Below, piece by piece: positions 1-40,460 of a DNA stretch of 40,460 bases. The position numbers and the translations under genes are program-made. Numbering within the stretch: position 1 is the stretch's first letter; each line of letters opens with the position of its first letter. The DNA is taken from NCBI GenBank assembly GCA_016218705.1, contig JACRDC010000030.1:1-40460 (forward strand), in the 5' to 3' direction. The notes beneath the pieces were generated by a model. The model did not search any database. It had not been told where the DNA came from and was given only the letters and a program-made list of their open reading frames with translations. This DNA comes from Desulfarculus sp. (GTDB lineage: Bacteria; Desulfobacterota; Desulfarculia; Desulfarculales; Desulfarculaceae).

Positions 1-880
1 CGGGGATGCCCACGCGCAGCATGCCGCCGGTCACGGCGAGCGCCTCGAAGATGGTGGCGCCGATGCCCTCCAGGGCCAGGTAGTAGGCCGCCGAGAGCCC
101 GGCTGGCCCGGAGCCGATGATGGCCACCTTCTGCCCCGTGGCAGGTTTAGTGGCCGGCAGGTCCATGGCCCCCTGCGCTATCTCCCATTCGGCCACGAAG
201 CGCTTGAGGTCGCGGATGGCGATGGGCTCGTCAAAGCTGCCCCGGGCGCAGGCCGTCTCGCAGGGGTGGGTGCAGACCCGGCCGCAGACCGCCGGCAGGG
301 GGTTCTCCTGGCGGATCACCGCCAGGGCCTCGCGGTAGCGGCCAGCGGCGATGAGGTTGACATAGCCCTGCACGCTGATGCCGGCCGGGCAGGCCACCTT
401 GCAGGGGCTCTGCCCCAGCTTGCCGATGGAGTAGGCCCCGGGGATGGCCTGGGCGTAGCGTTTGTAGGCCGCCCGCCGCCGCATCAAGCCGGCGTCATAC
501 TCGCTGTCAATGCCGATGGGGCAGACCTTGGCGCACTCGCCGCAGGCGGTGCATTTGGAGATGTCTATGAAGCGGGGATGCTGCACGACCTTGGCGGTGA
601 AGTCGCCCGCCTCGCCTTGCAGGTCCAGAAGCTCGGCGTTGGTCAAAAGCTCTATGTTCAGGTGCCGGCCGACCTCGACCAGCTTGGGGGAGATGATTCA
701 CATCGCGCAGTCGTTGGTCGGGAAGGTCTTGTCCAACTGCGACATCAAGCCGCCGATGGCCGGGTCGCGCTCCAATAGGTACACGTAGTACCCGGAGTTG
801 GCCAGGTCCAGGGCCGCCTGCATGCCCGCTATGCCCCCGCCCACGATCATCACCTTGCCCACTGGAATCGTGCCTGCCAT
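1..880 (-). CDS. hdrA: HdrA-like FAD/iron-sulfur oxidoreductase with in-frame UGA (selenocysteine), partial
   Basis: Heterodisulfide-reductase-A-type flavoprotein fused to a GltD-like module; the gene leaves the window at position 1, so only its first ~293 codons are present. Seen from the N-terminus: a Rossmann FAD motif ([11 protein letters not shown]), the HdrA signature TNDCAM followed by an in-frame TGA (698-700), continuing without a stop as [12 protein letters not shown], a 4Fe-4S motif [12 protein letters not shown], a GltD-type cysteine region ([14 protein letters not shown]) and a second nucleotide-binding motif ([16 protein letters not shown]). The open frame and family-typical sequence on both sides of the TGA argue for selenocysteine rather than a broken gene. 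Start ATG 880 is preferred because AAGGA lies 8 nt upstream; ATG 889 is also in frame. It lies about 55 nt downstream of metF, probably in the same operon. HdrA proteins carry FAD-based electron bifurcation in cytoplasmic complexes; a role here with MetF is inference. Confidence 0.88.
664..700 (-). promoter_or_regulatory. Recoded UGA codon with candidate bacterial SECIS hairpin
   Basis: The TGA codon occupies 700-698 on the minus strand. About 14 nt downstream a GCTGG (683-679) can pair with CCGGC (668-664), with one G-U pair, around a 10-nt loop that includes GAGGTC. A short stem whose loop sits roughly 20-30 nt after the UGA is the arrangement expected of a bacterial SECIS element bound by SelB. 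The hairpin is within coding sequence and was found by eye, so the exact fold is uncertain. Confidence 0.55.
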
Positions 881-935
881 GACCTTCATCCTTGTGCCCA
901 GAGGTTGTTAACCGACCAGCCCTTTCAGGCGGGGC

Positions 936-1805
936 TCATTGCACGGCCTCCAGAATCTGGGGCAAGCGGCCCTCCCAGCCCAGGGGGGAGATCATCACCC
1001 CGCCGTAGCCGTGGGCCTTAATGCCCTCGATCAACTCAACCGCGATGGCCACACACTCGCGCACGCGGTCGGGAGCGCTTTTAAGGCGTTCGATGATCTG
1101 GCCGGGCATGTGCACGTGCTTGAGGTGCATGTCAATGGCCCGGGCCATGCCCACCGATTTTAAGAGCAGCACGTTGGGGATTATCTTGATGGGCCGGTCT
1201 TGCAGGTGCTTGACGAAGCCGGCCAGTTGGGCCAGGTCAAACACCGGCGGGGTGACGTAGAAGGTGGCGCCGGCCGCGATTTTCTTGTCCAGGGCCGCCA
1301 ACTCCTGATTGACCGCGCCCAGGGCGCCGGTATTGAGAGTGGCGCCCACGGTGAAGCTGGGCGCGCCCTCCAACTCCACGCCGGACATGTCCCGGCCGCC
1401 AGCCAGCTTCTGAATCACCTCCAGAAGCTCGGTCAGCTCCAGGTCGTAGACCGGCCGGGCCTTGTGGTGATCGCCGTAGCTGGGCGCCTCGCCCTCCACG
1501 GCCATGACGTTTTTTATGCCCAGCGCGGACGCCGCCAGCAGGTCGGCCTGAAGGGCCAGGCGGTTGCGGTCGCGGCAGCAGGCCTGCAAGACCGTCTCGA
1601 TGCCCTTGTCTTGCAGAAGCATGCAGCCGCCCAGCGAGCTGAGCTTCATCACCGCGTTGGCCATCTCGGGCACCACCACGGCGTCCACCAAGTTCTTGAT
1701 GCGTTGTGCGCTACTCACAAAGGCCGAAACGTCCACGCCCTTGGGCGGCTCCAACTCGGCCAGGACCACGAACTCGCCGGAATCCAATTTTTCGCTAAGG
1801 CCCAT
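936..1805 (-). CDS. metF: Methylenetetrahydrofolate reductase (MetF family)
   Basis: Reduces 5,10-methylene-H4folate to 5-methyl-H4folate, the last step of the methyl branch of the Wood-Ljungdahl pathway and also a methionine-synthesis step. The 289-residue protein fits the length of the single-domain FAD TIM-barrel MetF family. It begins with a family-like segment VVLAELEPPKG and contains the barrel-strand segments GIKNVMAVEGE and IKIIPNVLLL, ending in GVMISPLGWEGRLPQIL. ATG 1805 is chosen over an upstream in-frame GTG (1811) because AGGGGG lies 5 nt before it. The next gene is the HdrA-type flavoprotein; in acetogens MetF is known to associate with Hdr-type subunits, so a MetF-HdrA complex is a reasonable inference here. 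A 7-bp hairpin (1837-1853) lies just upstream of its ribosome-binding site. Confidence 0.85.
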   Translation of the reverse strand: MGLSEKLDSGEFVVLAELEPPKGVDVSAFVSSAQRIKNLVDAVVVPEMANAVMKLSSLGGCMLLQDKGIETVLQACCRDRNRLALQADLLAASALGIKNVMAVEGEAPSYGDHHKARPVYDLELTELLEVIQKLAGGRDMSGVELEGAPSFTVGATLNTGALGAVNQELAALDKKIAAGATFYVTPPVFDLAQLAGFVKHLQDRPIKIIPNVLLLKSVGMARAIDMHLKHVHMPGQIIERLKSAPDRVRECVAIAVELIEGIKAHGYGGVMISPLGWEGRLPQILEAVQ

Positions 1806-2374
1806 GTCCACCCCCTAAGCTTGCACGTCTGGCGCCTCCGGCCTGCGGCCGGATGTGTCTCATCAATGGGGAATGCGCTAACGGCCAACCAACGGAAGAC
1901 AAATCCGGCGGCGCCGGACCAGATCAGACCAAGCCCACGCAGACGCCGCCCACAGCGACCGGAGCCGGAATCACCTTGAAGCTGTCCAATGGTTGCAGGG
2001 AACGCGGGCCGCTCGGGAGCGCTGCCCGGTGGAGACGGATGAAGGCGGTCAACCCTCTTTTACCCATATGCGGATAGTACCTGTTGACCGGTGAAGTAAA
2101 TCGCAGATTTGTTTCCTCTGGATTATGGCCAATGGGGGTTTCCATTGTCAAGCCAGTTTGTATCAAGCCATCCAAAAGAAGCGCCGCCTTGCCACCAACC
2201 CCAGCGTTGCGCTATTGTTTAGGCAGCAATTGGTTGAAATTGGGGGGCTGGACCTCGCACCGCCACCCAGGTCCGTCCCCACATGTTCACAAGAGGCGCG
2301 GCGAACGCGCCCCTTGCCTTGGCGACACGTCAAACAGGCCCGCGCGCGGCAAGCGGCCAGCAGCAGGAGCCAGC
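1806..2374. other. Divergent intergenic region between metF and the CoA-ligase gene
   Basis: About 570 bases with no convincing gene. It holds a perfect hairpin TCCGGCC-TGC-GGCCGGA (1837-1853) close to the metF start and an inverted repeat CGGTCAAC (2046-2053) / GTTGACCG (2083-2090). Both divergent promoters probably lie here. A TTGACC resembling a -35 box occurs at 2084-2089, but no good -10 box follows at the right distance. Confidence 0.5.
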
Positions 2375-3658
2375 ATGGCCAGCCAAGAACGGCATGAACG
2401 CTTCTTTGACCAGCAAGCCGAGACCATCCCCCAGGCCCAGCGGCTCCAGGCCCTGGAGCAGCGTTTTTTGGAGATCCTGCGCCTGGCCGCCGGGCGGTCG
2501 CGGGCCTACCGCGAAATCCATGCCCAGGCCGGCCTGGACCCACGGGCGGTGCGCGGCCTGGCCGACCTGGAGCACCTGCCCATATTGCGCATGGACGACC
2601 TTGTGCAACGCCAAAAAGCCGACCCGCCCTTTGGCGGCTTCGAGACCAGGCCGGCCCAAAGCTTTCACCGCATATATGTCAATCCCGGCTTCATCTGGCA
2701 GCCCGGCCAGACGCCCCTGACGGATACCTCCTGGGCCCAGGCCTTGTGCGGCGGCGGCATCCTGCCCGGCGACCGGGTGCTCAACACCTTCAGCTACCAC
2801 CTATGGCCCTACGCCCACCTGTTGGACGAATCGGCCAAGATGATCGGCGCCCAGGTGGTGCCCGGCGGCGGGGGCAACGCCTTCATGCAGGTGCGCATCA
2901 TGCGCAAGCTGGGCGTCAGGGCCTACCTGGGCACCCCCAGTTTCCTGATGACCCTGGCCCAGCGGGCCGAGGCCATGGGCCTGGACCCGGCCCAGGACCT
3001 GGGCCTGGAGGCGGCGGTGGTGGGGGCGGAGATGCTGCCCGAGTCCCTGCGCCAACGCCTGGAGCAGACCCTGGGCATAAGCGTGCGCCAGGCCTACGGC
3101 ACGGTGTTCTTGGGCTGCCTGGGCTTTGAGTGCCGCGAGGCCCAGGGGCTGCACGTGCCCGAGGGCGCCCTGGTGGAGGTGGTGGACCCCCAGACCGGCC
3201 AGGCCCAGGCCCCGGGCAAGGCCGGCCTAGTGGTGGCCTCCTGCCTGGACCCCGCCTATCCCATGCTGCGCCTGGCCACCGGCGATCTGTCCATGTGGGC
3301 CACGGGCACCTGCCCCTGCGGCCGCACCGGCCCGCGCCTGCAACGCATCCTGGGGCGCATTGACCAGGCCGTGAAGGTGCGCGGCACCTTCGTGCACCCC
3401 TGGCAGATTGACGAGGTCTTCGCCCACCGGCCCGAGGTCTTCAAGTACCAGGCCACGGTGAGCCGCCGCCAGGACCAGGACTCGCTGACGGTGCTGGTGG
3501 AATTACATGAGGAGGGACAGGGTGGACCAGAGTTGAAACGCCGGCTGGACCAAGAACTGCGCGACTTCCTGGGCGTGCGCGGCGAAGTGGAGTTGGTGCC
3601 GCCGGGCACCATCCCCGATTTCCATGGCAAGATAGTGGACCGCCGCAACTGGGATTAG
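2375..3658 (+). CDS. Phenylacetate-CoA ligase family (AMP-forming) enzyme
   Basis: Predicted ATP-dependent acyl/aryl-CoA ligase of the PaaK family, 427 residues, close to the family's usual ~430. The middle contains AYGTVFLGCLGFEC, matching the PaaK motif that ends in a conserved Glu-Cys. The region around residue 305-350 has TGDLSMWATGTCPCGRTGPR followed by RILGRIDQAVKVRG, the adenylate-binding and hinge segment with the CPCGR signature. The C-terminal domain ends in VPPGTIP and GKIVDRR. The frame stays open about 290 bases upstream, but ATG 2375 is the right start because AGGAG (2365-2369) precedes it by 5 nt and family similarity begins there. It is followed 27 nt later by an ACT-domain gene, a pairing often seen with PaaK homologues in anaerobes. 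The aryl or acyl substrate cannot be told from sequence alone. Confidence 0.88.
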   Translation: MASQERHERFFDQQAETIPQAQRLQALEQRFLEILRLAAGRSRAYREIHAQAGLDPRAVRGLADLEHLPILRMDDLVQRQKADPPFGGFETRPAQSFHRIYVNPGFIWQPGQTPLTDTSWAQALCGGGILPGDRVLNTFSYHLWPYAHLLDESAKMIGAQVVPGGGGNAFMQVRIMRKLGVRAYLGTPSFLMTLAQRAEAMGLDPAQDLGLEAAVVGAEMLPESLRQRLEQTLGISVRQAYGTVFLGCLGFECREAQGLHVPEGALVEVVDPQTGQAQAPGKAGLVVASCLDPAYPMLRLATGDLSMWATGTCPCGRTGPRLQRILGRIDQAVKVRGTFVHPWQIDEVFAHRPEVFKYQATVSRRQDQDSLTVLVELHEEGQGGPELKRRLDQELRDFLGVRGEVELVPPGTIPDFHGKIVDRRNWD

Positions 3659-3685
3659 GAAAACCTGCCCCCCACCGAGGTGCCC

Positions 3686-4189
3686 ATGGAGAAGATCAAG
3701 GTCGGCGGGTTGATGCAGAGCGACGGACGGGCGCTTTTGCGGGTGCTGTCGTCGCCCAACCTCATGGACTCGCCGGGGATCCTCCTGGCGGCCCTGGCCG
3801 CCGGGGGCATCAACGTGGAGCTCTTGGTGCAGGCCATTGACCAGGAGGAGAGCGCCAATTTCGTGCTGGTGGTGGCCCAGAAGGACCTGGAACACGCCTT
3901 GGTGGTGCTGGAGGGCGTGAAGGACGAGGTGGAGGCCAAGGGCATCGCCTACCTGCCCGAGGTGGCCGTGCTCAGCCTCTTCGGCCCCCACCTGCGCGAG
4001 AAGCCCAAGATACCGGGCATCATGTTCACCTCCCTGGCCTCGGCCGGGGTCTGCCCCCTGGCCATCAGCACCTCCATCTCCAGTGTCTCCTGCGTGGTGG
4101 AGAGCCGGCAATTGGGCCTGGCCGTGGAGGTGCTCTCCGAGCGCTTCGATCTGCCCTACAAGGCCCTGGTGCGCCCCAAGAACTGGTAG
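3686..4189 (+). CDS. Double ACT-domain regulatory protein
   Basis: A 167-residue protein made of two ACT-like units and no catalytic domain. The first covers about residues 15-80 (VLSSPNLMDSPGILLAALAA then GINVELLVQ). The second starts near residue 107 (KIPGIMFTSLASAGVCPLAI). The arrangement resembles the regulatory tail of aspartokinase (GIMFTSLASAGV, ISTSISSVSCVV), in which ACT pairs bind amino acids. GAGG lies 5 nt before ATG 3686; an in-frame GTG at 3680 overlaps that site and is less likely. It is probably cotranscribed with the CoA ligase, so it may sense an aromatic or branched amino acid and adjust that pathway; the ligand is unknown. Confidence 0.75.
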   Translation: MEKIKVGGLMQSDGRALLRVLSSPNLMDSPGILLAALAAGGINVELLVQAIDQEESANFVLVVAQKDLEHALVVLEGVKDEVEAKGIAYLPEVAVLSLFGPHLREKPKIPGIMFTSLASAGVCPLAISTSISSVSCVVESRQLGLAVEVLSERFDLPYKALVRPKNW

Positions 4190-4206
4190 AGGGGGCCTTA
4201 CGGCAT

Positions 4207-4247
4207 AAAAAACAGCGCCCCGGCGACCGCGCCGGCCCCCGGGGCGC
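4207..4247 (-). terminator. Rho-independent terminator of the GAF gene
   Basis: Perfect 9-bp stem, GCGCCCCGG (4215-4223) with CCGGGGCGC (4239-4247), and a 15-nt loop. Read on the minus strand it is followed by a run of six T (complement of 4207-4212). It lies 20 nt beyond the stop codon of the GAF gene and just after the convergent ACT gene. Confidence 0.85.
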
Positions 4248-4266
4248 CATGGTGGTTGTTGCCAGG

Positions 4267-5289
4267 TTAGCGGTCGAACTCGCTGAGCACGTCCTTGTAC
4301 CAGTCCTGCTTGTCCTTGAGTTGGCTCAAGAGCTGGTTCTTCTCCAGGGCCATGCCCGCCTGATGGGCGATGAAGTCCATCCACAGCAGGTCGTCCTGGT
4401 CGGGCTCGAACTCAAAGGGATAGTAGAGGCGCAAGGCCCCGGCCAGGTTCTCACCCACCCACACCGGCAGGCCGATAATGGCCTGCACGTTCTCGGCGGC
4501 GGCCTCCGACTTGTATTGCACGCGAGGGTCGTTGGCCACGCTGCTGATCACCACCGGCTGGCCGGTGTTGATCTCGCCCAGGCTCAGGCCCACCGACACC
4601 GGCCCCTTCTTTAGGTAAGCATCGCTCAGGCCCCAACTGGTGACGCTGCCCAGGGTCTTCTTGTCGCGGTCGGCCAGGAGCAGGGCGCAACCCAGGGCGT
4701 GGCCGTACTGGCCCGCCGTCCTTACCAGGGTCTGCAAGGCCTCCTTGAGGTTCAAGGAGGGCACGCGGTGAATCTCGGCGGCGCAGGCCTTCATGGAGGA
4801 GAAGTAGAAATTCTTCTTCAGCGCCAGCCCGGCCTGCACGGCATAGGCCTTGAGGTACTCCATCTCCTCGGGGGTGAGGTCCTTGGTCTGGGCGAAGTAC
4901 AGGCGCAAGGAGCCAACCAGCACGCAGCCGGCGGACAGGGGCACGCCCACGATGCTCTTGATGCCCTCTTGGACGGCGGCCTCGCGGTATTGCACGTTGG
5001 GGTCCTGGCTGATGTCGCGCACCACCACCGGCGCCCGGTTGACGGTTTCGCCCAGGCTCTTCTTGGGGCTGATGGCGCCCTTGGCGCGGTAGGCGTCGCT
5101 CAGGCCGAAGCTGGCGGAGATCATTAGGTTTTCTTCGCTGGGGTCGAACAGCATCAGGCTGGCCCCACGGGCGCCGAAAAGGTTGGCCGCGTTGCGCGCC
5201 ACGGCCTCCTCGGTCACCTGCTGGTTGAGTGAGCCGTGGATGTCGGCCAGCGCGTAGAGAAAGCGGTGGAAGAACTCCTGATTGGCCAT
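4267..5289 (-). CDS. Tandem GAF-domain protein
   Basis: A 340-residue soluble protein consisting of two GAF domains (about residues 25-165 and 190-335) joined by a short linker. The halves are internal repeats: SFGLSDAYRAKG matches SWGLSDAYLKKG, and VVVRDISQDPNVQYR matches VVISSVANDPRVQYK. No kinase, cyclase, HTH or other output domain is present, so it would act on a partner protein or as a ligand or redox buffer. GAF domains bind cyclic nucleotides, haem, Fe-S centres or small molecules; the few cysteines include FSSMKACAAEI between the domains, but no cofactor motif is clear. Start ATG 5289 has AAGGAGG about 10 nt upstream. It has its own terminator and is probably monocistronic. Confidence 0.8.
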   Translation of the reverse strand: MANQEFFHRFLYALADIHGSLNQQVTEEAVARNAANLFGARGASLMLFDPSEENLMISASFGLSDAYRAKGAISPKKSLGETVNRAPVVVRDISQDPNVQYREAAVQEGIKSIVGVPLSAGCVLVGSLRLYFAQTKDLTPEEMEYLKAYAVQAGLALKKNFYFSSMKACAAEIHRVPSLNLKEALQTLVRTAGQYGHALGCALLLADRDKKTLGSVTSWGLSDAYLKKGPVSVGLSLGEINTGQPVVISSVANDPRVQYKSEAAAENVQAIIGLPVWVGENLAGALRLYYPFEFEPDQDDLLWMDFIAHQAGMALEKNQLLSQLKDKQDWYKDVLSEFDR

Positions 5290-5709
5290 AAGCTGGTTTC
5301 CTCCTTACTTTTGACAGCGTTCGGTCTGGAGAGTCCTTGCGGTTGGCTTATTAGCCAAGCAATGCACAACCGGGCCGCGAAGCAAAGATGACAACCTATG
5401 ATGGTGCCCTAGGGTGTGGCGTGAGGCAGAGGATGAAGAATGCCAACTTGAGCACGCGCGGGAAGAACCGATTGCACCATGCCGTCAATTCCAGGATGCA
5501 ACAGCCCTGGCCTGGTTTGCAAGGCCGGTCCCGCGCCCGCCGCTCCTCCTTTCGAGCTGGGCATGGCCCTTGGGGCCGCGGCCACCCGCCCACGCCAGCG
5601 GTCGCCCACTGATCATTTCTCCCCCGGCCGTGGCGGTCATCCCTCTGACCGCGCCCCCCCAACCCCTGGCCAAGCCCCGTCGCCCGGCCTCCGCGCCGTG
5701 CCTGAAAAC
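5290..5709. other. Intergenic region upstream of the GAF gene
   Basis: About 420 bases separating the last gene of the respiratory cluster (stop at 5710) from the GAF gene. No convincing gene and no T-tract terminator after the ferredoxin gene. A perfect inverted repeat TTGGCT-TATT-AGCCAA (5343-5358) lies 54 bases upstream of the GAF start and could be an operator or a hairpin. One copy of TGCACAA, the motif repeated upstream of nuoA, is at 5363-5369. Confidence 0.4.
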
Positions 5710-6225
5710 CTACTTGGCCCCGGGTTTGGCCAAAAGAGACATGGCGTAGAGCGCCCTGGTCTTGCGGACGTTCTCGTTGGGCTTGGAGAAGCTCAAGGCA
5801 TGGGTGGTGCAGCCGGCCACGCAGGCCGGCACTTGGCCCGCCTCGATGCGGTCGCGGCAGTAGTCGCACTTGATGATCTTGCCCGTGGTCTCGTCGAAAT
5901 GGGGCACCTTCCAGGGGCAGGCCTGGATGCAGGCCCGGCAGCCCACGCACAGGTCCTTGTCCACGTAGACCAGGCCGTCCTCATCGCGCTTAATCATGGC
6001 CCCGTTGGGGCAGGCGGCCACGCACCAGGGCTCCTCGCAGTGGAAGCAGGGCATGAAGGCCGACACCACCTGGGGCTTGCCCGCCGAGGTAACCACCGGG
6101 CCGGCGCTTATCAGCACGCCCAGCTTGGCCCCCGCCGGCAACCGGTTCTTGATCTGGCAATGCACCTCGCAGGCCTTGCAACTGATGCACCTTTGCGGAT
6201 CGAGCTTGATCATGTATTTGCTCAT
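5710..6225 (-). CDS. DMSO-reductase-type [4Fe-4S] electron-transfer subunit (DmsB/PsrB/NrfC family)
   Basis: A 171-residue polyferredoxin whose cysteine groups match the four-cluster beta subunit of molybdopterin oxidoreductases: CISCKACEVHC (13-23), CFHCEEPWCVAACP, CVGCRACIQACP, and CDYCRDRI followed by CVAGC. No signal peptide, so it is cytoplasmic. It starts 126 nt after the molybdopterin catalytic subunit ends and is its obvious partner, passing electrons from the active site to a downstream acceptor. No membrane anchor of the NrfD/DmsC type follows. It is a paralogue of the ferredoxin at 22149-22625, sharing the MSKY start and all cysteine groups. Confidence 0.85.
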   Translation of the reverse strand: MSKYMIKLDPQRCISCKACEVHCQIKNRLPAGAKLGVLISAGPVVTSAGKPQVVSAFMPCFHCEEPWCVAACPNGAMIKRDEDGLVYVDKDLCVGCRACIQACPWKVPHFDETTGKIIKCDYCRDRIEAGQVPACVAGCTTHALSFSKPNENVRKTRALYAMSLLAKPGAK

Positions 6226-6351
6226 GGCATTTCCCGCGGCTGAAAAAGGCCTGTCTGGCCGGTGTCTGTGACGGCGCTGTCGGCCGGGCCTGCCCTACCT
6301 TGCACACCCCTGGCGGGGTTGGGTTGGCGCGGCCTGTTACGGGCAGCCGGC

Positions 6352-8436
6352 CTAGACCTTGCGCACCTCCACGAATTGCTCTTGCAGGGACAGACCGCCG
6401 CCGGCGCGGTCCCATTTTTCCAGCCCGCCCTCCATGAGCAGGTTGTCGGCCACGCCCTGGCCCTTGGCCCGGGACTCCACCGGCAACTCGCGGCCAAAGC
6501 CGTGCACCATGAAGACCGCCTCGGGGTGGATGAACTCGGTGAGCCTCACCTTGATCTTGCCCGAGTGGGCACCGCTGGCGATCACCACCCGGTCGCCGTC
6601 CTCGATGCCCATGCGCGAGGCCACGGCCTGGTTGAGCCACAATAGGTTCTCGGGCATCTGGGCGTGCAGGCGCGGGTTGTTGACGGTGTGCCCCTGGCTG
6701 TGCAGGCTGCAGCGGCCAATGGTCAGGCGGAAGAAGCCGTTGGGCGGCACCGGCTTGGCGGCGTAGGGACCCATGGAAGGGATGCCCTCGCGGCGCCACT
6801 TCTCGCTGGCCACCTCTATCTTGCCCGAGGGCGTGGCCAGCTTCAGGCCGGCCATGCCGGCGTACAGGGGCTGGTTGGCCAGTTCCACGAAGCCTTTTTC
6901 CTCAAAGGACTCGGGCCGGTAACCAGTGCCCTCCAGTTGATAGTTCCAGATGTCCTCGGGGGTCTGGTAGGCCAGGGCCTTGAGGCCCAGGCGCGCCGCC
7001 AGCCCGGACGCGATCTCCCAGTCAGCCTTGGTGTCGAAGCGCGGCTCCTGGCAGCGCTGGCGCACGAAAAAGCTGGGTTTGAGGCCCCGCTGCAGGGCCA
7101 CGATGCTCTCGCGCTCCAGGTAGCTGGACAGAGGCAGGATGACGTCGGCCTGCCAGGCGGTGGCCGACCAACTGGAGGTCACACACACCAAGAGGTCCAG
7201 GTTGGCGAAGGCCTGTTGCAGCTTGCCGGGCTCGGGGTGGGCGCCCAGGGGGTCGTGCTGCCAGGCGATGTAGGCCTTGAGCGCATAGGGGTCGGCCGTC
7301 TCCATGGCCTGGTAGGCCAGGTGCAAGAGCCCAGGCCCTCCCTCGAACTGGGGGTACTTCCAGCCCACGCCGTCGGCGCGCTTCTCGTCCACGGCCAGGA
7401 ACAGGTCGCTGAGCTTGTTCAGACCCTTGCGCCCCAGGTCCGCGGGGTCGGGCGCCAGGGCCAGGCCGCCCTTGGCCCCGATGGAGCCCAGCAGCGCGTT
7501 GATGAGGAAGGCCGAGCGGCTGACGTAAAAGGAATCGTTGTAGCGCGAGGTCATCCAGCCCGGGTGCCAGATCACCGCCGGCGCCGCGCTCGCCAGGTCC
7601 TCGGCCAGGGCCACGATCTCGGCGGCGGCGATGCCCGTCTCGGCCTCCACCGCCTCGGGGCTGTAGGGCTCCACCAGGTTAATCAGCTCGTCAAAGCCAT
7701 GCACCCAGTCATGCACGAAGGCCTTATTGTAAAGCTCGCGCTTGATGAGCACGTGCATGATGGCCAGGTTGAGGGCGTAGTCGGTGCCGGGGCGGATCAT
7801 CAAAAAGCGGTCGGCCTTGCCCGCCGTGACCGTGGCGCGCACGTCAATCACCGTGAGCTTGCAGCCGCCCTGCAGGCCGTCCATCAGGTCGTTGCACTCG
7901 CGCACGTCAATGGACTCGAAGACGTTGCGGGTCTGCAACACCACGTGCTTGGCGCTCTTGTAGTCGTAGGTCAGCCGCTCCTCGCCGAAGCCGAAAAGCG
8001 ACAGGGCCGCGTGCTGCATGTTGACCGAGCAGGTGGAGTCGTTGCTGCAATAATTGGGGGAGCCCAGGCCGCGTATCAGGGCCTGAGTCAGGTCGGCGAA
8101 GGGACCGCCCCGGTCGGAGAGCAGGATGGCGCGTCCGCCGTGGGCCGAGCGCACGGCCTCCAGTTTCTGGGCCGCATAATCCAGGGCCTCGTCCCAGGTG
8201 GCCTTTTGCCACTTGCCCTCGCCGCGCTCGCCCTTGCGGATCATGGGGAACTGCGGCCGCTCGTCGTCACGCAGCATGGCGATGCCTGAGGCCCCGCGGG
8301 CGCACAGGGCGCCCCTGATGCCGGCGGCCTGCCGGTTGCCCTGGATGAACTGGCAGGCGCCGTTCTCCACATCCACCTGAATCGGGCAGCGCACTGAACA
8401 CATGCCGCAGACGCTGTAGACGACCTTACCGGACAT
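6352..8436 (-). CDS. Molybdopterin oxidoreductase catalytic subunit (PsrA/PhsA-like)
   Basis: A 694-residue DMSO-reductase-superfamily protein. An N-terminal 4Fe-4S motif has C10, C13, C17 and C45 (CGMCSVRC, then GALCARG). The segment GSPNYCSNDSTCSVN (125-139) is the polysulfide/thiosulfate-reductase-like active-site region; C136 is the likely molybdenum ligand. The C-terminal molydopterin-binding domain includes SLHSQGHTVNNPRLHAQMPE and the beta-barrel region GDRVVIASG. It lacks a twin-arginine signal, so unlike most Psr/Phs enzymes it should be cytoplasmic. It follows nuoN by 163 nt on the same strand and precedes its ferredoxin partner. The substrate is not determinable; sulfur-compound reduction, an organic substrate or electron delivery to the adjacent complex I are all possible. 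Confidence 0.85.
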   Translation of the reverse strand: MSGKVVYSVCGMCSVRCPIQVDVENGACQFIQGNRQAAGIRGALCARGASGIAMLRDDERPQFPMIRKGERGEGKWQKATWDEALDYAAQKLEAVRSAHGGRAILLSDRGGPFADLTQALIRGLGSPNYCSNDSTCSVNMQHAALSLFGFGEERLTYDYKSAKHVVLQTRNVFESIDVRECNDLMDGLQGGCKLTVIDVRATVTAGKADRFLMIRPGTDYALNLAIMHVLIKRELYNKAFVHDWVHGFDELINLVEPYSPEAVEAETGIAAAEIVALAEDLASAAPAVIWHPGWMTSRYNDSFYVSRSAFLINALLGSIGAKGGLALAPDPADLGRKGLNKLSDLFLAVDEKRADGVGWKYPQFEGGPGLLHLAYQAMETADPYALKAYIAWQHDPLGAHPEPGKLQQAFANLDLLVCVTSSWSATAWQADVILPLSSYLERESIVALQRGLKPSFFVRQRCQEPRFDTKADWEIASGLAARLGLKALAYQTPEDIWNYQLEGTGYRPESFEEKGFVELANQPLYAGMAGLKLATPSGKIEVASEKWRREGIPSMGPYAAKPVPPNGFFRLTIGRCSLHSQGHTVNNPRLHAQMPENLLWLNQAVASRMGIEDGDRVVIASGAHSGKIKVRLTEFIHPEAVFMVHGFGRELPVESRAKGQGVADNLLMEGGLEKWDRAGGGLSLQEQFVEVRKV

Positions 8437-8543
8437 TACTTCCTCCCCAGCTTGTGCCGGACCCTATGGCAAAACTCTTGGGCATGTCCCCCCTCGCGGG
8501 GTCCGCCGCCTGGATCGTTGCCTAGGCGGCTCTTGCTTTTCCG

Positions 8544-8565
8544 GCCGGGCGCCGTGCGCCCCGGC
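8544..8565. other. Hairpin in the gap between nuoN and the molybdopterin enzyme gene
   Basis: GCCGGGCGC (8544-8552) pairs with GCGCCCCGGC (8556-8565) with one bulged base. On the minus strand it is not followed by a T run, so it is not a typical Rho-independent terminator; it could be a processing or partial-termination site that sets different expression for nuo and the downstream pair. Confidence 0.35.
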
Positions 8566-8599
8566 GGGGGCGGCCCTTGATGGCTTCCTGATAACAACC

Positions 8600-10042
8600 T
8601 TAGGGCATAAGCTGCCTGCCGGCAGCCTCGGCCCATTTGAACACGGGCGTGGGGATGGCCCCCAGAATGAGAATGGCGGCCGCCAACACCCCGCCCCACA
8701 GGGCGCTGTCGGCCCGGGGCTGCACGAACTCACCCTCGGCCTCGCTGGTGTAGGCGTGCCGCACCAGGTTGAGATAGTAGTAGATGGAGATGGCCGTGTT
8801 GACCGCGGCCACGATCACCAGCCAGTCGTAACCCCGGTTCCAGGCCGCGGTGAGCAAGAAAAGCTTGCCCATGAACCCAGCTGTGGGCGGCAGGCCCACC
8901 AGGGAGAAGGCCGCCACCGCCAGCACGAAGGCCAGGAAGGGGGCGCGCTTGTACAGGCCGTTGAGATCGTCCAGTTGCAGGTTGCGGCCGTCGGTGGCCA
9001 GCCGGCAGACCACCCAGAAGCAGCAAAGGTTCATCAGCAGATAGACCAGGCTGTAGAAGCCCGCCGCGGCCAGGCCCTTGGAGGAGGCGGCCACCAGGCC
9101 CAGCATGACGTAGCCGGCGTGGGCCACGCTGGAGTAGCCCAGGATACGCTTGATGTCCTTCTGGGTCAGGGCGGCCAAGTTGCCGAAGGTCATGGAAGCC
9201 GCGCCCAGCACCGCCAGCACCGTGGTGATCTCCAGGCCGGGCTTGAGCATGGCCGCCAGGCGGATGAGTATCACCACCGCGCCCAGCTTGGGCAGGGTGG
9301 CGGCGTAGGCCGCCGTCTCGTTGCTGGTGCCGTCGTAGACGTCCGGGCACCAAAAATGGAAGGGGAACAGGGCCAGCTTGAAGAAGAAGCCCACCATGAA
9401 CAGGCTCAGGCCTCCTATGGCCAGGGGCGCCTCGGCCCAGGACCAAGGCTTGCTGGTGAGCACCGCCAGGTAGCTGGAGTGCTGGGAGGCCAGGATGTAG
9501 GACAGGCCGAACAGGGCGATGGCCGTGGCCGCCGCGCCGAAGAGGATGTACTTGATGCCGGCCTCGGAGGCTCTGGGGTCCTTGCCCCGCAGGGGGATCA
9601 AGGCGTACAGGCTGTAGGAGGAAATCTCCAGGGCCAGGTAGATGGTGATGAGTTCCACCGAGCTGGCCAGGATCATCAGGCCCAGGGCGCTCAGGGACAA
9701 CAGCATGAAATAGTCGGCGCGCTTGGAGGCCTCTAGGGTGGGCTGGTTGGAGGCGTTGAGGGCGGCGATGGCGAAACCCACGGCCACGGCCAGCTTGAAG
9801 AACTGGGACAGGCCGTCAATCTTGTAGGCGTCCCAGAACATCATGCCGCTGTCGCCCAGGCTGAAGGCCGCGGACACGGCCACGGCCACCGCCCCCAACG
9901 GCACCCAGGCGGTCTGGGCGGCCAGGCTGGCCCCGCCCGCGGCCTGCTCCTGCTGGGGCTTGGCCAGGGCCTGCAGGAACAGGACCAGGGTCATGGCCAG
10001 TTGCAAGAATTCCGGGATGAATAGAGCGCTATTAAAATTCAC
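8600..10042 (-). CDS. nuoN: NADH-quinone oxidoreductase subunit N
   Basis: A 480-residue polytopic proton-antiporter-like subunit of complex I. Family-typical segments include VELITIYLALEISSYSLYAL with the key glutamate of TM5, FHFWCPDVYDG, LAALTQKDIKRILGYSSVAHAGY and SLVGLPPTAGFMGKLFLL. Translation appears to start at GTG 10042, preceded by GGAG with 7 nt spacing. It is the last canonical complex I gene here, 20 nt after nuoM, and completes the membrane arm. Confidence 0.93.
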   Translation of the reverse strand: MNFNSALFIPEFLQLAMTLVLFLQALAKPQQEQAAGGASLAAQTAWVPLGAVAVAVSAAFSLGDSGMMFWDAYKIDGLSQFFKLAVAVGFAIAALNASNQPTLEASKRADYFMLLSLSALGLMILASSVELITIYLALEISSYSLYALIPLRGKDPRASEAGIKYILFGAAATAIALFGLSYILASQHSSYLAVLTSKPWSWAEAPLAIGGLSLFMVGFFFKLALFPFHFWCPDVYDGTSNETAAYAATLPKLGAVVILIRLAAMLKPGLEITTVLAVLGAASMTFGNLAALTQKDIKRILGYSSVAHAGYVMLGLVAASSKGLAAAGFYSLVYLLMNLCCFWVVCRLATDGRNLQLDDLNGLYKRAPFLAFVLAVAAFSLVGLPPTAGFMGKLFLLTAAWNRGYDWLVIVAAVNTAISIYYYLNLVRHAYTSEAEGEFVQPRADSALWGGVLAAAILILGAIPTPVFKWAEAAGRQLMP

Positions 10043-10062
10043 AGGAATTCTCCTCTACAAGC

Positions 10063-11616
10063 TCAGCGGGGCAGCTTATGGGCCTGGCCGGCGGCATTGG
10101 TTTCCAGGGCCAGGCTCAAGGGCGTCTCGGGCACGGTGGCGGTGACCGCCACGCCGCTACGGCTGCGGAACTCATCCAATACCCGGTTAAGGGTGGGGTC
10201 AATGGCCCGCAAGGTAAGACCAGGGGCCAGGCCCAGGTAGAAGACCAGGATGGCCAACGGCACGAAGTAGGCCCACTCCCTGGTGTTCAGGTCCTTCCAT
10301 TCCTTGGCCTTGGTGGGCTCGCCCCAGGCCAGCTTCTGGCCCAAGCGCAGCATGTAGGCCGCGCCCAGCATCACGCCGGGAACGATGGCCGCGCCGATCC
10401 AGGGGTTGGACTTGAAGGCGCCGATGAGCACCAGAAGCTCGCCCACGAAGCTGTTGGTGCCCGGGAAGCCCAGGGAGGACAAGGCGAAGAGCCCGAAGAA
10501 GAACATATAGGCCGGCAGGTATTTGCCCAGGCCCAGGTTCTCGCTAATCTCGCGGCTGTGGCTGCGCTCGTAGATGGCGCCCACCAGCATAAACAGGCCG
10601 CCGGTGGTGATGCCGTGGTTGAGCATCACCATGAGCGCGCCCTCGAAGCCCCTGAGCGAGAACAGGAAGATGCCCAGGGTCACGAAGCCCATGTGGGCCA
10701 CCGAGGAGTAGGCGATCAGCTTCTTCATGTCGCGCTGGCCCAGGGCCACGAAGCCGCCATACAGTATGGAAGCGATTGAGATGGCGATCATCATGGGCGC
10801 GAAGTACTGGCTGGCCTGGGGCGTCAGCGGCAGGCAGAAGCGCAGGAAACCGTAGGCCCCCATCTTGAGCAGCACCGAGGCCAGCAAGACCGAGCCGGCC
10901 GTGGGGGCCTCCACGTGGGCCGCCGGCAACCAGGTGTGGAAGGGGAACATGGGCACCTTGATGGCAAAGGCCAGGGCCATGGCCAGGAAGGCCCAGTACT
11001 GGAACTTGAAGGAGTAGGTCTTGGCCGAAAGCTCGGGGATGCTGAAGGTCCCGCCGGCCCAGTAGAAGGCCACCATGGCCACCAGAAGCAGCGTGGAGCC
11101 GGCCAGGGTGTACAAGAAGAACTTGAGCGAGGCGTAGCGCCGGTCAGGCCCGCCCCATACCGCGATCAAGAGGAACATGGGGACCAGCATGGCCTCCCAG
11201 AAGATGTAGAAGAGCACGAAGTCCAGCGCCAGAAAGACGCCGATGCAGGCCGAGGTCATCATCAGGAGGCTGAAGTGGAACTCCTTGACCCGCTTGCTGA
11301 TGTAGGACCAGGAGCAGAGCACGCACAGAGGCAGCAAGAGCGCCGTCAGAAGCACCATCAAGAGGCTGATGCCGTCCATGCCCAGGTAGTAGGAAAGGCC
11401 CCAGTCCTTTACCCATTCGGCCCGTTCCACGAACTGGTAGCCCTGCTGGGTCATGTCGAAGTTGAACAAGGGCAGGCACAGGGCGGCCTCCACCAAACCC
11501 ACCACCAAGGTGAAGAGCCTGATGGTTTTTTCTTCCTTGAGGAAGGGCAGCACCAGACAGCCGGCCACCGGGAAGAAGATCAGGAAGGATAATATGGGCC
11601 AAGTGCTCTGACTCAT
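10063..11616 (-). CDS. nuoM: NADH-quinone oxidoreductase subunit M
   Basis: A 517-residue antiporter-like membrane subunit. It has the NuoM hallmarks LFYIFWEAMLVPMFLLIAVW with the TM5 glutamate, FPFHTWLPAAHVEAPTAGSV with the conserved lysine region nearby, and QRDMKKLIAYSSVAHMGFV. About 14 membrane segments are evident. ATG 11616 is preceded by GGAG 5 nt upstream. It forms one proton channel of the membrane arm together with NuoN and the two further antiporter-type proteins of the operon. Confidence 0.94.
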   Translation of the reverse strand: MSQSTWPILSFLIFFPVAGCLVLPFLKEEKTIRLFTLVVGLVEAALCLPLFNFDMTQQGYQFVERAEWVKDWGLSYYLGMDGISLLMVLLTALLLPLCVLCSWSYISKRVKEFHFSLLMMTSACIGVFLALDFVLFYIFWEAMLVPMFLLIAVWGGPDRRYASLKFFLYTLAGSTLLLVAMVAFYWAGGTFSIPELSAKTYSFKFQYWAFLAMALAFAIKVPMFPFHTWLPAAHVEAPTAGSVLLASVLLKMGAYGFLRFCLPLTPQASQYFAPMMIAISIASILYGGFVALGQRDMKKLIAYSSVAHMGFVTLGIFLFSLRGFEGALMVMLNHGITTGGLFMLVGAIYERSHSREISENLGLGKYLPAYMFFFGLFALSSLGFPGTNSFVGELLVLIGAFKSNPWIGAAIVPGVMLGAAYMLRLGQKLAWGEPTKAKEWKDLNTREWAYFVPLAILVFYLGLAPGLTLRAIDPTLNRVLDEFRSRSGVAVTATVPETPLSLALETNAAGQAHKLPR

Positions 11617-11656
11617 CGTGTCTCCGTCATGACTAGCGGTTGCTGTCCGTTGGCGC

Positions 11657-13420
11657 CTATCTGAGGAACCAGACCAGGCCGAAGATCAAAAGCCCCAGGA
11701 TGGCCGCCGCCGCCAGGTAGTCCTGCAGGCGTCCGGTCTGGGCCAGGGTGGCGCCCTCGCCCACCCGCCGCACGTTGATGGCGGTGCCGTCCACCACGCC
11801 GTCAATGGCCGCCTTGTCGAACCAGGCGCTGCCGCCGGCGATCTTGAGCATGCCCTTCAGGCCCACGCGGGCGTAGAACTCGGTCCACCAGTTGTCCAGC
11901 TTCTCCAGGATGTAGCGGCAGATGACCATGAAGCCCTGGGCCACCAGGCGGTAGAAGTAATCGAAGTCCAGGTTGAGCTTGGCCTCGGGCTTGAGCTTGT
12001 GGCGCAAGAGGTAGAAGCCCAGGCCCGTGAAGCCCAAGAGGAGCAGCGATTGCAGCACGTGCCAGGAGGTGTAGGGCACGTACTCCACGGGGTGGGGCAA
12101 AAGCTTGTAGAGGAACTCGGGCTGGATACCGATGTAGAAGCACAGCAGCCCGCCCATGGCCATGGCGATGTACATGTTGCGGGGCACCGGATTAAGCGGC
12201 ATGCCGGGGTCGGGCTTGCTGAACCAGGCGAAGTAGGGCAGCTTGATGCCCACCGAGAGGAAGGTACCCACCGCGGCGATCTCCATGCCCACCGCCAGCC
12301 AGGTGTGATGGGCCTCGGCCGCGCCGGTGATGGTCATCGTCTTGCTCACGAAGCCCGAGAACAAGGGGAAGCCGGAGATGCTCACGGCCGCGATCATGTA
12401 CCAGAAGAAGGCCCAGGGCAGGCGCTTGAACAGGCCGCCCAGCTCGCTGAGCTTGGCGGTGCCGGCGGCGTAGAGCAGGGTGCCGGCGCCCATGAACAAC
12501 AGGCCCTTGTAGAGGATGTGGGCATAGGCGTGGGCGCAGGCGCCGTCTATGGTCATGGCCGTGCCCACGCCGATGCCGGCCACCATGTACCCCACCTGGG
12601 AGACGATGTGATAGGCCAGGATGCGCCGGGCGTTGTTTTCGATGGTGGCGTAGAAGACGCCGTAGAGGGTCATCAGGGTGCCCATGATGCCCAGGATCTC
12701 GAAGCCCGAGAAGCCGCGCAAGAGCACGTAGACGGCCGTTTTGGTGGTGAAGGCGCTCATGAACACCGCGCCGGTGACCGTGGCCTCGGGATAGGCGTCG
12801 GGCAGCCAGGCGTGCAGGGGAATCACCGCGGCGTTGACGCAGAAGCCCAGCATGATGAGGATGTCGTAGAGATTGACCGCGTGGGGGTTGGCGGCCTCGA
12901 AGGCGAAGGTGCCCAGGGCCTTGTAGCGCAGCAATAGGCCGGCCAGCAGCAAGAGACCGCCCAGGGTGTGGAACAGGAAGTAGCGGATGCCCGCGTTCGT
13001 GGAGGCCGGCACCCGGCGCAGCCACACCAGGAAGGTGGAGGAGACGCTCATCAGCTCCCAGCAGATGAACAGCGTGACGTAGTCGCCGGCGAAGGTGCAG
13101 CCAAAGGCCCCGGCGATGTACATGCAGGCGGCCATGTGCTGCCACTTGTCGTCCACATGCAGGGCGTAGATGAAACCGATCACCGCCTGGATGGCGAACA
13201 CGTGGGCGAAGACCAGGGAGAGCTGGTCCACCCGGCCCACGGTGAGCGTGAGCCCCAGGTATTGCAACTGGGTGTGCACGCCCTGCTGCATGGTCAGCAC
13301 GCTAAGGACGGCCAACAGCGCCGCCACCGGCGGCACCCAACGCCCCAGCTTGCCCGGCAAGGCCCAGACCAAGAGGGCGCTGATAACGAAGAAGATGGTG
13401 GGGTGGACGAATTCGGTCAC
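11657..13420 (-). CDS. NuoL-like antiporter subunit of complex I
   Basis: A 587-residue member of the NuoL/M/N-MrpA/D family in the position normally held by nuoL, directly before nuoM. Core motifs include VTLFICWELMSVSSTFLVW with the TM5 glutamate, IPLHAWLPDAYPEATVTGAV and RRILAYHIVSQVGYM. The first ~470 residues look closer to MrpD-type antiporters than to classical NuoL. The tail, however (WFDKAAIDGVVDG, then LAQTGRLQDYLAAAA and a last membrane segment), matches the usual end of NuoL, which in complex I carries the lateral helix. It probably acts as the distal proton-pumping subunit. A GTG start at 13420 is used, with a weak AAGGG upstream. Whether a full-length lateral helix exists cannot be judged by eye. 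Confidence 0.82.
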   Translation of the reverse strand: MTEFVHPTIFFVISALLVWALPGKLGRWVPPVAALLAVLSVLTMQQGVHTQLQYLGLTLTVGRVDQLSLVFAHVFAIQAVIGFIYALHVDDKWQHMAACMYIAGAFGCTFAGDYVTLFICWELMSVSSTFLVWLRRVPASTNAGIRYFLFHTLGGLLLLAGLLLRYKALGTFAFEAANPHAVNLYDILIMLGFCVNAAVIPLHAWLPDAYPEATVTGAVFMSAFTTKTAVYVLLRGFSGFEILGIMGTLMTLYGVFYATIENNARRILAYHIVSQVGYMVAGIGVGTAMTIDGACAHAYAHILYKGLLFMGAGTLLYAAGTAKLSELGGLFKRLPWAFFWYMIAAVSISGFPLFSGFVSKTMTITGAAEAHHTWLAVGMEIAAVGTFLSVGIKLPYFAWFSKPDPGMPLNPVPRNMYIAMAMGGLLCFYIGIQPEFLYKLLPHPVEYVPYTSWHVLQSLLLLGFTGLGFYLLRHKLKPEAKLNLDFDYFYRLVAQGFMVICRYILEKLDNWWTEFYARVGLKGMLKIAGGSAWFDKAAIDGVVDGTAINVRRVGEGATLAQTGRLQDYLAAAAILGLLIFGLVWFLR

Positions 13421-13450
13421 GGCGATGCCCTTTTCTAGGTTAAAGAGGCC

Positions 13451-13726
13451 CTAGCCCCGCTTTTCGTAGTAGTCCTCGTCCTTGCCCAGGAAGGTGTGGG
13501 CCGCTCCCTTGGCCAGCTTGCCCAGCACCACCGCCACGATCAGGCCAAACAGCGCCCAAAAACCGGGCAGCTTCTCAAGATCGAAGTGGGGGTGAGGCAC
13601 CTGGATCAGCACATTCAAGAGCACCAGCACGCCCAGGCTGACAAACATCAGCTTCTTGAGCCCCTTGGCGCCTCCCTGCGGGGGCTGCGCCGGCTGGTCG
13701 TGGGTGTGTTCGGGTTCGTGCGACAT
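13451..13726 (-). CDS. Small membrane protein of the complex I operon
   Basis: A 91-residue protein with a His/Pro-rich soluble N-terminus (MSHEPEHTHDQPAQPPQ), two hydrophobic segments (about residues 25-43 and 55-72) and a charged C-terminus (DEDYYEKRG). It lies between the two MrpD/NuoL-like genes with short gaps on each side (15 and 30 nt) and a GGAGG site before ATG 13726. I recognise no named family. Its position suggests an accessory subunit or assembly factor of the antiporter arm. Confidence 0.75.
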   Translation of the reverse strand: MSHEPEHTHDQPAQPPQGGAKGLKKLMFVSLGVLVLLNVLIQVPHPHFDLEKLPGFWALFGLIVAVVLGKLAKGAAHTFLGKDEDYYEKRG

Positions 13727-13741
13727 GGCTTGCGCCCTCCC

Positions 13742-15217
13742 CTAGTGGCCCCTGAAGGCGGTGATGAACTGGAAGAAGGTCTCGGGGTAGAGCCCCAGGA
13801 ACACGCTCATGGCGGCGGTGAAGCACAGGGGCACCACCATGGTCATGGGGGCCTCGGAGAATTTCTCGATGTCCACGCCCGGCGCCGGTTTCTCGAAGAA
13901 GGCCTTGTACACTATGGGCGTGAAGTAGGCCGCGTTGAGTATGGTGCTGGACAACAGGGCGATAAGGAAGATGTACTGGCCGCTGCTCACCGCGCCGTTG
14001 ACCATGTACCATTTGCTGACGAACCCGCACACCGGCGGCACGCCGATCATGGACAGGGAGGCCACGGCGAAGGCCCCGAAGGTCCAGGGCATGCGCCGGC
14101 CCACCCCGTGCAGCAGGCTGATCTTCTTGTGGTGGGTGGCCACGTAGATGGCGCCAGCCGCGAAGAACAGGGTGATCTTGCTGAAGGCGTGGTGGGCGAT
14201 GTGGGCCAGGCCGCCCTGGACGGCCAGGGGCGAGAGCAGGGCCACGCCCAGCACCACGTAGGAGAGCTGGCTGACCGTGGAGTAGGCCAGCCGGGCCTTG
14301 AGGTCGTCCTTGGTCAGCGCGATGCAGGAGGCCACCACGATGGTGACGGCGGCGAAGGCCGCCGTGGCCACGCCCAGGCCCAGGCTATCCATGAGGTTGA
14401 CGCCGAAGCCCGACAAGAGCACCCGGCTGACCGAGAAGACGCCGGCCTTCACCACGGCCACGGCGTGCAACAGGGCCGAGACCGGGGTTGGGGCCACCAT
14501 GGCCGAGGGCAGCCAGTTGTGCAGGGGCATGATGGCGGCCTTGGCCAGGCCGGCCACGTACAGGGCGTAGGTGATCTGCACCAGCAGAGGGTTGGCGTCG
14601 GCCGGGAACATACCCTTGACCATGTCGCCCAGGTGGAAGTCCAGGGTGCCGCAGAGCACGTAGGTCAGGATCATGGCCGGCAGAAGGAACAGCTTGGAGG
14701 TGCCCATGAGGTAGACCAGATACTTGCGCGCCCCGTGGTAGGCCTCCTCGTCCTGGTGGTGGGCCACCAGGGGGTAGGTAAAGACGGTGATGACCTCGTA
14801 GAAGAAGTAGAGGGTGAAGATGTTGCCGCTCATGGCCACGCCCACGGCGCCGAAGATGGCCACCGCGAAGCAGAAGTAGTAGCGGGTCTGGGCGTGCTCC
14901 TTGAGGGAGCGCATGTAGCCGATGTTGTAGAAAGTGGCCAGCATCCACAGGAAGGAGGCCACGATGGCGAAGATCAGCGTAAGGCCGTCCACCACCAGCT
15001 TGATGGTGATGCCCGGCAGAATGGTGAACAGCGTGTAGTGCAGGATATGGCCGTCCAGCACCGGCGGCACGAAGCTCAAGACGATGGCGAAGGTGATGGC
15101 CCCCGCCACTAGGGAGATGCCTTCGCGCACGTTGATGTTTTCGCGAAACAGCCAGATGGCCAGCGGGGCCAGACCCGTGATCAGGATAGGCCAGATGAGC
15201 GCGGTGGTTTCGATCAT
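13742..15217 (-). CDS. MrpD-like proton/cation antiporter subunit (extra antiporter of complex I)
   Basis: A 491-residue antiporter-family protein inserted between nuoK and the NuoL-like gene. Seen: IFTLYFFYEVITVFTYPLV with the TM5 glutamate, MPLHNWLPSAMVAPTPVSAL with the adjacent VAVVKAG lysine, and KDDLKARLAYSTVSQLSYV. Sequence style is that of Mrp antiporter subunit D rather than NuoM or NuoN. It starts 6 nt after the nuoK stop, so it is part of the operon. In Mrp complexes such subunits translocate H+ or Na+; here it would be a fourth ion channel or a docking piece of the membrane arm. The coupling ion cannot be told. Confidence 0.85.
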   Translation of the reverse strand: MIETTALIWPILITGLAPLAIWLFRENINVREGISLVAGAITFAIVLSFVPPVLDGHILHYTLFTILPGITIKLVVDGLTLIFAIVASFLWMLATFYNIGYMRSLKEHAQTRYYFCFAVAIFGAVGVAMSGNIFTLYFFYEVITVFTYPLVAHHQDEEAYHGARKYLVYLMGTSKLFLLPAMILTYVLCGTLDFHLGDMVKGMFPADANPLLVQITYALYVAGLAKAAIMPLHNWLPSAMVAPTPVSALLHAVAVVKAGVFSVSRVLLSGFGVNLMDSLGLGVATAAFAAVTIVVASCIALTKDDLKARLAYSTVSQLSYVVLGVALLSPLAVQGGLAHIAHHAFSKITLFFAAGAIYVATHHKKISLLHGVGRRMPWTFGAFAVASLSMIGVPPVCGFVSKWYMVNGAVSSGQYIFLIALLSSTILNAAYFTPIVYKAFFEKPAPGVDIEKFSEAPMTMVVPLCFTAAMSVFLGLYPETFFQFITAFRGH

Positions 15218-15223
15218 GGTTCT

Positions 15224-15532
15224 CTATCCCCGCAAGGTGGAAATCTTGGCACTGTCGGAGGTGCCGAAGCGCTTGAACACGACCAGGATGATGGCCAGCA
15301 CCAAGGTGGCCTCGGCCGCCGCCAGACCCATGACCAAAAGCGTGCCCACCTGGCCCAGGGCGTCGGAGGCCGGGGTCAGCCGGGCGCTGGCCACCAGGGC
15401 CAGGCCGGCGCCGTTGAGCATCAGCTCCACCGAGATGAGCATGCCCACCAGGGTCTTGCGGATGGTGATGCCATACAGGCCCAGGGCCAGCAGCAATAGG
15501 GCCGCCAGGTGGAACAGCACCAGGGGGTTCAT
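15224..15532 (-). CDS. nuoK: NADH-quinone oxidoreductase subunit K
   Basis: A 102-residue, three-TM subunit of the membrane arm. Contains TLVGMLISVELMLNGAGLAL with the conserved membrane glutamate and AAAEATLVLAIILVVFKR with the second. ATG 15532 lies 8 nt after the nuoJ stop. The frame continues upstream, but that part overlaps nuoJ and is a shadow. Confidence 0.94.
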   Translation of the reverse strand: MNPLVLFHLAALLLLALGLYGITIRKTLVGMLISVELMLNGAGLALVASARLTPASDALGQVGTLLVMGLAAAEATLVLAIILVVFKRFGTSDSAKISTLRG

Positions 15533-15540
15533 GGCAGGTA

Positions 15541-16074
15541 TCACTTGCCCTTCCTCCTCTCGAAGCCCAGGACCACCGCGCCGGCCATGGCGGCCAGGAG
15601 CACCACCGAGATCAGCTCGAAGGCCAGCACGAAGGGGCCGGTCAGAAATTCGCCCAGTTGCGCCAGGGTGACCTCGGGCTTCAAGGCCAGGGCCGCGGGC
15701 GCCTTCTTGACGATGAGCGTGGCCATGATGATGGCCGGGGTGAGCGCCGCCAGCACCGCCAGCCCGGCCCGCATGCCGATCCACTCCAGCATGTTCTCGG
15801 CGCCGGCCTCGCCCTCGGGCGTCTTGGTGAGCATGATGGCGAAGAAGATCAGCACGCTCACCGCCCCCACGTAGATGAGTATCTGCATGAAGGCCAGGAA
15901 GGGCGCGTTCATCAACAGGAACATGCCCGCCACCCCGAAGAGGGTGAGGATCAGCCCCATCAGGGCCCGCACCAGGCTGGTGGACATCACCGCGGCCAGG
16001 CCGCCGGCGATTATCAGAAGCAGGTACAGGCCATAGCCCACGTAGGCCAGTTGTTGCTGCAAGGCTTCGCCCAT
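15541..16074 (-). CDS. nuoJ: NADH-quinone oxidoreductase subunit J
   Basis: A 177-residue membrane subunit with five hydrophobic stretches. AFMQILIYVGAVSVLIFFAIML is the conserved TM3 region containing the pi-bulge of NuoJ. It lies 14 nt after nuoI and 8 nt before nuoK, in the usual order H-I-J-K. Confidence 0.92.
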   Translation of the reverse strand: MGEALQQQLAYVGYGLYLLLIIAGGLAAVMSTSLVRALMGLILTLFGVAGMFLLMNAPFLAFMQILIYVGAVSVLIFFAIMLTKTPEGEAGAENMLEWIGMRAGLAVLAALTPAIIMATLIVKKAPAALALKPEVTLAQLGEFLTGPFVLAFELISVVLLAAMAGAVVLGFERRKGK

Positions 16075-16088
16075 GTGCTTAAGACTCC

Positions 16089-16643
16089 CTAGGCGGCCGC
16101 TTTGCCGCTATTGGTGCCGGCCCGCGACTTCAGGCGCGCCAACAGGTCGAACTCGAAATCCTGGCGGGCCCGGCCCACCAGGTAGGAATCCCGGGAGAAG
16201 GCCAGGGAGCCCACCGGGCAGCCCTGCACGCACAGACCGCAGAGGCTGCAGTAGTTGTAGTTGAGGTGAAAGCCGTCCAGCACCCGCTCGATCTTGTCCG
16301 GGGGCGGGGTCTTGCCGCCCGAGCGGGGCACCGCCACGTCCAGGCCCAAGAGGAGCCGGCGCCGCTGCTCGGGGTTGACCTCCTCGCCCACCATGTGGAA
16401 CTTGAGGCTGATGCAGCCCGAGGGGCAGGTGTCTGCGCAGTAGCCGCACATGATGCAGCGGGGGGTCTGGGGGTCGTTGGCCAGGGGCACCAGGTCAATG
16501 TGGCCCCGGTAGGACCCCAGGTTGGTGACCTCCTTGCGCGGGAAGTGCACGGTGATCTGCGGCTTGCAGAACTCCACGGTGGTGATCTTGAGGCCTACGA
16601 TGAGGCTCCACAGGCTCTTTATGGTCTGACCGATGGTTTTCAT
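16089..16643 (-). CDS. nuoI: NADH-quinone oxidoreductase subunit I
   Basis: A 184-residue ferredoxin-like subunit carrying the two 4Fe-4S clusters N6a and N6b: CIMCGYCADTCPSGC and CSLCGLCVQGCP. The linker between them, with PEQRRRLLLG and KTPPPDKIERV, is longer than in typical NuoI. It starts 2 nt after the nuoH stop at ATG 16643; the upstream open frame is a shadow of nuoH. It passes electrons from the NuoG/F side towards NuoB. Confidence 0.93.
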   Translation of the reverse strand: MKTIGQTIKSLWSLIVGLKITTVEFCKPQITVHFPRKEVTNLGSYRGHIDLVPLANDPQTPRCIMCGYCADTCPSGCISLKFHMVGEEVNPEQRRRLLLGLDVAVPRSGGKTPPPDKIERVLDGFHLNYNYCSLCGLCVQGCPVGSLAFSRDSYLVGRARQDFEFDLLARLKSRAGTNSGKAAA

Positions 16644-16645
16644 GG

Positions 16646-17623
16646 CTACTTCACCAGTTTCATGACCAGGGCGGTGGCGACCAGATTGGCCAGGCCCAGC
16701 GGTATGAGCCACTTCCAGCAGATGTTCAGGAGTTGGTCGAAGCGCACCCGGGGGAAGGTCCAGCGGAAGAACATCAGGATCAGCACCAGGAAGAAGACCT
16801 TGGCCAAAAACCACCAGATGCCGGGGGCGAAGGGACCGTCGTAGCCGCCCAGGAACAGGGCCGTGGCCACGGCGCAGACCACGATCATGTAGGAGTACTC
16901 GGCCAGGAAGAAGATGCCGAAGCCCATGCCCGAGTACTCGGTGTGGAAGCCGGCGGTCAACTCGCTCTCGGCCTCGGGCAGGTCGAAGGGCGCTCGGTTG
17001 GTCTCGGCCGTGGCCGAGATGAAGTAGATGACAAAGGCCAGGGGCTGCACGAACAGGTTCCAGGAGAGGATGCCCTTCTGCCCTTCCACGATGGTGGAGA
17101 GATTAAGCGAGCCCGCCTGGAAGGCGATGGCCAGCACCGACAGCAGCAAGGGGACCTCGTAGGCCACCGACTGGGCCACTGCCCGGGCCGCGCCCAGAAG
17201 GCCGTACTTGTTGTTGGAGCCCCAGCCGGCCAGGACCAGGGACAGGGCGTTGAGCCCCGAGAAGGCCAGGATCAGCAAAAGGCCCAGGTTCATCTCCATG
17301 CCGGTGGCGATGGGGCCGAAGGGTATGGGCAAAAAGCAGATGGCCACCGGCGCGAAGGAGATGAAGGGCGCCAGCCAGAACAAGAGGGCGTCGGCCCCCA
17401 GGGGCGTGACCAACTGCTTGCCCACCAGCTTCAGCGCGTCGGCCACGGGCTGCAACAGCCCCCTGGGCCCCACCTCGAAGGGGCCTGGGCGGAGCTGGAT
17501 GAAGCCACACACTTTTCTTTCCATGTACACCATCACCAGGCCGTTGAGGCCCAGGAAGGCCAGGATGGCCACCAGGGCGGCCACGGTGTGTCCTAGGGGC
17601 GTGGCAAGCAGTTCGATGATCAT
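16646..17623 (-). CDS. nuoH: NADH-quinone oxidoreductase subunit H
   Basis: A 325-residue, eight-TM subunit forming the quinone chamber entrance. Typical segments are YMERKVCGFIQLRPGP, GGWGSNNKYGLLGAAR-like LAGWGSNNKYGLLGAARA, SATAETNRAPFDLPEAESEL and GFHTEYSGM. Its ATG overlaps the nuoD stop (ATGA, 17620-17623), indicating translational coupling. Confidence 0.95.
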   Translation of the reverse strand: MIIELLATPLGHTVAALVAILAFLGLNGLVMVYMERKVCGFIQLRPGPFEVGPRGLLQPVADALKLVGKQLVTPLGADALLFWLAPFISFAPVAICFLPIPFGPIATGMEMNLGLLLILAFSGLNALSLVLAGWGSNNKYGLLGAARAVAQSVAYEVPLLLSVLAIAFQAGSLNLSTIVEGQKGILSWNLFVQPLAFVIYFISATAETNRAPFDLPEAESELTAGFHTEYSGMGFGIFFLAEYSYMIVVCAVATALFLGGYDGPFAPGIWWFLAKVFFLVLILMFFRWTFPRVRFDQLLNICWKWLIPLGLANLVATALVMKLVK

Positions 17624-18786
17624 CGGTCTATCTCCGGGATGACCAGGTCCAGGCTGCCCATGATGGAGATGGCGTCAGCCAAGAGCGTGCCCTGGGCCAG
17701 TTCCGCGAACACGTGCAGGTTGGAGAAGCTGGGCGAGCGCAGTTTGAGGCGATAGGGCTTGGCGGTGCCGTCGCTGAGGATGTAGACGCCGATCTTGCCC
17801 CGGGCGCCCTCCACCGCGAAGTAGACCTCGCCCTTTTCGGGGATGAAGCGCTCCGGCAGGTCGGGGCTGACATGAGGGCCAGCCGGCAGGGCGTCCAGGG
17901 CCTGCTCGATGATTCGCACGCTCTGGACCATCTCCGCCATGCGCACGTCGTAGCGGTCCATGGCGTCGCCGTTCTTGCCCACCGGCACATCGAACTCCAG
18001 TTGGTCGTAGACCGAGTAGGGTTCGAAACGCCGCGTGTCGTAGGCCACGCCGGAGCCCCTGAGCACCGGCCCGGTGGCCCCGTAGCGCCGGCACATCTCC
18101 ACGGGCAGCACGCCGATATCCTCGCAGCGCCCCCTTAGGATCACGTTGCCCGTGACCAGGCCGTGGTATATGGGCAGCCGCGTCTTGAAGTGCTGCAAAA
18201 ACTCGCGGGTCTCCTTGATGAAGTCGTCGTCAATGTCGGCCGAGACCCCGCCGAAGCGGTAGTAGCAGTAGGTCAGGCGCGCGCCGGTGACCCTCTGCAG
18301 GATGTCCATGATGCGCTCGCGGTCGGCGAAGGCGTAGAAGATGGGGGTGATGCCGCCCAGGTCCAGGATGTAGGCCCCCCACCACAAGAGGTGCGAGGAG
18401 ATGCGGTTGAGCTCGCAGGTGATCGTCCGGATGTACTCGGCCCGGGGCGGCACCTTGATGCCCATGAGCTTTTCCACCGCGCCCACGTAGGCCCAGTTCC
18501 AGGCCAGGGCGTGCAGGTAGTCCACCCGCCCCATGTTGGGCAGGTACTGCAGGTAGGTCTTCACCTCGCCCATTTTTTCGTGCATGCGGTGGATGTAGCC
18601 CAGTACCGGCTCGGAGCGGCGGATGTACTCGCCGTCCATCTCCACCACCACCCGCAGCACGCCGTGGGTGGAGGGGTGCTGGGGCCCCAGGTTGAGGATG
18701 AGCGTGTCGCCCTCGCTCGTGGGGTCCGGGGTAAAGTGGGTGGTGTAGTAGTCACCCACCAGCTTGGACATGGCGTCATGCGGCAT
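17620..18786 (-). CDS. nuoD: NADH-quinone oxidoreductase subunit D (49-kDa)
   Basis: A 388-residue subunit forming, with NuoB, the quinone-binding cavity. Contains LNLGPQHPSTHGVLRVVVEM with the quinone-binding histidine loop, EYIRRSEPVLGYIHRMHEK, and a C-terminus LVIPEIDR. The family derives from NiFe hydrogenase large subunits but has lost the metal cysteines, as seen here. It starts 3 nt after the short nuoG and is not adjacent to nuoC, so the canonical A-B-C-D order is interrupted by the ferredoxin, E, F and G genes. Confidence 0.95.
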   Translation of the reverse strand: MPHDAMSKLVGDYYTTHFTPDPTSEGDTLILNLGPQHPSTHGVLRVVVEMDGEYIRRSEPVLGYIHRMHEKMGEVKTYLQYLPNMGRVDYLHALAWNWAYVGAVEKLMGIKVPPRAEYIRTITCELNRISSHLLWWGAYILDLGGITPIFYAFADRERIMDILQRVTGARLTYCYYRFGGVSADIDDDFIKETREFLQHFKTRLPIYHGLVTGNVILRGRCEDIGVLPVEMCRRYGATGPVLRGSGVAYDTRRFEPYSVYDQLEFDVPVGKNGDAMDRYDVRMAEMVQSVRIIEQALDALPAGPHVSPDLPERFIPEKGEVYFAVEGARGKIGVYILSDGTAKPYRLKLRSPSFSNLHVFAELAQGTLLADAISIMGSLDLVIPEIDR

Positions 18787-18789
18787 CGG

Positions 18790-19593
18790 CTAAACTTCCT
18801 CAACCGTCTCGTGGGGTGCGAGCTCGTATTGTTCGAAGTGTCTCTGGGCCATGCGGATGGCCAGATTGTGCCGGGAGCATTCGGGACAGACGCTCTGGTT
18901 GGGCGGTGGGACCTTTTCCTCGCCCAGGTTGGCCATGACCTGGCTCAGGCTGATGACCGGACCGAAGAACTTGCCGCAACTGGTGCACTTGTTGAGCGGG
19001 ATGCGCGAGGCCTCCTGGCCGCGCACGATCACCCGGCGGAAGCCGTCCTCGTCCACGACCTGGATTTTGTTCACCGGGCAGATCTGGGCGCAAGCCCCGC
19101 AGCCGATGCACAGCTCCGAGGGACGGCCGAAGGCGGTGTCCACGTGGATCTCCACGCCGCGGCCGCTCAAGGTGAGCGTGCGTCCGCCCACCCGCTCGCA
19201 GACCCGGGCGCACAGGCCGCACATCACGCAGTCCTGGTTGGACTCCGGGAAACGCTTAAGGTTGGCGCCGTATTCGGCGGCCAGTTCCTGGAGCTTGACC
19301 GAGTCGGGACAGCGGGGGGCCAACAGCTCGATAAGAAGCCGGCGGCCATTGCGCAGGGCATCGGTGTCGGTCTGAATCTCGGCGTCGCGGCGCAGGGGAT
19401 AGTTGCAGGAGGTCACCAGCTTGGTGCGGCGGCCCTCGGTCAACTCCACGGTGCACAGCCGGCACATGGCCGCCGCGTCCAGGGCGGGAACGTAGCACAG
19501 AGTCGGAATGTTCACGCCGTTGGCCCGCGCGACCTCCAGGATGGTCTGCCCCTCCTTGGCCGCGACCTCTTTTCCGTTAAGCACTATCTTCAT
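18790..19593 (-). CDS. nuoG: Short NuoG-like iron-sulfur subunit lacking the molybdopterin-fold domain
   Basis: A 267-residue protein corresponding only to the N-terminal part of NuoG (or HoxU / the N-terminus of HndD). A 2Fe-2S ferredoxin domain has C33, C44, C47 and C63. Two 4Fe-4S motifs follow: CVMCGLCARVC (122-132) and CIGCGACAQIC (162-172). A C-terminal CTSC (203-206) / CPEC (236-239) pair could bind zinc or another cluster; it is not part of ordinary NuoG. Start ATG 19593 has AAGGA 7 nt upstream; the frame stays open further upstream, where it runs back past the nuoF stop. The large C-terminal molybdopterin-oxidoreductase-like domain of NuoG is missing, and nuoD follows after 3 nt, so this is a short subunit rather than a broken gene. 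Confidence 0.88.
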   Translation of the reverse strand: MKIVLNGKEVAAKEGQTILEVARANGVNIPTLCYVPALDAAAMCRLCTVELTEGRRTKLVTSCNYPLRRDAEIQTDTDALRNGRRLLIELLAPRCPDSVKLQELAAEYGANLKRFPESNQDCVMCGLCARVCERVGGRTLTLSGRGVEIHVDTAFGRPSELCIGCGACAQICPVNKIQVVDEDGFRRVIVRGQEASRIPLNKCTSCGKFFGPVISLSQVMANLGEEKVPPPNQSVCPECSRHNLAIRMAQRHFEQYELAPHETVEEV

Positions 19594-19637
19594 CTTGACG
19601 TCCTTTTGGGGCCAAAAGGTGACTGCCGTTGGGCTCC

Positions 19638-21542
19638 CTACAAGATCCTGATGCTCTTGAACTTGCAGTTGCGGTAGCACTCCATGCACTTGATGCAAAG
19701 GCTCTGGTCAATGGCATGGGGCTTCTTCTTCTCGCCGGCGATGGCCTTGGCCGGGCACTTCATGCGGCACAGGCCGCAGCCGGTGCAGGCCTCGGCGTCA
19801 ATCTCGTAGTGGAACAGCGGCTTGCACACGCCGGCCGGGCACTTCTTGTCGTAGATGTGGGCCTCGTACTCCTCGCGGAAGTACTTGATGGTGCTGAAGA
19901 CCGGGTTGGCGGCCGAGGTGCCCAGGCCGCACAGCGAGAAGTTGTTGGTGAACTCACCGATCTCCTGCAGGGCCTCGATGTCGCCCTCGCGCCCCTGACC
20001 CTTGGTGATGCGGGTGAGGATTTCCACCATGCGGATGAGGCCCTCGCGGCAGGGGGTGCACTGGCCGCAGGACTCCTCCACCAGGAAGTTGATGAAATAG
20101 CGGGCCACCTCCACCATGCAGGTGTCCTCGTCCATGACAATCATGCCGCCGGAGCCCATCATGGAGCCGACCTCGGCCAGCTTGCCGAAGCCCACGTTGA
20201 TGTCCAGGAACTTCTTGGGGATGGGGATGCAGCCGCCCGAGGGGCCGCCGGTCTGCACGGCCTTGAGCTCCTTCTTGTTGGGGATGCCGCCGCCGATGCC
20301 GTAGACGATCTCCCTGAGCGAGGTGCCCATGGGCACCTCCACCAAGCCGATGTTATAGACGTTGCCCGTGAGCGCGAAGACCTTGGTGCCCGTGGAGCGT
20401 TCGGTGCCGATGGACTTGTACCACTCGCCGCCCTTCTCCACGATCATGGGCACGTTGGCGAAGGTCTCCACGTTGTTCAAGTTGGAGGGGCTGTCGCGGA
20501 AGCCCTTTTCCACCGAGCGGATGTACTTGGGCCGGGGGCGCCCCACCTTGCCCTCCAGGGAGGACATCAGCGCGCTACTCTCGCCGCAGACAAAGGCGCC
20601 GGCGCCGGTGGAGATGGTGAGCTTGAAATCGAAGCCGGTGCCCAGGATGTTCTCGCCCAACAGGCCCAGCTCCTCGGCCTGGCGGATGGCGTTGGTCAGG
20701 GTGCGCACCGCCAGGGGGTACTCGGCCCGGCAGTAGACGTAGCCCCGGTGGGAGCCCAGGGCGTAGCCGGTCAGGGCCATGCCCTCCAGCACCCGGTGGG
20801 GGTCGCCCTCCAGCAGGGAGCGGTCCATGAAGGCCCCGGGGTCGCCCTCGTCGGCGTTGCAGATCACGTAGCGGGTGCCGGCCTGCTTGGCGCAGGACTC
20901 CCACTTGAGGCCGGTGGGGAAGCCGCCGCCGCCCCGGCCCCTGAGCTTGCTGATGGAGACCTCCTCGATCACCTGGGCCGGGCTCATCTCGGTCAGCGCC
21001 TTGGCCAGGGACTTGTAGGCGCCGTGCACCAGGGCGTCCTTGATCTCGAAGGGGTCTATCTTGCCGATGTTCTCCAGCACGATGCGGGTCTGCTTGGCGT
21101 AGTAGGGGATGTCGTGGGATTTGGCCACCGGCTCCTTGGCGTCGGCCGGCTTGTATTGCAGCCGCTTGATGACCTCGCCCTTCATCAGGGTCAGGTTGAC
21201 GATCTCGGCGGCGTCGCTGCCCTTGACCCGCTGGTAGAACAGGTCCATGGGCTCGATGATGACCAGCGGCCCGCGCGAGCAGAAGCCATGGCAGCCGGTC
21301 TTCTTGAGCGAGGGGATGACCTTGCCCTCCCAGCCGGCCTCTTCCACGGCCGCCTTCAAGGCCTCGACCACCTCCACGCTGCCGGTGGCCTGGCAGCCGG
21401 TGCCGCAGCAGACGACGATCCGCGGAGCGTTGGGATCGCTGGCGGCCAGCAGCGCCTGGCGGTATTCCTCCAGGTCCCTGGGGCTGGAGATTTTTATGGT
21501 CGGGATGTTGTCTATGTTCGCTGGGCTAATGGCTTGGGCCAT
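19638..21542 (-). CDS. nuoF: NADH-binding subunit NuoF with extra N- and C-terminal Fe-S domains (HydB/HndC-like)
   Basis: A 634-residue protein, longer than canonical NuoF (~430-450). Domains in order: a thioredoxin-like 2Fe-2S domain (C45/C46, C50, C84, C88); the FMN/NADH core with RGRGGGGFPTGLKW (201-214) and the ESCGQCTPCREG cluster N3 site near residue 480; and a C-terminal pair of 4Fe-4S motifs CTGCGLCRMKCP and CIKCMECYRNC. This three-part layout is that of the flavin subunit of electron-bifurcating [FeFe] hydrogenases (HydB, HndC) and of some NuoF proteins. It oxidises NADH or exchanges electrons with ferredoxin and sits between nuoE and the short nuoG. Confidence 0.92.
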   Translation of the reverse strand: MAQAISPANIDNIPTIKISSPRDLEEYRQALLAASDPNAPRIVVCCGTGCQATGSVEVVEALKAAVEEAGWEGKVIPSLKKTGCHGFCSRGPLVIIEPMDLFYQRVKGSDAAEIVNLTLMKGEVIKRLQYKPADAKEPVAKSHDIPYYAKQTRIVLENIGKIDPFEIKDALVHGAYKSLAKALTEMSPAQVIEEVSISKLRGRGGGGFPTGLKWESCAKQAGTRYVICNADEGDPGAFMDRSLLEGDPHRVLEGMALTGYALGSHRGYVYCRAEYPLAVRTLTNAIRQAEELGLLGENILGTGFDFKLTISTGAGAFVCGESSALMSSLEGKVGRPRPKYIRSVEKGFRDSPSNLNNVETFANVPMIVEKGGEWYKSIGTERSTGTKVFALTGNVYNIGLVEVPMGTSLREIVYGIGGGIPNKKELKAVQTGGPSGGCIPIPKKFLDINVGFGKLAEVGSMMGSGGMIVMDEDTCMVEVARYFINFLVEESCGQCTPCREGLIRMVEILTRITKGQGREGDIEALQEIGEFTNNFSLCGLGTSAANPVFSTIKYFREEYEAHIYDKKCPAGVCKPLFHYEIDAEACTGCGLCRMKCPAKAIAGEKKKPHAIDQSLCIKCMECYRNCKFKSIRIL

Positions 21543-21554
21543 GACGTCTCTCCG

Positions 21555-22052
21555 CTACTGGGCGTTCAGACCATCCAGGAATTCGTTTACGGTTTTGATG
21601 TCGGCCTTGGGGTAGTACTTCTCGTCCATGACCACCACCGGCGCCACGGCGCAGGCTCCCACGCAGTTGACCGTCTCCAGGGTCAGGAGCATGTCCTCGC
21701 TGGTCTTGCCCGGCTCCATGCCCTTGCGCTCGCAGATGTGCTCCACCATGCGGTAGCTGCCCTTGAGGTGGCAGGCGGTGCCGGTGCAGACCTGCACGAT
21801 GTGCTTGCCCTTGGGCTCCAGGCTGAAGGAGGCGTAGAAGGTGGCCACTTCGTATATCTTGGTCAGCGGCACGCCGATGGTTTGCGACAGGTACTTGAGC
21901 GCCGGCTCCGGCAGGAAGCGGTAGTTGTGCTGGATGGCCTGCATCATCATGATCATGGCCTCGCGGTTGCCGCCGAAGTCGTCGTTGATGATCCGGTCCA
22001 GGAGCATGTAGTCCACCTCGATCTCCTGGCAAATCACTTCGGTCCCGGACAT
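21555..22052 (-). CDS. nuoE: NADH dehydrogenase 24-kDa subunit (2Fe-2S, thioredoxin-like)
   Basis: A 165-residue subunit binding cluster N1a. The ligand motifs are VCTGTACHLKGS and VNCVGACAVAPVVV. Conserved YEVATFYASF is also present. ATG 22052 is preceded by AGGAGG with 5 nt spacing; the upstream open frame has no support. It ends 12 nt before nuoF and would pair with it as the NADH-oxidising module. Confidence 0.93.
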   Translation of the reverse strand: MSGTEVICQEIEVDYMLLDRIINDDFGGNREAMIMMMQAIQHNYRFLPEPALKYLSQTIGVPLTKIYEVATFYASFSLEPKGKHIVQVCTGTACHLKGSYRMVEHICERKGMEPGKTSEDMLLTLETVNCVGACAVAPVVVMDEKYYPKADIKTVNEFLDGLNAQ

Positions 22053-22148
22053 TAATTCCTCCTTGCTCCAAAACCTCGCGGCCCAAAACCCCCGGCGACA
22101 CCCGGCGGGAGCCAACAACGAAGCCGCCGCCCCCAAGGGGACGGCGCG

Positions 22149-22625
22149 CTACTTGCCAGCCGCCTCGGCCTGGGCCTCGTCCATCTCGTTGAAGCTCAGG
22201 CAGCCGGTGGTGCAGACCGTCACGCAGACCGGTTTGAGCCCCTGGTCAACGCGGTCCTTGCAGAAATCGCACTTGACGACCTTTTCGGTCTCGGCGTTCC
22301 ACTGCACGGCCCCCCAGGGACAGGCCACCATGCAGGCCTTGCAGCCCACGCACAGCTCCGGGTCCACGCTGACGATGCCGTCGCCCTCGCGCTTCTGCAT
22401 GGCCCCGGTGGGGCAGGCCGCCACGCAGACCGGGTTCTGGCAGTGGAAGCAGCCCAGGTAGACATAGGCCTCCCGGGGCACGCCGGCCACCTTGCGCTTG
22501 CTGAGCATGACGATCTGGCAAAGCCTGGGTCCCTCGGGCAACTGCTTGTTCTGCTTGCAGTAGATCTCGCAGCTCAAGCACCCGATGCAGCGGTCTTTGT
22601 CCTGGGTTATGTAGTACTTGCTCAT
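22149..22625 (-). CDS. DMSO-reductase-type polyferredoxin inside the nuo operon
   Basis: A 158-residue four-cluster ferredoxin of the DmsB/NrfC type: CIGCLSCEIYC (13-23), CFHCQNPVCVAACP, CVGCKACMVACP, and CDFCKDRV followed by CVTVC. ATG 22625 has AAGGAG 6 nt upstream; the frame is open for 500 bases further but only as a shadow of nuoC. It lies between nuoC and nuoE, an unusual place for such a subunit, and is a paralogue of the ferredoxin at 5710-6225. It may link the complex I peripheral arm to ferredoxin or to the molybdopterin enzyme encoded at the end of the cluster; this is inference. Confidence 0.88.
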   Translation of the reverse strand: MSKYYITQDKDRCIGCLSCEIYCKQNKQLPEGPRLCQIVMLSKRKVAGVPREAYVYLGCFHCQNPVCVAACPTGAMQKREGDGIVSVDPELCVGCKACMVACPWGAVQWNAETEKVVKCDFCKDRVDQGLKPVCVTVCTTGCLSFNEMDEAQAEAAGK

Positions 22626-22714
22626 CACTGGCTCCTTGTCGGATATGCCTTGCGGCGCGAGCGGACGCGTCGTGCCGCTTTTGTCTTTACGGGCTTGGCC
22701 CCGCCGCCCGCCCC

Positions 22715-23209
22715 TTAGGGCTTGCTGTCCACCAGTTGGTCCAGGGGAAGCAGGCTGTGCAGGGACTTGCGGCCCTGCTCCTTCACCAGGGGGTTGACCC
22801 CCAGGTCGTCGGGCAGGAGAAGGGGCTTGAGCTCCGGGTGGCCCTCGAAGACCACGCCGAAGAAGTCGTAGCACTCGCGCTCGTGCCAATTGGCCCCGCT
22901 GTACACCGAGACGATGGAGGGGGCCTTCTTGTCGTCCTGGGGCACCAGAAGCCGCAAGACCACCCGCTCGGAGCGGTCGTAGCGGTTCAGGTGGTAGACC
23001 AGCATGATGCCCTCGGTCACGTCCACCCCGGCGATGGACTCCAGAAAGTAGCCCTGGCCGAAAAGCAGCCGCGCCGCCGGCATCAGTTGGCCGGCCTCCA
23101 GGAAGAACGAGGCGTGGTGGCCGCTCTTGGCATAGTCGCCCCGGGCCTTGCACCAGGCCTCTATGTCACCCAACTGCGCCATGATGCGCGTTTCGTGCTC
23201 GGAGGTCAT
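22715..23209 (-). CDS. nuoC: NADH-quinone oxidoreductase subunit C (30-kDa)
   Basis: A 164-residue peripheral-arm subunit with the conserved segment WHERECYDFFGVVFEGHPEL. It lacks the longer C-terminal tail or NuoD fusion seen in enterics. Its ATG overlaps the nuoB stop by one base (TAATG), so it is translationally coupled. It has no cofactor and scaffolds NuoB, D and I. Confidence 0.93.
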   Translation of the reverse strand: MTSEHETRIMAQLGDIEAWCKARGDYAKSGHHASFFLEAGQLMPAARLLFGQGYFLESIAGVDVTEGIMLVYHLNRYDRSERVVLRLLVPQDDKKAPSIVSVYSGANWHERECYDFFGVVFEGHPELKPLLLPDDLGVNPLVKEQGRKSLHSLLPLDQLVDSKP

Positions 23210-23739
23210 TAGCGCTTGTCCTCCACGGGCTCGGGCCACCAACGCTTGCCGGTGATCTTCTTTTGCAGCTCGAACAGGCCCTCCAGCAGGCCCTCGGGCC
23301 GGGGCGGGCAGCCGGGCACGTAGATGTCAACGGGGATGAGCTTGTCAACGCCCTCGATGATCCCGTACTGGCCCTCGAAGTAGAAGGGGCCGCCGGAGAT
23401 GGCGCAGTTGCCCATGGCCATGACCCACCTTGGCGCGGGCATCTGCTCGTAGAGCCTGACCACGGCGGGGGCCATCTTCTTGGACACGGTGCCGGCCACG
23501 ATCATCAGGTCCGACTGGCGGGGCGAGGGGCGAAAGACCTCGGCCCCGTACCGCGAGATGTCGAAGCGGGCCATGCTCACGGCCATCATCTCGATGGCGC
23601 AGCAGGCCAGGCCGAAGGTCATGGGCCAGATGGCCATGGACCGGCACAGGTCCACGATCTGCTGCACCGGCTTGATGTTTATCAAGGCCGGCTGGACGTC
23701 GTTGACCGCGGGTCTCAGAAATTGACTCTGCGGGGCCAA
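23209..23739 (-). CDS. nuoB: NADH-quinone oxidoreductase subunit B
   Basis: A 176-residue subunit holding the terminal cluster N2 next to quinone. Ligand motifs: [13 protein letters not shown] in [11 protein letters not shown], and [10 protein letters not shown]. No ATG lies upstream of the conserved region. The best start is TTG 23739, with AAGGAG 7 nt upstream, giving [11 protein letters not shown] and a 25-bp overlap with the end of nuoA. The frame stays open far upstream through nuoA, which is a shadow. Confidence 0.9.
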
Positions 23740-24095
23740 GTGAAGACTCCTTTGCGCCAGAAGTAGATCACGGCCAAGGCCAGTATGCCCAGGAAGACCA
23801 CCAACTCCCAGAAGACGGCCCAGCCTTGGCTGCTGGGATACATGGCGGCCACGGGGAACAGGTAGAGTACGTCCACGTCGAAGGCCAGGAACAACAGGGC
23901 GTAGAAGTAGTAATTGATCCCGAAGTTGGTCCGGGCCGGACCGTAGGGGACCACGCCGCACTCGTAGGGCAGTCCCAGGTCGCCGCCCTTGGCCTTGGGG
24001 GCCAACAGCAGCGAGCCGATGAGGGGACCGGCGCCGAAGATCACGCCGGCCACCAGGAACAGCACCACGGCCAGATTGAGAATATCGAACTGCAT
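23715..24095 (-). CDS. nuoA: NADH-quinone oxidoreductase subunit A
   Basis: A 126-residue, three-TM subunit and the first gene of the complex I operon. Characteristic [19 protein letters not shown] loop and [15 protein letters not shown] with acidic residues in TM2. ATG 24095 is preceded closely by GGAGGG. The operon promoter must lie in the AT-rich region upstream (24096-24809). Confidence 0.94.
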
Positions 24096-24809
24096 ATCCC
24101 TCCATGCCTTTACCCAGCCGAAGCCGCCCCTGCGCGGGGCCTGAACTGGGTTTTGCTGCTGTGGCTCCTGTGCAGGCGGCCCGGCCGCCGCTTGTGCAGC
24201 GGCTCACATCGCCATGCCCACTCGGATACTCTGAATACCAAAATCGGCACAAAATGGGGCAAGGTTTTAATGCACAAGCGCTGGAAAAGTGTCAGCATAT
24301 TTTGCAAGTGCTTATTTTAACTTGTTTAATGCAACCGGTTTTCACCTGGCCGCCAGCGGCCCCAAAATCCCCGCTGTTTTGTGCAATAATTCTATTCATA
24401 AGTTGGCCCCGTAGGTTTTTCTATGGTTATCATATTGTTTTTATTTGCCTTATTTCCCACGAGCCAACCCATTGCACAAGCATCGCGATAGTGAATCCTA
24501 TCACATTGTTGGGTATGCACAACGGCGCGGCCTGGATTTTTGCACAAAACCAGTTGTTATCACAAGCAATTTACTAGGAGGTTACGCCGGCTGGAATTAA
24601 GGATGAAAGGCTCGATCTCGCTGCCACGGCCGGACCAGCACGGGGGCCATGGCGGGGGCCATGATCCTATCGCAGCGTTTTTAATTACAATTGCCGTCGC
24701 GTCTTAATGCTATCGGCCCGACTGCGCCACGGGCGCCCAAATCATAGGCATGCCTACGCATGGCCGAGCCCAGATCCGCGCGCCCCCTGGCGGTGGTTCC
24801 CCCAAAGGC
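24096..24809. promoter_or_regulatory. AT-rich control region of the nuo operon with repeated TGCACAA motifs
   Basis: About 710 bases between trxC and nuoA, both on the minus strand. From about 24220 to 24590 it is visibly AT-rich against a very GC-rich background. TGCACAA or its complement occurs exactly at 24192-24198, 24271-24277, 24379-24385, 24473-24479, 24516-24522 and 24541-24547, plus a variant GGCACAA at 24246-24252. The 24192 copy lies in the loop of a GCCGC/GCGGC hairpin (24187-24203). Other short inverted repeats are TTGT-TATC-ACAA (24555-24566) and GATAG/CTATC (24487-24502). No clear sigma-70 or sigma-54 promoter for the nuo direction was found by eye. Confidence 0.5.
24603..24707 (+). 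CDS. Possible small protein (34 residues), doubtful
   Basis: An ATG at 24603 opens a 34-residue frame that begins MKGSISLPRPDQ, continues with a Gly/His-rich stretch (HGGHGGGHDP) and ends in a hydrophobic segment (AAFLITIAVAS) before TAA. An AGGAGG lies at 24576-24581, too far from this ATG but 9 nt from an in-frame CTG (24591). The composition differs from shadows of GC-rich genes, but it could be chance; no family is recognised. Confidence 0.2.
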   Translation: MKGSISLPRPDQHGGHGGGHDPIAAFLITIAVAS

Positions 24810-25244
24810 CTACAGGTGGGCGCGCACCCAGTCCACGATGCCCGCGGCGGGCATGGCCCCGGAAGTGCGGGCCTTCTCGCGGCCGCCGGCGAACAGCACC
24901 ATGGTGGGGATGGACTGGATGCCCAGTCGGCCGGCCAGGCCCTGCTCCTGGTCGCTGTCGACCTTGGCCAGGCGCACCCGGGGATAAAGCTGGCCGGCGG
25001 CCTGCTCAAAGGCCGGGGCCATCGTGCGGCAGGGGCCGCACCAGGGCGCCCAGAAATCCACCAACAGCGGCAAGTCGCTCTTCTCCACCTGCCGGGTCAG
25101 GGCCTGGGCATCCAGGTTCAGGGGCTTGGCCTCCAGCAGGCGGGCGTGGCACTTGCCGCAGGTGGGTCCCTCGCCCAGGCGCTGGGCGGGCAGGCGGTTG
25201 ACGGCCTGGCATTGGGGGCAGACCAAGTGCAGATCATTGGCCAT
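24810..25244 (-). CDS. trxC: Thioredoxin 2 (zinc-containing thioredoxin)
   Basis: A 144-residue cytoplasmic protein-disulfide reductase. The N-terminus has the TrxC-type zinc site CPQC (9-12) and CGKC (29-32); the thioredoxin fold follows with the active site FWAPWCGPCR (C69/C72) and the cis-proline region IQSIPTM. Length and layout match TrxC rather than TrxA. The start ATG 25244 has no strong ribosome-binding site. It is upstream of the nuo operon on the same strand but separated from it by 714 bases, so it is probably independent. Confidence 0.92.
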   Translation of the reverse strand: MANDLHLVCPQCQAVNRLPAQRLGEGPTCGKCHARLLEAKPLNLDAQALTRQVEKSDLPLLVDFWAPWCGPCRTMAPAFEQAAGQLYPRVRLAKVDSDQEQGLAGRLGIQSIPTMVLFAGGREKARTSGAMPAAGIVDWVRAHL

Positions 25245-25388
25245 GGTGGCTGTCTCGCGTTGGGGTGGCGGTGACGCGCCCCCGGCCCAGGCCGAGGCGC
25301 CGTTTCCTTGGCTAAATTAGTAAGCATCCCGGCTGGACATTGCCAGCTCGGCCCAGCCGCCATGGGCCGGAGAAGCCCCAGGCGGCCC

Positions 25389-25450
25389 TTGACAAGGAGG
25401 CCTCCCAGGGGCTATGTAGAATATATGTTCCGTAACTGAATTTATGTTCC
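25389..25450 (+). promoter_or_regulatory. Candidate promoter and operator of the TetR gene
   Basis: A perfect -35 box TTGACA (25389-25394) is followed by TATGTA (25413-25418, 18-nt spacer) and, overlapping it, TAGAAT (25417-25422). Directly downstream is a direct repeat TATGTTCC (25424-25431 and 25443-25450), offset by 19 bases, which could be an autoregulatory operator. Assignment of the -10 box is uncertain. Confidence 0.45.
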
Positions 25451-25473
25451 AATACCCATGAGTGATCCGCCCC

Positions 25474-26100
25474 ATGGAACAACCGCCCCCCACCCGGCGC
25501 CAGAGAGAGCAGGAGCGCCACCGCCGCGAGATACTGGAGGCCGCCGTGACGGTCTTCGCCGCCAAGGGCTTCCATGAGGCGGGCATGCAGGAAATGGCCC
25601 AGCAGGCCCAGTTCGGGGTGGGCACCCTGTACCGCCTCTTTCCCGGCGGCAAGGACGAGATATACCTGGCGCTCAAGCAGCGGGTGGTGGAGGCCTTCGA
25701 GCACCAACTACGCGAGGTCCTGGCCGGCCTGGGCGACCCCGTGGAGCAACTCCGGGGCTACATCCGGGCCAGCGCCCGGGTCTACGCCAGCCACCCCCGG
25801 GAGATGTCCCTGTACCTGCGCGAGACCGCCGGGGCGGGCTTTGACCTGAGCCTGGGGCTGCCCCCGGACCTGGCCGCGCGCTACCAGGCCTGCTCCGGCT
25901 GGGCGCGCCAGGCCCTGGAGCAGGGCATGGCCTCGGGCCGCCTGCGCCCCCTGGAGATCCAGGCGGCCCTGCTGTTTTTGCGCGCGGTGATAAACGGCTT
26001 CTTGATGCGCTGGCTGCAAGCGCCCCAGACCGCCTCCCTGGAGCAGACCGTGGCCCAGGTGGAGGAGGTCTTTTTGCACGGGGTGCTGGCCCCGGCCTAG
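25474..26100 (+). CDS. TetR/AcrR-family transcriptional regulator
   Basis: A 208-residue regulator. Residues ~14-60 form the TetR helix-turn-helix: REILEAAVTVFAAKGFHEAG, then MAQQAQFGVGTLYRLFPGGKDEIY. The rest is a helical ligand-binding domain of the usual length without a recognisable effector signature. ATG 25474 is used; an in-frame GTG at 25462 is possible, and neither has a clear ribosome-binding site. It lies just upstream of, and in the same direction as, a CoA-transferase gene, with a terminator-like hairpin between them. TetR proteins with fatty-acyl or aryl-CoA effectors are common beside such genes, so regulation of acyl-CoA metabolism is a fair guess. Confidence 0.88.
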   Translation: MEQPPPTRRQREQERHRREILEAAVTVFAAKGFHEAGMQEMAQQAQFGVGTLYRLFPGGKDEIYLALKQRVVEAFEHQLREVLAGLGDPVEQLRGYIRASARVYASHPREMSLYLRETAGAGFDLSLGLPPDLAARYQACSGWARQALEQGMASGRLRPLEIQAALLFLRAVINGFLMRWLQAPQTASLEQTVAQVEEVFLHGVLAPA

Positions 26101-26120
26101 CCTCCTCTGGGCGCTCACGC

Positions 26121-26170
26121 GCCCGGCGGGCCATCCATGGCCGCCGGGCAGCCTTCAGGCGGCTATTTTT
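26121..26170 (+). terminator. Terminator after the TetR gene
   Basis: A stem of 9 bp, a 1-nt bulge and 3 bp (26121-26149) with loop TCCA around GGCCATCCATGGCC. It is followed by a small GCC/GGC hairpin (26151-26161) and a TATTTTTG stretch (26164-26171). It begins 20 nt after the stop codon. Confidence 0.6.
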
Positions 26171-26248
26171 GGGTCATCGGTTGTGAATCTTGTAACTAAT
26201 TCGGCGCCCGCGCCACACCACACCTTGCAACCACAAAGGAGAAGCCAG

Positions 26249-27595
26249 GTGGCATACCAAGCCGAATACCTAAGCAAGCTAAGGACCGCGGCCGAGGCGG
26301 TCAAGGTGGTCCAGTCCGGCGACGTGGTGGACTACGGGTTCTTCAACGGCAAGCCCGTGGCCTGCGACCAGGCCCTGGCCGCCCGCGCCGGCGAGCTGAC
26401 CGGCGTAAACATCTTCACCGCCGTCAGCCTGCCGCCGGTGCCCGCCGTGCTCATGGCCCCCCAGGCCTTCACCTACAACGACCTGCAGTACAGCCAACTC
26501 ACCCGCATGGCCGCCAAGCAGAGCCCCAGGGTCTTTTACGTGCCCATCGTCTACCACATGGCCCCCCGCCTGCTGCGCGAGGGCGTGGGCTTCAAGCGCA
26601 ACGTGGGCATCTTCCAGGTCTGCCCCATGGACAGCCACGGCTGGTTCAACCTGGGGCCGCAGAACTCCGAGGCCCGGGCGCGCATGAGCGCCGATGACGT
26701 GGTGATCGTGGAGGTTAACCAGAACCTGCCGGTATGCCTGGGCGGGGCCGAGGAGTCGGTGCACATCTCCCAGGTGGACATGGTGGTGGAGGCCCCGCCG
26801 GAGCAGCGGCCCTTCGGCGCCCCGCCCTCCCAGGCCTGCCCCGAGGAGACCCAGATCGCCCACAACCTCATGCCCTTCATCCAGGACGGCAGTTGCATCC
26901 AACTGGGCATCGGGGGGCTACCCGACCAGGTGGGCAGGCTCATCGCCCAGAGCGATCTCAAGGACCTGGGTGGCCACACCGAGATGTTCTGCGACGCCTA
27001 CGTGGACATGATAGAGTCGGGGCGCATGAACGGCTCGCGCAAGGACTTCGACCGGGGCCGCGTGGCCTACACCTTCGCCATCGGCGGCCAGCGCACCTAC
27101 GACTTCTTGCACCAGAACCCGGCCTGCGCCTCCTACCCCGTGGACTACACCAACGACCCCCGCGTCATCGCCCGCCACGACAACATGGTCAGCATCTGCA
27201 ACGCCGTGCAGGTGGACCTCTACTCCCAGGTCAACGCCGAGTCCAACGGCCCGGCCCAGATATCGGGCAACGGCGGCATGTGGGACTTCGTGCTGGGCGC
27301 CCAGTGGTCCAAGGGCGGCAAGAGCTTCATCTGCCTTACCAGCACCCACACCGGCGCCCAGGGCCAGCGCCGCTCGCGCATCGTGCCCACCTTCGCGCCC
27401 GGCTCCATCGCCACCATCCCCCGCCAGATGGTGGACTACATCGTCACCGAATACGGCGCGGCGCGCATGCACGGCCTGCCCACCTGGGCGCGCGCCGAGG
27501 CCATCATCGGCCTGGCCCACCCCGATTACCGCGAGGAACTCATCGCCGCCGCCGCCAAGCAGGGCATCTGGCGCCAGAGCAACAAGCGGGGCTAG
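26249..27595 (+). CDS. Acetyl-CoA hydrolase/transferase family CoA-transferase
   Basis: A 448-residue enzyme of the family containing butyryl-CoA:acetate and 4-hydroxybutyrate CoA-transferases (about 430-450 residues), moving CoA between carboxylates. GGHTEMFCDAYVDMIE (241-256) contains the expected catalytic glutamate (E245). The oxyanion and CoA-binding segment is IQLGIGGLPDQV, and the C-terminus has VDYIVTEYGAARMHG and the family-typical RAEAIIGLAHPDYREEL. GTG 26249 with AAGGAG 7 nt upstream is preferred over the upstream ATG 26183, which has no ribosome-binding site and adds a non-conserved tail. The acyl partner is unknown; butyrate-type or aromatic acids would fit the neighbouring genes. 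Confidence 0.88.
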   Translation: MAYQAEYLSKLRTAAEAVKVVQSGDVVDYGFFNGKPVACDQALAARAGELTGVNIFTAVSLPPVPAVLMAPQAFTYNDLQYSQLTRMAAKQSPRVFYVPIVYHMAPRLLREGVGFKRNVGIFQVCPMDSHGWFNLGPQNSEARARMSADDVVIVEVNQNLPVCLGGAEESVHISQVDMVVEAPPEQRPFGAPPSQACPEETQIAHNLMPFIQDGSCIQLGIGGLPDQVGRLIAQSDLKDLGGHTEMFCDAYVDMIESGRMNGSRKDFDRGRVAYTFAIGGQRTYDFLHQNPACASYPVDYTNDPRVIARHDNMVSICNAVQVDLYSQVNAESNGPAQISGNGGMWDFVLGAQWSKGGKSFICLTSTHTGAQGQRRSRIVPTFAPGSIATIPRQMVDYIVTEYGAARMHGLPTWARAEAIIGLAHPDYREELIAAAAKQGIWRQSNKRG

Positions 27596-27627
27596 CTCCC
27601 CAGAAGCCGGCCCTCCGTCTTGCCCAA

Positions 27628-27649
27628 GCCCCCGCCCCCGGGCGGGGGC
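27628..27649 (+). terminator. Terminator of the CoA-transferase gene
   Basis: A perfect 9-bp stem, GCCCCCGCC with GGCGGGGGC, and loop CCCG, 32 nt after the stop codon. It is followed by CTTATC rather than a strong T run, so it is a moderate candidate. Confidence 0.6.
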
Positions 27650-27665
27650 CTTATCATGTCAGGGC

Positions 27666-27699
27666 AAAAAAAGCCGAGGGGCCGTCAAGGCCCCCCGGC
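27666..27699 (-). terminator. Terminator facing the acyl-CoA dehydrogenase gene
   Basis: On the minus strand GCCGGGGGGCC (27699-27689) pairs with GGCCCCTCGGC (27683-27673), one mismatch, loop TTGAC, then seven T (27672-27666). Classic Rho-independent form, about 195 nt beyond the dehydrogenase stop codon. Confidence 0.8.
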
Positions 27700-27772
27700 G
27701 TCGCGTCATACCCCTGAGGAGCGGGACGCACGGCAGGTTTTCGCCAGCCGAAGTGTTTGGGACGATCCAATA

Positions 27773-27856
27773 CGGGCGGGATAAACCCCGCCCCTACATT
27801 AAGACAACGTTATAATTGCCTTTTCTTGATGTAGGGGCGGGGTTTATCCCCGCCCG
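27773..27856. repeat. Long inverted repeat, REP/MITE-like
   Basis: The left arm (27773-27799) and right arm (27829-27856) are reverse complements over 27 bases with a single extra C in the right arm; the 29-base centre is AT-rich. The arm core is GTAGGGGCGGGGTTTATC. Short palindromic elements of this GTAGGGGCGG...CCGCCC type are known as dispersed repeats in several bacterial groups. It sits between two convergent genes and probably is a non-autonomous mobile element or REP sequence. No second copy is in this window. Confidence 0.7.
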
Positions 27857-27892
27857 GGTTTTGCCTTTTTGGTAATCATATCGAGATTGGTA

Positions 27893-29596
27893 TCAAGACC
27901 CCGCCTGGTACTGGTCCCTGAGCGGCAGCACCAGCTCTTGCCATACCCGCTCAAAGCCGGTCTGGTCCGGCTCCGGCTTCAGGAGCATGGCCCGGTATAT
28001 CTCCTCCTGCTCCGGCGAGTTCTGGTAGCCCAGCACCATGCGCAGGGCGCCGTTGCTATAGTCGCGCACCAGGAAATCAAATATCTGGTTGACCACGTCC
28101 TGGTCCTCGTTCAGGAGCTTGGCGTTCTCCAGGATGAGCTGGGCATAGGCGATGAGGGTGAACAGCTCACCCGCCGCCAGCATGTAGTCCACGTTGGCCG
28201 CCTGCTGGGCGCTGGGCGGGGCCTTTATTAGCAGTTCGCGGAACAGCTCGGCCTGCTGGCGGAAGACCTTGACGTTGGCCAGGTCCACGCCCTCATAGGC
28301 CAGGCGGTAGTCGGGGAACTTGATCTTGGACAGCCCGCCGGTGTACTGCCTGAAGAGATAGGCATCGTCGGCCGGGTCGTCGCGGGTGGGCAGGGGCGGA
28401 TACTCCACGGGGCCGAAGAAATAGTTCTTCACGAACTTGATGATGAGCGCCATGTTGACGTGCTCGGTGCCCTCCAGCTTGGGCAGCATGCCGATGTCGC
28501 GGATGGCCATCTCGAAGTAGGTGTCCTGCTCGTAGCCCTTGGCGGCGATCACCTCGTGCAAGAGCGCGATGACCTTCTCGCCCTGGCTGGTGACCTTCAT
28601 CTTGACGATGGGGTTGTAGAGCAGGTAGCGGCGGTCGCCGTCGCTGGCGGCGCGCAGGTAGTCGGCGGCGCGCAGGCCCACCAGGCGCATGGCCACCAGG
28701 CGGCAGTAGGCCTCGTTGAAAATCTTTTTCACGTGGGGGAAGTCGGTGACCTGGCGGCCGTAGAGGGTGCGCCGGGCGGCGTGGCCCATGGCCTCGTAAA
28801 AGGCGTGGGTGCAGATGCCCATGGAGGCGAAGCCCAGCTCGAACTTGCCCACGTTGATGGTGGATAGCGAGCTGTCCCAGGCCAGCTTGCCGCGGCTTAA
28901 TATCTCGGCGTCGCTGATGGGGTAGTCGCGCAGGGCATAGTGGGCCACGTAGGCCTGGCGCACGCCCGAGGTGTCTATCTTCTTGACGCATTCGTAGTTG
29001 GGGTGGTCGGTCTTGACCACGAAGAAGACGTACTCGCCCGTGCCGGCGATCTTGCCGAAGGTGGAGACCAGGGCCGCGCAGTTGCCGTTGCCGATGTAGT
29101 ACTTCTCGCCCCGGGCCAGATAGGTGCCGCCGGGCTGGGGGTGCAGGGTCATCTCGGTGGAGTAGATGTCGGCGCCGTGGGCCCGCTCCGATAGCCCGAA
29201 GGCAAAGACCCCGCCCTCCTGGAGGAGCTTGGCAGCCTCATGCTTCACCGCCTCGTTGTCGCCCATCCAGATGGGCCCCAGGCCCAGGATGGTCACCTGC
29301 CAGGCGTACCAGTAGCACAGGCCGTAAAAGGCCAGGAGCTCGTTGTACTCGGCCAGGCGCGACATGTCCCAGCGGGAGGTGGCCGGGCCGTAGCCCGCCG
29401 GGGTCAGCAGCTCGGCGAAGGGTTTTTCCTGGGCCAGGAAGTCCAGGAAGTCCTGGTACCAGACCATGGCCTGGTCGTCCTGTTTGATCTTCTTGAGGCC
29501 CTTGTTCTCGAAGAACTCCATGGTGCGGCGCATCACCCGGGTGGTGCGCTGGTCGTGATGCTGGCGGTCGTATCGCAGGGGATTGAACAGACGCAT
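27893..29596 (-). CDS. Acyl-CoA dehydrogenase family protein (long form)
   Basis: A 567-residue flavoprotein, longer than the ~380-residue classical acyl-CoA dehydrogenases. It has an N-terminal helical extension (about 60 residues) and a C-terminal extension of about 150. The FAD/substrate segments are GVFAFGLSERAHGADIYSTE and YYIGNGNCAALVSTFGKIAG, and the region MLPKLEGTEHVNMALI corresponds to the catalytic-glutamate loop. The C-terminal extension is helical (IKAPPSAQQAANVDYMLAAG and onward). It oxidises an acyl-CoA to the enoyl-CoA using ETF. ATG 29596 is preceded by GAGGG at 7 nt. It is monocistronic with a distant terminator, so its substrate cannot be inferred from neighbours. Confidence 0.85.
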   Translation of the reverse strand: MRLFNPLRYDRQHHDQRTTRVMRRTMEFFENKGLKKIKQDDQAMVWYQDFLDFLAQEKPFAELLTPAGYGPATSRWDMSRLAEYNELLAFYGLCYWYAWQVTILGLGPIWMGDNEAVKHEAAKLLQEGGVFAFGLSERAHGADIYSTEMTLHPQPGGTYLARGEKYYIGNGNCAALVSTFGKIAGTGEYVFFVVKTDHPNYECVKKIDTSGVRQAYVAHYALRDYPISDAEILSRGKLAWDSSLSTINVGKFELGFASMGICTHAFYEAMGHAARRTLYGRQVTDFPHVKKIFNEAYCRLVAMRLVGLRAADYLRAASDGDRRYLLYNPIVKMKVTSQGEKVIALLHEVIAAKGYEQDTYFEMAIRDIGMLPKLEGTEHVNMALIIKFVKNYFFGPVEYPPLPTRDDPADDAYLFRQYTGGLSKIKFPDYRLAYEGVDLANVKVFRQQAELFRELLIKAPPSAQQAANVDYMLAAGELFTLIAYAQLILENAKLLNEDQDVVNQIFDFLVRDYSNGALRMVLGYQNSPEQEEIYRAMLLKPEPDQTGFERVWQELVLPLRDQYQAGS

Positions 29597-29797
29597 GGTA
29601 TTGCCCTCGCCTGGCTAGGCCCCGGGGGCCGGCTGGAGGCGCGATGGCTAAACGTCTTGGCGGGTGGCCAATGATACCCCAGGCAGGCCGTCCGGGCAAA
29701 GCCCTCAACGCGATTCATGATAGCCCGGCGCCAGGGCCTGGGCCGGCGCGGGTGGGCCGTGCTATGCTGCCGGCCAGGACCTTGCCGGAGGCTTGCC

Positions 29798-30451
29798 ATG
29801 TTCGCCGCGCCCCTCTTGGTGGCCGCCGCCCTGCTCCTGGGCGGCTTGTTGTGGGCCGAGGCCCAGGAGAAACCGCGGCCAGCCTTGGCCTGCAAGAGCG
29901 TCCTGTCGGGCCTCTTCGTGCTGGCGGCCTGGCTCTCGCCCCATCCCCTGCCCTCCTATTACCACCTGGTGCTGGCCGGCCTGGTGCTTGGTCTGCTGGG
30001 CGACGTCTGCCTGGCCCTGCCCGGCCAAGGCGCCTTCCGGGCGGGGCTCTTGGCCTTTTTGGCCGGGCACGTGCTGTACGTGCTGGCCTTTGCCGGGCTG
30101 GTGGCGTGGGGGCGCTGGTTGGGGCCGCACTTGGCAATACCGGCCCTGGCCGCGCTGGCGGTGTTCATGTGGCTAAGGCGGCGGGCGGGCTCGCTGCTCT
30201 TGCCGGTGTGCGCCTACATCCTGGTCATCAGCCTGATGCTGGCCGGGGCCTGGGCGGTATGGCGGCAGGGGGGCCTGCCCGCCGCTGGCGGTTGGGCCAT
30301 ATTCCTGGGGGCGCTCAGCTTCTACCTCTCGGACTTGCTGGTGGCTCGCGACCGCTTCGTTAATAGCCAGTTCGTCAACCGCCTGCTGGGCCTGCCCCTG
30401 TACTACGCCGGGCAGTTCGCGCTGGCCTTCTCGGTGGGCTGGGTGGCCTAG
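29798..30451 (+). CDS. YhhN/TMEM86-family membrane protein (lysoplasmalogenase-like)
   Basis: A 217-residue protein with about eight membrane segments. Family features: the first TM followed by PALACKSVLSGLF with its lysine, LGLLGDVCLALPG with the conserved aspartate, FLAGHVLYVLAF with the histidine, and LSFYLSDLLVARDRF near the end. The family includes mammalian lysoplasmalogenase, which hydrolyses the vinyl ether of lysoplasmalogens; bacterial members are poorly characterised. ATG 29798 is preceded by GGAGG 6 nt upstream; the in-frame upstream extension has no support. Confidence 0.8.
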   Translation: MFAAPLLVAAALLLGGLLWAEAQEKPRPALACKSVLSGLFVLAAWLSPHPLPSYYHLVLAGLVLGLLGDVCLALPGQGAFRAGLLAFLAGHVLYVLAFAGLVAWGRWLGPHLAIPALAALAVFMWLRRRAGSLLLPVCAYILVISLMLAGAWAVWRQGGLPAAGGWAIFLGALSFYLSDLLVARDRFVNSQFVNRLLGLPLYYAGQFALAFSVGWVA

Positions 30452-30460
30452 GTGTGTGTG

Positions 30461-30513
30461 GGAGATGGCCATCCATGGCTTTCTCCTCTTGGCGGGCCGT
30501 CCATGGCCCACCA
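30461..30513. terminator. Tandem hairpins between convergent genes (bidirectional terminator)
   Basis: The first stem (30461-30486), GGAGATGGCCA with TGGCTTTCTCC, has one mismatch and loop TCCA. The second (30490-30513), TGGCGGGCC with GGCCCACCA, also has one mismatch. They lie between the YhhN stop and the histidine kinase stop and could serve both. No long T run follows either. Confidence 0.5.
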
Positions 30514-30546
30514 AGGAGCCTGTCTGCGTATAACTCCGACAAGCTC

Positions 30547-32864
<2,318 letters not shown>

Positions 32865-32868
<4 letters not shown>

Positions 32869-34121
32869 GGCTGGCGCGTCCCCACCGGCGCCGGAGGCAG
32901 GATGGCCGGGGTAGTGCGCATGCGCGGCGGGTAGATGATCTCCTTCTGCCCCTTCTGCCACTGCACGATGAAGGGACTGTGCCCAATCTGGCGGCCCTGA
33001 CGGTCCACCTTGAAGCGCCCCAGGATGGTCATGGAGTCCAGATCCAGGAGGTACTCGCGAATCTTCTCCTGATCCAGGGATTGGGTGTGGCGCACGGCGT
33101 TTTCCAGCAGGGTCAGGCTGGCGTAGGCCGAGGCGGCGTGATAGGAGGGAGCCAAGCCGGTCTGGGAGCAGAAGTCCTGGATAAACCTGCGGGTGCCGGG
33201 ATAGGGCAGGCGCTCGTCGGACTCCCACTGCGAGGGTCCCATGACCCCCTCGGCCTGGTCCCCCACCCTTTCGCCGAAGTCGGGCATGGCCGGGGCCACG
33301 GCCATGGCCAGGGCCGGCGGCCGGTAGCCGGCCTGGCGCATCAGGTCCAGTAGCCGAAAGGCGTCGGGCGGATAGGAGCACAGCACCAGGCCCTGGGGCC
33401 GCACCTGGCGCAGTTGCTCCAGCAAGGCGGGCATCTCCTGGGCGGCGTCCTGGTAGCCTAACGTCAAGACGGCCCGCAGGCCCAGGCGCTCGGCCCACTC
33501 CCGGCAGCCCCGGGCGGCAGAGCGCGAGAAGGCGTCGCCGGCGTGAAGCACGGCCACGTCCTCGAACCCCTGCCGCGCCAGCAGGTCCATGAATCCGATG
33601 AAGTAGCGGTCGGCCGTGGCGTAGACCCCGAAGAGGTTGCGTTGGCCCCGCTGCCAGAGTTCCTCGCCCGAGGCGGTGGCCACGGTGACAAAGCCGCGGG
33701 GCTCGCTGGCCTCGCTGGAGGCCATGGTCAGCACGCTGCCGTAGGGCGCGGCCAGCAGATCAACCTTGTCCTGATCCAGCAGGCGGGCGTAGAGCTGGCG
33801 GGCCAGGCCGGGGTCGCTCTTGTCGTCGTGGAGCAGCAGGCGCACCCGCCGCCCCAATAGCCCCCCCCGCTGGTTGACCTGTCTTTCCCACAGGCGCATG
33901 GCGTGCTGCATCTGCAGGGAGGTGTCCTTGAAGCGGCCCTCCAGGGAGACGGTGCCGCCCACCAGCAGGGGCGGGGGCTCCTGGGCCTGGCTAGGGGCGG
34001 CGCCGGCCAGCAAGAGCGTCAACCAAAACAACCCCAACAACAGCCAGCCCAGATGGCTGGGCGCCGTCCTGGGCGGCCGGGGGCAGGGGCCGGGGCCGGG
34101 GATGGGGGCGCGGTGCTGCAT
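32865..34121 (-). CDS. Periplasmic branched-chain amino-acid-type binding protein (ABC substrate-binding family)
   Basis: A 418-residue type-I periplasmic binding protein of the LivJ/amide-binding family. A signal sequence is visible: a basic, Pro-rich N-terminus, the hydrophobic stretch LGWLLLGLFWLTLLLAGAA, then a likely cleavage after PSQA near residue 46. The mature start LLVGGTVSLEGRFKDTSLQM and LLGRRVRLLLHDDKSDPGLA are typical of this fold. No ABC permease or ATPase genes are nearby; instead it overlaps a hybrid kinase by 4 bp, so it is likely a sensory ligand receptor rather than a transport component. ATG 34121 has AAGG 7 nt upstream. Confidence 0.85.
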
Positions 34122-34248
34122 GTCATGGCCTTGGGAGCGGGGCGTGGGCCTTTGGGTGACATCTATGCGTCTTGCCTGTCAGATTACATAATTCACAGAC
34201 TAATTTCCACACTTTCCCGGCCCTGCCCCCGCCGCCGGCCACCGGGAT

Positions 34249-34257
34249 TGCTATAAT
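34249..34257 (+). promoter_or_regulatory. Extended -10 promoter of the potassium-channel gene
   Basis: TGCTATAAT (34249-34257) is a perfect extended -10 element (TGnTATAAT). No -35 match is evident, which such promoters tolerate. Transcription would start near 34264, about 60 nt before the ATG at 34323. Confidence 0.6.
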
Positions 34258-34322
34258 GGCTGGCGCTGGTCGCAAAGCATATAGTCCCCCGCCGCCCGGC
34301 CAGGAGCGGAAAGGAGCGCCTC

Positions 34323-35141
34323 ATGGACCCCGTGGTATTCAGACTGCGCGTCTTCCTGGTGGTGATGCTGGCCGTCATGGTCACGGGCGCCGTGGCCGTG
34401 ATGCAGGTGGAAAAGCTGTCGCCCCTGGACGCGCTGTATTACACCGTGGTCACCATCACCACCGTGGGTTACGGCGACATCCATCCCCAAACCCCCGCCG
34501 GCAAGATGCTGGCCATGCTGCTGATTCTGGGCGGGGTGGGCTGCTTCACCGGGCTGGTGGCCAACGGCACCGAGCTCTTGGTCAGCCGGCGGGCCAAAAT
34601 GTTGCGCCAGCAAAAGCAGAACGTGGTCATCGGGGTGTTCTTCGCCGAGCTGGGCACCGACCTCTTGGCCCGCTGCGCGGGCCTGGACCCCAACCTGGAG
34701 CGTCTGCGGCCACGGCTGTTGGTCACCGGCCACTGGAAGGACCAGGACTTCGATCAGGCCCTGGCCGACCTGTCCGGAATGGGCTTGGGGCTCAACCTGG
34801 AAGGGTACGATTTGGGCCAATTGCGGGAGTTCCTGGCCGGCAAGAGCGACCTGATCCTGCGCCTGTTGGAGAACCCCAGCCTGCTGGAGCACGAGGCCTT
34901 CACTGACCTGTTGCGCTCGGTGTTCCACCTGCGCGACGAGCTGGCCCACCGCCGCGACCTCACGTTCCTGAGCCCGGCCGACCGCGCCCACCTCACCGGC
35001 GACATGCAGCGGGCCTACCTGCTCTTGGTGGGCCAATGGCTGCCCTACCTGCGCCACCTTAAGGAGGCCTACCCCTACCTGTTCTCCCTGGCGGTGCGCC
35101 TCAACCCCTTCCGCGAAAACGCCCACGCCGAGATAGATTGA
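34323..35141 (+). CDS. Two-TM potassium channel with unusual C-terminal domain
   Basis: A 272-residue protein. TM1 is at ~8-28, the pore helix and selectivity filter TITTVGYGD at 44-52, and TM2 at ~63-85. The filter TVGYGD is that of K+-selective channels, so a tetramer in the cytoplasmic membrane is expected. Unlike most bacterial two-TM channels it has no RCK/TrkA-N domain. The cytoplasmic part (~90-272) is rich in Leu and charged residues (for example LGQLREFLAGKSDLILRLLE) and is not recognised. ATG 34323 has AAGGAG 6 nt upstream. Confidence 0.85.
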   Translation: MDPVVFRLRVFLVVMLAVMVTGAVAVMQVEKLSPLDALYYTVVTITTVGYGDIHPQTPAGKMLAMLLILGGVGCFTGLVANGTELLVSRRAKMLRQQKQNVVIGVFFAELGTDLLARCAGLDPNLERLRPRLLVTGHWKDQDFDQALADLSGMGLGLNLEGYDLGQLREFLAGKSDLILRLLENPSLLEHEAFTDLLRSVFHLRDELAHRRDLTFLSPADRAHLTGDMQRAYLLLVGQWLPYLRHLKEAYPYLFSLAVRLNPFRENAHAEID

Positions 35142-35153
35142 CCATCCTCGGCC

Positions 35154-36014
35154 TCAGCGCTGCAAGGCCGCTGGCCCCTGGCGCAGGAAGCTCTCGGCGT
35201 CTTGCCGGCCCAGGTCAAAGGCCTCCTGGATGGCCTGGGGGTTGGTGTAGTCCCACTTGGAGATGCCCACGGGACGCGAGGGCTGCAAATAGGTGACGCC
35301 TGGGTGGCCGGTCAACAGGCTGGGGGGATAGCGCCGGCTTAGCAGCACCAGAGTGGGCCCCTCCCCCGGCCGGATGGCCAAGAGCGGCACATTGTCCACC
35401 AGGCCGCCGTCCAGCACCACGCCGCCCTGGCGGTACATGGGGGGCACGATGGGCGGCGTGCAGGAGGAGGCCAGGATCAGTTCCGCCAGTTCCGGCGGCC
35501 CCGCGCAGTCGGCGGCCAGCACCAACTCGGGCCGGAAGCCCAGCCTGGCCGCGAAGCGGGGGTGCAGGGGCGCCCGCAAACGCTTTTCCAGGGCATAGGC
35601 CCCGAAGCCCAGGAGCACCCCGGCCACGGCCCCGGCCCAGCGCGGCGGCCTGGCCAGAAGCACCCGCACCTGGGGTCCCTGCCGCAGCCGCTCCCAGGCC
35701 GCCTGGTCGAATATTTTCAGGATGCCCCGGCGATAGATGCCCAGGTGGGGGAATACCGGCCCGCCCCGCCAGAGGTTGGCTGGGTAGCAGTTGCGGAGGT
35801 TGTGGCCCATGGCCTCCCGGGCGTAGGCCATGGCCTGCTCCAGGCGTCCGCTGAAGAGCACACAGGCGATGTAGGCGCCGGCGCTCACCCCCGCCACCAC
35901 CCGGGGCCTTAGCCCCAGGGCCGGGGCCGCCACCTGCCAAAAGCCGGCCTGCCACACGCAGCGGTTGCCACCGCCGGCGAACACCACCGCGGGGTAAGGC
36001 CCCTGGCCAGTCAT
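35154..36014 (-). CDS. Patatin-like phospholipase
   Basis: A 286-residue serine lipase/acyl hydrolase of the patatin family (RssA-like). The catalytic dyad is visible: GVSAG with S44 and LDGGLVDN with D202. An oxyanion glycine loop FAGGGNRC precedes it (residues 12-19). A hydrophobic stretch (WAGAVAGVLLGFGAYAL) near residue 126-142 may make it membrane-associated. ATG 36014 is preceded by GGAGG; the longer upstream frame is unsupported. It is convergent with the channel gene, 12 nt apart, with no terminator between them. Confidence 0.87.
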   Translation of the reverse strand: MTGQGPYPAVVFAGGGNRCVWQAGFWQVAAPALGLRPRVVAGVSAGAYIACVLFSGRLEQAMAYAREAMGHNLRNCYPANLWRGGPVFPHLGIYRRGILKIFDQAAWERLRQGPQVRVLLARPPRWAGAVAGVLLGFGAYALEKRLRAPLHPRFAARLGFRPELVLAADCAGPPELAELILASSCTPPIVPPMYRQGGVVLDGGLVDNVPLLAIRPGEGPTLVLLSRRYPPSLLTGHPGVTYLQPSRPVGISKWDYTNPQAIQEAFDLGRQDAESFLRQGPAALQR

Positions 36015-36314
36015 GATTGATCCCCCTCCAGGCATGCGTCTGTCCTGATTGTAGTCTGAACCATCCTCAAGGCAAGCGGCCCCGCCGGTCACGAAAGGCT
36101 ATTTTTGGGGGGCCGCCGCATGATGGTCAAGCCACCGATAAGCCGGCCCAGCCCCGCGTCCCATGGCTAATATATTTAATTTTCACAGGGTTTTTATCCA
36201 AGCCCTCCAGCGTCCCGCCAGGGGCGCGCCCCGGAGGGGGCCAATTTTTGCTTGAAAAAAAATAACGCATTGATATTCTAGGGTTGACTCAGGTAAAGAA
36301 AAGGACTCGCTTCG
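36015..36314. promoter_or_regulatory. Intergenic region with promoter of the RNA-binding protein gene
   Basis: Divergent region between the patatin gene and the RRM gene. The RRM promoter is well formed: TTGAAA (36252-36257), a 16-nt spacer and TATTCT (36274-36279), with an extended -10 TGA directly before it. This leaves a leader of about 30 nt containing AAGGA (36301-36305). The remaining part is AT-rich around 36170-36200, with no gene. Confidence 0.55.
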
Positions 36315-36560
36315 ATGAATATCTATGTCGGCAATCTTCCGTTCAGCACCACTGATAACGATCTTCGCGACCTCTTCAGCCAAGTTGGCGGCGTGATCTC
36401 CGCTCGGGTCATTACCGACCGCGAGACCGGCCGGTCCCGTGGCTTTGGCTTCGTGGAGATGGGCTCCAAGGACGAGGCCCAGGAGGCCATCCAGCGCTTC
36501 CACGGCTACAACATGGGCGGTCGCAACCTGACCGTCAACGAGGCCAAGCCCCGGCGGTAA
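36315..36560 (+). CDS. RNA-binding protein with one RRM domain
   Basis: An 81-residue protein that is a single RNA-recognition motif. RNP2 is IYVGNL (3-8) and RNP1 is RGFGFVEM (42-49), with the aromatic residues that stack on RNA bases. Such short RRM proteins are common in Desulfobacterota and cyanobacteria, where some are cold-induced; a glycine-rich tail is absent here, and the end is a basic KPRR. ATG 36315 has AAGGA 9 nt upstream, and the gene has its own promoter and terminator. Confidence 0.93.
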   Translation: MNIYVGNLPFSTTDNDLRDLFSQVGGVISARVITDRETGRSRGFGFVEMGSKDEAQEAIQRFHGYNMGGRNLTVNEAKPRR

Positions 36561-36648
36561 GGCCTGTATGCCCGCTTGACCGCGTGGCAAAATAAACCCG
36601 GTAGGTTAGGGAACTTTTTCTCCGTTTTGTTCAGGAAGCCTGGGTCGC

Positions 36649-36682
36649 AGAGGGTCGGAGCCAACTCCGGCCCTCTTGCTTT
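36649..36682 (+). terminator. Terminator of the RRM gene
   Basis: A 12-bp stem with one T-G pair: AGAGGGTCGGAG (36649-36660) and CTCCGGCCCTCT (36665-36676), loop CCAA, followed by TGCTTT. About 90 nt after the stop codon. Confidence 0.75.
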
Positions 36683-36805
36683 GTGGGCCTGCCAGGTTGA
36701 GCAAGGTTTCCCCGGCCCGGACCAGGGGCATTGACGCCGCCCCAACCCGTGCCTTATGCTGGGGCGATCCCATCACCTCGGCTCCACTGCCCAACGAGGC
36801 CGCCC

Positions 36806-38395
36806 ATGCCCGCATATTTCGCCTTGATGTTGCACTCCCACATGCCCTACTGCCGCAAGTCCGGGGTCTGGCCGGCCGGCGAGGAGTGGCTTTTCGAGGC
36901 CATGAACGAGACCTACATCCCCCTACTGTTGATGCTGCGCCGGCTTCTGTACTCGGGGATAAGGCCTCAGATCATGATCGGCGTGGCGCCGGTGCTGGCC
37001 GAGCAGTTGGCCGACCCCTATATGAAGGACCGCTTCAGCGAATACATGGAGGGCCTGATCTGGCGCGCCCGCCAGGACCTGGAGCGCCTCCAGGGCCACG
37101 ACGCCCAGCAGAGGGCGGCGGCCTACTGGCTGGAGCTCTACGAGGAACACCACCGGGCCTTTTACCAGGACTTCCACCGCGACATCCTAGGCACCCTCAA
37201 ATGGCTGCGCGACGAGGGCGTGGTGGAGCTCCTGACCTCGGCGGCCACCCACGGCTTTTTGCCGCTATTGGAGTGCGACTCCTCGCTCAAGGCCCAGGTG
37301 CGCCTGGGGGTGCGGACCTTTCGCCAGCACCTGGGCGGCGAGCCGGCCGGCTTCTGGCTGCCCGAGTGCGCCTACCGCCCGGCCCAATGGTCCGACCGCC
37401 TGGGGCGCGAGCGCCCGGCCGTGGACCATTGGCTGGCCCAGGAGGGGCTCAAGTATTTCTTCGTGGAGGACGTGGGCCTGACCAGGGCCCAGTGGCTGGA
37501 GGACGCCCAGCAGGGTGCGCCCAGCACCTTGCAGGGGTACCGCCTGCAATCGGGCCTGGCGGTTTTCGGCCGCGACCAGGCCACCGGACGGCAGGTCTGG
37601 TCGCCGGACCAGGGCTACCCCGGCGACCGGCGCTACCTGGAGTTTCACCAAAAGGACCCCCAGTCCGGCCTGCGCTACTGGCGGGTCAGCGGCGGCCCCC
37701 ACAAGGAGGTCTACGACCCCACGGCGGCCCGCGAGGCGGTGGCGGAGCATGCCCGCCACTTCGTGGAGCTCCTGCGAGGCCGGCTGGCCCCGGCCCAGCA
37801 AGAGCTGGCCGCGCCGGTGGTGGTGGCGCCCTATGACTGCGAACTCTTCGGCCACTGGTGGCACGAGGGGCCCCTGTTCCTGGAGCTGGTCTACCGCGAG
37901 TTGGCCCGCCAGACCCTGGTGGAGCCCATCGGCCTGGGCCGCTACCTTCAGCGCCACGGCCAGGGACTGGTCTCCATCCGCATGCCGGCCAGCACCTGGG
38001 GGCTGAACAGCGACTTCACGGTCTGGCAGAACCCGGAGCACGGCTGGCTCTGGCCTTATCTCAACGCCACGTCCCGGGAGATGGAAGACCTCCTGGCCAT
38101 GCTGGAGGCCCAGGGGCTGCCCCGGGACCGGCGGGGCGAGCGTATCCTAAGCCAACTGGGACGGGAGCTCTTGCTGATGCAGGGCAGCGACTGGCCCTTC
38201 CTGCTCTTCACCGCCCAGGCCAAGGAATACGCCAACCAGCGCTTCCACCACCACCACCAGCGCTTCCGCAGGCTGATGTGGGCGGCCCGCGACCTAAGCG
38301 ACCACGCCCGCCTGGCCGAGCAGGACCTGGCCCAGATGGAGGACGTGGACTGCCCCTGGCCCGAGATGGACTACCGAATCTTCAAAAAAATATAG
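36806..38395 (+). CDS. Glycoside hydrolase family 57 protein (glucan branching enzyme type)
   Basis: A 529-residue GH57 enzyme; length and motifs match the branching-enzyme / DUF1957 branch. Motif 1 is HSHMPYCR (10-17). The nucleophile region is GFWLPECAYRP (182-192; E187) and the acid/base region is PYDCELFGHWWHEGP (342-356; D344). A C-terminal helical domain follows (HHHHQRFRRLMWAAR). It would act on alpha-1,4-glucans in the cytoplasm, forming or rearranging alpha-1,6 branches of glycogen. ATG 36806 has GAGG about 7 nt upstream and begins with the conserved strand YFALMLHSHMPY; the longer upstream frame is unsupported. No other glycogen genes are in the window. Confidence 0.88.
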   Translation: MPAYFALMLHSHMPYCRKSGVWPAGEEWLFEAMNETYIPLLLMLRRLLYSGIRPQIMIGVAPVLAEQLADPYMKDRFSEYMEGLIWRARQDLERLQGHDAQQRAAAYWLELYEEHHRAFYQDFHRDILGTLKWLRDEGVVELLTSAATHGFLPLLECDSSLKAQVRLGVRTFRQHLGGEPAGFWLPECAYRPAQWSDRLGRERPAVDHWLAQEGLKYFFVEDVGLTRAQWLEDAQQGAPSTLQGYRLQSGLAVFGRDQATGRQVWSPDQGYPGDRRYLEFHQKDPQSGLRYWRVSGGPHKEVYDPTAAREAVAEHARHFVELLRGRLAPAQQELAAPVVVAPYDCELFGHWWHEGPLFLELVYRELARQTLVEPIGLGRYLQRHGQGLVSIRMPASTWGLNSDFTVWQNPEHGWLWPYLNATSREMEDLLAMLEAQGLPRDRRGERILSQLGRELLLMQGSDWPFLLFTAQAKEYANQRFHHHHQRFRRLMWAARDLSDHARLAEQDLAQMEDVDCPWPEMDYRIFKKI

Positions 38396-38421
38396 CCCCT
38401 CAACCGCCGAGGAACTGGCCC

Positions 38422-38787
38422 ATGATTAAACTGAAGAGGGCCTACGAGCCGCCCACCGCCGATGACGGCGCCCGCTACCTGGTAGACCGCCTGTGGCCCC
38501 GGGGCCAGTCCAAGGCCAGTCTTGGGATCGAGGCCTGGCTCAAGGATTTATCGCCCAGCGCCGAGTTGCGCCGCTTTTTTTGCCACGACCCCGGGCTGTG
38601 GGACCAGTTCCAGGAGCGCTACCGCCAGGAGCTGGGCGACCCGGCCAAGGCCCCGGCCCTGGAGGCCCTGGCGCGACAGGCCCGCCAGGGCGCCGTGACC
38701 CTGATCTACGCGGCCAAGGACACCGAGCGCAACAACGCCCTGGTCCTGGCCCAGGAGCTGAAGGCCCGTCTGGGCCAGGGCCGATAA
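38422..38787 (+). CDS. DUF488 family protein
   Basis: A 121-residue protein with the DUF488 signatures: RYLVDRLWPRGQSK near the N-terminus, FFCHDPGLWDQFQERYRQEL in the middle and VTLIYAAKDTERNNALVL near the end. The family is widespread and cytoplasmic, but no function is firmly established. ATG 38422 has GAGGA 8 nt upstream, 26 nt after the GH57 stop, so it may be cotranscribed. Confidence 0.85.
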   Translation: MIKLKRAYEPPTADDGARYLVDRLWPRGQSKASLGIEAWLKDLSPSAELRRFFCHDPGLWDQFQERYRQELGDPAKAPALEALARQARQGAVTLIYAAKDTERNNALVLAQELKARLGQGR

Positions 38788-38818
38788 AGAAACCCGGCAC
38801 GATCTGTGGTAGCCTTTC

Positions 38819-38860
38819 GGCGGCGGGGCGTCCGGCCCCGCGCCGCCTACTTTAATTTTG
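38819..38860 (+). terminator. Hairpin with T-rich tail between DUF488 and Sel1 genes
   Basis: GGCGGC-GGGGC (38819-38829) pairs with GCCCC / GCCGCC (38835-38847), with a two-base bulge, followed by TACTTTAATTTT. It could end the GH57-DUF488 transcript, or act as a leader hairpin for the Sel1 gene, whose ATG is 22 nt downstream of the stem. Confidence 0.5.
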
Positions 38861-38868
38861 GTGAAGCC

Positions 38869-40113
38869 ATGACCACGAAAAGAACCCTGATGGCCATGCT
38901 GATGCTCATCTGCCTGGCCGCCCCGGCCCGGGCCGACCTGGCCGCCGGCGTGGAGGCCTACAGCCGGGGCGACTTCGTGCTGGCCATGCGAGAACTAAAA
39001 CCCCTGGCCCAGGCCGGCGGCGCCCAAGCCCAGGGGCTCGTTGGCAACATGTACTACGCCGGCCAGGGGGTGCCCCGCGACTACACCCAGGCCGCGTCCT
39101 GGTTTGCCAAGGCCGCTGGCCAAGGCCTGGCCACCGCCCAAGGCATCCTAGGGGTGATGTACGCCCAGGGCCAGGGGGTGCCCCAGGACCTGGCCCAGGC
39201 CCTGCACTGGTACCGCCTGGCCGCCGAGCAGGGCCTGGCCGAGGCCCAGTTCAGCCTGGGCGGCATGTTCGAGAAGGGCCAGGGTGTGCCCGCCGACCCC
39301 GCCCAGGCCGCCGAGTGGTACCGCAAGGCCGCGCTCCAAGACCTGGCCGACGCCCAGGTCAACCTGGGGGGCATGTATTTGCAGGGCCAAGGCCTGCCTC
39401 GGGATGTCAACGAGGCCCTCAAGTGGTTCCGCAAGGCCGCCGACCTGGGCGCCGCCGCCGCCCAGTACAACCTGGGGGTGATGTATCACCAGGGCCAGGG
39501 GGTCATCGTGGACCTGCCCGAGGCGGCGCGCTGGTTCGAAAAGGCCGCCCAGCAGGGCGACATCAAGGCCCAGTACGCCCTGGCCAACCTCTACTATCAG
39601 GGCGGCCCGGGGCTAGCCCAGAACCTCTTCGAGGCCCGCCGCTGGTTCACCCAGGCCGCCCAGTTGGGCCACGCCCAGGCCCAGTACAACCTGGGGGTGA
39701 TGCACGCCAGCGGCCAAGGTATGCCCCCCAACCATGCCGAGGCGGCCAAGTGGTACCGCATGGCCGCCGAGCAGGGCCTGGCCGAGGCCCAGTACAACCT
39801 GGGAGTGGCCTACTACGGCGGCGCCGGCCTGGCCCAGAGCCACGCCCAGGCCGCGGCCTGGTTCCAGAAAGCCGCCGAACAGGGCTATCCCCTGGCCATG
39901 TTTTATCTGGGTGACATGTACGACAAGGGCCTGGGCCTGGCCCAGGACGACCGGCAGGCCTACCTGTGGCTGAGCCTGGCCGCGGCCCGGCTGACCGGCC
40001 CGGGCCAGCAAAAAACCCTAGCCCGGCTCAACGCCCTGTCGGGCAAGATTCCGCCCGAGCAACTCTGGCGCCTCCAGGAGCGGATCAGGCTGTGGCAGCC
40101 CAAGGAGCCTTAA
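38869..40113 (+). CDS. Secreted Sel1-repeat (TPR-like) protein
   Basis: A 414-residue protein with a signal peptide (MTTKRTLMAMLMLICLAAPA, cleavage probably after ARA) followed by nine consecutive ~36-residue Sel1-like repeats. Each repeat has the form LGxMYxxGQGVxxDxxxAxxWxxKAAxQGxAxAQ, and a C-terminal cap follows (SLAAARLTGPGQQ). Sel1 repeats form a helical solenoid used for protein-protein contacts, commonly in periplasmic or outer-membrane assembly and signalling. GGTGA lies before ATG 38869; the upstream extension is unsupported. The repeats are diverged enough that no recent expansion is evident. Confidence 0.9.
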   Translation: MTTKRTLMAMLMLICLAAPARADLAAGVEAYSRGDFVLAMRELKPLAQAGGAQAQGLVGNMYYAGQGVPRDYTQAASWFAKAAGQGLATAQGILGVMYAQGQGVPQDLAQALHWYRLAAEQGLAEAQFSLGGMFEKGQGVPADPAQAAEWYRKAALQDLADAQVNLGGMYLQGQGLPRDVNEALKWFRKAADLGAAAAQYNLGVMYHQGQGVIVDLPEAARWFEKAAQQGDIKAQYALANLYYQGGPGLAQNLFEARRWFTQAAQLGHAQAQYNLGVMHASGQGMPPNHAEAAKWYRMAAEQGLAEAQYNLGVAYYGGAGLAQSHAQAAAWFQKAAEQGYPLAMFYLGDMYDKGLGLAQDDRQAYLWLSLAAARLTGPGQQKTLARLNALSGKIPPEQLWRLQERIRLWQPKEP

Positions 40114-40240
40114 TACAAATTTAATGACAATCATACAGTATTGGGTTGTTGCCCCTTGATCCGGGCATCCTCTGGCCGGTGGCTTTGGTTTTCTGGCCGC
40201 CCAAGCCCCGTGTCCCGCTCTTAGCCCGGCCATTCCTAGG
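40114..40240. other. Non-coding spacer after the Sel1 gene
   Basis: A short AT-rich stretch (40113-40150) follows the stop codon, then GC-rich sequence with no gene. No clear terminator or promoter could be assigned by eye. Confidence 0.4.
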
Positions 40241-40243
40241 GCA

Positions 40244-40460
40244 CCGGCAGGGGGCTGCTATGATCCAACACGGCAAGGAATACGGGATACCCGCGGCCCC
40301 TGCCCACGCCAGGGCGGAAAGTCCACCCCGCGCCGGCACCCGCATCGGCAAAGCCAGTATGGCCGGGCGGCTCTAGCGGGACACAAAAAGAAACCGCTTA
40401 GTTTTCCTTGGACCGCCTATACCGTAAGGGCTGTACCCAGAGGAAACCTGTCGAGAAAAC
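40244..40460 (+). ncRNA. Possible structured RNA, 5' part, cut by window end
   Basis: Non-coding sequence rich in pairings: GGCAGGGG (40248-40255) with CCCCTGCC (40297-40304) enclosing CGGG/CCCG; GCCA/TGGC (40353-40362); and AGCGG/CCGCT around an A-rich loop (40375-40398). Three segments recall the conserved core of RNase P RNA in order and spacing: GGAAAGTCC (40316-40324), ACACAAAAAGAAACCGC (40381-40397) and GTAAGGG (40424-40430). Several universally conserved positions differ, so the identity is open. A riboswitch is another possibility. Confidence 0.3.

Follow-up and report, generated by a model that had tools for sequence, protein, structure and literature searches.

What does a cytoplasmic molybdopterin-type protein with a ferredoxin partner do directly behind a gene cluster for complex I? 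The question is raised by a stretch of 40,460 nucleotides from Desulfarculus sp. (contig JACRDC010000030.1; here called the window), in which the genes of such a pair, MoA and FeSB, follow nuoN in the same direction (Table 1). An earlier note on this DNA had suggested that the pair could be a soluble enzyme, dehydrogenase or reductase, that feeds complex I or drains it. Our analysis gives somewhat better than an even chance to another reading, drawn from sequence comparison: MoA-FeSB would be an accessory module of a Nuo-Bfu complex I that is undergoing a loss of catalysis like that of NuoG.

MoA matches the PsrA chain from Thermus (PDB 2vpw) by sequence, and its AF2 model, which is confident (pLDDT 91.4), is also closest to this chain (VIA Z 41.5, rmsd 2.2, 677 aligned), the structural runner-up being ArrA (Z 34.7). 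Against the PhsA model PRK15488 it scores 463 bits, which is below the NCBIfam equivalog cut-off of 694 bits. The protein begins with MSGKVVYSVCGMC, the FS0 motif standing right at its start and leaving no space for a Tat signal, and C136 aligns with the metal-ligand region of PsrA. FeSB has 16 cysteines arranged as four cluster motifs. No gene for a NrfD/PsrC membrane anchor follows FeSB; the tandem-GAF gene stands there instead. The earlier note had thus described the pair correctly: both open reading frames are exact, the catalytic subunit resembles PsrA/PhsA and has no export signal, and a ferredoxin but no anchor gene comes after it. Of the traits of PsrA/PhsA (CISM) enzymes the window MoA has the PsrA fold, the FS0 cysteine motif and the cysteine metal ligand, and it lacks the Tat-exported catalytic subunit with a PsrC/NrfD anchor. 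With respect to the sister species, dN/dS is 0.14 for MoA, 0.15 for FeSB and 0.11 for NuoN; this purifying selection between two sister species indicates that the MoA gene is maintained.

The tandem-GAF protein has a paralog (57%) at L202:4549-5562, near the second complex I cluster of the genome (G000:C117), and weakly similar GAF proteins come after MoA-FeS at three other loci (L114, L253, L259). Farther to the left are a phenylacetate-CoA-ligase-like gene in convergent orientation with an ACT-domain gene after it (2084-4189), a methylenetetrahydrofolate-reductase-like gene (936-1811) and beside it, at the edge, a GltD-like fragment (2-418).

Table 1. Position of MoA, FeSB and the adjoining genes in the window.
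Feature	Position	Strand	Remark
Tandem-GAF protein	4267..5289	-	next gene downstream of FeSB
FeSB, DmsB/PsrB/HycB-like ferredoxin, 171 aa, four [4Fe-4S] motifs	5710..6225	-	partner of MoA
MoA, cytoplasmic PsrA/PhsA-fold molybdopterin-type subunit, 694 aa	6352..8436	-	ORF, profile and structure matches
nuoN-MoA spacer, 163 bp	8437..8599	-	96.9% identical to sister species
nuoN	8600..10042	-	
nuoM	10063..11616	-	
ND5/NuoL-like antiporter subunit	11657..13420	-	
Small conserved ORF	13451..13726	-	hydrophobic stretches (judged by eye)
MrpD-like antiporter subunit	13742..15217	-	
nuoK	15224..15532	-	
nuoJ	15541..16074	-	
nuoI	16089..16643	-	
nuoH	16646..17623	-	
nuoD	17620..18786	-	
nuoG/bfuA, short (~267 aa)	18790..19593	-	without molybdopterin domain
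nuoF/bfuB	19638..21542	-	Trx-like 2Fe-2S and C-terminal 2x[4Fe-4S]
nuoE/bfuC	21555..22136	-	
FeS22, second DmsB-like ferredoxin	22149..22625	-	within nuo cluster, between nuoC and nuoE
nuoC, putative	22715..23209	-	reading frame
nuoB	23209..23712	-	
nuoA, putative	23715..24095	-	reading frame

The nuo cluster upstream of MoA is, to judge from its predicted subunits, a Nuo-Bfu complex I, an unusual ferredoxin/NADH type that would use NADH and reduced ferredoxin simultaneously. NuoF has the architecture of BfuB, with an FMN/51K domain between the Trx-like N-terminus and the C-terminal clusters, and NuoG is of the BfuA type without catalytic domain, the Bfu-type genes lying mid-cluster among the nuo genes. 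That NuoG lacks the molybdopterin-like domain had been seen rightly in the earlier note; it is a known trait and not specific to this locus, since a Nuo-Bfu variant of complex I with 14 subunits has been described (Schut et al., 2022; PMC9304861). Overlooked were FeS22 inside the cluster, and the four antiporter-like subunits (NuoN, NuoM, ND5-like and MrpD-like; 8600-15217), which are one pump-type subunit more than in canonical complex I. These four are kept together with the small ORF also at three other loci (L313, L331, L333). FeS22 of the window is nearest to the FeS22 proteins of other Nuo-Bfu clusters; most of its further relatives are MoA partners.

The order nuoB-C-FeS22-E-F-G-D-H...N-MoA-FeSB-GAF, as read in largely draft genomes by similarity to the window proteins, recurs not only in the sister species but also in two further families. 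It is identical in the sister species (G054); in G307, from another family, it is nuoB-FeS22-E-F-G-D-H-I-J-K-MrpD-ND5-M-N-MoA-FeSB-GAF, and G553 and G578, from a third family, are arranged like G307. The gap between nuoN and MoA is 21 bp in G553, 30 bp in G578 and 118 bp in G307, and the GAF gene follows FeSB in all of these genomes and in G058. In G525 and G558, MoA lies co-directionally ~0.5-0.7 kb upstream of nuoB. The FeS22-type nuo clusters of G346 and G554 have no adjoining MoA, from which it follows that the linkage is recurrent, not universal. In G057 the MoA gene set and the nuo cluster lie on separate contigs; it should be noted that the contigs of G057 and G615 stop too early. The earlier note had asked for a comparison of gene orders and had held that an absence of conserved linkage in relatives would speak against a common machine; the linkage recurs in other families, so this objection falls away. 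No report of a MoA-nuo linkage was found in the open-licence literature.

Three candidates for the spacer between nuoN and MoA were dropped: a Moco or other riboswitch because there is no Rfam match at gathering or at E ≤ 5 and the fold is ordinary (z −0.57), a repeat element because the spacer is single copy in the genome, and an intrinsic terminator for the nuo direction because the T-run of the hairpin is on the opposite strand. A scan for a sigma-70-like promoter in the spacer, which is a weak test, found none.

Cytoplasmic homologs of MoA (cut-off E ≤ 1e-150) are present in 100 of the 395 Desulfobacterota genomes sampled. By neighbourhood they fall into several types: MoA stands beside FeS and a nuoABCDHIJKLMN set lacking NuoEFG, beside FeS and a NuoF/GltD-like flavoprotein, beside FeS and BfuC-BfuB, beside FeS by itself, or beside none of these. 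In 25 of the 100 genomes MoA is at most 12 kb from nuoD, the expectation being ~1.3 by a simple uniform-placement estimate in which relatedness is ignored, and on the family tree at least seven changes of the nuo-linked label are needed. The nuo-linked MoA often belongs to a tight MoA-FeS-nuoABCDHIJKLMN operon without NuoEFG. For example, in Desulfobulbus rhabdoformis (L237) MoA, FeS and nuoA, B, C, D, H, I, J, K, L and M follow each other with several overlaps and with gaps that do not exceed ~55 bp; ten genes were confirmed by Pfam, and nuoN comes next, by similarity. As for other neighbours, 47 of the 123 MoA genes have a TauE/SafE-family gene no more than 7 kb away, most often upstream (L104, L231, L249 and others), which suggests sulfur-compound metabolism in the wider family, and none was found near the window MoA. 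FmdE-MoCF fusion proteins, possibly cofactor-related, are near 11/123 (L089, L208, L212, L224). A tungsten enzyme or an aldehyde substrate was rejected from the neighbours: TupA (3/123) and ALDH (7/123) occur only at loci of "orphan" MoA and not in the window.

As reference for the active site served 100 positions whose conservation among 120 background MoA sequences is 95% or more. The window MoA departs from them at six (A50S, F120L, H132N, F254L, W262A, R393Q) and retains the other 94, and R152E is an additional substitution where conservation is a little lower. R109, C136, H637 and H645 are retained as well. Besides the ligand cysteine C136 it has also kept the FS0 cysteines C10, C13, C17 and C45; of the family-invariant set it has R109 and C136 and has lost H132 and R393. 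Elsewhere in the family, 120/123 sequences have H132 and 123/123 have C136. In our trees, which were made by quick methods and in which the G307 sequence is on a long branch, the window MoA forms a clade with those from G057, G346, G307, G553 and G578 (n = 6; SH-aLRT 99, and 97 for the inner set with the window), whose members come from genomes with FeS22-type Nuo-Bfu. Within this clade H132 is lost in all six members, R393 in five (in one alignment G307 has Arg there), R109 in five (all except the window) and C136 in three, where Leu (G578), His (G553) or Phe (G307) replaces it; H645, too, is lost within the clade and retained by the window. The four FS0 cysteines are kept in 6/6 members, and the 16 cluster cysteines of FeSB in all three newly found relatives. 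The reading of the earlier note is borne out in part. A functional belonging to complex I is upheld by the recurrent linkage and by a clade tied to FeS22-type Nuo-Bfu genomes; a dehydrogenase or reductase feeding or draining the complex, as it was worded, is not supported in view of the loss of family-invariant residues in the clade and of the ligand cysteine in three members. The same genome has a second MoA (G000:C99, L044), 47% identical and accompanied by FeS, a NuoF-like ORF and a divergent GltD-like gene, which falls outside the eroded clade.

The most economical reading is that selection maintains MoA as a structural or electron-relay protein and not for catalysis. MoA and FeSB, probably together with FeS22 and the GAF protein, would be accessory parts physically associated with the Nuo-Bfu complex I and would descend from a cytoplasmic PhsAB-type enzyme family of the Desulfobacterota. 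In other branches of this family, where complex I has 11 subunits, its electron-transfer module appears to be MoA-FeS in place of NuoEFG. The window branch would have retained the wiring for electrons (FeSB, the FS0 cluster and FeS22) with an eroding catalytic pocket, MoA now being mainly a structural or electron-relay subunit. The residue losses in the clade, including that of the ligand cysteine in three members, favour such a role, though the window copy keeps this cysteine. With C136 and R109 this copy is compatible with an intermediate state, perhaps a late one, or with an altered activity; having H637, H645 and most near-invariant residues as well, it may yet hold Mo or W and be active. 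Moreover, arsenite oxidase has no protein ligand to its metal, and loss of the ligand is therefore no proof of loss of the metal.

Indeed, the main rival, which we consider unlikely and yet far from negligible, is that MoA-FeSB remains catalytically active, its substrate or metal ligation having changed, and that electrons pass between it and Nuo-Bfu at about −400 mV. The likely reaction for the wider family would be the reduction of thiosulfate to sulfite plus sulfide, driven by a reverse complex I that the proton motive force powers, or else by NADH together with ferredoxin via BfuBC. The PsrA-like fold, the C136, FS0 and most of the near-invariant residues kept in the window, the family's partners (complex I, BfuBC-type or NuoF/GltD-like modules) and its frequent TauE/SafE neighbours agree with this; H132, W262 and R393 lost in the window, R109, C136 and H645 lost in the clade, and the window gene's want of a TauE/SafE neighbour disagree. 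Polysulfide, with a potential of about −260 mV, was set aside as the family substrate because thiosulfate suits the low-potential partners better. The reduction of thiosulfate to sulfite and sulfide has a potential of −402 mV and is driven by the proton motive force in Salmonella (as cited in PMC3949148); this potential is too low for menaquinol without such a force. Mutants of D. alaskensis in putative PhsAB are slightly impaired on thiosulfate (PMC4215793), and in Desulfolithobacter dissulfuricans PhsA-1, PhsB-1 and Nuo have consecutive locus tags, two of these Nuo subunits being detected only in thiosulfate disproportionation, when PhsA-1 was somewhat higher (PMC9751629). The link from the PhsAB of both papers to the MoA family is our inference.

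That MoA-FeSB is an independent cytoplasmic PhsAB-type enzyme, standing by chance next to nuo and having its own promoter, is improbable. The 163-bp spacer, which could hold a promoter, exceeds the 20-40 bp gaps that separate the nearest nuo genes, the gene set of G057 is on another contig, and the MoA of many relatives has no nuo alongside; against this stand the gaps of 21-30 bp and the identical order in other families, the FeS22 inside the nuo cluster and the clade tied to FeS22-type Nuo-Bfu genomes. Less probable still is a cytoplasmic formate dehydrogenase feeding complex I in the manner of formate hydrogenlyase. The topology is like that of FdhF-HycB on a complex I-like core, and a cytoplasmic Psr-family protein near an EFG-less nuo in Thermosulfurimonas was named formate dehydrogenase by its authors (PMC4911364). 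However, no His follows the ligand cysteine (C136-S137 in the window, C-A/G-R-N in the family) where formate dehydrogenases have Cys/Sec-His, and the formate dehydrogenase model scores 231 bits versus 463 bits for PhsA.

The redox partner of complex I-like enzymes without NuoEFG is a declared open question (PMC11238625), the partner having been termed "some unknown electron-donating oxidoreductase" (PMC12142623). The MoA-FeS-nuo operons offer a specific candidate, and this in cultured strains such as D. rhabdoformis. If true, the catalytically intact versions of MoA would be a donor to, or a drain on, the 11-subunit complex I, and if they reduce thiosulfate with electrons driven uphill by complex I, this would be the reverse-electron-transport step that thiosulfate disproportionation seemingly needs. 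The window branch would show how a catalytic molybdoenzyme becomes an inert complex I subunit, with intermediates surviving.

Of the known systems, PsrA/PhsA and the cytoplasmic PhsAB of sulfate reducers share with the window the fold, FS0, the Cys ligand and the four-cluster B subunit; the window differs in having no Tat signal, no PsrC/PhsC anchor and active-site residues lost in the clade. With Nuo-Bfu, as far as the accessible part of PMC9304861 describes it, the window has in common the BfuABC-type NuoEFG and the short NuoG embedded in the nuo cluster, and it goes beyond that description in FeS22, the small ORF, the four antiporter-like subunits and the MoA-FeSB-GAF genes that close the cluster on its 3' side. 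The MOLY cluster of sulfur disproportionation has an extracellular MolyAB and a TorD-type chaperone, MolyC (PMC12998232); identity with it was rejected because MoA has no Tat signal and no TorD-type chaperone is among the adjacent ORFs. In formate hydrogenlyase, too, a molybdoenzyme (FdhF) and a four-cluster ferredoxin (HycB) sit on a complex I-like core (Hyc), but the window has NuoD/H of the quinone type instead of a NiFe hydrogenase, and the formate dehydrogenase motif is absent. QrcB and ActB1 are CISM-type subunits of respiratory complexes without molybdenum cofactor; their complexes are of the NrfD type and not complex I, and the QrcB model scores only 145-165 bits. The molybdopterin-like domain of NuoG is catalytically dead in canonical complex I. 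It is a part of complex I derived from a molybdoenzyme and keeps an FS0-like cluster without catalysis, as MoA would on the present reading, and the loss of the metal site in MoA appears to parallel the loss, long ago, of NuoG's own metal centre. MoA differs in being a separate PhsA-type polypeptide, putatively recruited independently, whose erosion is incomplete. It is conceivable, at a little less than an even chance, that a molybdoenzyme was drawn into complex I for a second time, a cytoplasmic PhsA-type enzyme of the Desulfobacterota with its ferredoxin having become an electron-transfer module of complex I-like enzymes, whose metal site is going and whose iron-sulfur wiring is kept in the FeS22-type Nuo-Bfu branch. 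Such a second recruitment would repeat, in separate proteins and with intermediate stages, the presumed origin of NuoG.
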